Source of the DNA: Parapristionchus giblindavisi
Lineage: Eukaryota; Nematoda; Chromadorea; Rhabditida; Diplogasteridae
Direction: 5' to 3'
Assembly: GCA_943737045.1 (NCBI GenBank)
Contig: CALSFV010000226.1
Coordinates: 248,001 to 312,000 of the forward strand
DNA length: 64,000 nucleotides
Positions 1 through 64,000 of this stretch are shown piece after piece. How positions within the stretch are numbered: the stretch's first letter is position 1; every line of letters begins with the position of its first letter. The notes beneath the pieces were generated by a model. It did no database searches and was not told the DNA's origin. It saw nothing but the letters and a program-made list of their open reading frames with translations. The position numbers and the translations under genes were made by a program.

Positions 1-1358
1 TCTCATCAGCACACCAACCTGAAACGAACATTGTTCATCTAGAATCGAATACAGTACCAACCTTGAGGGCGAGCTTCATAGCGTACTTTGCCATCTGAAA
101 ACGACAACTAATTAATAATAATAATGATTTATAGCAGACTTAAATATTAAAGTACAAATACTTACAAATAGTAAGTTCTTAGTTTTAAGTGATAAGTCTG
201 CCTAATCTGACCTTATCTGCCTTGTCCTTCTGCATACAGTCTCGGAGGAGGGCGTGCAAAGAGTCGAAGAGTGCTGACGCATGGTCCGTAAGAACCTTAA
301 ATTAATTTAACTTAACTTAAGCAACAAGGGATTAGCCTGATATAAATACGACTAAAACACAACGTGGCTAATGATTAAGAGATCCCGCACTTAGTGTTGT
401 AAAATTTGTTGAAGGAGTCTCCAGCATGAATGAATGACTAACTGATTTTATTGTTTTAAAGAAGGTCTTGAATTAACTCGCGCTTAATTTATATGTTTTC
501 TTAAATAAAGACACAGACAAGGAACTGTGTAGCGCAAAATATTTTGACATTCCCGAGACAAAGAGAAAATATGATCGAATATCGCACAACTGTCGAGGTA
601 TCATGATTCTATTCCTGTTATGCAATAAATTTCGGTCTTTTCAAATAGCCGTCATCTCTTTTTTAAACAATATAGGATTCGATAAATGAAATTTTTGCTT
701 TCGATCGATAAGACAAAGGATCGACAAATCAATAAAACTAAATTGTAGTGACAAGGATCTGCGGGGGGTCTAAATCTATCAAACTACGAACGATCTTCCT
801 TTTTTTTTAATTTTCACGACAAGTTTCATCTCACAAAAACGACCAAAATATTGCATATAGAGGTTGTATTTTCATTCAAGAAGACTGATGAAACAAAAAT
901 AAAATATATTACCTGTTTGGACAATCGTCGATTAGAAGCCAGTTTCCCCGCCAGTTTCTTCTGCATACGAACGGCCAGTGAAGACATCGGAGCGACTCCT
1001 GAAAGGAAAACAATGGTTACTGTAACTGAATCGATTCAACTCTAGCTCCGTTGATATAGAGATTATGATATCAAGTCCAAAGGCATAGTCATTGGGACAG
1101 GCGTAAAAATTTCTCGTTTGAACTTAATCCGGAGGACGTATCCATGAACGGTGGTAAACCGTTTGCCGGATATCGCGACATCACAATCGCAGGGATCTCT
1201 GGCAAACGCCTCCGCATGTGGTTGTGAGGTCATGTTTGCCAGCAAACGTTCATGGATGCCTATACTGGTTTCAAAACGATTGTCAGATTACTGTAGCACG
1301 TACCATCCTCAGTGGAGGTCACGACGTTGGCTGGCTGTACTTCGGAGGTGGCGGTCAT
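1..1358 (-). CDS. TNFAIP8-like (TIPE family) protein, copy A, 5' part; cut by window edge
   Basis: Exons on the minus strand, in coding order, are 1304-1358, 913-998, 212-295, 62-94 and 1-18 (continuing outside). Each complete exon has exactly the length of the matching exon of the copy at 7098-9435, and every boundary has GT/AG on this strand. The start is the ATG at 1358, which opens a polar N-terminus like that of copy B. The second exon has the family hallmark RMQKKLAGKLAS, and the third encodes a helix containing FDSLHALLRDCMQ. Differences from copy B are mostly silent or conservative (VGVLMR against VGVLLK), which suggests both copies were under constraint. TNFAIP8 proteins are soluble helical proteins that bind phosphoinositides or lipids and act in cell survival and immunity. 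That role is family knowledge and is not shown here. Confidence 0.88.
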
Positions 1359-2310
1359 TGCGGTTGATAAGTTGCTGATAAGGATGATAAGTAAGTCATA
1401 AGGGGTGAACTGATAAGTCGCTAAAGCATCACATTTAAGTCGAATAACAAATGAATGATCAAACAACAGACCGTTCCATAGTAGACAAAAGATGGTAAAT
1501 GACAATTTATTTTTTTTATTTATTTATTTATCGTACACCGCAAAGGTGTTTCAACAAGTACAGAATGTTCGAGTGCAAGAAAAAAATATGTGAGAGAATA
1601 AAAATTATTAAAAGAGAGGTGGATGGAGATGGGGGAGGGGGGAAGGTGAGAGATCAATTGATCACGCCTTCTGCTACAGTCAGGAAGAGTGAAGAGGGGA
1701 GGAGCCTCTTGTGCGGTGGAGCAGCCGCAAATCCAATGTATATCGTATTGGATCTCTGAGTGAGCAGGGAGGGAGAGATCAAAGATCAAGTCGACCGGGA
1801 AGATGGGACGGGGATTACAAATTTGGGACAGCAACACCTAGTTTATTCGGAAGATCAGGGAAAACAATTAGATGACGTTTAATACAAGGGATCGACAATT
1901 TAGGGTCACAAATTGTATGCAGTTTATTCAAAAATCGGGATGTTCTATGGGAGAATGATGCTTTTAGGTTTTCTCTATTGGACTTGGGGATGTGGAGAAC
2001 AAAAGCATTTTGACGACGACTAATAGATCGATATGTATAAAAACGACTAATAGGAAGGTCTACAGTACAAGCGAATATTTTAAGTGCTAGAATGAGATCG
2101 GAAACAATTCGACGAGACAATGATGAATTTGTTCGCATGATTTGAATGACACATGACTAATCTAATAGAAATGAAGCCAAAATGACGGAAAAGAAGGGGA
2201 GGGATGAATAATAAGTAAAGCAAATCAAATCAATCAATGAGCAAATTTGTAAATCAATGGCGTTGCTTCTGATAACAACATCATATCGCTCATATATAGG
2301 ATATATTAAA

Positions 2311-2419
2311 GCCACACCCGAGCTAATTTGAAAATCTCTGGCAATGCCATCTCTCTCTCTTTCTTTGTCTACGAGACAGCGTTACCAGAGCGGATAGGAA
2401 AATTAGCTCCGGTGTGGCC
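2311..2419. mobile_element. palindromic MITE (CTCCGCTCTGGC family), left-arm copy
   Basis: Terminal inverted repeats starting GCCACACCCGAGCTAATT and ending AATTAGCTCCGGTGTGGC enclose a CT-rich core with CTTTCTTTGTCTACGAGA. The mirror copy at 5941-6054 shows that it predates the inverted duplication. Other copies or fragments lie at 12046-12143, 14377-14452, 34520-34595, 34945-35040, 61585-61675 and (remnant) 40225-40275. Confidence 0.75.
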
Positions 2420-3103
2420 GGAATTCAAATCCGCGTAATTTAGAAAGTGGCACATAATATTGTTATCGGAAAAAGGGTTGATTCAATCGATACTGGGGTA
2501 GATCAAGGATCGCTATGATATGAAATATTCGATCAATAGATGGAGCATAACAGAACAATGGAGTGAGTAGAGCAATGAATTTAAAACTATACAGAAAGGT
2601 TAGATGAATAATGGGACACGACAAGCTTATTTTATTCTCTTCATTTGCAGTAATCTCTCGTTTTATATAAGCAATGCGTTAGAAAATACAAAGAGAAAAG
2701 GAAGGGATAGCAATAATTGAGAGAAGATGGTCGAAATGTTGATGGATAGTAAGAGGAAGGACGCAAACCAGGGAACAGCAGGGCGAGAGAGTATGGGGAA
2801 GTGAGAGAGTGGTAGAGAAAGAGAGTGGGAGACAGAGCGAGGGATAATGAGAGAGCACGCCAGAGGTAAAAATAGGAGGGATAGCGAATTCTTGGGTTAG
2901 GTCTGCTCAGGAAAGGTCGAAGAGGGTCATTTATGTGGATGAGATTGAACTGTTTCAAATAGGTAAAAGAACGGTACATTTTACTAGCGCTTCGCGTGTG
3001 AATCATTTGGTAATATCACACAAATATCGATTGATTGAATAGCACTGATCCATAGTAGTTCATTACATTTTTCTGAATACAAAGACATAATAGCAATATG
3101 CAC

Positions 3104-3870
3104 CAGGGGTGTGCGGCAACTGAGTTGCCGATTGCCGGAATTGCCGAAATTGCCGACTTTTGATTGCCGAAATTGGTTGCCGGCAACGGCAACCAATTAT
3201 GAAAAATTGCCGAAATAAAATTCAAGCAAAAAATTGATTGAAAAAATTCAGATAAGCACAAGTTTTGTGTGCAATATTTTAGAAATTTGATGTATACGGT
3301 ATACAAAAACGAATAATAGTGTCGTTTTGAGAATGAGAATTCGTTTTCCTTTGTGTTTTCTCCAGGAAGTCGAATGTTTTCTGGCCAGTGGCCACTACAC
3401 CGGACACTGATCCAGATGATCCTGATGGAGAATGATCCATTCGCTCTTTAGACTAGTAATGTCACGAAGGCAAAACACCCGCTTATCTCACGAGTAGCCA
3501 CGAAGTATCTAATTTACCCATCCGGATATGCGAACGCAGAAATACTATTCGTGACTGCGGGAATCGTTCTCAAAAAAATACAGAAAGAATCTTTTCAAAT
3601 ATCACTGTCCAACTCCAGGAAAATTCTACTTATGGGAAAATAAGTAACGAAAAATATTGATATTTCATTCGTTGTTGCAATTTTTTCTTGTCATTGTTTT
3701 CGTTTGGTAACGAGTTTTGATAATGATTTTTTTCTTCATGAAAAAAATAGTTGGCTCATTTTAAATAGTTAAATTCAAAATTGCCGAAATTGCCGGCAAT
3801 TGCCGATTTTTTATTTTCCGGATGCCGGCAATTGCCGGTTGCCGAAAAAAGTGGTTGCCGCACACCCCTG
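3104..3870. mobile_element. hAT-like non-autonomous DNA transposon
   Basis: The termini CAGGGGTGTGCGGCAAC and GTTGCCGCACACCCCTG are inverted repeats flanked by a perfect 8-bp direct duplication ATATGCAC (3096-3103 and 3871-3878). The CAGGG start and 8-bp duplication are typical of hAT elements. Subterminal TTGCCGAAATTGCCG repeats occur at both ends, as expected for transposase-binding motifs. No transposase reading frame is present in its 767 bp. It is present in only one arm of the surrounding inverted duplication, so it inserted later. Confidence 0.88.
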
Positions 3871-4399
3871 ATATGCACACTCTGGCTAATTTGGAAATCT
3901 CTACTCTGGCCGCACCCCCTCGTTTTCTCTCTCTACGAGAAATTGTTACCTGAACTGAGAATATAATAAGATAGGGTCTGCCTTCAAATGTACAAATGAT
4001 CATGCACAATAAACATTATAATTATAATGTGTAAGGAAGCCAGTCAGCGCAGTAGGAGTTTTCAGCATTTACGCCGAGAGATCATATAAATCAGAGAGAG
4101 TGCCAGATGGTTAGAGTAGATGAGAGAGTACATGAAACGAAGAGAGAATTGACAGCGGTTAAATGAAGAGCCGAAGAAGAAAAAACGAAGATGAATAGAG
4201 TGTTTAACGATTAATAGCTCAACTTTAGAAATCGTTTTCGGCCTAATAATCGGCTTTACATCGTATATTATTACTTAAATAGCTTACTATCCTTGATCTT
4301 GAGATAGTAGAAATTAGAAACCAGAAATTAGGTTTTGGAGTTGAGGGTCAGAGAGGTCGCTAAAGGGTCAAACGATCTTTGATTTTTAGATAGAAAAGA

Positions 4400-5270
4400 T
4401 TAGACCAGTTAAAATTTCCGATCTACAGAACATTCAAAGCCATCTCATTCCATCTCCAACGAAAAGTTTGGAAAGATACTCTATCCAGTTCTCGATACAC
4501 AATCCTCCTAATCTATCACATTAATCTACTCTAAATGTGTTATCCCGACCCTCTCACTCTTTATCTTTCTCATCAACCCAAAGCAAGCGCTCAAACAGGT
4601 ATATATCACGCCCAATTCCTAACCTATTATGCATTTGATTCAGCATCAATATATTAAAAGAGCTTTTAACCTCACTTATTGAAGTATTGGGCAATTTACA
4701 GTGTGATTTTGTAAACGAATTTATAAATCTTTATTCGTTTTACTGTAAACCTCCCCTCTGGTACAAATAGTTGAGAAAACAAATATTTTGGTGCTTGAAT
4801 TGCGTCTACAAAGTCACATCGTTGTTTGTGGTGTTGTTGTTCATTTTATCCTTTTGTCGTTGGTGTTTGTATGATCTTATAGAAATGTATTTCACTTGTC
4901 CAAAGGCAAGTTATAGCCCATGTCAATTCATTAATGATAATTATCGTTTGCTTTATCATCTTCATTATCGATTCATTTCGATTATTTTTTCTTTCATCAC
5001 TCGCGTTTCATTATATATTATTTATGAATTCGTATAAATATTGTTATATTATTATGTCCCTGCTGCCTTCAACCGATTTTTCGCGACGGACCTCCATCAA
5101 CCTATACTAATTACATATCTGTTCTGTCTCTCATTTGTCATGATGGAATGTAAGAACAAAAATAAGAATACGTTAAGTGCTTGTATCCGTTAGGATGTGT
5201 TATTCATAAACATTTAACGATCGTCATTCTACCCACCTTCACAGCATGTGTCAAGACGCTCATTTCACTT
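4400..5270. other. central non-duplicated segment of the inverted duplication
   Basis: This AT-rich stretch lies between the mirrored arms. I found no gene supported on either strand; the 88-codon frame at 4771-5037 is low-complexity and hydrophobic with no recognisable family. It is the region between the two divergent TNFAIP8-like genes, although their real promoters are more likely just upstream of the first exons. Confidence 0.5.
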
Positions 5271-5940
5271 TCCTCGTGTCTCTGTTACTCTCTCTACCCT
5301 CGAGTGATCTTTCTGACTCTCGCCCTCTCGCACTCCTCTCTATTTTAAACATCTTCTCAATTCTTACACCTAATTTCTCTTTTCTAATAACTGCTATCTC
5401 AAGATCACAAATCAGATAAAGCTCAATATTATACAATGACATTTATCAACAAAACCACTGGGGAATTAATTTTTACAACTAACGGACTGATTAGTTTGGT
5501 GTGCTGACAATGAGGTCCCATACAAGTTCACCAAAGAGACATCAAGTAATAATATAAGAACGATTATTTGGCCGAAAACGCTTTCTAAAGTTGAGCTATT
5601 AACCATTTGACGCTCTATTCATCGACTTTTTTCTCTCCTTCGGGTGTTCATTTCACTGCTGTCAATTCTTTCTCATTTTCATATGCTCTCTCATCTACTC
5701 TAACCATCTGGGACTCTCTCTGATTTATATGATCTCTCGTCGTAAATGCTGAAAACTCCCACAACTATGGTTGGCTGCCTTACACAATGTAATTACTATT
5801 GCGCATGATCATGCATTTATAGTGCAAATTGTTATTGATCAGTTATCACTCCTTTCAGTTTTATCAATTTCCCCCAGGAACCATCATAGATCGATTTTAT
5901 TCATTTGGTAAATATCTGATATGATTCACACTGAGTGTTT

Positions 5941-6054
5941 TAAAGCCGTACCCAAGCCAATTTGAAACTCTCCGCTTTTTCAACGCTCTCTCGTAGACAA
6001 TGAAAGTTAGAGAGCATTGTCAGAGCGGAGAGTTTCAAATTATCTCGGGAAATG
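5941..6054. mobile_element. palindromic MITE (CTCCGCTCTGGC family), right-arm copy
   Basis: This is the mirror partner of 2311-2419. AATTTGAAACTCTCCGC near the left end pairs with GCGGAGAGTTTCAAATT near the right end. Confidence 0.75.
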
Positions 6055-7097
6055 TATTCAAAATGTCACATCTGAACATCTTCCATCACTTTGAAACATC
6101 TCATTCAAATAATTCTCTTCGGCCTTTATATGAAAAGACCAAGTAGCCGCTATCCCTCTTTTTTTGCCCATCTTCTTTTCTCTTACCTGCTCTCTCACTA
6201 TCGCACACTCTCTCAAACGCTATCTTTCTCTACCTCTCTCTCACTTCAACATACTCTTTCGTCCTGCTGTTCCCTAGTTTGCGTCCTTCCTCTTACTATC
6301 CATCAACCTTTCGACCATCTTTCAATCATGGCTACCCCTTCCTTTTCTCTTCTTGTTTTCAAACATGAGCGCTCTTTTCTTTTTTGAACTAATTTCACTC
6401 CTTTACTCGATTATTTTGTTATTCCTTAACTTCATTCGTTTATTCAGTATCCGCATGTCTCTGTAGTAATGAGAAACTTTCAAAATGACAAAGATCTTAC
6501 TTTTCGTCCTTGATTTCCAGTCCAAACAGATCATTGATTAGTGTTTTTCTTATTATGCAAATGTCTCTATGTTACTTTTGTGGATAATCTATGAGGTCAA
6601 AACGATAGCAAAACTTATTCTGCTTACCGTACACTATTGCTTTTTCGAAGACTAGTTATAAAAATTGCGTTTTTCCTCTTGCGATGGACCCTTAATATCA
6701 TGGGGCATTTCTTTTGGCATTACAATCAATATAGTGATTCATATCTATGATCTACCATCATCGATCTTGTTCGATCGATTAAGAAATTGATTGTGATCAG
6801 AATGCCACCCGTTCCTTATTCAATGATTGACTATCTTCATGAAATTCGTTTCATATTATTCATCTTCTTCTCTCCGTTCGCGTCATTTTCACTTCGATTC
6901 TAGCATTTTCCCCCGCCGGAATCACTCAAACAAAACATCATTGTAATTTATCATTATTGCTTGATATTGAACATATATGCCTTTTGTTTCACTGTAGGCA
7001 ATACATGATGATTTAGTTATGATGAATTAGCGACGTAAAGACTTATTACTTACTTAGCCTAACTTAACCTGACCTTATCAGCCACTTATCAACCGAG

Positions 7098-9435
7098 ATG
7101 ACCGCCACATCTGAAGTGCAGCCAGCAACCGTCGTGACTTCCACAGATGACGGTAATACTATGATCTGAGGTCTTATCTATGAACAGTTTCAAGTCGTTC
7201 ACAGAACGTGACGTCATAAGCGTAAGGGAAGGAGTTCTTGCAATCGCCTCCTCCTACGGATGTGACGTTTTGTTTGCCTGAAAACGGTTAACCATGGATA
7301 CTGATACAGTAACCTGACAATCCCAATGGGACAAACCATGATTCATGCGTGCTCTATCTTTCTGTCGCACAGAAAACAGTGAAAGAATCGTCTCGATAAC
7401 GAACTATTATATTGTATTTTTTGTTGATTTCAGGAGCAGCTCCGATGTCTTCACTGGCCGTTCGTATGCAGAAGAAACTGGCGGGGAAACTGGCTTCTAA
7501 TCGTCGATTGACCAAGCAGGTACTGTTGATTATCTGTGTCGTGTTCAATCTATTTTCAATCAAATAATTTGATCCTTATTCGTGCAATGATCAATAGTGC
7601 AATCTTGTACTGGTCAAACCTCTCCTGAACAAGTAGCTAGCAAATCATGTTGTGTGATCCATATATGTAAGGACTACCGAATAGCAATGCAGTTGCTATT
7701 TGGCCATATCCCACTTGGTCTGAGATGAGAGTCTTATAAAGTTATGCCTAATAGCCAGCGGTTTTTTTCTATTCGACAGTCTTTATGTATCGAACATACA
7801 CCATCGTTTCCCACATTCGTGCTCACTGCTAGCCCAAGGGCCCTCTAGCGGTCGTTCTGTTCTTACGCGGAACCGGTGATAGGGGAAAGTAGTATGGTAG
7901 TTTTGGACTCGATCGCTTTGCTCATTTATTGAAACCACGTAAAGGAACGAGTCCTATGTCATTTAAAAAGACTTGTCGGCGGCTATTTGAAAAGACAATT
8001 GGTATCATGTTGCATACGCGGAATAGAATCATGATACTATGACAGTTGTGCGATATTTAATATGTCATCTCCGTGCCTCGAAAATGCCAAAATATTTTGT
8101 AAGACTTCCCCGTTTGTAATTTGATTATGAATATATATTTGAAAGAATAAATAAATAACAGATAAACGATGCGCAAGAAAATTCAACACCCTCTAGCAGT
8201 ACGGTTTTGTCTTCAAGCTTGTGTAGTAAATTACATTCAGAACTATGTAATCGTTAGATTATTTGAGTTATTTGGCCCTATATTAGTCCATGTTTGAAAC
8301 ATTTTCTCAACTCGGCTCAATTTAAGGTTCTCACTGATCATGCATCTGCGTTGTTTGATTCCTTACACGCACTCCTCCGAGACTGCATGCAGAAGGATAA
8401 GGCTGATAAGGTTGGTCAATTAACTTGAAATAATAATAATAATAATACTTTATCATGCGGTTACGTAATGCATTTACATTTTAGGACAAGCAAAAGAAAA
8501 TGGTTGAATACTAAATTAAAAAAAAATCAATTTAAAAATATAGTACGTTTCACTAATTTTGTTGCTTTCAGATGGCGAAGTACGCTATGAAGCTTGCTCT
8601 CAAGGTTGGTTCATGGATCAGTACTTGACTTGTGATAGCTCGATGATCATTGTTCATTTCAGGTTGGTGTTCTGCTGAAGAACGGTTTGTTGGACGGAGA
8701 GAAAGAGCAGGAGATTCTATTCAAGGTACATTTTTTGGTTTGGATTCCTGCATTATTCATTATAACTATCGTTGTTTAATCGCTCACGGTGGAGCGAAAA
8801 CAACAAAATATACAATAAACACGAAGGAAAGGGCCTTTTATACTAGACATTTATAGTGTTCCTTTGGATTGGTCCTGTGTTCTGAAATAGTGTACGTTCA
8901 TCGACTATCAGTTCAATCCTGCTATTTATAATAAAATTAAAATTAAAACATTTCAATTCTATTATTAATTGATTTTATTTCAGGTGAAAAATCACTGTCA
9001 CGCTCTCGCCCTGTGCATCTGCAGCTTTGCAACGGTAAGTATTTTCCCTAATGTCCTTATCATTAAGATTCTATGATCTTAATCATTAAGTTTTAAGGTC
9101 GCTTATTCATACGAGCGCGACTACATCATCTCTCTGTGCAATTCACTCCGTGAGGAACTCGCGCCCCTCGTTGACTATCAACTCAGTGATAAGGTAGCCA
9201 TACTTAAGTTAGGGTGAACTTAACCTTATGACTTACAATTTAAGTCGTCCGCTCGTCTCACCTATTTCTTCGATAATCTATGCACTCCCTCCGTCATGGA
9301 TGAAATCTTCCGGTAAATAATCTTTGGACTTTGATCTTTGATCTCTGACTTACTCTTTTCAGTCCTGAACACGATGCTTTCCTGAAGAAATTCGCCTCTG
9401 ATATTGATCGACTCATCGAGAGTGAACAAATCTGA
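7098..9435 (+). CDS. TNFAIP8-like (TIPE family) protein, copy B, complete
   Basis: Nine exons: 7098-7152, 7434-7519, 8327-8410, 8572-8604, 8663-8725, 8984-9034, 9098-9193, 9245-9312 and 9363-9435. They join in frame with GT/AG introns into 202 codons, close to the ~190-200 residues usual for the family. Visible family landmarks in order are RMQKKLAGKLAS, MQKDKADKMAKYAMKLALKV, LLKNGLLDGEKE, the buried helix NHCHALALCICSFA, SYERDYIISLCNSLREEL, LTYFFDNLC and the C-terminal FLKKFASDIDRLIESEQI. The start is the ATG at 7098, the only in-frame ATG before the conserved core with matching sequence in copy A. It is predicted soluble, with no signal peptide or membrane segment. The family binds phosphoinositides or lipids and modulates survival and immune signalling. 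No disabling changes were seen. Confidence 0.93.
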
Positions 9436-9670
9436 TCTCTGATCTTTGATTTTTGATCCAGCAGACTTACGATCTCACCCTGCCACCGCTCACAAAACTA
9501 TACTGTACATATCGAGTACCACTAATCATTATCTTTCCGTATTGTTGATTGATTGACTGGTTATCAATACCGTATCCAATAGATATTATATTTCCTTTCT
9601 GCATATTATTGTTTGAATGACGATAAATCACTGTTGTTCATCTGTTGTACTTTGAACTAGAATATTCACA

Positions 9671-9699
9671 AAATAAAATAAAATAAAATAGAATAAAAT
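9671..9699 (+). terminator. likely polyadenylation signals of TNFAIP8-like copy B
   Basis: A run of overlapping AATAAA hexamers lies about 235 bases after the stop codon at 9435. Its position and strand fit 3' end formation for this gene. The 9700-10160 stretch after it holds no supported gene. Confidence 0.45.
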
Positions 9700-10163
9700 A
9701 TGTTCCAGAACGTCTAGTTCAAAAGTGCTTCGTTCTAATTCGTCATCGTTCCTATTTGTTCGGTTCCGAAGCGTCTCCAGAACGGCTGTTAGAGAATGTC
9801 ATACTGCCAGCGAGTGAGAATATTCGTTTGCTAATTGAATTTGACCCTGCTGAATAATGAATCCATCTGTTTTTTTTCACCAGCTGTTTTGTGATCTATG
9901 CTGTTCAATGTGCTCCCGATTCGTTATAGATGTGTCAGAGAAACCTTTTTTCACCTGGTATTTAATCAACAAACAAGGAGTACTGTTGAATCCCCTCTAA
10001 GAAGACTTTGGAACGTCAGGAGCAGTATTTCTATCTAGTAGTATAGGAGTACTGGGTGGACATCGCAAAAATGTCGTGGTTAATTTAATTATTATGTATT
10101 TCGTTCAAGGTTCGGATTCGGACGTCATCTTGAACGGAGAAGATGATCACTCACACATTGTTA

Positions 10164-10248
10164 CATTTGCCTTACGTGTCGACGCCGTAACCCCCTCCGC
10201 CGCGTCTCTGAGGCTGCGAGGTTACGGCATAGACACGTAAGGCAAATG
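10164..10248. repeat. hairpin repeat (CATTTGCCTTACGTG family)
   Basis: An arm starting CATTTGCCTTACGTGTCGAC is followed after a GC-rich centre by the complementary GACACGTAAGGCAAATG. A related, half-degenerate copy is at 24446-24519 (again CATTTGCCTTACGTG, with GCCGTA reversed later). Probably a short MITE. Confidence 0.6.
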
Positions 10249-10354
10249 GTGCATCAGAAGCCGAAGAATAAAACGATTAACTAGATTCCTTATGTTCTCA
10301 CTCTCAGCATACCAAAGCATGTATCTGATAAAGTATATTATTAAATTAATAATA

Positions 10355-10898
10355 CAGTACAGCCCGATCTCCTTTTGTACACGAGTAACACTGCGGCGCG
10401 CAGAGGCGCTCATTTGCGCTCATCATTTATTTCTGCGGGTACTGAATACTTTTCGATTCTCAAAGTCTTAATCATGAGTTTCCGTTATGAAAAGTTGTTT
10501 TAATGACTAAAAAAACAGAAACAAAATTTCTATTAATGAGAAAAAACAATTAAAATGCAAATCACACTAGTCCTAAAATGATGGGTACTGTAAATTTCGA
10601 AAAATGTCTTACGGCGATCGTGCGATCGATTCGTGATATTACAGTATACCTTTCCAGTAAATAATTACCCGTCGTTTTCGGACCAGTGTGATTTGTCTTT
10701 TAATTGCTTTTTCTCATTAATACAAATTTTGTTTCTGTTTTTTTAGTCATTAAAACAACTTTTCATAACGGAACCTCATGATTAAGACTTTGAGAATCGA
10801 AAAGTATTCAGTATCCGCAGAAATAAATGATGAGCGCAAATGAGCGCCTCTGCGCGCCGCAGTGTTACTCGTGTACAAAAGGAGATCGGGCTGTACTG
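10355..10898. mobile_element. fold-back MITE with TA duplication
   Basis: Long inverted arms (about 10355-10578 and 10679-10898) begin CAGTACAGCCCGATCTCC and end with the complement, flanked on both sides by TA. The TA duplication and CAGT start fit Tc1/mariner-type mobilisation. About 100 bp of unique sequence lies between the arms. No coding capacity. Confidence 0.75.
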
Positions 10899-12045
10899 TA
10901 CTAATACAAGATGTACAAGTAAAGGTTTGCATGCACTTTGAATGTAATTTTTTTTAAATGTATAGGTTAGCTAATAATGTGGCCAATGGTGTTCGGCCGC
11001 TACGTCTAATGTATTCCATAGAACACCATTCTCTACGATCCCCCTTATGGTATCACCTGTGCCCTTCCGTGCACTCACTCCGTTCACTGACAACAGCTGA
11101 AACGTTCTCAAACTATACAATATAAGAAATTCTAAATATTATCTACCTATAAATGTCATATCCTATAAATTATAAAATTTGTTGACAAATTTATCGCACC
11201 ATAGACTGGTTTTTAGCTATGCACAACTAGGTATCGAGTTGATTCTTATCGACATCAACACTAACAATTACATAGCTGCCCATCGCTTGCGTCCAAAAAA
11301 TAATCCCAATTCAAACGCCGGAATATTTTAACTTTCATCACATCTGCCCTGCAGTATCCCTAACATCACCACGAAGTGTAATGTTGGATAATTCGATGTT
11401 CTACTCATAATTTAATTGTTAATTTTATTATTTATCAAATCATTCGAGGTTCTTCCTTAGTGACCACCAGTATTGATCCATAACTTGCTTCGATCCTTCA
11501 AAGGATCCTGGCCAGGAAGTCCTCTCATCGCATAACAGATACGGATCAATGCATTCTGTCACACCTTTGAAAAGTTAGATTAAATTATATTAAATGTTCA
11601 ATACTGAAGATAAATGACAACGAGTATTCACACAATCACGTTTTCCTAGTGCAAATAATTTCTTCAAGTGTAACATTCGGACTGTTCGCACGAATATTTC
11701 TCTGACTTGATTACCCTATACCATGATATTATTTTTCTCTTACTTGATTACACCTTGATACTATATACCTTGGCATTTCTGCTATTTCCTCTTTGCGCTT
11801 CTCACGAACGATACTGTTGATCGTGAGAATAATGTTTCCATATATGTTGATTATTAGATAAAGTTCAATCTCACGTGGTATATCCGCATCAACACTGCAT
11901 ATAATGGTAATCCTTTTGTCGATGGTTTGTCGACATTTCATTCAAAGATCATGTCTAATACTGTCTGATATTATGCAAGAAGTGTACCGAAACAAGATTA
12001 GTACAATAACTGTAGTAAGATCGGATCGTATAAAATGTATTTTAA
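10899..12045. other. mostly featureless intergenic DNA with one possible orphan exon
   Basis: On the minus strand, 11440-11564 has an AG acceptor at its upstream edge, 40 open codons with a tryptophan-rich end (motif DQYWWSLRK) and a stop. The minus frame 11729-11941 is Lys/Ile-rich. I recognise neither and could not join them confidently. Nothing else is supported. Confidence 0.3.
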
Positions 12046-12143
12046 CTCACCCGAGCTAATTAGAAACTCTCATCTCTGACAATGCTCTCTCGCTTTCTTT
12101 GTCTACGAGAGAGTGAATGGAGAGAAAACATTGCCCGGGTGGT
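12046..12143. mobile_element. palindromic MITE (CTCCGCTCTGGC family), diverged copy
   Basis: CACCCGAGCTAATTAGAAAC, then a CTCTCGCTTTCTTTGTCTAC core, then AGAGAGTGAATGGAGAG and CCCGGGTGG. Same layout as 2311-2419 with a decayed right arm. Confidence 0.55.
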
Positions 12144-14376
12144 AATACCTTCAATGGTTCTCTTTCGTACTCAAAAACGTCGTACATGACCAAATGAACG
12201 AAGGTCAATCTAACTGCATCACTATAGAAAACGTATCATGTAATGGTTTGCACCGGATAACGGATAACAGATAATATCCATGATTCTTGAGATATATTCT
12301 TTATCAATCATTTTAAAAAAATGTACCGAATGGACACATCATGAAAATAGCAACGCTCATTTCTGTTACTTAGTTACATAAATTTTGCAAAAGACTGTTT
12401 CTAGAGCGGATCAAACCTGCAGTCAAAGGGATAGAACGGAATAGAGTAAGGCTTGCAACACTATCGTGTAACTGTTTTTCAAACACTTTCATAAACGGGT
12501 TGTCAAACTCTAATTGGTATTCATGCTAAACCCTTGAAAAATAGCAAGGGTACTACATCTGACAATGAGAAGACAGTGTTTGGGCTGGGGTTCATAACCC
12601 TAACGGCTATTTCCGTTAGAGTTCACCGACGCATTCGACAGATTCGCAACGATATTTCTTGGAGCAGTGGTGTTTACGGTTGACTGTCTGGTTACAAAGC
12701 TACTCTCGGAGGGCTTTAAGAGTAAGAAATATCGTAGAAAGTGGAAAGCTTGTTGTCGAACTGGTCTATTGAGATACAGATATATGAAACATGGAGCACC
12801 TGAAAGACTTCAGCTCAAACTCTGTTTCTGATTTTGTTTTTAGCACTAGTTCGGAGGAGAACCGACTGGATGAGATCTATTTGCATACTTTCTCTGTTCA
12901 TTAGCACTAGTCTCTCATATTCTCATAGTTTACATCCGACATAGCGCCTATTTTTTTATTTGTAAAAATGGAAAATTAGCTGATTCGTGACCGCTCCCGA
13001 ATATAAGCGATTTTATCACAGTTACGGTAAAGTCTCTCGTATTATATTTGAACTGTAGGTTATCTAGGACGCGGCAAATTCTGGCATACTTTTAATATTA
13101 TCTAATACTAGAGTACCTTATTTAAACCCAATGGGGTTCTACCAAACACGATAAGTATGTACATTGAGCTGGGGTTCAATGTCTAGATCCTAATGACACA
13201 GCGAATCGCGCAATTTCTGATAAGTACTTTGGAGGTCAAAGATCAAATAAAAAACAAAATGTGTCAGTACATTTACATGTTTAGTATGATCTAATATTCT
13301 TCTGCTTGGGATTCGCCAAAATCGTCGTGTCGGATTCTAACAAATGTACAATGGCTGTCTTTTACTTCATTATATCAAACAGTCATACCGTGGTTTAGTT
13401 GCCATATAATGAGCTGAATGGTTATAAGGACCGGTGGAGCAGGGAAGTGATTGATATAGATACATCTTAAGATATCAACGTATATATACACATCAGGTTC
13501 TCTTCTTTAATGATTCAATCAGTACATGTATTATTAATTATCTTTTCGCAGTATAGGGAAAATAAATATATTATATTATTAGCATCTTAATTCTCACACT
13601 GAGCCACAGAGAAAATTGATGACGCAGACAATGGTGGCTTGAGTGAATGCCTGCAAAATACTTGTTCAGTTTTGTTTGTTTTCAAATTTGACACGCTAAC
13701 CGATTTTGTCACATCCGATCGCTTATTTGCGGAATATTGTACCAAATAGTTCTGGAAAAATGGAGTTAGCAATCTGTTAAATGCTCTAGTCAAACCGATT
13801 TCTTCTTGATTATGATACTTAGGGTTAGGTAGAGAGACGGAAGAAGGAAGTCGAGCGAAATGTTGTGAATGGAGTGGATGGGATGTGGGTACTGTAATGC
13901 ATTTCTTATGTTGATGTAGAATCGTAGACATCGTTTTGCTAAAAAAATATTGAGTGCACAAAGATCTCTGGTTTTTTTGTACGTGAGCATACACAATGAC
14001 ATTTCCTTGTTTTCACGTTGTTCAGAAACAAGGAAATGACGCTCTCTTATAAATATCAAATCAGTGCTGCGATGGTCAGACGGGTTAGGTGTGCGTCAGT
14101 GGATCCGAGAGAGTGCAGGCGAAAAATATGCTCCCGATTGTTGCTTTTCACACCCTTTCTCTTGGAATTTACAACAGATTTGTCATTTTCATACGCAAAT
14201 ATATTTTATATGAACGATACCTCAGAGTTATCGAAGCCTGGAATGAATGGAGTCAAGAAAAAGTTTCCGTTCGTTGAATTGAACAGAAACGGACGAGTGA
14301 ATAGAATCATCAAGATACCGTATATTAATGCGAATATCAAACATACAGTACTCTTCCAACCCTTAAAGGTAGCAAA
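12144..14376. other. intergenic DNA, no supported gene
   Basis: Both strands were read. The 135-codon minus frame at 13587-13994 and its overlapping neighbour show no recognisable family, no clear splice structure and no conserved motif. This stretch is where the missing 3' half of the srt-type gene would be expected, and I did not find it. Confidence 0.4.
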
Positions 14377-14452
14377 TTTAATACTCTCCGCTCTGGCAAT
14401 GCTCTCTCGCTTTCTTTGTCTGCGAGGGAGCATTGCCAGAGTGGAGAATAAC
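14377..14452. mobile_element. palindromic MITE (CTCCGCTCTGGC family), well-preserved core
   Basis: ACTCTCCGCTCTGGCAATGC and, after the TTTCTTTGTCTGCGAG centre, GCATTGCCAGAGTGGAGA form a near-perfect hairpin. Confidence 0.75.
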
Positions 14453-14895
14453 GGTGCTATTAGTGTGCCATTGATCTTTTTTTGCAAATATAAATTTCCT
14501 TATATAAATTACTTCAAAGAAATGAGCTTTATTTGTTAATTCGCTGATACGATTAACAACCAGAAATACACACGAAAGCGAAGAAGTAACCCACGATCCT
14601 GCAATAATATTGATTATTTACAATATTGATGGTTTGAAACAGTGATTAGTTATGTACTGAGAGTGAATTTTCTCACAAGCGCCAATTCGATATGAGACAA
14701 ATACTTTCTCATATGTTGCGAAAATAATTTGATCGACTACTCTAGTCACTGTACCAGTCCAAAAGTATAATATAAAAGTCTAGAATAAAGGGTTCATTGT
14801 TTCGTGTTTATTTTTATTTTTGCCCCTTTTGGGAGTATTCTGGTTCGATGTTCTAGAGTAGTGTCAATTTCGCAGTAAATGGGCATTATCTTTAC

Positions 14896-15445
14896 CAAAA
14901 GCTATCATTCCAGTGACGGCTACGAAAACTCTATGCGAACAATAAACTGCTCCTATGAGACATAGTATTCCGGCAAGAAATCCATTCGCAAATAGTCCGA
15001 CCATATCCACAACAGCAAGGAAATTCATTATCTGAATAAATGAAGCGATTTGATTAAATGTGATCTTCGACTTACCTTGTAACATGTAATCTTTCTTCTC
15101 TCCCAGAAGGCTACTATAACCGGAATGTAAAGGATCTGAAATTCTGTGATTTTTGCAGAGCATAAAAATAAAAATTCGCCTTACTTCGCAAATTACGGCA
15201 AACGAGATGGACCATATTCCGAATGCCAATTGTTTCGTACCAAATTGTTCGGACCATTCCTTTCCAGGCGGCATTAATATGCTGAATATTTTGAATTTTA
15301 GTAACCTGTGATTTGAATTTTTTAAGTGATCAACACAGCCAGTTTCTTTCAGAAACACTTTCAAAAACCTGTTAATTAAAAAATACCTGCAATTATATTG
15401 TGGCGCTGATAGAAGATCGAGGATGAATCCTATGCTCAAATCCAT
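14896..15445 (-). pseudogene. srt-type nematode chemoreceptor, N-terminal half only
   Basis: Four minus-strand exons (15387-15445, 15185-15281, 15076-15135, 14896-15031) join in frame with GT/AG introns. They give about 119 residues: a short N-terminus with YNC, then FGIWSISFAVICE running into ILYIPVIVAF (TM1), a basic loop WERRKITCYK, FLAVVDMVGLFANGF (TM2) and GILCLIGAVYC (start of TM3). The order ILYIP, CYKIM, VVDMV and GAVYCS is characteristic of the nematode srt 7TM family, whose members are about 330 residues long. The last exon ends at a good donor (G|GTAAAG), but I found no further exon with the expected TM4-TM7 features within 2.4 kb. It is either a truncated pseudogene or a gene with a very distant 3' half. 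Confidence 0.72.
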
Positions 15446-15449
15446 CACT

Positions 15450-16505
15450 TAGTCACCTTTTGAAATGTTTCATTATCAACGAACGCTATAATAATGGGTT
15501 CAATGAAGCATCAAAAAGAATCCTAAGGCTAAGCCAGGATTGTGATACACGCATGGCATTCATAATATGACGATCGTAGATGATGAATTATAATGAGACG
15601 TGTTATCAGACGATATGACTAATACAGAAACCTAATGCACCTTACAAATCTTTTACACTATAGCAATCTTTTTAGCCGTGAGATCAATGTAGTGCACAAC
15701 GATACAAAATTCAAATTTAAACGGAGCTCGATATCAAACACTCTCAGCGTGGAAATTTCCCATGCAGCAGTTGGCGTGTTAATTATGTAGAAGTGCAGCA
15801 GAAATGAGTCTGTTTTGCGAAGAAGTTTAATAGATCACACCATCAAACTGTATTCTGTTATGATCTGTTTCTTTACTTTGAAAGTCAGACAAAGCATTAA
15901 TCTTGAGATAGTTTCATTCTTGTTCTTGCTTTACAAATGAAAAAAAAATTCTATGATCAGACAAATACTCAATAGAAAGTTCAGATTGAAAATAATTCAA
16001 ACCAAGCCTGGTGAAATTCTTTTAAAAGATAAAACAGAAGATGCATTTTGGATTTACAAATATGCGAGTCAGAAATGGCAACGACGACGAAATTAATCTT
16101 GTTATTACATTACTGAGATGGACGTGAACATTATATTCATTATTAATATTATCATAATGGTATTAGAGTGCAGCGGACATTAAAGAATTCTCATGATAAC
16201 CCAGCTGCTGATTATGAGATAACACCACTAAACCAGACGATAACCAGCTGCTGTCTAAATGTAATGTAATTAAATTACGGATGTGTTATACACGAGGAAG
16301 AAATGTATGTCTGAATGCTTTTCAATGTGAAAACTAAATTAAAATCTATATTGTGCCTTATGCATATATGAGAGCTTCGCGTAAGAATGAACTACAGAGT
16401 GGTCAGAGGTCAGACAGAGAAAATTGACATATTGACACATAGGTTGTAGTTGCCAATAATTTGGTCGAAGTTGAGCCTAAAATTTTAAAAAAACCGTTAT
16501 GTATA
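15450..16505. other. intergenic DNA, nothing recognised
   Basis: AT-rich sequence between the srt fragment and the Tc1-like element. No reading frame, RNA gene or inverted repeat that I can support. Confidence 0.4.
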
Positions 16506-17334
16506 CAGTGGTGGCCAGAAGGATATCATATTTTGGTTTTTTGAGCATAATTTTTCTTGTAGATAGCCTATCACCTTGAAATTTATTAAAGTGTGCTCAA
16601 CCATGTTTCACAATGTATACCGAGGCATAGGGCCGGTTTTTCAATTTTAACGGCTGCCAGGATACAGTATCCCAAAATGAAGTATCAGAAAATGAATGCT
16701 CATTTTGTGGAAGTTACATCTCCCGTAATTTTTAAATGCATTCATGCGGTTTTTTTTTTCATGAATATATTTTAAAAATCAATTAACCAAATTTATTAAC
16801 AATATTCAACATGTTAACAATCAAAAAAATGATTAAATCACTAACAAAGTGGATAACTCACTTGGGTGATGTCTGGGCAACAATTCAGGTTCAAATCAAT
16901 TACTAAACAGATTAAATTAATTAAAATTAATTTAGTATTTAGTTTCTGTGCTTCTGACTTCTCTAACAACGTGCGGCGAGAAGGAGCGTACGATAGCCAT
17001 TGCGATCATGATTCCATTGATTCGCTGCAGAGGACATAGTACGAGTTCCTGTGCACCATGACACTTCTGACTCCGTGATTCTCCTAGGGGACGAGCTTGT
17101 GGACATCCTCTCGAGCCCCGACTGGTCTGCGAACGTCAACCCGGCCGTCCGAGTCCAATAGATTAAACATGGACTCGTCCGACGAGACGACTCTTCGCTA
17201 GTCAGTGACTGTCCATTTGAGATGAACCTTTGCCCACAAGACTTCGTGTGCCTTGAATAACGGGTTGTACCTTTACCTTTACCTTTTACCTTTGCCCACT
17301 TCAGACGATTCTCTCTGTTCTTAGGATAGATTAT

Positions 17335-19190
17335 GAGAGCCTGTCTGAGGGAACTCACATATGAGGTGACATAGCGAAAAATAAATTTTTCTGTTTGATG
17401 TGGAATAAAATAGTGCATTACCAGGCGACCTCAGCCACACATATGAGAAAGTTTGATTTTGTGTCTGAAGGTTACTGTAACAGAAAATGTTCATTTGGCC
17501 GAAAAAATTATTTCGGTTCCCAAGCATCCGATCGACTCGGGAGTGGTACCAATCGATTCCTCGTGTGAATACAAGCAACTTTTACTTCGACCACGTTTTA
17601 ACCAGGACTTCGAAGAATCGAGTTATTACGAAAATAAACTTTTGAACGTTAATTACTATGCGACGGTTCTCTAGAAGGAAGAAATTAAATTTGCTTAAAT
17701 CGTTCTAGATTTAATAACCTGCCTTATATTTAAATATGAAGGCAAACAAACCTGGTCAAATTTGGTTACGAAAGCAAAATATGACAGCGTCTCGGTAAAA
17801 AAATCACTTCACGATCCTTAGTGCACTTGTCATACTGTAGACACCTGTCTCTTTTCACGGCTCTATGCCCGGACTCCCCCTATAGGTTTAATTGATTTTG
17901 TTATTACATTTTTTTAACTTAAAATTAAAAACACACAATACGGGGAAAACATTTAAAAACAGAATAAACCAAGTAATGGGGCCGGGTATAGAGCTGTGAA
18001 TAAGACAATATGCTCTGATTTGAATCCATGCATGATTCAAGTAAAATTCGTGTAATTAATGACATGATCTAGCATGAAAAATACTCGAATCATGCATGGG
18101 TTATCCGTGGTCATGCATGGATTTTGAGACCACATGCAAAATCGCGGAAAATCCATAAATGATCACGAAGAATCCATGTATGATATCGAATCGTGGATAT
18201 CCCATGTATGATCATGCATTTAATGCCGAATCATGCATGATTATACTTGTATCCATGAGCATGGATGGATTTCAACACCCGAGCGACATGGCACCAAAAT
18301 AATTTCGTGAAGTAGTCTTAGACTGAGTCACTGTCATATTTCGCGTTCAAATACAAACGTGACCTCGTTCGTTAGTCTTCATATTTTAATATAAGGTTTG
18401 GTATTAGATGTAGAACGATTTAAGCATATTTAATTTTTTTTCATTCATTAAAAGGTTCTATAGAATTAGTGCCCTGCCATATTGCCTTATTCATGGCTCT
18501 ATACCCGGCCCCATTAATTGATTTATTCTTTATTCTTTCTTCTGTGTTTAAACGTCCCCCCCCCCCTATTGTGTGTTTTATTTTTTTTGTAAAAAACATG
18601 TAAAAACAGAATATATTAAACAAGTAGGGGGAGTCCAGGCATAGAACCGTGAAAAAAGACAGGTGTCTACAGAATGAAAAGCGCACTAAGGATCGCGAAG
18701 TGACTTTTTTACCGAGTTGCTGTCATATTTTGCTTTCGTAACCAAATTTGACCAGGTTTGTTTGCCTTCATATTTAAATATAAGGTAGGTTATTAAATGT
18801 AGAACGATTTAAGCAAATTTATTTTCTTCCTTCTAGAGAACCGTCGCATAGTAATTAACGTTCAAAAGTTTATTTTCGTAATAACTCGATTCTTCGAAGT
18901 CCTGGTTAAAACGTGATCGAAGTAAAAGTTGCTTGTATTCACACGAGGAATCGATTGGTACCACTCCCGAGTCGATCGGATGCTTGGGAACCGAAATAAT
19001 TTTTTCGGCCAAATGAACATTTTCTCTTACAGTAATCTTCAGACACAAAATCAAACTTTCTCATATGTGTGGCTGAGGTCGCCCGGTAATGCACTATTTT
19101 ATTCCACATCAAACAGAAAAATTTATTTTTCGCTAAGTCACCACCCCCGGTCAGAATGTCAATTCCCTCAGACATGCTCTCTTATGTGCT
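17335..19190. repeat. fold-back element nested in the Tc1-like transposon
   Basis: The arms mirror each other: GAGAGCCTGTCTGAGGGA near 17335 pairs with TCCCTCAGACATGCTCTC near 19185, 17440-17690 pairs with 18830-19075, and GGGGCCGGGTATAGAG near 17980 pairs with CTCTATACCCGGCCCC near 18500. A further partial direct copy of the arm lies at 18290-18440. The mirrored 73-codon frames in the arms are a by-product of the inverted repeat and resemble no protein I know. Confidence 0.7.
18027..18240. repeat. cluster of CATGCATG-type palindromic words
   Basis: At least five CATGCAT words (near 18027, 18091, 18112, 18213 and 18232) plus variants such as CCATGTATGATC occur in about 215 bp at the centre of the fold-back. 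Each is self-complementary, so the region can form many small hairpins or bind a factor as a dimer array. Confidence 0.6.
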
Positions 19191-20749
19191 TCGTACTAAC
19201 AACTCTACCGTTAATACCAGCGTGTAGGGGTTATCTAGGTGTCTACGGTGTCTACGGACGGTGCGAGTCTGCGGAGGAGCGACACCGTATAGTGCAATTT
19301 CTTGCTCGTTGATTTTGGAGTTTGCCCGCGGATTCTCGTACGATATTCTGATGATATTCCTGTCATCAAGGTCCTAGGTGATACGTGAAACACCAGGCAG
19401 TGAGGGTTAACGGTTTTTGACAGATTTGGGAACGTTTTTGATGACACGGGAGATCGTTGCCTGTTTTACCCCAAACTGGTGAGCAGGTTCGGATTGCTTC
19501 AGACCACGCAATCCTCACATGCAAGATATAAGGGAAGATATGTTGCACACTTTTCGGTTTTACCATAATATAAGAACAAAAATTCAAGAAATATACGTTT
19601 AAAAAATCACAAGAAACAAGGAAAAATGATGAAAAAAGTTGGTACTTTTTAAATTCACAATATGCCTACGATATGAATATTACAATCCAATAAATGTGAA
19701 CAGTATCGATGAATGACTATAGTAGCATGTGTAAGTACTTTTTAAACGGTGAAAAAAATGCTTTAAACAACGAAAATACATCGCAACTTCAAGTACTCAA
19801 AATGAGGCAAGTGGTCATTTTCGGAAACTGTAGTCTGGAAGCCGTCTAAATTGAAAAACCGGCCCCATGCCTCGGTATACATTGTGAAACATGTTTGAGC
19901 ACACTATATAAAAAAATTCAAGGTGATCGGATAACTACAAGAAAAGTTATGCTCAAAAAACCAAAATATGATATCCTTCTGGCCACCACTGTATACGTAA
20001 ATTCTATTAGCACGGACATATACTATACATATACATATACAGAGGGCTGCAAGTACGGTAGGCTACCGAATGCAGTAAGAGATGACATTAAGACTACGGT
20101 AGTCTTTGTTTTGCAAACCTCTGATTACGGTAATCCTGTAACCGTGAACGGCTACCGTACTGAAATAAAGATCTAAACTACCGTAATCCTAAAAGATACT
20201 AGTTACGGCAATAATTGTCTGTACAGATATCGATATGAAGATCCCATATGCGATTGCTCATGTTCATTAACAGTTCCTCTTCCTTCCTGGCTAGTAACAC
20301 ACTGTCTTCCTAGCGCAATTACACAATGTGTTATGGTTCGTTGATCATAACCGAGAGAGTGTTTGTAAATGTAAGAGAGTGCAGAGAAAGAAACATGTCA
20401 ATGAACAGCCATCGATACTATCGATTAGATGACCCATAGTTGTTTATATCCGTTGTCGCTTTCCCGCCGCTTTCGGTCATCTCTCTTCCCTCCTCTACCC
20501 CTTTACCTTCCTCTACCCTTTTTCCTAGTTCACTTCTCTCTATCACCGTACCTTTTTTCATTTAGTGACTGTCGTTACCTTCACTCGGATATTTGATCCC
20601 CCTTTGGTCTTTGATCTTTGATCATTATCGCTGTTGCCTAGTTTGTTTTCAAATAACACACTCCTATTGGCACATGATTATATTATTGCATTCCACGTTT
20701 TTTTCTTTCTTGCTCATTTCATTTGCAGTCTTCAGTCGTTTCGCCTCTA

Positions 20750-22330
20750 GCACTGTCTTATTCTGAATCTATTGTGTTCCAATTTGTCACGATTATCATA
20801 AAGAACGTGATCTCATTCTTATCCCGTAATGTATAGCAGTCTAAATTATTCTGTCGTTTTATCCCCTCAATTTCGATGATTTTCGCGCCGTTTCAGCTAT
20901 GTCTCTTCCTAATCATCTCTCAATCTTCTTCTCTACCTCTCTCGTGATTATCGATCTTTCATTCAATGTTCTTATATTAATTTTATTATTATTATATTTA
21001 TTTAGCACATTTGCAGCCTATATTCCGTGCCCCCCCCCCCCGTTAGCTCTGTTATATGTCTAGAAATATTCTTAAATATTATTTTATTTTCTTTAATTTG
21101 AATCTCGCTCTGCGAACTCTCGCTTTTTCATTACTTTACTATTCGATGAGAAAGTTGTCATTCCACTATTACTCAAAACTATTTCAGACCAGCAACTCCA
21201 TCGCCCATGAAGCGCGACTAACTGTTCAAGAGCGTACTACAGGATCACAAACGCCTTTTCTGCTGATGTTACAAGCATGATGGACATCACCGGCAACGAC
21301 CACAGATCATCTCCTATCCGATGCTGCTCTTGGAGGTACGAATACCTTGACTAATCTTATGTTCAAAAGTGATGAAAAAGAAAAGAAACAGATCGTTTTA
21401 CATAATCTCTCGCCACTTTTTCTCTGAACATCAAACTACTATCCTTTCGGTCCTTCGTCCATCTTTCAAAATGGTTATTGCCATCTTTAAATTTCATTGT
21501 TTTCCTTATCATTAGCAAAACATTTTCGTTTCAAATAAAAGTGTGCTACTTAGTGAGCGATGCCGCTAGAAGAAGAAGTGCCTTCTAATCTAATCTTGTG
21601 CAGTCTTCAAAAGTTGCGAAAAGAGAAAAGCTCACTTCTTTTTGTAGCACTGTGAACACGGAAGAGTGAAACAAAAGTGAAGAGCGAACTTTTGAACATA
21701 AATTAGATTATTGAAAATCGTTGAATCGATTGTAAATTGTTGTTGTTCATGTCGATACATCTCGAAGTCATCGGTTCTTCGTCGTGGATGATGAAGATCG
21801 TCGGGTCGTTCGCTTGTGAAGCTCTCTATCGCTTGGTGAAGATGTGAGTGGCCGCTCAACCTTCGTCCTCTCCGTCCGGTCTGCTGCTGCGGGGGCTGCT
21901 GGATACTGCTTTCATAAATAATAAAGATATTTGGGGTGTCTTAATGTTTGTAATCGGTGTCCAAGCCCGCACAGTTAAATGGGCGGAGTCAGAATCGTTA
22001 TATAAAGGGTACATAAGTACGGGAGTGTCTGAGTTTATGTAGAACGTTTGACATGCATTCTAATAGGGACCCATGGTCTAGTGGATAAGAGGACGGACAA
22101 TCAAACCGGCCTGTTGGTCGGCAAGAAAGTTCGATTCCCCATAGAGGATTAGCAAAAGATCAACACTCACAATTGTCTTCAACAATTTTTGCTATTTTTC
22201 TAGTCGTGATTCCGCTCTCCCTACGCTAATGTCTAGTGCGCGACAGAGGTCCCGTGGAATGATCGTGAACTAACTTATTTTCCTTAATATTGCCACACAT
22301 AGAGTAATATTAGGAAAAGCATCGTACTTT
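20750..22330 (+). repeat. dispersed ~1.6 kb repeat, copy 1
   Basis: Shares ordered blocks with 28370-30090 and 30300-31930: TATTGTGTTCCAATTT near the start, a central GATG/ATCGTCG-rich part, and a strongly conserved ~300-bp end that contains AAATAATAAAGATATTTGGG, TATATAAAGGG and the tRNA-like module. The short frame ending in SLYKGYISTGVSEF is a by-product of DNA-level conservation. No recognisable protein. Confidence 0.7.
22066..22140 (+). other. tRNA-like (SINE-type) A/B-box module, copy 1
   Basis: TGGTCTAGTGGATAAGA resembles a tRNA A box and AGTTCGATTCC a B box, about 45 bases apart. The acceptor stem does not pair, so it is tRNA-derived and not a working tRNA. It lies ~65 bp after TATATAAAGGG in the repeat. 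Confidence 0.5.
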
Positions 22331-22559
22331 GTGTTCAATGCGCTTTCAACGAGTTTAAATATTTCATTACTTAGACGAATATAACAAATCAATAGACCAA
22401 TAACGGGTGTGTAACGACTCCCGACGGGAGTGTTGTTTGACTATGGAATACAACGGAGGATAGCTACCCTTGCCCTTTATTGGTACAATGGTTGTGTAAT
22501 ACAAAGGAATTATAATTAAATATATTTGTTTATAATACAATTGGGGGATCGTACTGGTT

Positions 22560-22645
22560 GGTGTGGGGTTTAACCACTTGAGGGATTGAGGTGTGGGGTT
22601 TAACCACTGATATTGGGGTGTGGGGTTTAACCACTTGATATTGGG
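22560..22645. repeat. 28-bp minisatellite, three copies
   Basis: GGTGTGGGGTTTAACCAC is repeated three times with ~28-bp spacing. The 150-codon minus frame across it (22367-22819) is a consequence of the repeat and is not a gene. Confidence 0.75.
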
Positions 22646-22649
22646 GGAC

Positions 22650-24430
22650 TGAATACGAGATTGACGACTCTCTGGATCGGACCGATAAGGTGAAGTGGTT
22701 GATGATGGAATGGTCTTATATACTAGTGGCATGCTCATATGAATGATTGGTAATTTGATTATACCAGTTTGAATGTTATTGTTGTGGGATAAACTAATTA
22801 TAAAGGAAAGTAGTGACAAGTCACTACAGGGTGATTACGGAAATATTGAAATTTTCAAATGGAATGCCGATAGTCCTGCAAGAGTATTTGATTTTAAAAA
22901 AATGCAATGAGGAAAAATATAGTAAAATGAGGTATTGATGGTCTCATTTTTAATTATCGTAATTTGTTGATATGTATATTATGATAGCCAATCATGACTA
23001 GAACATGGCTGTGCACAACGTTTGTATGTATTGTGATGTTATAGTGTAAAAAAGGTAAGTTATTCCGTTAATCAAGGCGCACGAAGTACAGCGGGAAATC
23101 ACTGCTAGGTCAGTGATAATTCAAGTTCATTTACGATACCGATTACATCACAATGTCTATTGCATCATTAATTTGAACATTGTTCCTCTATGTCTCCAGA
23201 AATGCGTATAGCATTGCTTCCAAGATAGGAAGTGGTTCCCTCTCAGAGAAAGATCAGTGATAGAGTGGCCTGATGATGAGAGCAGATCGATGGGCAGAGA
23301 CGCAGAGAGTCATCGCGCGCTCACTGAACTCGATTTAGCACCACTATTGAGACCGGTGGCGGGCGGGGATAACATCACTGACAAAAATTCAAAATTTTAA
23401 AAATTGTAATTTTGATAAAGTAAAGACGCAAAATGACTCTAATAGTTGTCGTGGTAAATATTTCGTGTGAAAAATCGAAATACTTGTTCCCAAACATGAT
23501 AAAGATAATTATAAAGATTATCTTTATTATCTTTATTTTTATTATTTATTATTATTTTATTGTGTTCCGTGCCGGCGAGAAATCTATTCTTTCGATAAAC
23601 TTGAGTATAATGATCTGAAGCTCATAGCAATAATTATTATAACCTGTTAAATTACTATAATAAATCATTTGACATGAACAAGGATAGCCACACTTAAAGT
23701 TACAGTTACAATTTATGCACATTACACTAGCAACATCAGACTGTCTAAATGCGGCACGTTTTTCGTTTTGTGTATTTGAATAAGCAAATAAAAATCATTA
23801 GAGATATGCATACAAGATAGCACTTTTTTGTTAAAAATCATTTTTTTTTGCGCTATAGTAATGTTTTACATTGAGAGTTAATAACAGTTGATTTTATAAC
23901 GACAGTAATCCATATCTATCGGATCTCAGTGATGGTATAGTGACAATTGCTAATTTAGGGTACGATTTTCAATGTATATTATTGTCTTAGACTTTAGATT
24001 CAATAATATCTAATTTTATGAGTACATTTACATATTAAACTATTACATATATTGTTTATAATTAGACCATTGTGGCAATGTCATTAATTTTTTTCCTTTT
24101 TGACAACACGTATTTGCTTTCTTTATGGGGTCTCTAAGGTATACACTTTTTACTTACTTTATCGTTGAAGTGAGACACTTGTTTTTGTTGTTGTATTATA
24201 GTCTTGCAGTAATCATCCGTTTCTGACTACTGTTTCTGTCCTTCCATATAATAATATATTTATCGCATCTCGGATAAAAGAGGAAAAAGATTTTTTTCGT
24301 AAACGCATTGAACAATACACTTCTACGAAACGTTGCACATGATTTATCTATGGTAATTTTGGAAATAAACTCAGTTCAGAAAAATATAGAAATAGATATG
24401 AGTACATATTATAGCTGTCGCGCTGTCTTC
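22650..24430. other. AT-rich DNA without recognised features
   Basis: Long A/T runs and no supported gene on either strand. 23480-23560 is a TTATTATT-rich simple-sequence stretch. Confidence 0.4.
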
Positions 24431-24445
24431 TCTAATGCATCGTTA

Positions 24446-24519
24446 CATTTGCCTTACGTGCCTACGCCGTAGCCTCAGTCGTATCGACGGAGACGCAGCG
24501 GAGGAGCTTACGGCGTAAA
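24446..24519. repeat. hairpin repeat (CATTTGCCTTACGTG family), degenerate copy
   Basis: Shares CGTTACATTTGCCTTACGTG and the GACGGAGACGC centre with the hairpin at 10164-10248, but the right arm is mostly lost. Confidence 0.5.
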
Positions 24520-24539
24520 ACCGCTTGCAAACATCAAAC

Positions 24540-27490
24540 CCCAAAAACTTTATTCAGATGAAATATAGTTCTCATCATTGCCCATCCACCTTCAGACGTC
24601 CGTCGAATGCATTCGTCATCTCCCGACGAAGAACACAGTCTTCGGACGACTTCATGGACAAAGCTGATGAAATGACTATTCGACCACTATAATGAAAAAT
24701 GATTCGATAATTCCAATCGCAGCATTCCGAGCAACGGTACCTCGTAGTAGTCGAGTTCTAGTAGTCTCCACTTGAGTGACAACGATGATGATGGTGACGA
24801 TCGTTGGTGGCGACGACGAGACAATGAGTCGACCTGTAGATGGATAGAATATCAAAGATTCATAGATTTTTCATAGATTCATAGATTTTGCAATATACAA
24901 CGATATCATATTTCCGCACACTGCTTCGTCTAAATCAACGACAGCAGCAGTGAACGAGGAAATTTGAATTTTGTATTTTGAACATTGAACCTTGAATTTT
25001 GAACATATGGGAGGACATGTACCTGTTCAAGTACAACATCCATAATGAATTGACGTTATCTTTCTTGGTCATCCAGAATCTTTGAGTCGTTCAACAGAGC
25101 CGTTCAACCGGGCAAGTGGTTGATAAGCCTCAGATTACAAAGGGCTGCGGGATCTGAAAAGAAAGGATTTGAAGCAATTTACGGAGGAAAGAAGGATGAG
25201 GAACGAGTAAAGATCAAAGATCAAAGAGCAACTTTGAAAAGATGCAAACTGGGAGATGAGGGAAAGTATGACATTACGACCGAATCCAATAAGAAAGATG
25301 TCTACGGTAGAGATAAAGAGAGCTAATACATGATACCCATGCAAAAATACGAAATACTAAATACAATGCTACACTAATCAGTCCACGACACCATACCCAG
25401 CCGTACTTGAAGTAAACCCGGTGAGCCTTATAAGTTGCTCATTACCGAGAGTACCCCATGAACGGTCATACCGGGATACGCTACCGTAAGACTAACAAAC
25501 TAACTAACTAATAAATAACGAGAATTAGAACAAACTAACGAACTAGAACTAGCGATCTACCAAAATCAACAATACGGGATGCCCTACACTACTGCACTGC
25601 AGAGAGCTGCAACCACAGTAAGTCTACACATGCGGAAAGATAAGATGAGAAAAAACACATTAACAGAAAGTTGATCGATACGGTAATGGTGGGGATACGG
25701 TACCTCACTGAAGAAACAGACGTATCCATGGGTTGATCACGAATCCACATGCGGATGAGAATAGAGTACTCCGGAAGTTGAGAGACATGGAGATGGTCAT
25801 CGTACTCGTAGTTGAGACAATGAAAGACGAAGATCACTATAATGAAAAATTATTCTATAATTACAAGGGCAGCATTCTAAATAACGATACCGAAAGTAGT
25901 AGTTTTCAGTACAGTGACGTCATCGCCTTCTGTCGACAAAGTCGACATCGCCTTCTGAATCCGTTTGAGTAGCTCATCAACGACGATGAAGACGATCGAC
26001 CATGACGACGACGAGACAATTATTCGACCTGTAGAAGAAGAAAGTATCATAGATTCATTGATTTTACAGTCGACTACGATATCATATTTGGCTCTCGAAC
26101 ATTTTGAATTTGCCGAAACACAATTTCAAAAGGAAAGTGGAGAACTTTTTACTCTATTTTCATTTTTTTAAATTTTTGAATACGAAATGAGAGGAAATGA
26201 AACGTGCCTTTCAAAGTTGAGAATCCATTTGGAATTAACGTCATCGTTCGTGGCCATCCAAAATATATGAGCCGTTCAACCGAGACGGACAAGTGGTTGA
26301 TTAGACTCCGATTACGAAGGTCTGTGGGATCTGAAAAAAAGGAGTTGAAGCAAATTACGGAGGAAAGAAGGGCGAGGAACGAGTAACTAATACTAAAAAA
26401 TACTGGTAGATTAGGGAAATAAAGGCATCACGACTGAACTCGAAGCAATAAGAAAGTCTACGGCAGCGGTAAAGAGAGCTAATACATGATACTCACGCAA
26501 AAATACTAAAAAAATATACAGTATACTACAGTGATCTATACACGACACCATACCCTGCCGTACCTGAAGTAAACCCGGTGAGCCTTATAAATTGCTCGGT
26601 ACCGGGAGTACTCCACGAACGGACATTCCGGGTTACGAAATGTAAGACAGAGGACTAACTAACTAACTATGATCAGAACGAACGATACGGTTATTGTGGG
26701 GTGGGATACGATACCTCACTGAAGAAACAGACGTATCCGTGAGTAGATGAGCGTTGAGAAGTAGAGACAGCAAGACGATCCTCGAAGTTGTTGTTCAGCC
26801 CATGAGAGATGAAGACGTCTCGACGAGATGAAGACGGGCGGCATGCGGGATGAGACGATAAACTATAATTGCAAGAATGATGTATTATATATTGATTTCC
26901 ACTGTAGAGATGTATGAGGGCTAATATAGGACAACCATGCAAAAAAAGTGAACACTAATCTGTCCACGACGCCTATACCCAGCCGTACACGGAGTAAACC
27001 CGGTGAGCCTTATAATTGCACGATACCGGGAGTACCCCACGAACACATTCCGGGCAACGGAACCATAAGAAAGAGGTCAAGAACTGCGATACGATACGAT
27101 GTTAATAACGCAAGACAACGGTCACCAACTACTGTATACGATACCGTAAGACTAACTAACTAACTGATAAACAACGAGAACTACCGGGACTAAATGCCGA
27201 ACTATAAATAGTGATCTACCAAAATGATGTAACACCCAGCCGTACACTATCGCACGACAAATGGCTTCAACTACAGTAAATCAACGCGTGCGGCAAGAAA
27301 GAAAACACATTAACATAAGTTGATCGATGGTTTGCTGGGATACGGTACCTCAGTGACGAAATCGACGTATCTATGGGCTGATGACGAATCCACATGCAGA
27401 TGAAAGTCGAGTGCACCGGAAGTTGAGAGATATGGAGACGGTCATCGATCTTGTAGTTGAGACAATGAGAGGGATGGGACGATAAATGAC
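24540..27490. repeat. three diverged ~1 kb tandem repeat units
   Basis: Two landmark blocks recur. GTAAACCCGGTGAGCCTTAT, followed by a region with GAGTACCCCA(C/T)GAAC, is found near 25415, 26570 and 26995. GGGATACGGTACCTCACTGA, or a close variant, is found near 25690, 26700 and 27337, followed in two cases by CCGGAAGTTGAGAGA. Short frames across the units are similar only because the DNA is. No family recognised on either strand. Confidence 0.65.
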
Positions 27491-28369
27491 GATTGGAGCG
27501 AATATCTTGCCTTATATGCGGATTAGCAAGGAGCACGCACGCGCGCTCACGCTCTCGATCTTGAGGTTCTAGAAAGGATTGGAAGGATTGATCTATCCTG
27601 TTCCTATAGTCCTTCCCTGGTTGTGACGAGAATATGTGATCGTTCTTTGATCATAGTAGAGAGTATGCCAATGGGATAGAGTACAGACAGAGTTAGAGAG
27701 TCTGGGTCAGTGAGAGAGCGAGGGAATGACCGAACAATAACAGTGTTATAACAATAACAGTGTTATTGTCAGTGATTCCCAATCTTGTCGATCGCCACTC
27801 TGTTTTCTGCTATGTCTTCTGTGTCCCTCTTCCTCTCCCTTTTCTTCATTTCATCCCTATTTCGTTCATTGATACATATTTCGACTTTATCATATTTGTA
27901 AACAATATCGTTGTTGTTGTCTAGTTTAGTCATCTTTTGCAGTCTAATTTGAATGTGATTATCTATCACATTCTTTGCCGCTCTACATTTGCCTCCCTGT
28001 TCGGTTCTTTTTTGATCTTTGATCTTCGATCTTTGAATTCCCAACTTTCTTACTCACGACTTTGTCACTTTCTTCTTCATGTTATTTGTTTCGTAATTAA
28101 TATGATTCAGACTCTTGCTATCCTTGTCCCTCTTTCTTTTTCCTCTCCATCACACTCTTGATGTCTCTTTCCCTCTCTTTCCCTCTCTCCAATCGTTCTC
28201 TTCCTTTCTTTCCCTATCCCTCTACACCTCTCTACTTCACACTATCTCTCCTTCTACTTCTCCCCCTGGCTATGGTTTCGCCATATTCTCTCAACCTCTC
28301 ACCACTCTCTGAATCTAACTTTCTTTCATCATTATCGCTATACCATCTTTGACCACTCTGACTACTATT

Positions 28370-30090
28370 TGCATATATTACCACTTTCTTTTTTTATTCT
28401 GTATCTACTGTGTTCCAATTTACATACGATTAGTGATATGTACGCACCAAAGTCTGACCTAGCGTACCACTCTTTGACCTATTTGAACGTTCTTTGTAGT
28501 CTAACGTGCGAGGCAGATCATCTAACATGAGAGGCATCGCTAGTCGATTCCCATCTATGTTATTGTCATCCTAGAATGGTACGTGGTCATACTTTGGTGC
28601 GTACTAGCCTCTCCATTCTTACTCTTGTTTCTTCCCGTTACTTCTGGTGTTAGTCGCCTATCTCTAATAAACTTCATTCTCTACAACTGTTGTGGGCTAA
28701 TACACTACAATTATTTTATTCAATTCGTTTGAAGTTTAATTGTTTTGACCCTTCACTCTGTAACATGTCTATAATTATTCTGAATTTGAAGCTCTCCGCT
28801 CTGTAAACTTTGGCTTTTCATTATTTTGTTGTTCTATGAGAGAATTGTAATTCAACTTTACTTTGAATAATGGAAAATCCATTTCAGAGCAGCAAATTCA
28901 TCGTCCACTAAGTAAGATGAACCGCTCTCGACCGTAGTATAGGACGCAACCGCCTTCGACCGCTGACAATGAGGCCATGTTTGTGCCAATCCTGATGAAC
29001 ATCGTACAGGACGACGTAGAGGACGACGTCAGATCATGTACATGATCGATTGCTGATCAGGGAGGTACGAGTCTACCTTGGCCAATCGTATGCTCACGTC
29101 ATGAAAAGAAAAGAAAACAGTTGATGACTCCTCGTATTGCACACTCTCTCGTAATTTTTTTCTTTTCTTTTAATTTCGACCCTTCTTCCGATAACGACAT
29201 CATCCAACGATTAATTTGTTCGTAGTAATCATTTCACTGCATCTCTTTTCCAAATCATTATAGTAAAACATGTTCTTTTCAAAGAAATATGTGATACTTG
29301 TTAGTGCGCGATTTCGTTATTTGTAGAAGTACTCTTGCTCACTGTTCAAAAGTTGCGAAAATCGAACACATTTCTTTTTTTTTGTAATACTTTAAACAGT
29401 GGGGAGTTGTCATTTGTAGCTTTTGAACACAAATCAGATTATGATAGTGAAAAATTGTTGAATCAATACTAATTTATCATTATTCATGTCGATTTCTGTC
29501 GAAGTCATCGGTTTGTCGTCGTGGCTGATGAAGATCGTCGGGTCGTCGCGCTCTTTATTCCTCGGTGAAGATGAGAACGCCCCCCCCCCTTCGTCCTTCA
29601 CCATCCGGGCTGCGGCTGCTGCGAGGACTGCTGGATACTGTTTTCAGAAATAATAAAGATATTTGGGGTGTCTTAATGTTTGTAATCGGTGTCCAAGCCC
29701 GCACAGTTAAATGGGCGGAGTCAGAATCGTTATATAAAGGGTACATAAGTACGGGTGTGTCTGAGTTTATGTAGAACGTTTGACATGCATTCTAATAGGG
29801 ACCCATGGTCTAGTGGATAAGAGGACGGACAATCAAACCGGCCGGTTGGTCGGCAAGAAAGTTCGATTCCCCAAAGAGGATTAGCAAAAGATTAACAATC
29901 TCAACTTGGCCAAACTGTTTTTGCTATTTTTCCTAGACGTTGTTCCGCTCTCCTTACTCTAATGTCTAGTGCGCGACAGAGGTCCCGTAGAATGATAGTG
30001 AACTATCTTATTTTCCTTAAAATTGCCATACATATTTAAAAATGTAGATAAAGCCATTGCACTTTGTGTTCAATGTGCTAACTTTTAGTG
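28370..30090 (+). repeat. dispersed ~1.6 kb repeat, copy 2
   Basis: Same order of blocks as 20750-22330. The terminal ~300 bp, including TATATAAAGGG and the tRNA-like module, is almost unchanged. Near its start, GTACGCACCAAAGTCTGACC is shared with copy 3. The preceding 27770-28370 is a CT-rich stretch with no gene. Confidence 0.75.
29798..29872 (+). other. tRNA-like (SINE-type) A/B-box module, copy 2
   Basis: Near-identical to 22066-22140, with TGGTCTAGTGGATAAGA and GTTCGATTCC retained. Confidence 0.5.
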
Positions 30091-30299
30091 TTTCATTTAA
30101 AAAAAAGACCAATAATTACAGTACATGAGAAAGTACAATAGTTATCAATTGATTAATTTACAGACAGATATAATGCATAATGAGGTATTGATGACCTCAC
30201 TTTTAATTACAGTATTTTATTGATATGTTCATGTATGATAAAGAAGTTCATTCCAAATGAACATATACTAAAATTGGTTTTCTTTCATCATTTATCGCT

Positions 30300-31930
30300 A
30301 TATCATCTTTGACCGCTCTGACTACTTTTTGCATATATTACCACTTTCTTTGTCTTATTCTGTATCTATTGTGTTCCAATTTGCATACGATTATTGATAT
30401 GTACACACCAAAGTCTGACCTAGTGTACCACTCTTTGACCAATTTGAATCCCGCACGTTCTTTGTAGTCTAACGTACAGCGCAGATCATCGCTAGTCGAT
30501 TCCCATCTATGTTATTGTCATCCCTGACTAGCCTATTCATTCGTACTCTTGTTTCTTCTGGTTCTAGTAGTCTATCTCTAATAAACTTCATTCTTTATAA
30601 CTGTAGTGGGCTAATACACAACAATTATCTTATTCAGTTCGTTTGCAGTCTTCGGTTGTTTTTACCCTTAGCTTTGTGACATGTCTTGAATTATTCTAAA
30701 TTTGAAGCTATTCGCTCTAATACATTGAATAATGACAAATCTATTCCAGAGCAGCAAAGTCTTCGTCCATGAAGCACGACTAATCGTTCACGACCTTAGT
30801 ATATGACGGCAATCGCCTTCGGCTGCTCACGTCACGTTTTCTCCAAGGTTGATGAACATCGTCGAGGACGACGTCAGATGATGTACGATCGATAGCTGAT
30901 CTTGGAGGTACGAGTCTACCTTGGAAAATCGTATGCTCTGTTCAAAAATCATGAAAAGAAAAGAAAAAATAGATAAAATTCCTCGTTTTGCACACCCTCT
31001 CGTCACTTTCTTTTCTTTTCATTTCGTCTCTTCTTCGATAACGGCATCGTCAACCATTAATTTGTTCGCAGTAATCATTTCATAACATTTCTTTTCCAAA
31101 TCATTTATGAAACATGTTTTCATAGAAAAATGTGATAATTGTCATTAGTTAACGATGTCGTTAGTTAAAGAAGTAATCTTGCTCAAAGTTCAAAAGTTGC
31201 AAAAAGAGAGAAAAATCGAGCTCACCTCTTTTTTATGATATTGTAAAAAGTGGAGTATTGTTCTTGCGTAGGTTTTGAACACAAATCAGATTATTATAGG
31301 GAAAAATTGTTTAATCGATGGTAATTTATCGTTGTTCATGTCGATTTCTGTCGAAGTCTCTCGTCGTCAGTTTCTCGTCGTGGCTGATGAAGATCGTCAG
31401 GTCGTCGCCCTTGTGAATCGCTGGATGAAGATGAGCGCGGCCGCACACAACCTCGTCCTTCACCGTCCGGTCTGCTGCTGCGGGGACTGCTGGATGCTGT
31501 TTTCAGAAATAATAAAGATATTTGGGGTGTTGTAATGTTTTTTATCGGTGTCCAAGCCCGCGCAGTTACATGGGCGGAGTCAGAATCGTTATATAAAGGG
31601 TATACAAGCAAGGGAGTGCCTGACTATAAGTAGATCGTTTGATATTCCTTCTAATATTGACCCCTGGTCTAGTGGATTAGAGGACAGACATTCAAGCCGG
31701 CCGGTTGGTCGGCAGTAGGTTCTATTCCCCGAAGTGGAATAGCAAAAGATCAACAGTCTCAACTGGACCCAACTTTCTTTGCTATTTTTCTTATACGTGG
31801 TTCCGATCTTCCTACGCTAATGTCTAGTGTGCGAGAGAGGTTCCGTGGAATTAATGTGAACTAACTTATTTTGCTGAAAAATTGCCACACACATTTAAAA
31901 ATGGCATTGCACTTTGTTTTCAATGTGCTT
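30300..31930 (+). repeat. dispersed ~1.6 kb repeat, copy 3
   Basis: Directly follows copy 2 in the same orientation and shares its first block (TCTATTGTGTTCCAATTTGC) and its last. The terminal block has more changes than in copies 1 and 2. Confidence 0.75.
31658..31730 (+). other. tRNA-like (SINE-type) module, copy 3, decayed
   Basis: The A-box-like TGGTCTAGTGGATTAGA is kept. The B box has lost its invariant form (GGTTCTATTCC), so pol III activity is unlikely here. Confidence 0.4.
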
Positions 31931-32854
31931 TACGTCTTTCACTATAAGAATATTCATTAAATACTTTAAATATATGTTGTTGCTTTAAAACTTTTGAGGT
32001 TATGTCATAAACTACAACTCATTTCCCTGAATTTTTCACACCTAGGGATATCCCAAAATGCTAAAAATATTACAATATCATTTTTCTCTTTCCGATCTTC
32101 GCCATTCTTACTCGTGAACGATATCATATTGACTTCCACAGATCAAGGGATGTATTATTGATATATTTTATTTGAATTTTCGAACTAGCAGCGTAGTGTC
32201 TCTTGTTGTGCAAAACATCGGATGATAAGTCATCTCTTCTACTAATAAACTATGAAGAGAAATGATCATCACCTTGCTAATATAAGGCGATAGGGTGTGA
32301 AACATCCTTTACTTTTTAAGCAACAACATAAATTTCTAGTAGTTTATCTGCATTCTTCCTTCATTCTTGATGTTCTTATTTGTATATTGCAAAAAAAGTT
32401 TAATTTCTATAATAAAATTTATTCTGAACTCAACGACGAAGAAAACACAAATCGTGAGTGAATGATTTTATCCGTTCAGTGACACAATGAATAGGATTAT
32501 AAGAACAATTGAAAAAAATACTCGTTTTGAATAAAAAAAATTGCCTCATCGGAATTTTTTTCAGAGAAGCTGAAGAATAAGCATACTTGATTTCGTTGTC
32601 GTATCAAGGTTCAAAGATCAAAGATCAAAGATCAAAGCTACACACTGTTCGATCACAGGCACTTGCAGCGTGGGAAACCCGGTTGAAGTGAGGAACGAAA
32701 AGAGATCGGACAATATCGAGATCACTGGGCAAATATTCGATTAATTACAGTAGGATCTCATAAAATTGTCCTCAATATTACAGAGGTAAAATATTTCAGA
32801 GGAACTACTTATCTAAGTGCGGATTAGGGGATTTCTGTTAGGATATGGTTACAC
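31931..32854. other. intergenic DNA, nothing recognised
   Basis: AT-rich. It contains four head-to-tail TCAAAGA words at about 32610-32636 (the dispersed GATCAAAGATC motif). No supported gene. Confidence 0.4.
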
Positions 32855-33345
32855 TATCGTACATCGATAATTCATTGGATCATGAATCGCCAGAAGCACT
32901 CTGAGCCACTCTGGTGATTCAACGGCGATTATGGCCGAATGAGGCATTTTCGTGCTCTCTCTTTCTTTTCATTATTTTTCTTTCACTCGAATCTAGTTAG
33001 TCCGCGAGAATTGCATTTTTATATTGTGTTTTTTCACAAAATCATCATTTTTAGTTATTAATAAATCGTTCCGATGATATCACAGAAAAGGAACCGGGAA
33101 ATCGGTAGCCCCCCAAAATGTTTTCATCGGAACGACTTATTAATAAATAAACATGATGATTTTGTGAATAACACAATATAAAAATGCGATTCTCGCGGAC
33201 TAACTAGATTAGAGTGAAAGAAAAATAATGAAAAGAAAGAGAGAGCACGAAAATGCCTCATTCGGCCATAATCGCCGTTGAATCACCAGAGTGGCTCAGA
33301 GTGCTTCTGGCGATTCATGATCCAATGAATTTTCGATGTACGATA
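32855..33345. mobile_element. fold-back MITE, ~490 bp
   Basis: Arms of about 220 bp (32855-33078 and 33124-33345) are near-perfect inverted copies, for example TTCATTGGATCATGAATCGC with GCGATTCATGATCCAATGAA. The ~45-bp centre contains a run of C. No coding capacity. It lies just downstream of the receptor gene's stop codon. Confidence 0.8.
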
Positions 33346-33687
33346 TGTTGTGTGATCTAGGTTTTTTTCCAAGATCGGTCAAACGTTGGCTTCTACAGTA
33401 TCATAGTGCACGTGTACGGAGTGACCGTCGCTACTGATGCCGTTGCTTGTTGTTAGTTCAAGACCTGAAATCATTGGGATACTGTAGTCTACTAAATACA
33501 GTAACTAAGCCATCTACGCCGATAGTAAGTAACTATGAAGTACATATAGTTCAAAAGATATCCTTTTTTTGAAACCTTTATAATAAATTATCGCATATTG
33601 GAGAAAAAAAAGAAAGAGAATGAGTATCGATCGCAATCAATTGTTAAAATGAAACAAAGTCGGCAAGAGTTTAGTTTTCCTTGTAAT

Positions 33688-33840
33688 TCACTTTTTTGTA
33701 TTTATTTTTAACATGAGTAAATTCTCACTCCGTCGTTCCACCAGTGTTGGCATTCTATTCGGGGACGATCGTCGTGAGTTGATTCTGGAGACTGTCGACG
33801 TGAGACAATTTGACTCAGAATATACGACCTCGTCGTCTTC
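33688..33840 (-). CDS. receptor exon: C-terminal tail and stop
   Basis: Acceptor ATCATCAG, 50 codons and TGA. Rich in Ser/Arg/Glu (SRINSRRSSPNRM), as expected for a phosphorylated cytoplasmic tail. Joins in phase 0 to 34040-34107. The open + strand frame over it is a shadow. Confidence 0.75.
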   Translation of the reverse strand, partial: EDDEVVYSESNCLTSTVSRINSRRSSPNRMPTLVERRSENLLMLKINTKK

Positions 33841-34039
33841 CTGATGATTACGCATTGATAAATATCTATCGTTTTATATTATCATTCAAACTAGTTTTTT
33901 CCCTTTTTTATCTGCTTTCGTTTTGAAAATTGAACTGGTGAGAGAATGTGCAAAGCAAGGAGAATTTTCCTGTCGTTCTTTTACGCAAATTTTCAGTTTT
34001 AAGAAAAGTTTTTATCCCTAATTCCATATTTTCCAATAC

Positions 34040-34107
34040 CTCTATGATCGTCGTCGGGATGGCTTCGGCGTCTTTCGCAGCAGCTATCCGACCAAGTCGC
34101 TTCCTAT
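34040..34107 (-). CDS. receptor exon: post-helix-8 segment
   Basis: Acceptor CCTTTTAG and donor GAG|GTATTGG. It joins in phase to 35213-35342 and encodes the basic RKRLGRIAAAKDAEAIP. Confidence 0.7.
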
Positions 34108-34519
34108 CTAAAAGGATAAGGATTAATGATCAAATTATAAACATAATAGACATGCAATTAATTGTACTCAAAGAACTGGACATTAGTAAATCAAAAGTAG
34201 TTAATATTAGTAGTATTCACTGTTTCGGCAATTAGGTTCTAAAAGATCAAAGATCAGCGTTCGCACTAACAACTATAATTTTGCCAGAATATATCGCGGG
34301 CTACTATTTAATGATCCAACGAACGGTGCATTAATATACATAGGTAGCCCAGCAATGAACTAACCCTCAAGTGACGCGAATACGGCGGGTTCGGTTTGTC
34401 GTCTGTGTCTGGTGACTCTCGTTGTGAGCATACCCGACTTGTTCTTTCCCATCTCAACGAATGATCGAGGACGAGAACGACGATTTCTTTAATTTGGATT
34501 TGTTTAAAAGAACACCCCG

Positions 34520-34595
34520 AACTATTTTTACTCTCCGCTCTGGCAACGATCAAAGAAAGCGAGAGAATGTGGCCAGAGCGGAGAGTTTCAAATTA
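34520..34595. mobile_element. palindromic MITE (CTCCGCTCTGGC family)
   Basis: ACTCTCCGCTCTGGCAACG pairs with GGCCAGAGCGGAGAGTTTC. Lies in a receptor intron. Confidence 0.7.
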
Positions 34596-34944
34596 TATCG
34601 GTATATTCCTTTAACAAGATTATTATACATAAAGAAACAACCAACATTTCAAAAGATTCAACTGACACAAGAAACAACGGTTCCGACGCGAAAATAATAG
34701 AAGAATAAATACATAATCCCATTTTTAAATTATTATTTGCATTTTAAATTTGAATATATCTAAAGTAGACTAACTTTCCGTGTCTGGACATCTTGATGGA
34801 CCATTTGTCTGGAGGCGATCGAATGAAGGGGAAGAGACGATGGGCAAAGGCCCATACTGAAGATTATCGTATGATTAATTAGAGATACGATAATATATTA
34901 TTTTATTTATTTTGTATTTGTTCTGATCCGATCTTTATATAATA

Positions 34945-35040
34945 AATATAATTTGAAACTCTCCGCTACGACAACGCTCTCTCGCTCTCTTCGTCTACGA
35001 GAGAGCGTTGCTAGAGCGGGAAATAAGCTTTGGGTGCATC
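34945..35040. mobile_element. palindromic MITE (CTCCGCTCTGGC family)
   Basis: AATTTGAAACTCTCCGCTAC, then an ACGCTCTCTCGCTC core with TACGAGAGAGCGTTGCTAG on the other arm. Lies in a receptor intron. Confidence 0.7.
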
Positions 35041-35212
35041 TTTAAATAGAGTCCGACACGAATTATAATCCAGCATTCTTCTTCATAAAATCTTATTTGA
35101 AACAACATACAAGACAAATATTGCCAATGGTAAATACGACAAATATATATATATTAATTAGTATTTTCAGTTAGACTAATGTTTTTAGTATTATAATGAA
35201 ACATGAACTCAC

Positions 35213-35342
35213 TAGGCAGGATCATCCTTAGCGCGCTCTTCTTGAATTCCTTCACAGTAAATGAGTAGATGATCGGATTGAGCATCGAGTTGCAGTATCC
35301 TAAAATTGAGCTAGAATATCCTGAACATTGGGCTACAGTAAT
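35213..35342 (-). CDS. receptor exon: TM7 and helix 8
   Basis: Acceptor AATTTCAG and donor CTA|GTGAGT. Encodes SILGYCNSMLNPIIYSFTV followed by KEFKKSALRM. The NPIIY motif and the basic amphipathic helix 8 are diagnostic of class A receptors. Confidence 0.92.
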
Positions 35343-35929
35343 CTGAAATTAAGTTACTCTATACGAATGGTTTATTGTTCTTTCAGGACACCGAATCGAA
35401 ATAAATATCAATATATTTTTTTCCGGAGGTGATATGGACTACTCCGTAAATACCGACAATGCTATTATTCTATAAAATATCACGATCTACAACACACATC
35501 AGAATTTCGTGTAATCTTAATAGATAGTTTGTCTCTCTTACCTCCTGACTTTATCATATTTTTCAAACATTAAATTATGCTTTTATAAAAATATCCTCCA
35601 AAGGTTAGATAAATTTATTATTATTTCTATTATTCTCGAAGTTTCTTACCTAACCACGACGCAATATCGATCGCTATAGATGGAACGCATCGGCACTTGA
35701 AATCTGTAATTTAAAATTAAATTTGAAAAATAAAATTATTTTAAAAATTTTTAAAAATCACTGTGAAAGAAAAGTTTTGAAAGAATATAATTTAAAAATT
35801 AAAAAAAAATCCCCCTGAATAGGACAAACCCCCATGACGTTTTCGGAAATGTTTCACGCGTTTCGCACACTTTCTCTCCAATTAAGTTTCACTGCATTGA
35901 TATCAACTTGCACTTGTGAGGTTTAACCA

Positions 35930-38690
35930 ATGCATAACACGGATCTCCTGAAAAAGTGTAGCAAAAACGGCCGGGTCTGCCACTATGAAATTTTTTTGTC
36001 TTCGATTTCGATGAAAGTCGGCCAGTGTATGTAGTTGGGGGCCATGAGAAGGCCTAGCCACTTGATTTGTCCAAAATCTACCCTGAAAATGATCATAACT
36101 CGGTTCATTTTCATCGTACAGCGAGCTGACAGGTGTCATTCGAACCGTATTATAATGCTCTTAAAAAAAGTTTTTCATGACCCGTTCGCTGCAAAGTCGT
36201 CTTCAGGGCGAAAAACGCGAAAAATGTGACCTGTTCTCTAAAATTTTCTCTTGAGTACACGCGTATTATTGCAGAAAATAGGCGTTCAGATGACGTACAA
36301 AATCGGTATGTTGTTCATTTGCCGTATCTCTGTCCTCCCAATACCGTTTAATAGAGTACACGGGACTTATTGTTAGTCATTTTTTACACCTCAACAGTTT
36401 TTCGATCGTATCTGCCTTCAAATTGGTCCAATCGACTATTCCAAAAAAGGAAAATAATGCTCTTGGAAAGGCGAATACAAAGTTCTCTAATGATCGAATA
36501 GCTATGACAACCCATTTTCGAGTTATTCGAGGAAAACCTGATCAACTTCGATTTTGTCGGCTGTTTCATGCCAGTTATGGAAAAATTGTTGCAGAAATTA
36601 CTTATTTCATTTATTGATCTGATCATCTAATGCACAATTTAGTGTCTCCTTTCTCTTTTTTCTTCTCCTTTTAGCCTCACCAATTTGCAAAGCGAGACAG
36701 AAAAGGGCTATTGATACGCCTCCTACTCGAAGACCATCATGAGGGCATTTATGGCCAAGGGAAAGGATATAGATACCCACGAGAGGATGTTCGAAGCGTT
36801 GACTTCTGGAAAGGGATTACGAGGAATGTCCGTCTATCTTCCGACTGTCGGGTTCACTCCTCAACCGAAGACGAAGCTGAAAGGAACCTCTGGACTGAGT
36901 CATTTTGAATTCAACGGTGATAAGATCTTCGCGTGGAGATTCCGTGGAATAGGAGAAGGGATGAAAGTGAAGGGACTGAAGGGAATCGACAGTTCCATCC
37001 AATGGCAGAGTCATGGAGGCAAACTGTGGAGAGATGGACTGAAGGAGGATGACGAGAGGAAGATCGGCGATGGAGAAGAACCCCAATACTGGTTCTTCCC
37101 TGCGAAGAAAGTCAACACTCCAGAACCCGATAATGTGGATGATGAAGTCGTCACTGGAATCGCTCCTACACCCTCCTCTGCATCCGGCAAGAACCCGCTG
37201 TTCGTGTGCAGCAAATGCTCTGCCACTTCCCTCCGTCATTGGAATCTTGAACGTCACTGGGACAGAGGAGAGCACAAGATCAGACCGGAGAGAGTATCAA
37301 TGATGGATTTCGCCCTTGGACTGTGGAATGCTCGAGGAGGTTCAGCAAGGAGTCGGAATCGGTCCACTGTCGGAATAATTCAAGGAATACGAGAAATCAC
37401 CGAAGCATCCGAGACCCGAGAGCATCCGAGATAGGATGGGCACTTCGCATTCGGAAGAAGAGTGCCCCATACGACTCGGTTGCAGATGGTGGTCGATCAA
37501 TTCGAGGAATTCTACGGAGCCAGGAACAAGCTGAGAGTAGAAGAAGTCGAGAAGAGAATGAAGGCCAGAATGGATATCATGCCCGCTAACCGAATGTCAC
37601 ACGATCCGATCAAGAACTGCATTCGGACTCTGCTAGCGAAGAAGAAAGAGGAGGCAGAGAAGAAGCTGAGCACCACAAGAGCCAAGAGAGATGTGGCACT
37701 GGATATGGATTTCATCAACAACTGGGAGAAGGACTACGATGAGGAGGGAGGAAGAATTGAGGATGAAGTGAAAGTACATGAGGATGATCTGACTATCTCC
37801 TCCGATGCAATCTATAACTGGATGAAAACCGAGATGAATACTTTGTTCACGAATGAGGCCCCTGACTTGTCTACATCCCTCGTTTTCGATCAGTGATGTT
37901 GATAATTGCATATTGATTGCTTGCTTTTATAATATTTTTTTCATGTATAATATAAAATAAAGTCGATTGGGTAGCTTTAGCTGTACAAAGAATAATTTCC
38001 TTTCCGTTCATTCATTGGAATCGATGAAAATAGAGAAAGTGTAGTGATTTTCCTCGAATAACTCGAAAATGGGTTGTCATATCTATTCGATCATTTGAGA
38101 ACTTTGTATTCGCCTTTCCAAGAGCATTATTTTCCTTTTTTCGAATAGTCGATTGGACCAATTTGAAGGCAGATACGATCGAAAAACTGTTGAGGTGGAA
38201 AAAATGACTAACAATAAGTCCCGTGTACTCTATTAAACGGTATTGGGAGGACAGAGATACGGCAAATGAACAACATACCGATTTTGTACGTCATCTGAAC
38301 GCCTATTTTCTGCAATAATACGCGTGTACTCAAGAGAAAATTTTAGAGAACAGGTCACATTTTTTTTCAAAAATGTGTTTTTCGCGTTTTTCGCCCTGAA
38401 GACGACTTTGCAGCGAACGGGTCATGAAAAACTTTTTTTAAGAGCATTATAAAACGGTTCGAATGACACCTGTCAGCTCGCCGTACGATGAAAATGAACC
38501 GAGTTATGATCATTTTCAGGGTAGATCACAAAAAATCGATAATTTGGAATTTTGGCCAAATCAAGTGGCTATGCCTTCTCATGGCCCCCAACTACATACA
38601 CTGACCGACTTTCATCGAAATCGAAGTCAAAAAATTTTCATAGTGGCAGGCGTTTCTACACTTTTACCGGAGACCCGTGATAAGCTGATT
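35930..38690. mobile_element. fold-back element carrying a zinc-finger-like gene
   Basis: Inverted arms (about 35930-36537 and 38046-38690) enclose a GC-richer coding block. Pairing examples are AACCGAGTTATGATCATTTT (right) with its complement near 36090, and CCTCGAATAACTCGAAAATG (right) with CATTTTCGAGTTATTCGAGG (left). Outer ends are diverged and I could not define a target duplication. It sits in the receptor's last large intron. Confidence 0.75.
36739..37896 (+). pseudogene. unrecognised zinc-finger-like protein of the fold-back element, broken
   Basis: One frame runs from the ATG at 36739 to TGA at 37896 except for an in-frame TAG at 37432-37434. Around 37335-37450 a different frame reads more like protein (acidic and proline-containing, with its own TAA), which suggests two compensating indels as well as the stop. 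Visible features are a C2H2-like motif CSKC...LERHWDRGEH near residues 155-180, a basic N-terminal half, and a C-terminal Lys/Glu-rich coiled-coil-like stretch (LLAKKKEEAEKKL). Base composition is clearly GC-richer than the surroundings. I cannot assign a family. Its place between inverted arms suggests a transposon-borne gene. Confidence 0.6.
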
Positions 38691-38911
38691 TCTCCTGACA
38701 CAATAGTAGTAATATTAATATCAACAACATAAATCGACCTAAACAGTTTATCCCCTTTTCCATCAATTTAATCCATATATTCACTATGACACATCTTATC
38801 TTATCTTGTCTTATCTTATTGGTTCCCCGTCACTAGAAACAGACAAGCATTTTGTGTGTGCAATGAAGAAATGAAGATTCCCACAATATCTCGATTTAAA
38901 TGTTTTACATA

Positions 38912-40198
38912 CAGAGTGCGTGAAAATTACCGGCACTCGAACTTTTATCAATATCTCCCCTTAGAATGCGTGTTGCGCAACCAGTTTCGCATCATTATTT
39001 ATTCAATTATTCAGTAACAAGAACATGTTAATGGATTTCAATTTGCCTCTCATTCGCTTCGAAGCTAGCAAGGAGGAGCTTCTCGTTTGCAATAGGCAAT
39101 TTACGGTGATTGTTATCGTCGACGGTGTCCCTTGCTTAGAGGAGAGCCGATTTCAGGCTGAACAGAGTCGTGTACTCGGTAGAGGAGATCTTGCTCTCCA
39201 GAACCCCCCATACTCTCAAGTCCAGGGGATTCTTCGTCACTGGCATTTTTCATTCATTTTGAGCCATGTACGTTCTCATAACTTGGTCGGTTTTGGCCTC
39301 GAATTTATGTCTGGGTGCGCCCCTGCTGCAGGATCCAAAAGCGCCGACTGAAGTGAGAATTGGACCAGAAGAGGAGTACGTCTTTCAGGATGTGATTGAC
39401 GCAGTAGTTATTATTCCCCTTTACGCCTGACGATACAAAGACGACAGGAATCCGACTGGTGGGGAAGAGGCCATAACACACCATCACATAGGCAGGATGC
39501 GAGGTTGACCGGTGATGCCACCCAGTTTGGCAGATTCCTTGGAATCATGGTCTATGATTATGTCGTTCGGAGTATTGAAATTAAATTTGAGGGTAAAAAA
39601 TTTTTCGTCAGCAAACAGAGCGGTGAAATGTTCGTAAATGTGAAACCGGTCGAGAAAGAAAGGTCATCGCATTCTTCGCAGATTGAACTGAGGATCGTTT
39701 AAATCAAGCAGTGTACAGTACTTATATAGATGCTACATCAGGCCATATTTGACGATCTTGCTATTAATGAAGTCAAAGATACCGAGCTTTCAACAATATC
39801 GACCATGCACCGCGTGGGATTACGGTAGATGTTCTGCCGAATTATCTCACGGTTCTGGGGTGAATTTGCGGACACCGGCGTTCCTCTCCCTGGACGGTCA
39901 CCTTCCGTGCCGAGTTCCTGATACCGTCAGTTTGCGTGATAAACGGTTCTATTGGGAAAGTTGAGTTGAAAGAAGATGTTGGCGGGCTGGATTCCTTCGA
40001 GAGAGAGCGTCCGGATCTTAGATCTCATCGGGTTTGCCTTCACCATTATTGACTAACTAGACTAAGTGAATTGAAACCTCGAAAGCTTTTACACGAAAGG
40101 ACACACGTCATAATCATGCAACTGGTTTTGCGAAATATCGATTAGCCGCTAATGCGCAATATGATACAATCGAGTGCCGGTAATTTTCACGCACCCTG
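38912..40198 (-). mobile_element. decayed mariner-like transposon
   Basis: The termini CAGAGTGCGTGAAAATTACC and GGTAATTTTCACGCACCCTG (one mismatch) are flanked by TA. Its length of 1,287 bp is the usual mariner length. The minus strand retains broken transposase motifs: DEKFFTL, VMVCYGLFPTSRIPVVFV, GVKGNNNYCVNHILKDVLLF and WILQQ, matching the central DDE region, with stops and frameshifts between them. Confidence 0.85.
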
Positions 40199-40273
40199 TA
40201 AATGATTTGGAACGGTCCCATATGACAGAGTAAAAGAAAGAGTTTCGCCAGAGCGGAAAGTCGAAATATACAC

Positions 40274-40350
40274 ATTTTCTTGTAACTTACTGGTTAGATA
40301 TAAACTAAAGAAGGGCAGCCAGCAGAAGAGAAAAGAACACGATACGACGC
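40274..40350 (-). CDS. receptor exon: TM6 (CWLP motif)
   Basis: The acceptor CATTTCAG is one copy of the target duplication of the adjacent 20.2 kb insertion. Encodes VVSCSFLFCWLPFFSLYLT, then SKLQEN as a short third extracellular loop. I chose the donor AAT|GTGTAT (end at 40274) because it matches phase 0 of the TM7 exon and gives a normal loop length. The stronger-looking GTAAGT donor at 40290 would need an unseen micro-exon. Confidence 0.85.
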
Positions 40351-40358
40351 CTGAAATG
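40351..40358. repeat. left target-site duplication of the outer element
   Basis: CTGAAATG, repeated at 60603-60610. On the minus strand it reads CATTTCAG, the TM6-exon splice acceptor. Because of flanking G/C runs, 6 bp (TGAAAT) is also possible. Confidence 0.85.
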
Positions 40359-40414
40359 GGGGGCATGACAGAAGCGCAACGTCAAATGCGCAACAGCACC
40401 TCCTTCAGCGCAAG

Positions 40415-40728
40415 CGACAAAAGCGCAACGGGGCATATCTCGGTGGGGGATGACCGTACGGACCTCTGGATGGGTTTATCCGAACCAACTCGGTCTACGC
40501 TATTATGGTACAAGTTGATCTTTGATCTCTGACAGCGAAACGACAAAAGCGCAACGGGGCATATCTCGGTCGGGGATGACCGTACGGACCTCTGGATGGG
40601 TTTACCCTAACCCACTCGGTCTACGCTATTATGGTACAAGTTGATCTTTGATCTTTCACACCTAAACGACAAAAGCGCAACGGGGCATATCTCGGTCGGG
40701 GATGACCGTACAGACCTCTGGATGGGTT
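40415..40728 (+). repeat. ~125-127 bp minisatellite, left block
   Basis: Units start CGACAAAAGCGCAACGGGGC at 40415, 40540 and 40667. The third is cut by the Polinton insertion at 40728 and resumes at 55229. Each unit contains a GATCTTTGATC word. Confidence 0.9.
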
Positions 40729-40776
40729 AGTAGTATAGTTCTGTCTCACTTACATAAAAAACAGCTGCTTTTTGGA

Positions 40777-40873
40777 GGCGGGGCTTATGTCAGCCAATGA
40801 CCGTACAGCTTTAGGGGCGGAGCTTATGCCAGCCAATCACCGTCGGCCACGCCCCCTTTAGGGGCGGAGCTTA
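40777..40873. promoter_or_regulatory. GC-box/CCAAT-box cluster at the left Polinton end
   Basis: Within 150 bp of the terminus there are three GC boxes (GGAGGCGGGGC, then AGGGGCGGAGC twice) alternating with two GCCAAT motifs, plus GGCCACGCCCCC. The mirror copy is at 55083-55182, and further copies lie in the tandem units. The layout suggests a terminal promoter/enhancer or a replication-origin-like region. That role is inferred. Confidence 0.55.
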
Positions 40874-41037
40874 TCTATTTTTTATATTGATTTTTTGTAT
40901 CGATTTTTTATATTGATTTTTTGTAGATCAATCAAAATGATAATAATGATTGACAACTCTTATCAGTCAATCAATAAAATCATCCTAATCAATTACTACA
41001 GTAATCAACAAGTACAGTAATCAGTAATACAGTAAAC

Positions 41038-41082
41038 AACAAGTACAGTACAAGTACAGTACAAGTACAGTACAAGTACAGT
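41038..41082. repeat. 11-bp minisatellite AGTACAGTACA in left arm
   Basis: AAGTACAGTAC repeated about four times. The mirror copy at 54875-54920 contains the upstream breakpoint of the 1,661-bp tandem duplication. Confidence 0.8.
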
Positions 41083-41219
41083 AATCAAATACAGTAATTT
41101 GAAAAAAATCAATAATCATTACATTATCGATTTTTTGGTAGATCAATGATTCACATTATCGATTTTTGGTAGATCAATGATAAAATCAATCGAAATAATA
41201 AAATAAAGCAATTAACAAA

Positions 41220-43590
41220 GACTCACCACAGCAACACAACCGCACGGGGACTGACGAGACTAGAGACTAAACTAATTGTGGGCGGGGCCTCCTCCCATAC
41301 ATTGAAACTCACTCTGCTTCTCTATACCCTCTCTCTTTTACACTATCTCTACATCTAACTATTATAAATCATTTCGCAATTTACATATACCCGATTCTAC
41401 AGTATACCTCTCCTTCGTTTCTCTCGGAATCCCTCTCCCTATCCTCTAGACTAGAACAGAGGATTAGGATAAGGTCACCCTCTGCCTTCGTTTCTACCCC
41501 TCTCCCTACCCTTTTTGCGGTATCTATCTCTAATCCACTGATACATCTTACACCCTCTCTCTCTAAGCTCTTCTCTCTCTCCCTCTACTGAGTTGTTCCG
41601 AGCAATTCCGAGCGAAGCGAAGGGCAAAGCGAAGGAGCGAAGTCTCTCTCTATTGACTACAACAGAGGATTAGGATAAGGACAACCTCTGTCTTTGTTTC
41701 TTCCCCCTCTCCCTACCCTTTTTGCGGTATCTCTATCTAATCCAGCGATATATCTTGCACCCTATCTCTAAGCTCTTGTGCGTCTGTCAAGAGAGGAGTG
41801 AAGGATAAGGATAAGAAGAAGAAGAAGGAACCTTTCCCGCAAGAGAGAGTGGTGTAATTCGTTGTACTCAGTATAGAGAGTGAGATCCTTCTCATAATCC
41901 TTCTACAGAATGTAAAGATGGGGAGAGAAGCCGGCTGTGCCTAGCAACTCCTATACACAGATAAGAGGGAGAAGGATAAGTACAAGGTTGAGGAGAAGGC
42001 TCTTCTTCTACAGAAGATGATTAATTACTCTCATCCCTCTCTTCCTATTTACTAGTTTTACCATTCATTCCCATAACCAATCACAACAACAAGAGATATA
42101 AATATAGGTTTACGAATGATTAAATACAAGTTGATCGAGACACATCAAAACAACACATAATAACAACTCTCATGAAATATCTCATCTTCTTTAGCAGAAC
42201 ATATGTCGAACATATATATATTAAAGAAAACAATGAAAGGAAAGGGTAAGAGTATACGGTGATCAATATAGCTGTTACAATATCTCTCTTTAATTAATGC
42301 TCTTCATCCAATTACTACATCGCTATGACAATTACCAATCAAAGAGATAAGACATTCATTTTCTGTGAGCACATTCATAATGAAAAAAAAAAAGACCCAG
42401 CAGATAAATACTAAGATAAACCAAATGAAACCATGATTTAACTAGTGATTACGTAATTAGGTTATTCCAACTGAAATTAGTAGAGATGAAGTATGGTAAA
42501 CAAAAAGGAAAGCTGAGACGAGACCCTTCGTGTCTATCTCTGCCGAAAGGAATAAAGAGGAGGGAGACGCTACTATAAAAACCACATAATGAATAGAGAT
42601 CTTCAAAAGTTACAAATGAAACATGTGAATTGCATAACTAATAATTTAAGAGAGGTTTTAGTCTCTCTCTCACTCATCAATAGTGAGAGATATAACTATT
42701 CAAACCAGACATCTTGCGAGGCCTTGAATATATGGGCAGATGGTATGGCCAAGAGTCAATTACAACCTATGGTGATCAGTATGGCTATTACAATACACTA
42801 TTCTAATAAATTCTCCACTTACTACACTATCATGATAATAACAGTCAGAGAGATACAGCAGCCAAATCATTTATTCATTTTCTCTGATGACACCCATAAT
42901 AAACAAACCCATTAAATATAAACTGAGACAACCCTAGTAAAACCTTAATCTAACAAGTGATTACGTAATTTAGGATATTCCAACTGATATTAGTAGTGAT
43001 AAAGTTTGATATAAATACTCAAACCAGACAACTCGCGAGTCCGTGAATATTTGGCTAGATGGTATGGTAAAAGTCATCTCGTAATATGAGGAAGAGATTT
43101 TACACTTATATTCACAAAATGATTAATTACCCTTATCCCTCCCTACCTAGTCACTAGTTCTATCAACCATTCCCATATTCAATCACAACAACAAGAGATA
43201 TAAATATACGCTTATGAATGATTAAAGACAAGTTGATCATCACATTGAAACAAAGCATAAAATACAACCACTATTTCCTACTCATTAGTTCTAACATACA
43301 TTCCCATAATCAATCACAACAAAATCAAGAGATATAAATATAGTTTTATGAAAGATTAGAGACAAGCTCAATATATACAATGCCTCTCTCTCTCTATATT
43401 GGCACCTCCAAGCACAATAAGTATATAACATACAATATGAACTATTGTTATAATCGTCGTTAAAGTTGTAGACGAAATTATTTATGAATTGTTTTATCAA
43501 ATATATTACAATGATTCCAGAGGAATAAAATATTCTTACATTTACAATATATATGGTGAATTATGAAATGTGGTTTAAAAAGATAATAAT
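41220..43590. other. left-arm non-coding region with purine/pyrimidine-rich and short direct repeats
   Basis: CT/GA-rich blocks fill 41330-42060. CACAACAACAAGAGATATAA and close variants recur near 42085, 43185 and 43315, and GTGATTACGTAATT recurs near 42447 and 42957. The 108-codon frame 42589-42915 lies over these repeats and I do not call it a gene. The mirror region is 52366-54737. Confidence 0.5.
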
Positions 43591-43745
43591 AATAATATCA
43601 TGAATCATCAATATCCCTATTCGGGAATGACGGGAAGGTCATTAACGTTAGTAGTAGTGTTGATCCTAATGTAATACTACTACCGCGTTGAATAAAATTA
43701 AGCATATGATTTAATAATAAATTACCGGGTGATGTACTACCAAAT

Positions 43746-44112
43746 CTAAAGTGTATAAAAAAAATTCTGACCGGGAAATGACAGATCACGGTTGATGACG
43801 CTGAGAGTAATAAATGACATCTCGGCATTGTTGGGGATAGATTCAAATAATTTATTTACAGCATCATCTACTACCAATGGGAAGATGTATGCCGGCTCCT
43901 CTTCGCTGCTCAGGGTGAACATGGCCCTGACCATGTACGCTCCACTTCCTCGTGAGGTCACCGTGGTATCGTCGAGGCGATACTCTTCGTGGAGATCTGA
44001 AGAGATGATGAGAGAGAGAAATATTTGTGAACACATCATAAATACCTGGGTTGATCTCAGCCATGGAGGGTGATGAAGGGGATTGCGAAGGGGACATGCT
44101 AGATGTAGACAT
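43746..44112 (-). CDS. unrecognised divergent gene of the Polinton, left-arm copy
   Basis: Two exons (44046-44112 and 43746-43996) join in frame through a GT/AG intron, giving about 105 residues. The N-terminus is Ser/Pro-rich and disordered-looking (MSPSQSPSSPSM). The second exon holds YMVRAMFTLSSEE and AEMSFITLSVINRD. A third exon may follow toward 43598 (motif GSTSPGNLLLNHMLNFIQRG), but I found no in-phase donor for it. It is transcribed away from the polymerase-like gene across a ~175-bp gap, which would hold a shared promoter. The hydrophobic/polar pattern could derive from the very N-terminal domain of nematode Maverick polymerases. That is a guess. Confidence 0.5.
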
Positions 44113-44288
44113 GCTTGCACGTATAACTATAGTGGATATACCAAACGAATCACAACTGATGGTGTGAATGCGGGCTCTTGCAGTAGGATTAGTCGGGCGG
44201 GGCTTGACCTTATTGATGACGGACTAGTGACAGTCCAGTTAGCCAGTCTTACCAAGACCACTCATCACTCGTTGTTGTCTAATTTATC

Positions 44289-45437
44289 ATGGCTGGCACC
44301 TACCATAAAAGCTTCAAAGGTCTCGCAGCGTTCCCAAAGATCGAACAGGTACCTCTTAGCATGATTATCTTGCTACATCATACATCTCATTTAAGGATGC
44401 AATGGCACTAATGAGGGCCTGCCTATTTGGCAAGGTCGTGGCCGATCGCGACTACTATAGAGCAACAAGGCCTGGTATGAGGGTAGAGGACGATCATCTA
44501 ATTGATTCAGCAGATGAGCGGAAACAGTATAAAGAATTAAAAAATATACTAATAAAGGTATAATTAAGAAATGCATATAATTTTATATTTAGTGTTGTAA
44601 ATTTCTAGATTTCGAAAAGATCATCAACCCAGTTCAAACATACTGGGCATTTGGCTAACCAATTGAAAGTGAATATTAATTCTGGATTTGCTGATCTACC
44701 CCGAATTGCCGAGGCACTCGGAGAACCCTATCGAATTATCGTGTTCAGATATGTGAGTACTTCATTGACATTTTTTCTTAGAAAAAAAAAAATTAAAAAA
44801 CATTAAAGAATCCCGCTAGACGTATATGTGTACTCGAGTGGGCTAGTCCACGAGTAGGCACGAAGCCCATTCACCTCGTAACTGATGGTCATAACTGGAA
44901 TTGTCTAGCCAGTACCTTTGGTGTCTTCGAAGGAAAATTCTTTTGCAATTTCTGCTTGAAGACGTCTGCCAAAGTAACACATCATAGGTATTATACATGT
45001 TTATTATTCCGTTTTTTTTTTTTATAAATACTCTAAGATGCGAATATAAATGTGACGCTTGTGATCTACCTCTATTATTTGGAAGATGTATTGGTGGCCC
45101 TGTTAGGACATGCGAAGATTGCAATTTTACTTTCCTCTCGGAGGTAATCGGAATCTATACATTTATTTGTTTATTAATCTCTATTTCCAGAGTTGCTATG
45201 AGAGACATAAGCATGACCATCAGCATGGAAATAAAGTACATCTATCTCGATGTGCTAGAATCAAATCATGCCCCGAGTAAGTGTTATTTTCATTTTTATC
45301 GTCTGAAAATGGGTTTCTTTAGATGTCTCGGGTGCTACAGAACCAGCAATGGTAAACATGTCACTTGTACCAAAAAGCAATTGGGTGTTCCAGCCCTCGG
45401 ACAGCCCTCCGCAACCCTCCTCGGTCAGCCGCTATAA
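44289..45437 (+). CDS. truncated protein-primed DNA polymerase B N-terminal region (Polinton-type), left-arm copy
   Basis: Seven exons (44289-44348, 44396-44557, 44609-44752, 44809-44987, 45038-45143, 45191-45276, 45323-45437) join in frame with GT/AG introns into 283 codons. Landmarks in order are DAMALMRACLFGKVVADRDYY, a LANQLKVNINSGFADLPRI stretch, YRIIVFRY, and a dense zinc cluster with CNFC, CDAC, CEDC, CYERH and CLGC. This order is what I know from the segment upstream of the exonuclease domain in nematode Maverick family-B polymerases. The protein then ends in a low-complexity tail (LGQPSATLLGQPL) and stop. No exonuclease (DIE-like) or polymerase (YGDTDS-like) motif follows, so it cannot synthesise DNA. 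It might still bind DNA or the terminal protein. Confidence 0.7.
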
Positions 45438-45476
45438 GAAGACCTAAAATGCACATATAAATCATTATCACATTCA

Positions 45477-45722
45477 TTGTATGTTATGAACAGTCGTATG
45501 TATAAACTCTATTATGATCTTAAAGAGCATACTGCGTTCACATCAGCAGCACCTATAGCTTCAAAAGCCAGAGTACCGATAGAAAAAGTTGACAAAGCTA
45601 TAGAAGATCAAGATGCATATATACTTTTCAGAAAGTATAGACAAAACTATCCACGGTCAAAGACTCGGGGGTTATCCGTGGGACAGACAATACAGGCTGA
45701 TTTGGCCGATTTCCAAAAGTAG
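45477..45722 (+). CDS. truncated Polinton integrase, N-terminal domain, left-arm copy
   Basis: An 81-codon frame 40 bp after the polymerase fragment, on the same strand. It contains LYYDLKEHTAF, a linker with AYILFRKYRQNYPRSKT, and ends QTIQADLADFQK then TAG. The pattern (LYYD...AFTS..., then DxDAY-L-rkyr--fPR, then QADLADM) is the start of Maverick/Polinton integrases, where the QADL motif begins the DDE catalytic core. The frame stops exactly there, so the catalytic domain is gone. Confidence 0.68.
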   Translation: MYVMNSRMYKLYYDLKEHTAFTSAAPIASKARVPIEKVDKAIEDQDAYILFRKYRQNYPRSKTRGLSVGQTIQADLADFQK

Positions 45723-47924
45723 AAACGTTACAACGACTTGTATTCGTATTGTTAACAGTACTAAAAAAATCTAGAAATCAACCACTAATGCTGCATTTGT
45801 GATCTAGAAACAATACATATTGGAAATCTTAATAGTAGACATACGCTAAGATATTTATTAATTTGTATAATAGTACTAACGCTGTGGCACACAACTATGT
45901 TTCTGTTCATTTCATTGGACTAGCATGAGATATAAACTGAATAGCTAAAGAATGTAGATCTTGCAGTACACACCCTATCGATATTGGATGATCGGTGGTG
46001 GTTGATATGATGGGTTTATACACTTTCCATTATGTAAATGCACCTATACAAAAACATAGTCCGAACCTGTTGTCCCGTTTGTTTTTCTATTATTTTGAGA
46101 CGGACGCTGATGAAATACATGTTTAATACATGTATGTGACACACTGTCTATAGGTGAAATCATGGTCTTCTATAGTGTTTTCGTTGTCAAAGTCTTTTCA
46201 GGTAACGAACGTCCAAACCTCACTTATTGATATAGTGTACATAGTTATTATGTTTCATGAAGGGTGAGTTATAAAATAATTTAGGGTACTTCATAGTTGA
46301 ATAATGTTTCTTTTTGAAGGTCGGCTAAATCAAATAATTTCGTTGTGAGGACATGTAGATAGCAAAAATCATTCTACATACCGTGCACTATTTCATTCAA
46401 CTTATTGTCCGCTAAAATCATGAATGAATAACACTAAATGTTAATTTCTATAACCGGTAAAAAGCACGTTTTTGAATGGTAAAGATATCGAAAATGTAAG
46501 TGGGAAACCTCCCGGTACGGTACTTTATAATTACTGAGCTACACTGATGCCTCTCGAATCTAATAGTAGTAAACAGAAATCAACATTGTTGGACCCACGA
46601 GATAGTATATTACACCAAATCAGCCTTTGATACTTCATTACCACGAGTAACACTTTCACAATGTAGGACATCTTAACTGTTCCAATCAACACAAACAATC
46701 ATGACAATCTGTATAATTATTATTTGATCACATACTGATTTATGTAATATAGCATAATCATGAACCATTTAAATGTCGAACTGTGAACTAATTTATGCAG
46801 TCAAATGGATGTATATCACGCAAGAGTGTACAGAACCGCCCAACTCTCCGTAATGATATGATGAAATGCATATCATTGATCAAACACGACATTAACGCGA
46901 TCATACATGAAAATACCAAAATCTTGTTTAAGTTTACATTTATCCATGGTAATTCACACATCTAAGGCGCTTCTAAAATGATTTATCGAATAATATGTAG
47001 ATAGATTTGCTTTGCAAGGAGTTATATGTATATGTTTTCATGCGTTTGCCACAGATATACCTACTATTTCATTGTTCAAACTAGCATGAGGCTATTATAA
47101 AAACCGACGACGTTGAAATGGTTATGCTTAAAACCAATCATGTTCAAATTACAAACTTAAAGAATGTCAAAATCTATCTGGTGTGGTTGAATACTCAGTA
47201 AAATGTATAAGTTTAGATCTATTATAATACAACATCATAGTCTATCATTCATATTCTCAATGCAATGTGTTACAAATTTATCTTATTCTTGGAGAATCAT
47301 GAGGTGTTTACTCGAACAACTATGTTGTCTCATTAATAATTCAAACAATATGCATTTCTATTATAAGAAATGGCCCAAAATAAGGATTTATAGATTCTAA
47401 GTAATGGTCACTTGAAAATCGTCATGTTGTAAGTTCCGGGTACAACCAACCAGTTTCCGATATACTATTAACTTGAACAGGACCTTCCAACAGATTACCT
47501 AGAACATCACGACCGCATAGCTCAATCATCACAACTTCAGTTTATTTTCAGAAAATTAGACACTATTGAAATGGTTAATTTATGGTAGAAAGTGAGAAAG
47601 ACTTCCGGTTTATTAAACAACACCAATCTGCTTACAAAAGCAATCTACAATCGTTTACTCCAACACCGGATAGCCAGAGCAGAATTTCAAGAACAGGTTC
47701 TTCAAGAATACAAAAATATAACAGCCAGATTAGTGATTTCTACGCTAGAAACACACCCCAGTAGTTAACTGACTGCATATTTAAAAGCTGCATGAGTAGT
47801 GATAATACAGAAATGGATTCTTTATGTATGGCTAAGATTATCATATTTTTGAATAATTCATATTATAACCATGAATTAATAAACAAAATAAAAATACAGG
47901 TGTGTCATTGATTTTGTAATACAG
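45723..47924. other. inner part of left Polinton arm, no recognised gene
   Basis: AT-rich, with two short frames at 47203-47400 (65 codons) and 47582-47764 (60 codons, Ser/Gln/Arg-rich). Neither resembles a known Polinton gene. Both recur exactly in the right arm (48555-48752 and 48191-48373). CATGCAT-free and without internal tandem repeats. Confidence 0.45.
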
Positions 47925-48030
47925 CTATACATTACACACTAATGAACACCTTTCAATACTTTCAATAGTTGCCTTATTTATTGATGAGGGGAGAAATATC
48001 CACAAATCTTACAATTATTCGATCAATAGT
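47925..48030. other. 106-bp unique spacer at the palindrome centre
   Basis: The arms stop matching at ...TTTTGTAATACAG (47924) and CTGTATTACAAAA... (48031). The AT-rich sequence between is not self-complementary at length. It marks the turn-around point of the presumed snap-back. Confidence 0.85.
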
Positions 48031-50232
48031 CTGTATTACAAAATCAATGACACACCTGTATTTTTATTTTGTTTATTAATTCATGGTTATAATATGAATT
48101 ATTCAAAAATATGATAATCTTAGCCATACATAAAGAATCCATTTCTGTATTATCACTACTCATGCAGCTTTTAAATATGCAGTCAGTTAACTACTGGGGT
48201 GTGTTTCTAGCGTAGAAATCACTAATCTGGCTGTTATATTTTTGTATTCTTGAAGAACCTGTTCTTGAAATTCTGCTCTGGCTATCCGGTGTTGGAGTAA
48301 ACGATTGTAGATTGCTTTTGTAAGCAGATTGGTGTTGTTTAATAAACCGGAAGTCTTTCTCACTTTCTACCATAAATTAACCATTTCAATAGTGTCTAAT
48401 TTTCTGAAAATAAACTGAAGTTGTGATGATTGAGCTATGCGGTCGTGATGTTCTAGGTAATCTGTTGGAAGGTCCTGTTCAAGTTAATAGTATATCGGAA
48501 ACTGGTTGGTTGTACCCGGAACTTACAACATGACGATTTTCAAGTGACCATTACTTAGAATCTATAAATCCTTATTTTGGGCCATTTCTTATAATAGAAA
48601 TGCATATTGTTTGAATTATTAATGAGACAACATAGTTGTTCGAGTAAACACCTCATGATTCTCCAAGAATAAGATAAATTTGTAACACATTGCATTGAGA
48701 ATATGAATGATAGACTATGATGTTGTATTATAATAGATCTAAACTTATACATTTTACTGAGTATTCAACCACACCAGATAGATTTTGACATTCTTTAAGT
48801 TTGTAATTTGAACATGATTGGTTTTAAGCATAACCATTTCAACGTCGTCGGTTTTTATAATAGCCTCATGCTAGTTTGAACAATGAAATAGTAGGTATAT
48901 CTGTGGCAAACGCATGAAAACATATACATATAACTCCTTGCAAAGCAAATCTATCTACATATTATTCGATAAATCATTTTAGAAGCGCCTTAGATGTGTG
49001 AATTACCATGGATAAATGTAAACTTAAACAAGATTTTGGTATTTTCATGTATGATCGCGTTAATGTCGTGTTTGATCAATGATATGCATTTCATCATATC
49101 ATTACGGAGAGTTGGGCGGTTCTGTACACTCTTGCGTGATATACATCCATTTGACTGCATAAATTAGTTCACAGTTCGACATTTAAATGGTTCATGATTA
49201 TGCTATATTACATAAATCAGTATGTGATCAAATAATAATTATACAGATTGTCATGATTGTTTGTGTTGATTGGAACAGTTAAGATGTCCTACATTGTGAA
49301 AGTGTTACTCGTGGTAATGAAGTATCAAAGGCTGATTTGGTGTAATATACTATCTCGTGGGTCCAACAATGTTGATTTCTGTTTACTACTATTAGATTCG
49401 AGAGGCATCAGTGTAGCTCAGTAATTATAAAGTACCGTACCGGGAGGTTTCCCACTTACATTTTCGATATCTTTACCATTCAAAAACGTGCTTTTTACCG
49501 GTTATAGAAATTAACATTTAGTGTTATTCATTCATGATTTTAGCGGACAATAAGTTGAATGAAATAGTGCACGGTATGTAGAATGATTTTTGCTATCTAC
49601 ATGTCCTCACAACGAAATTATTTGATTTAGCCGACCTTCAAAAAGAAACATTATTCAACTATGAAGTACCCTAAATTATTTTATAACTCACCCTTCATGA
49701 AACATAATAACTATGTACACTATATCAATAAGTGAGGTTTGGACGTTCGTTACCTGAAAAGACTTTGACAACGAAAACACTATAGAAGACCATGATTTCA
49801 CCTATAGACAGTGTGTCACATACATGTATTAAACATGTATTTCATCAGCGTCCGTCTCAAAATAATAGAAAAACAAACGGGACAACAGGTTCGGACTATG
49901 TTTTTGTATAGGTGCATTTACATAATGGAAAGTGTATAAACCCATCATATCAACCACCACCGATCATCCAATATCGATAGGGTGTGTACTGCAAGATCTA
50001 CATTCTTTAGCTATTCAGTTTATATCTCATGCTAGTCCAATGAAATGAACAGAAACATAGTTGTGTGCCACAGCGTTAGTACTATTATACAAATTAATAA
50101 ATATCTTAGCGTATGTCTACTATTAAGATTTCCAATATGTATTGTTTCTAGATCACAAATGCAGCATTAGTGGTTGATTTCTAGATTTTTTTAGTACTGT
50201 TAACAATACGAATACAAGTCGTTGTAACGTTT
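48031..50232. other. inner part of right Polinton arm (mirror of 45723-47924)
   Basis: Reverse complement of the left inner arm, with coordinates summing to 95955. No recognised gene. Confidence 0.5.
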
Positions 50233-50478
50233 CTACTTTTGGAAATCGGCCAAATCAGCCTGTATTGTCTGTCCCACGGATAACCCCCGAGTCTTTGACC
50301 GTGGATAGTTTTGTCTATACTTTCTGAAAAGTATATATGCATCTTGATCTTCTATAGCTTTGTCAACTTTTTCTATCGGTACTCTGGCTTTTGAAGCTAT
50401 AGGTGCTGCTGATGTGAACGCAGTATGCTCTTTAAGATCATAATAGAGTTTATACATACGACTGTTCATAACATACAA
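50233..50478 (-). CDS. truncated Polinton integrase, N-terminal domain, right-arm copy
   Basis: Translation identical to 45477-45722. The same premature end after QADLADFQK shows that the truncation was present before or during arm duplication. Confidence 0.68.
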   Translation of the reverse strand: MYVMNSRMYKLYYDLKEHTAFTSAAPIASKARVPIEKVDKAIEDQDAYILFRKYRQNYPRSKTRGLSVGQTIQADLADFQK

Positions 50479-50517
50479 TGAATGTGATAATGATTTATAT
50501 GTGCATTTTAGGTCTTC

Positions 50518-51667
50518 TTATAGCGGCTGACCGAGGAGGGTTGCGGAGGGCTGTCCGAGGGCTGGAACACCCAATTGCTTTTTGGTACAAGTGACATGTT
50601 TACCATTGCTGGTTCTGTAGCACCCGAGACATCTAAAGAAACCCATTTTCAGACGATAAAAATGAAAATAACACTTACTCGGGGCATGATTTGATTCTAG
50701 CACATCGAGATAGATGTACTTTATTTCCATGCTGATGGTCATGCTTATGTCTCTCATAGCAACTCTGGAAATAGAGATTAATAAACAAATAAATGTATAG
50801 ATTCCGATTACCTCCGAGAGGAAAGTAAAATTGCAATCTTCGCATGTCCTAACAGGGCCACCAATACATCTTCCAAATAATAGAGGTAGATCACAAGCGT
50901 CACATTTATATTCGCATCTTAGAGTATTTATAAAAAAAAAAAACGGAATAATAAACATGTATAATACCTATGATGTGTTACTTTGGCAGACGTCTTCAAG
51001 CAGAAATTGCAAAAGAATTTTCCTTCGAAGACACCAAAGGTACTGGCTAGACAATTCCAGTTATGACCATCAGTTACGAGGTGAATGGGCTTCGTGCCTA
51101 CTCGTGGACTAGCCCACTCGAGTACACATATACGTCTAGCGGGATTCTTTAATGTTTTTTAATTTTTTTTTTTTCTAAGAAAAAATGTCAATGAAGTACT
51201 CACATATCTGAACACGATAATTCGATAGGGTTCTCCGAGTGCCTCGGCAATTCGGGGTAGATCAGCAAATCCAGAATTAATATTCACTTTCAATTGGTTA
51301 GCCAAATGCCCAGTATGTTTGAACTGGGTTGATGATCTTTTCGAAATCTAGAAATTTACAACACTAAATATAAAATTATATGCATTTCTTAATTATACCT
51401 TTATTAGTATATTTTTTAATTCTTTATACTGTTTCCGCTCATCTGCTGAATCAATTAGATGATCGTCCTCTACCCTCATACCAGGCCTTGTTGCTCTATA
51501 GTAGTCGCGATCGGCCACGACCTTGCCAAATAGGCAGGCCCTCATTAGTGCCATTGCATCCTTAAATGAGATGTATGATGTAGCAAGATAATCATGCTAA
51601 GAGGTACCTGTTCGATCTTTGGGAACGCTGCGAGACCTTTGAAGCTTTTATGGTAGGTGCCAGCCAT
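50518..51667 (-). CDS. truncated Polinton DNA polymerase B N-terminal region, right-arm copy
   Basis: Mirror of 44289-45437 with the same seven-exon structure. The visible frames have identical translations. The span is one base longer because an intronic T run has 12 instead of 11 bases, which leaves the coding sequence intact. Confidence 0.7.
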
Positions 51668-51843
51668 GATAAATTAGACAACAACGAGTGATGAGTGGTC
51701 TTGGTAAGACTGGCTAACTGGACTGTCACTAGTCCGTCATCAATAAGGTCAAGCCCCGCCCGACTAATCCTACTGCAAGAGCCCGCATTCACACCATCAG
51801 TTGTGATTCGTTTGGTATATCCACTATAGTTATACGTGCAAGC

Positions 51844-52210
51844 ATGTCTACATCTAGCATGTCCCCTTCGCAATCCCCTTCATCACCCTCCATGGCTGAG
51901 ATCAACCCAGGTATTTATGATGTGTTCACAAATATTTCTCTCTCTCATCATCTCTTCAGATCTCCACGAAGAGTATCGCCTCGACGATACCACGGTGACC
52001 TCACGAGGAAGTGGAGCGTACATGGTCAGGGCCATGTTCACCCTGAGCAGCGAAGAGGAGCCGGCATACATCTTCCCATTGGTAGTAGATGATGCTGTAA
52101 ATAAATTATTTGAATCTATCCCCAACAATGCCGAGATGTCATTTATTACTCTCAGCGTCATCAACCGTGATCTGTCATTTCCCGGTCAGAATTTTTTTTA
52201 TACACTTTAG
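51844..52210 (+). CDS. unrecognised divergent gene of the Polinton, right-arm copy
   Basis: Mirror of 43746-44112, with exons 51844-51910 and 51960-52210. Points outward, toward the right end of the element. Confidence 0.5.
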
Positions 52211-52365
52211 ATTTGGTAGTACATCACCCGGTAATTTATTATTAAATCATATGCTTAATTTTATTCAACGCGGTAGTAGTATTACATTAGGATCAACACT
52301 ACTACTAACGTTAATGACCTTCCCGTCATTCCCGAATAGGGATATTGATGATTCATGATATTATT

Positions 52366-54737
52366 ATTATTATCTTTTTAAACCACATTTCATAATTCAC
52401 CATATATATTGTAAATGTAAGAATATTTTATTCCTCTGGAATCATTGTAATATATTTGATAAAACAATTCATAAATAATTTCGTCTACAACTTTAACGAC
52501 GATTATAACAATAGTTCATATTGTATGTTATATACTTATTGTGCTTGGAGGTGCCAATATAGAGAGAGAGAGGCATTGTATATATTGAGCTTGTCTCTAA
52601 TCTTTCATAAAACTATATTTATATCTCTTGATTTTGTTGTGATTGATTATGGGAATGTATGTTAGAACTAATGAGTAGGAAATAGTGGTTGTATTTTATG
52701 CTTTGTTTCAATGTGATGATCAACTTGTCTTTAATCATTCATAAGCGTATATTTATATCTCTTGTTGTTGTGATTGAATATGGGAATGGTTGATAGAACT
52801 AGTGACTAGGTAGGGAGGGATAAGGGTAATTAATCATTTTGTGAATATAAGTGTAAAATCTCTTCCTCATATTACGAGATGACTTTTACCATACCATCTA
52901 GCCAAATATTCACGGACTCGCGAGTTGTCTGGTTTGAGTATTTATATCAAACTTTATCACTACTAATATCAGTTGGAATATCCTAAATTACGTAATCACT
53001 TGTTAGATTAAGGTTTTACTAGGGTTGTCTCAGTTTATATTTAATGGGTTTGTTTATTATGGGTGTCATCAGAGAAAATGAATAAATGATTTGGCTGCTG
53101 TATCTCTCTGACTGTTATTATCATGATAGTGTAGTAAGTGGAGAATTTATTAGAATAGTGTATTGTAATAGCCATACTGATCACCATAGGTTGTAATTGA
53201 CTCTTGGCCATACCATCTGCCCATATATTCAAGGCCTCGCAAGATGTCTGGTTTGAATAGTTATATCTCTCACTATTGATGAGTGAGAGAGAGACTAAAA
53301 CCTCTCTTAAATTATTAGTTATGCAATTCACATGTTTCATTTGTAACTTTTGAAGATCTCTATTCATTATGTGGTTTTTATAGTAGCGTCTCCCTCCTCT
53401 TTATTCCTTTCGGCAGAGATAGACACGAAGGGTCTCGTCTCAGCTTTCCTTTTTGTTTACCATACTTCATCTCTACTAATTTCAGTTGGAATAACCTAAT
53501 TACGTAATCACTAGTTAAATCATGGTTTCATTTGGTTTATCTTAGTATTTATCTGCTGGGTCTTTTTTTTTTTTCATTATGAATGTGCTCACAGAAAATG
53601 AATGTCTTATCTCTTTGATTGGTAATTGTCATAGCGATGTAGTAATTGGATGAAGAGCATTAATTAAAGAGAGATATTGTAACAGCTATATTGATCACCG
53701 TATACTCTTACCCTTTCCTTTCATTGTTTTCTTTAATATATATATGTTCGACATATGTTCTGCTAAAGAAGATGAGATATTTCATGAGAGTTGTTATTAT
53801 GTGTTGTTTTGATGTGTCTCGATCAACTTGTATTTAATCATTCGTAAACCTATATTTATATCTCTTGTTGTTGTGATTGGTTATGGGAATGAATGGTAAA
53901 ACTAGTAAATAGGAAGAGAGGGATGAGAGTAATTAATCATCTTCTGTAGAAGAAGAGCCTTCTCCTCAACCTTGTACTTATCCTTCTCCCTCTTATCTGT
54001 GTATAGGAGTTGCTAGGCACAGCCGGCTTCTCTCCCCATCTTTACATTCTGTAGAAGGATTATGAGAAGGATCTCACTCTCTATACTGAGTACAACGAAT
54101 TACACCACTCTCTCTTGCGGGAAAGGTTCCTTCTTCTTCTTCTTATCCTTATCCTTCACTCCTCTCTTGACAGACGCACAAGAGCTTAGAGATAGGGTGC
54201 AAGATATATCGCTGGATTAGATAGAGATACCGCAAAAAGGGTAGGGAGAGGGGGAAGAAACAAAGACAGAGGTTGTCCTTATCCTAATCCTCTGTTGTAG
54301 TCAATAGAGAGAGACTTCGCTCCTTCGCTTTGCCCTTCGCTTCGCTCGGAATTGCTCGGAACAACTCAGTAGAGGGAGAGAGAGAAGAGCTTAGAGAGAG
54401 AGGGTGTAAGATGTATCAGTGGATTAGAGATAGATACCGCAAAAAGGGTAGGGAGAGGGGTAGAAACGAAGGCAGAGGGTGACCTTATCCTAATCCTCTG
54501 TTCTAGTCTAGAGGATAGGGAGAGGGATTCCGAGAGAAACGAAGGAGAGGTATACTGTAGAATCGGGTATATGTAAATTGCGAAATGATTTATAATAGTT
54601 AGATGTAGAGATAGTGTAAAAGAGAGAGGGTATAGAGAAGCAGAGTGAGTTTCAATGTATGGGAGGAGGCCCCGCCCACAATTAGTTTAGTCTCTAGTCT
54701 CGTCAGTCCCCGTGCGGTTGTGTTGCTGTGGTGAGTC
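52366..54737. other. right-arm non-coding region (mirror of 41220-43590)
   Basis: Same CT/GA-rich blocks and short repeats in reverse complement. One T-run near 53572 is one base longer than its partner. Confidence 0.5.
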
Positions 54738-54880
54738 TTTGTTAATTGCTTTATTTTATTATTTCGATTGATTTTATCATTGATCTACCAAAAATCGATA
54801 ATGTGAATCATTGATCTACCAAAAAATCGATAATGTAATGATTATTGATTTTTTTCAAATTACTGTATTTGATTACTGTA

Positions 54881-57800
54881 CTTGTACTGTACTTGTACTG
54901 TACTTGTACTGTACTTGTTGTTTACTGTATTACTGATTACTGTACTTGTTGATTACTGTAGTAATTGATTAGGATGATTTTATTGATTGACTGATAAGAG
55001 TTGTCAATCATTATTATCATTTTGATTGATCTACAAAAAATCAATATAAAAAATCGATACAAAAAATCAATATAAAAAATAGATAAGCTCCGCCCCTAAA
55101 GGGGGCGTGGCCGACGGTGATTGGCTGGCATAAGCTCCGCCCCTAAAGCTGTACGGTCATTGGCTGACATAAGCCCCGCCTCCAAAAAGCAGCTGTTTTT
55201 TATGTAAGTGAGACAGAACTATACTACTTGGGTTTATCCGAACCAACTCGGTCTACGCTATTATGGTACAAGTTGATCTTTGATCTCTGACAGCGAAACG
55301 ACAAAAGCGCAACGGGGCATATCTCGGTCGGGGATGACCGTACGGACCTCTGGATGGGTTTACCCTAACCCACTCGGTCTACGCTATTATGGTACAAGTT
55401 GATCTTTGATCTTTCACACCTAAACGACAAAAGCGCAACAGGGCATATCTCGGTCGGGGATGACCGTACAGACCTCTGGATGGGTTTACCCTAACCCACT
55501 CGGTCTACGCTATTATGGTACAAGTTGATCTTTGATCTCTGACAGCGAAATGACAAAAGCGCAACAGGGCATATCTCAGTCATGGATGATCGTACAGACT
55601 TCTGACTGGGTTTATTCGAACTCTCTCTATCTGGGTAATCATTCTACCAATTGATCGTTGATCTCTGACAGCGAAACGACAAAAGCGCAACAGGGCATAT
55701 CTCGGTCGGGGATGACCGTACAGACCTCTGGATGGGTTTACCCTAACCCACTCGGTCTACGCTATTATGGTACAAGTTGATCTTTGATCTCTCACACAGA
55801 AACGACAAAAGCGCAAGGGCCATATGAGTGCGCTTTTGAGAAAATCATAGTCAGACCCTAGACGCGAAAAAAAATAAATTTTTGGGGGGATCAGGGCTCT
55901 CAAGGGTGCTGTTTACGATGGCCTTGTGCATTCTGCACGTCGAGCCGCCACCGTTGAGGCCAGACGCAGCCTCGTTGAAATAGTGTTTTCGCGTTGAAAA
56001 GTGGTTTCTCCTCAACCGATGGAGCTAAAATTATCAAACTATGCCCCAAGGAGCAGAATTTTATGGCGATCATGCCTGTGCAATTCATTTTGTTCTTGAA
56101 AATGTTGATAATTTTAAAAATGCAATTTCTCTCATAGGCAAAAGGGTATTAGGCGACCTACACAAGTCAGACCGGAATTATTTTTGCGCTATTTTTTCCT
56201 CACCTGCCACAATGCTCTCTGCCACCACCACACTCTCTTGCCTCCACTTTAACGGCAAAATGGCTACATTGAAAGTTGATTTTTTCGAAAGTCGAGGCGC
56301 AAATTGGGTGAATTTTTTTCAATGTGATACTGAAGCCCTTCCGATCCGATCTGTGAAGGTTGCGTAATACACTTTTGCCTTTGAGGGAAATACAATCTTG
56401 AAAATTATGGACATGTTCATGAAAAGGGGTATAGGTAGATAATTTTAGCACCATCGTGTGAAAAGAAACGACTTTTCAAATGATTTTTTAGTCGAATCTC
56501 TCGCAAGATCGCTCAAATATCGATCGGGGATAATCGTTTAACTTGTACTGTACTTGTACTGTACTTGTACTGTACTTGTTGTTTACTGTATTACTGATTA
56601 CTGTACTTGTTGATTACTGTAGTAATTGATTAGGATGATTTTATTGATTGACTGATAAGAGTTGTCAATCATTATTATCATTTTGATTGATCTACAAAAA
56701 ATCAATATAAAAAATCGATACAAAAAATCAATATAAAAAATAGATAAGCTCCGCCCCTAAAGGGGGCGTGGCCGACGGTGATTGGCTGGCATAAGCTCCG
56801 CCCCTAAAGCTGTACGGTCATTGGCTGACATAAGCCCCGCCTCCAAAAAGCAGCTGTTTTTTATGTAAGTGAGACAGAACTATACTACTTGGGTTTATCC
56901 GAACCAACTCGGTCTACGCTATTATGGTACAAGTTGATCTTTGATCTCTGACAGCGAAACGACAAAAGCGCAACGGGGCATATCTCGGTCGGGGATGACC
57001 GTACGGACCTCTGGATGGGTTTACCCTAACCCACTCGGTCTACGCTATTATGGTACAAGTTGATCTTTGATCTTTCACACCTAAACGACAAAAGCGCAAC
57101 AGGGCATATCTCGGTCGGGGATGACCGTACAGACCTCTGGATGGGTTTACCCTAACCCACTCGGTCTACGCTATTATGGTACAAGTTGATCTTTGATCTC
57201 TGACAGCGAAATGACAAAAGCGCAACAGGGCATATCTCAGTCATGGATGATCGTACAGACTTCTGACTGGGTTTATTCGAACTCTCTCTATCTGGGTAAT
57301 CATTCTACCAATTGATCGTTGATCTCTGACAGCGAAACGACAAAAGCGCAACAGGGCATATCTCGGTCGGGGATGACCGTACAGACCTCTGGATGGGTTT
57401 ACCCTAACCCACTCGGTCTACGCTATTATGGTACAAGTTGATCTTTGATCTCTCACACAGAAACGACAAAAGCGCAAGGGCCATATGAGTGCGCTTTTGA
57501 GAAAATCATAGTCAGACCCTAGACGCGAAAAAAAATAAATTTTTGGGGGGATCAGGGCTCTCAAGGGTGCTGTTTACGATGGCCTTGTGCATTCTGCACG
57601 TCGAGCCGCCACCGTTGAGGCCAGACGCAGCCTCGTTGAAATAGTGTTTTCGCGTTGAAAAGTGGTTTCTCCTCAACCGATGGAGCTAAAATTATCAAAC
57701 TATGCCCCAAGGAGCAGAATTTTATGGCGATCATGCCTGTGCAATTCATTTTGTTCTTGAAAATGTTGATAATTTTAAAAATGCAATTTCTCTCATAGGC

Positions 57801-59863
57801 AAAAGGGTATTAGGCGACCTACACAAGTCAGACCGGAATTATTTTTGCGCTATTTTTTCCTCACCTGCCACAATGCTCTCTGCCACCACCACACTCTCTT
57901 GCCTCCACTTTAACGGCAAAATGGCTACATTGAAAGTTGATTTTTTCGAAAGTCGAGGCGCAAATTGGGTGAATTTTTTTCAATGTGATACTGAAGCCCT
58001 TCCGATCCGATCTGTGAAGGTTGCGTAATACACTTTTGCCTTTGAGGGAAATACAATCTTGAAAATTATGGACATGTTCATGAAAAGGGGTATAGGTAGA
58101 TAATTTTAGCACCATCGTGTGAAAAGAAACGACTTTTCAAATGATTTTTTAGTCGAATCTCTCGCAAGATCGCTCAAATATCGATCGGGGATAATCGTTT
58201 AACTTGTACTGTACTTGTACTGTACTTGTACTGTACTTGTTGTTTACTGTATTACTGATTACTGTACTTGTTGATTACTGTAGTAATTGATTAGGATGAT
58301 TTTATTGATTGACTGATAAGAGTTGTCAATCATTATTATCATTTTGATTGATCTACAAAAAATCAATATAAAAAATCGATACAAAAAATCAATATAAAAA
58401 ATAGATAAGCTCCGCCCCTAAAGGGGGCGTGGCCGACGGTGATTGGCTGGCATAAGCTCCGCCCCTAAAGCTGTACGGTCATTGGCTGACATAAGCCCCG
58501 CCTCCAAAAAGCAGCTGTTTTTTATGTAAGTGAGACAGAACTATACTACTTGGGTTTATCCGAACCAACTCGGTCTACGCTATTATGGTACAAGTTGATC
58601 TTTGATCTCTGACAGCGAAACGACAAAAGCGCAACGGGGCATATCTCGGTCGGGGATGACCGTACGGACCTCTGGATGGGTTTACCCTAACCCACTCGGT
58701 CTACGCTATTATGGTACAAGTTGATCTTTGATCTTTCACACCTAAACGACAAAAGCGCAACAGGGCATATCTCGGTCGGGGATGACCGTACAGACCTCTG
58801 GATGGGTTTACCCTAACCCACTCGGTCTACGCTATTATGGTACAAGTTGATCTTTGATCTCTGACAGCGAAATGACAAAAGCGCAACAGGGCATATCTCA
58901 GTCATGGATGATCGTACAGACTTCTGACTGGGTTTATTCGAACTCTCTCTATCTGGGTAATCATTCTACCAATTGATCGTTGATCTCTGACAGCGAAACG
59001 ACAAAAGCGCAACAGGGCATATCTCGGTCGGGGATGACCGTACAGACCTCTGGATGGGTTTACCCTAACCCACTCGGTCTACGCTATTATGGTACAAGTT
59101 GATCTTTGATCTCTCACACAGAAACGACAAAAGCGCAAGGGCCATATGAGTGCGCTTTTGAGAAAATCATAGTCAGACCCTAGACGCGAAAAAAAATAAA
59201 TTTTTGGGGGGATCAGGGCTCTCAAGGGTGCTGTTTACGATGGCCTTGTGCATTCTGCACGTCGAGCCGCCACCGTTGAGGCCAGACGCAGCCTCGTTGA
59301 AATAGTGTTTTCGCGTTGAAAAGTGGTTTCTCCTCAACCGATGGAGCTAAAATTATCAAACTATGCCCCAAGGAGCAGAATTTTATGGCGATCATGCCTG
59401 TGCAATTCATTTTGTTCTTGAAAATGTTGATAATTTTAAAAATGCAATTTCTCTCATAGGCAAAAGGGTATTAGGCGACCTACACAAGTCAGACCGGAAT
59501 TATTTTTGCGCTATTTTTTCCTCACCTGCCACAATGCTCTCTGCCACCACCACACTCTCTTGCCTCCACTTTAACGGCAAAATGGCTACATTGAAAGTTG
59601 ATTTTTTCGAAAGTCGAGGCGCAAATTGGGTGAATTTTTTTCAATGTGATACTGAAGCCCTTCCGATCCGATCTGTGAAGGTTGCGTAATACACTTTTGC
59701 CTTTGAGGGAAATACAATCTTGAAAATTATGGACATGTTCATGAAAAGGGGTATAGGTAGATAATTTTAGCACCATCGTGTGAAAAGAAACGACTTTTCA
59801 AATGATTTTTTAGTCGAATCTCTCGCAAGATCGCTCAAATATCGATCGGGGATAATCGTTTAA
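54881..59863 (+). repeat. three tandem 1,661-bp units joining a Polinton end to its flank
   Basis: Units are 54881-56541, 56542-58202 and 58203-59863, and all frames in them repeat with identical translations. Each unit has 348 bp of the Polinton right end (GC/CCAAT cluster to ACTACT), the TGGGTT duplication, about 585 bp of minisatellite and about 725 bp of fold-back-like outer-element sequence. Junctions read GTTTAA|CTTGTACTG, and after the third unit the flank continues GTTTAAAAAAATTC. The duplication therefore came after the Polinton insertion. The 108- and 84-codon frames inside lie on opposite arms of a short inverted repeat and are not called genes. Confidence 0.92.
55083..55182. promoter_or_regulatory. 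GC-box/CCAAT-box cluster at the right Polinton end
   Basis: Mirror of 40777-40873, repeated at the same relative place in the next two tandem units (about 56744-56843 and 58405-58504). Confidence 0.5.
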
Positions 59864-59989
59864 AAAAATTCGTCTCCATTTCTGGGGCTTTCTATCAATA
59901 AACGGATTCGAAATTTGAATTCGAAAAAAAAGATATCATCAGTTTTACCCAAATCTGACACAGGTACGGTAGAGCGTTGTGGTTAATCT

Positions 59990-60540
59990 GCGGCCGAGAA
60001 ATGGCCCGTTGCGCTTTTGTCGTTTTTGTGTGAGAGATCAAAGGTCAATTGGTAAAATGATTACCCAGATAGAGAGAGTTCGAATAAACCCAGTCAGAAG
60101 TCTGTACGATCATCCTTGACTGAGATATGCCCTGTTGCGCATTTGTCGTTTCACTGTCAGAGATCAAAGATCAATTGGTAGAATGATTACCCAGATAGAG
60201 AGAGTTCGAATAAACCCAGTCAGAAGTCTGTACGATCATCCTTGACTGAGATATGCCCTGTTGCGCATTTGTCGTTTCGCTGTCAGAGATCAAAGATCAA
60301 CTTGTACCATAATAGCGTAGACCGAGTGGGTTAGGGTAAACCCATCCAGAGGTCTGTACGGTCATCCCCGACCGAGATATGCCCTGTTGCGCTTTTGTCG
60401 TTTCGCTGTCAGAGATCAAAGATCAACTTGTACCATAATAGCGTAGACCGAGTGGGTTCGGGTAAACCCATCCAGAGGTCTGTACGGTCATCCCCGATCG
60501 AGATATGCCCCGTTGCGCTTTTGTCGTTTGCGATTTTCAT
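59990..60540 (-). repeat. ~125 bp minisatellite, right block in inverted orientation
   Basis: Four to five units ending TTGCGC(T/A)TTTGTCGTTTC, reverse-complementary to the block at 40415-40728. This makes the outer element itself symmetrical. Unit variants (for example CAGTCAGAAGTCTGTACGAT) match variants in the 55229-55812 block. Confidence 0.85.
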
Positions 60541-60602
60541 GGTTGCGCTTTTGTCGAAAAGTGGCAGTTGCGCTTTAGTCGTTGCGCTTCTGTCATGCCC
60601 CC

Positions 60603-60610
60603 CTGAAATG
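60603..60610. repeat. right target-site duplication of the outer element (duplicate splice acceptor)
   Basis: CTGAAATG; minus-strand CATTTCAG. This is the acceptor copy closest to the donor at 60769, about 160 bp away, the likely size of the ancestral intron. Confidence 0.85.
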
Positions 60611-60769
60611 TGTTTCTTACAATCTTGTGGCGAGAGCGAGCTTTTGCACGAAAGCCAAAATTTGGATAGGCTAAGATCATGAGTTTCTCCACAGTTATTG
60701 AAGTTCTCCACTACCAGCAGAGAGTGGAAAGAAAAATTAGAAGAAAAAGGCACGAAAAACATTACTCAC

Positions 60770-60863
60770 CCAATGTTTTGGCAATTCTCTCATGTGTCCG
60801 AAGCACTCTCCTCTGATGTTCGACCATGCCGTTCTTCTTGCCAAAATGAACCCGTAGTGTAGT
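60770..60863 (-). CDS. receptor exon: third intracellular loop, 3' part
   Basis: Encodes LRVHFGKKNG and RVLRTHERIAKTL, a basic pre-TM6 stretch typical of amine receptors. Ends in phase 1 at donor G|GTGAGT and joins in frame to the TM6 exon 20.4 kb away. Confidence 0.88.
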
Positions 60864-60915
60864 CTGAGTGATCTTTGATCTTTTGGTCTTTGGACTCTGA
60901 TCTTTGATCTCTTAC

Positions 60916-61000
60916 CTGTTGGCTGATAGTGTTAGTGCGAAAATTCATATTGTGCCCGAGAATCATCAGAAAACCGCGATCTAGCGCCTTTTGACGCTTT
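60916..61000 (-). CDS. receptor exon: third intracellular loop, 5' part
   Basis: Acceptor TTTGCAG, donor CAG|GTAAGA. Encodes KRQKALDRGFLMILGHNM, in phase with both neighbours. Confidence 0.85.
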
Positions 61001-61079
61001 CTGCAAATATCAATTTAATGAGTGAACTGTGCAATTATCCCCGTTGTTAAGCTGTTTATAAATGAATAAATGCACAAAC

Positions 61080-61192
61080 CTGGCCAATTTGTAGATTCTC
61101 CAATACAGAGAAAGGGTGACTGATGCCGGCAGGAAGAAGGCTAAGACGACCGAATGGGCTAGGTAGCGAATTTCGTCACCGGCGAAGCATAC
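61080..61192 (-). CDS. receptor exon: TM5
   Basis: Encodes VCFAGDEIRYLAHSVVLAFF then LPASVTLSLYWRIYKLA. The FFLP and YWRIYKLAR features match TM5 of amine receptors. Confidence 0.9.
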
Positions 61193-61584
61193 CTGTCAGT
61201 TTTATTTATTTATATAATTTAATATATTAATTTTTCTACCCAATTGCATTAAAAAATAAGTATTTATTTAACTAACAATAGGTAGAAACAATGAATCATT
61301 AATATTATTATTATTATTATTATAAAATTTTAGTGTTGCTTTTTATTTTCAGATCATGCAAACGTTTTCACTATTAAATTTCACAGCTTTCATATTTACT
61401 TGCACTGGGCGTGATTGCCAATGGTTAGTAGATAGTACTTAATATATAATACAATATAACAATAAAACCTTATCAATTACATAGCGAATCATATATGGAG
61501 TCATCAGATCATGTGTGTAAATTGCTTATTTTTCGTCATTACATTTATGAAATAAATTACCAAAAATTTAATTTGTTTAAAGCG

Positions 61585-61675
61585 ACCCAAGTTGATTTTA
61601 AACTCTCCGCTCTGGTCACACTCTCTCGCTTTCTTTGTCTAAGAGAGAGAGTATAGCCAGAGCGGAGAGTAAAAT
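61585..61675. mobile_element. palindromic MITE (CTCCGCTCTGGC family) in receptor intron
   Basis: TTTTAAACTCTCCGCTCTGG pairs with CCAGAGCGGAGAGTAAAA around a CTTTCTTTGTCTAAG centre. Confidence 0.75.
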
Positions 61676-61712
61676 TACCTTGGATGAGCTTTTAAACTAC
61701 AGATAAACTCAC

Positions 61713-61817
61713 ATCATCTCCTTGATCTTTGACTCTCAGATCGTGCATATGCCACTTGACCGTCGCTAGTAGTACGCTCGAAGAGAACATCCAGATGATT
61801 ATCATCACAAGGATCAC
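61713..61817 (-). CDS. receptor exon: TM4
   Basis: Encodes VILVMIIIWMFSSSVLLATV with the conserved TM4 Trp, then a short polar loop. Phase 0 at both ends. Confidence 0.88.
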
Positions 61818-61882
61818 CTTCAATCGATTATTGATCTTTGATCTTTCATCTTTAGACTTTGATTTACAGATCTGAACCTCAC

Positions 61883-61978
61883 CTTCGTCTTGGTGACTAT
61901 GCTCTTGTACCGTAACGGCCGCGTCACGGCCATGTATCGATCGACGGATATCACGCAAATCGTCACCAAAAATTCACA
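61883..61978 (-). CDS. receptor exon: TM3 end with DRY motif
   Basis: Encodes VTICVISVDRYMAVTRPLRY. The upstream boundary is uncertain. The AG at 61979-61980 would leave a 20-bp intron and four extra residues between the TM3 Asp and DRY. Invariant helix spacing predicts a start at GTGACG (61966), which is preceded by TG and not AG. Confidence 0.85.
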
Positions 61979-61998
61979 CTACAGTACACCGCACTCAC

Positions 61999-62071
61999 CA
62001 CACTACACGTGCAGAATGTCACGTCCGCGGCTACACATATCCGGCACAACAGACGACCGAAGATCCATTTT
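61999..62071 (-). CDS. receptor exon: first extracellular loop and TM3 start
   Basis: Encodes KWIFGRLLCRICVAADVTFC with the conserved Trp-x-Phe-Gly loop, the disulfide Cys and the amine-binding Asp. Donor GTG|GTGAGT. Confidence 0.87.
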
Positions 62072-62287
62072 CTAAAATAACTTTATTTAATCTATTTTAA
62101 TTGTTTCACAAAGCTACGAGCCCCAGCCACTGGATTATTCATTCATTTCCCCACTGTGACTATTGATGGAATAAAACGATAAGATAAGATAAGGTTCAGA
62201 AAGTGTTCTTTTTTAAACTTTTCCATGAATGTGGGCGTGTCTTGATAAATAATATTTCAAAGCTTTTTGCAAAGGGGTATGGCTAAC

Positions 62288-62411
62288 CTGTAGATAAGAT
62301 GAAAAGCTCCAAGAGGAAGGACGATGACTCCTACGAGGAAATCAGTCAGTCCAATAAAATTAGAGTCGTGTTCCATACAATTAGAGTCGTGTTCGTTCGA
62401 CCAACACGGGC
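62288..62411 (-). CDS. receptor exon: TM2, frame-broken
   Basis: Begins ARVGRTNTTLI in one frame and ends IGLTDFLVGVIVLPLGAFHL in another. Both flanking splice sites look good. Length 124 is one base off what the neighbouring phases allow. A 15-mer, AACACGACTCTAATT, occurs twice 21 bp apart right at the frame change, pointing to a duplication plus small indel. Confidence 0.8.
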
Positions 62412-63020
62412 CTGTATCAGAACAATTACTGTATTGTATTATAAATGTATTACAGTGTTAAAATGTTCAATGATCCTCTGCTCGTCACTCATTAGAGGAT
62501 GCGACCGAAACATAATAGGGCACATTATTAGCTAACTTATTCATTAAAAAATGTGGATGCATATTTTTTTGTATATCCATAATACTATTAAATTAATTTA
62601 AAACACATTTATTAAGAGAGGGATAAGATGTGCATGAGTGACCTCTCACGACGTGCTTGTATCAAAAAAAAGTTGGTTTGATCTTGCTTTCAGGTGTCCT
62701 CCATCGCTGATACTCTCTCAAAACTGATTTTTTTTTGTAAATTACTTGCTCCCAGTAGAAAATGGCTTGGCTTATGCTACTGCGTCAGTAGAATTTTCAA
62801 TTTTATCATTAGTGTTTTAAAAAAATCTCATTTAAAAAAAGGGTGGACTCCCGCAAACATTTTCGTGAACAAACCGTGAAGACAGAAAGTTAGCAAAAGC
62901 TATTCCACATACCGTACACTATTTATTTTATGCTAATTCAGTTTATTGATCGCTAGAATCAAGAATGAATCGTGCTTGCAATCGCAGGTAAAGGTGCGCT
63001 TTTTGAAAATAAGAAAGTTC

Positions 63021-63083
63021 GGCAATAGGATTCGAACTCGTGACCATGCGCTATCTAGTCAGAAGTTATATCAATGCGCTAAG
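63021..63083 (-). other. tRNA-like remnant
   Basis: On the minus strand TTAGCGCATTGATATAAC resembles a D-arm/A box and GGTCACGAGTTCGAATCC a T-arm/B box. I could not pair an acceptor stem, so I treat it as a tRNA-derived SINE or pseudo-tRNA. Confidence 0.35.
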
Positions 63084-63256
63084 GGATTGTTGAGTGGTCA
63101 CTCTATCTTCTTGCATATCAATTGTAACTTGAATAAGAGAGATGCAAAAGATTTTAGCGAAGAGAGATATAAATAATATAATGAAATATAATGCAGATAA
63201 TTCGAAATGATCAACAAGAAATTGAAACAATTTCGGCAATAATATTATGTGTATAC

Positions 63257-63364
63257 CTTGAAACATAACACAAGCAGATTGCCGAATATGGTCATGAGAA
63301 TTGTGATAAAGGCGGGAACGGAGAGAAGGGCCAGTAAGTACTGTGGCACATCGGTACCGGCCAC
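63257..63364 (-). CDS. receptor exon: TM1
   Basis: Encodes VPQYLLALLSVPAFITILMT then IFGNLLVLCFK with the TM1 GN motif. Phase 0 at both ends with GT/AG sites. The upstream N-terminal exon and start codon are not visible before 64000. Confidence 0.88.
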
Positions 63365-63484
63365 CTACAATGACTTTATATTATTATTATTTCAATTTTA
63401 AAATGTTGCCCCAGGCATTTTCGCATATTATATGAGGCCGTTTGCGTAAGAATCGACTAATATCAGTGAAATCTGGCACAGTCA

Positions 63485-64000
63485 AAAAATCAAAATTTGT
63501 TGATTGGGGTTCTCAAGGGTGCTGATGACGATGCTCATGTTCATTTTGCACCTATATCCACCGTTGAGGCCAGACGACGTCGCGTTGAAATAGCACTTTT
63601 AGTCATTTCTCTTCACACGATGATGCTAAAATTTCCAGACTATACCCTCCGGGGCAGAATTCGATGGCGATCACGCCTGTCTAATTCATTTTTCGTGAAA
63701 AAGTTTCAGAAATTTTGAAAAATGGAATTTCTCTTAAAAACAAAAGTGTATTTTGCTTGATACACAGATCGGAACGGAATGACTTCAGGACCCCGTAGAA
63801 AAAATTTCAGCCAATTTGCTCCCGCGAAATTCGAGAAAATCAACTTTAAGCGTAGTCATTTTGCCGTTGAAGTGGAGGCAAGAAGCGAGAGTGTGTTGGT
63901 GCGAGAGAGCAGAGAGGCAGGTGAGGCGACATGGGAAGGAAGGGGGGGGTGGAAGTGGTTGCTTCCCTTCAACTTTCTCTGCTCTCTCACACCACCACAC
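63485..64000. repeat. diverged relative of the outer-element core (55890-56460)
   Basis: GTTCTCAAGGGTGCTG, CCACCGTTGAGGCCAGACG, then ATGGCGATCACGCCTGT and a region with TTTTGCCGTTGAAGTGGAGG follow the same order as in the tandem units, with many substitutions and indels. It continues to the window end. Confidence 0.7.

Follow-up and report, generated by a model that had tools for sequence, protein, structure and literature searches.

The usual picture of Polintons, or Mavericks, is of a virus-like, protein-primed DNA whose replication form must be inferred. Adenoviruses, whose linear DNA is protein-primed, give rise to palindromic defective genomes, mirror-image molecules that are not integrated and do not form a lineage, unlike the integrated family we describe here. 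Polintons/Mavericks end in (AGT)2//(ACT)2 or AG..CT motifs, and the inverted repeats of intact vertebrate Mavericks measure 46–1,447 bp (PMC8097293); adeno-associated virus forms snapback defective genomes, mirror-image subgenomes of the larger viral genome that are attributed to errors of replication and encapsidation (PMC8235507); Tm1 Foldback elements of root-knot nematodes have long, composite inverted repeats and mostly 9-bp target-site duplications, and are filed by their authors under Mutator/Foldback (PMC3169594); and in chromosomes a large palindrome can arise where DNA folds back at a short inverted repeat (PMC7999016; PMC3315005). Among the listed titles of the open-licence literature we saw no description of a palindromic Polinton family, and we found no open-licence paper combining "polinton" with "snap-back."

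We analyzed a stretch of 64,000 nucleotides from the nematode Parapristionchus giblindavisi (the window) together with its relatives elsewhere in the same genome, where labels such as C29 and C312 denote the contigs or loci that carry them. The palindromes resemble Polintons in their (AGT)2//(ACT)2 ends, 6-bp duplications, lengths of 13–18 kb, and ends shared with a Polinton at C312, but where a Polinton has a unique centre flanked by terminal inverted repeats measuring tens of bp to about 1,500 bp, their repeats fill nearly the entire element, and no whole Polinton gene was found in the window element. Each palindrome is a mirror-image genome around a short loop, as snap-back genomes are; unlike the snapbacks of adeno-associated virus, which is unrelated, these are integrated, are inherited as a family, and have a single centre in common, and unlike large chromosomal palindromes, which are not mobile, the family is mobile. 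We conclude, with a probability of about 0.6, that the window holds a copy of a non-autonomous snap-back Polinton satellite family that is mobile in the form of a giant palindrome.

The left arm (positions 40729–47924, forward strand, 7,196 bp) and the right arm (48031–55228, reverse strand, 7,198 bp) flank a 106-nt spacer (47925–48030) and are reverse complements of one another: no substitutions separate them, and A-runs at 42383 and 44782 each differ in length by 1 base. Aligned with its own reverse complement, the whole 14.5 kb matched at 99.6% in a single alignment, which bears out the giant palindrome with ∼7.2-kb arms and a 106-bp spacer described in an earlier note on this DNA. That note had also called Polinton-type termini with a 6-bp duplication, and both were confirmed: the termini are AGTAGTATAG and CTATACTACT, and TGGGTT stands on either side (40723–40728 and 55229–55234). 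The insertion site lies within an array of 126-bp period found on both flanks (40406–40728 and 55229–55816), and the duplication can be defined despite the array because the right flank starts anew at TGGGTT. Immediately beyond the element's ends, the mirror falls to 21 matches in 100 positions. The right boundary is spanned by a feature absent from the earlier note, an exact tandem triplication (54880–59862) with units of 1,661 bp, each consisting of 349 bp of the element's right end and 1,312 bp of flank.

The window palindrome is not a one-off. Eight of 10 extracted relative loci were palindromes of the same family, and one more stopped at a contig end. Mirror geometry, with a symmetry spread no greater than 16 bp, was seen in nine of 14 further loci, a count based on pairs picked by hand from the match lists rather than on every match. 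Three loci fit the picture less neatly: at C12 some matches fit no single mirror, C205 contains two copies of the centre, and C212 sits between flanking inverted repeats of its own. In all eight copies for which both ends were available, the mirror ended at (AGT)2//(ACT)2 termini within 6-bp target-site duplications, each different, and over the 100 bp outside the copies' ends it matched at just 21 to 37 positions. Since the mirror stops at the termini and the duplications are distinct, the palindromes are what integrates: their structure shows that the palindrome was inserted whole and that 6 bp were duplicated, and the earlier proposal that the element integrated as a palindromic molecule stands. 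For the same reasons we rejected assembly fold-back as an explanation of the family as a whole. The eight palindromes measured 13,078 to 17,966 bp (mean 15,742), within the range given for intact vertebrate Mavericks (PMC8097293).

The original centre of the family is a shared spacer of ∼124 nt between inverted ∼80-bp repeats, similar in the family centres examined and present as full-length matches at 21 places in the genome at 88 to 100%. The earlier picture of a lone, freshly made palindromized Polinton was therefore abandoned, as the other extracted family members are palindromic too and share a centre different from the window's. A unique centre of ∼2.6 to 4.4 kb in the other copies was also considered and discarded, as that "centre" is itself palindromic. 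C29 and other copies have the 106-nt stretch that forms the window's spacer within each of their arms, so the spacer marks the edge of a later, asymmetric loss of ∼2.7 kb from the middle; C383, read by eye, has lost its centre asymmetrically in the same way. A search for other copies with the 106-bp spacer turn, as the earlier note had advised, yielded one possible sister, C561, whose contig ends 2 bases before the turn point; among the best 40 of 52 candidates, no other place spanned the turn. The inner core common to the other palindromes (45760–48030, forward strand) gave no match to the Polintons at C312, C583, or C66 in either of the parts searched (45760–46900, best 40 of 513 candidates; 47600–48030, best 40 of 52).

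A relative with the same ends had also been called for, and one was found in C312, a Polinton with polymerase and integrase matches (DNA_pol_B_2, 2.3e-11; rve, 1.3e-8). The window's outer end (40729–41980, forward strand; mirror copy 53977–55228, reverse strand) is ∼100% identical to the left end of C312 (328897–330149) over ∼1.25 kb, with one 1-base length difference as read from the coordinates; for C312's own right end, identity was 98% in the first 200 bp and then 85% for a further 0.9 kb. The C312 integrase is an open frame of 279 amino acids with 166 related proteins, the top identity being 57% among the 120 matches listed. Further in, a stretch at 43609–45361 (forward strand; mirror 50594–52347) matches one end only of C312, C583, and C66 at 75 to 84%, and a stretch at 45437–45753 (forward strand; mirror 50202–50518) matches a piece near their other end at 87%; in C312 this ∼317-bp counterpart lies immediately before the integrase frame. 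We considered the window frame at 45438–45722 as the start of an integrase and rejected it, as neither Pfam nor solved structures backed that identity; its link to the integrase is one of DNA similarity to C312, where the neighbouring frame is rve. No protein-primed family B polymerase gene was matched in the window element with all 22 candidates scored, and no rve integrase gene was found in the eight of its 28 open frames scanned, none of which exceeded the Pfam cut-off. Because, to the extent of these tests, the arms appear to carry only fragments of Polinton genes, we read the element as non-autonomous: it has kept the ends of an autonomous-type element and not its genes.

Arms were compared within and between copies over a 0.66-kb segment, for which matches under about 550 bp were dropped and the right arm of C205 is hence absent. 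Arm-to-arm identity, gaps left out, was 100% in eight of nine copies, and the median between copies, over 181 arm pairs, was 91.8%. Identical arms within copies at this divergence between copies mean that the arms have been homogenized; by what mechanism is a matter of inference. For the window, C29, C561, and the left arm of C383, equal arms say little, as these are identical or nearly so to one another over the segment anyway. Arms of Y-chromosome palindromes are kept identical by gene conversion, and the main rival to snap-back copying is that the family integrates as palindromes while conversion between the arms in the chromosome, rather than copying during transposition, maintains their identity. 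In C363, the arms have two mismatches over the inner ∼5 kb but 74 over the outermost 2.5 kb; in C383, the compared part has two in the innermost ∼0.7 kb and 212 further out. Arms most alike near the centre speak for conversion driven from there, but this pattern also fits recombination at one end. Against conversion, the two arms agree over the length compared in C29, C212, C231, C103, and the window, with zero to three substitutions, and a C312-type end at ∼100% in both window arms would require a first conversion from one locus to another and a second from arm to arm. We consider this rival unlikely.

The window's turn at 48030/48031 could instead be an assembly fold-back in a real family member that still has a longer centre. 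The arms without a substitution, the turn seen at no other place among the best 40 of 52 candidates, the break of C561 just short of it, as assemblers may break at palindromes, and the adjoining exact 1,661-bp triplication would all fit. A fold-back alone, however, would not restore a right flank with the 6-bp duplication, eight extracted relatives of like form were assembled elsewhere, and C383 offers a second asymmetric centre loss, leaving this explanation quite improbable. Independent inverted duplication of each copy in place, after insertion of a normal Polinton, draws on the ability of chromosomal fold-back at short inverted repeats to form palindromes (PMC7999016); it is refuted for the family by the centre common to 21 places, together with the common core and the perfect duplications that flank whole palindromes in eight of eight copies, and we give it almost no weight. 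Equally little weight goes to a Foldback/Mutator-type transposon. Foldback elements do have long, variable inverted repeats, as in Tm1, but the duplications here are 6 bp in eight of eight copies rather than the 8 to 10 bp of Foldback/Mutator elements or the mostly 9 bp given for Tm1 (PMC3169594), the ends are (AGT)2//(ACT)2, and they are shared with C312, which carries PolB and integrase.

We therefore favor a family of snap-back satellites, which seems to jump as palindromes by borrowing the machinery of an ordinary Polinton that shares its ends, and for which snap-back copying is a plausible origin. The founder would have been a Polinton derivative bearing a pair of inverted ∼80-bp hairpin repeats separated by about 124 nt; single-stranded DNA exposed in replication could have folded back at these repeats and been copied into the first palindrome. 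C312-type Polintons, whose ends the palindromes share, would then supply in trans the protein-primed polymerase and the integrase that copy and insert them. In each cycle the displaced strand might snap back on itself to form a hairpin some 6.5 to 9 kb long with a ∼124-nt loop, within which one arm would be copied or corrected against the other, giving identical arms. Recombination or template switching may exchange ends with active Polintons, an exchange that would show in both arms, and the centre could be lost asymmetrically after insertion, the window copy and C383 being two cases. A wider proposal, which we hold only tentatively and at somewhat less than even odds, is that a heritable snap-back lineage parasitizes an integrated virus-like transposon, with an arm rewritten each cycle, ends renewed from a live helper, and arms with pieces of helper genes that could make silencing hairpin RNA. 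If true, this would be a defective-interfering lineage resident in the germ line.

Arms equal within and unequal between copies form a natural record of the fate of both strands between insertions, and the family provides a testable handle on whether Polinton replication uses strand displacement. It also bears on packaging by length, as the eight measured gene-poor palindromes stay at 13 to 18 kb, and on whether virus-like transposons have satellites of their own. For annotators, it is a caution that giant palindromes in assemblies are not necessarily fold-back errors. A further AGTAGTATAG site, at window position 10037, lies in sequence without similarity to the arm. The arms of C212, taken to its true ends, have no mismatches and four gap runs.

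The element at 40729-55228 of the window had been proposed, from sequence alone, as one giant palindrome with precise termini and a 6-bp duplication, and both its form and its ends were borne out. The left arm (40729-47924) and the right arm (48031-55228) are reverse complements with 106 nt between them, showing 0 substitutions over about 7.2 kb and differing solely by two 1-base length differences in A-runs. The element, hosted by a 126-bp tandem array, has the termini AGTAGTATAG and CTATACTACT and is flanked on both sides by TGGGTT. On its right, window 54880-59862 holds three exact 1,661-bp tandem units, each joining 349 bp of the right element end to a 1,312-bp piece of flank; they may reflect recent amplification or an error of assembly. 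Two shorter palindromes lie elsewhere in the window (10347-10906 and 32855-33345), each about 0.5 kb and 89-91% self-complementary.

The window element belongs to a family with mirrored arms, duplications of 6 bp and a common centre, and shares its ends with a Polinton. The search space was the 251-Mb assembly of 703 contigs, with the window on C226. In this assembly the cuticle-collagen domain PF01484, typical of nematodes, had at least 150 matches (150 of 250 candidates scored), against none in 14 control genomes, and we therefore take the host to be a nematode. A query from the window's centre matched at least 22 contigs beyond the window's own, many as mirrored pairs (40 of 52 candidates scored), and loci were fetched on 10 of them. 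Left and right pieces mirror each other in eight (C29, C212, C231, C37, C363, C103, C397 and C383), less closely in C383 (88.5% over the inner 3.8 kb); the fetched locus on C561 reaches the contig end, and that on C205 has two centre copies. A first impression that the relatives have a unique middle was dropped when the supposed middle proved palindromic as well. Eight palindromes of the family measured between both ends, the window copy among them, are 13,078-17,966 bp long (mean 15,742, including a 1-kb insertion in C37). One-arm insertions are present in C397 and C37. Another 14 loci, whose full sequence was not retrieved, were assessed by comparing midpoints among mirrored matches selected from those already listed. 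Midpoints spread over 0-16 bp in nine (C3, C80, C110, C150, C237, C28, C281, C36 and C655b) and shift further in three (C655a by 160 bp, C203 by 416 bp, C114 by 8 kb); C93 and C12 each offered a single mirrored pair, and further matches on C12 fit no single mirror. Centre matches also occur at C56, C13, C1, C211 and C273. Runs of three to five units of TTAGGC, the nematode telomere repeat, are found in seven of the eight fetched palindromic relatives (C363 is without) and in C205 (fetched pieces L021-L026, L028-L031, L034 and L038-L041).

With element ends set by the AGTAGTATAG motif, a perfect 6-bp duplication was present in all eight copies with both ends in hand, each distinct (TGGGTT in the window; GACCTG, GTCGCC, AGGGGG, GTCATT, TTGGTC, CTCGTG and ATCATG); for C561 and C397 the left end alone was in hand. 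None of the eight is mirrored in the 100 bp beyond its termini (21-37 of 100 positions match). Together, these results rule out that the family is a product of assembly fold-back or that its members formed in place. The earlier note had allowed that the element either integrated as a palindrome or became one in situ; integration stands, and formation in place does not. C29 has a second, inner end motif at both ends, without a 6-bp duplication. Other inverted repeats, which are unequal (about 95% identical), flank C212 and, farther off, C103 (L023/L024, L038/L039), as if the two copies were nested in another element. Three of the eight copies lie within or next to tandem repeats, namely the window copy (126 bp), C29 and C37 (direct left-right flank matches), perhaps reflecting a target preference.

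The earlier note had suggested seeking full-length relatives with the same ends, and C312 is a Polinton with such ends, measuring 17,966 bp from terminus to terminus. At the start of the window element, 200 bp equal C312:328897-329096 at 100%, and this match extends at 100% to 330149 (about 1,252 bp in total, with one 1-base length difference); the opposite end of C312 agrees with the window end at 98% in the first 200 bp and 85% in the next 0.9 kb. C312 carries a DNA_pol_B_2 exon, and an rve integrase domain lies in one of its open frames, of 279 aa; that frame had 166 protein matches, and among the 120 listed nearly all have rve and many a chromodomain. Two similar elements, C583 and C66, have such ends plus a polymerase match, with the outermost ~80 bp less similar. 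In all three Polintons, one end is close to a stretch like window 43609-45361, and the other to a stretch like 45437-45753 that lies on the opposite strand. The two stretches stand side by side and in one direction in the palindrome arm, which is therefore a composite of both Polinton ends. No Pfam match over the cut-off was obtained in the eight scanned of 28 open frames in arm and flank, and the inner core (45760-46900, 40 of 513 candidates scored; 47600-48030, 40 of 52) was not found in C312, C583 or C66, so we read the window palindrome as a non-autonomous element. Palindrome C29 and Polinton C312 are identical in length (17,966 bp), probably by chance. At C384:94463-96397, PolB matches fall within the longest open frame listed, stated to be 1,207 residues, although one of its three rows includes a stop; this locus is possibly another, better kept Polinton family.

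Intact vertebrate Mavericks span 12.7-24.6 kb and carry an (AGT)2//(ACT)2 motif, 6-bp duplications, and inverted repeats whose length ranges from 46 to 1,447 bp (PMC8097293). Snapback subgenomes are known for adeno-associated virus (PMC8235507). A study of cryptophyte polinton-like viruses (PMC12220804) admitted inverted repeats as long as 8 kb in its filter, and words beginning "palindrom" are absent from its main text. Among the titles listed from an open-licence library, none described palindromic Polintons.

A spacer of ~124 nt is common to C29, C212, C231, C363, C103, C397, C37 and partly C383 (123-125 nt in C212, C363 and C231). The full centre occurs at 21 or more places at 88-100% identity to C29, two of them in C205 (40 of 1,473 candidates scored). 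An ~80-bp unit flanks the centre on both sides and also stands alone elsewhere; by eye it is a small hairpin at L045, the one stand-alone place fetched. More distant copies, at 75-83% identity, occur in the window at 61593-61677, 34519-34596 and 2323-2415, among others; these, together with window 34948-35019 and L045, represent a dispersed, MITE-like hairpin repeat of the same kind as this border unit. The original centre is absent from the window copy. What serves as its 106-nt spacer continues on from the arm sequence in both arms of C29; in the window the other arm comes directly next, leaving C29:311413-314131 (about 2.7 kb) missing. Inspected by eye, the join has no microhomology. C383 has likewise lost part of the centre on one side (by eye). 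The C561 contig, with a different insertion site, stops 2 bases short of the window's turn and may be a second copy sharing it.

Arms are equal within copies and unequal between copies outside the window's own subgroup. Over a 0.66-kb inner stretch, with gaps disregarded, the two arms match at 100% in eight of nine copies (C383, 89.7%), against a median of 91.8% over 181 pairs of arms from different copies. In this stretch no differences separate the window, C29 and C561 from one another, and the C383 left arm is nearly identical to them; equal arms in that group therefore carry little weight. Substitutions between whole arms number 3 of 8,757 positions in C29, 2 of 6,476 in C231, 2 of 7,699 in C103 and 0 over about 8.65 kb in C212; we counted 5 in about 4.7 kb plus 0 in 2.0 kb in C37, and 5 in C397, where about 4.7 kb were compared. 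We conclude that arms are homogenised within copies. C363 has 76 of 7,349, all except 2 within the outer 2.5 kb, and the inner part of C383 has 214 of 3,558, 2 of these in the innermost ~0.7 kb. Both look like copies with one arm exchanged with another lineage, the rival view being conversion near the centre only.

We propose that a founder carried two inverted ~80-bp units about 124 nt apart, at which fold-back would have produced the first palindrome. Polinton enzymes would replicate and insert such palindromes in trans; a displaced strand could snap back into a long hairpin, within which copying or repair would render the arms equal. Ends may have been exchanged through template switching, and the centre may have been lost asymmetrically after insertion. 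The main rival is that chromosomal gene conversion explains arm identity. Both arms of the window element carry an end of the C312 type, which is what one would expect had a swap been copied to the two arms before insertion.
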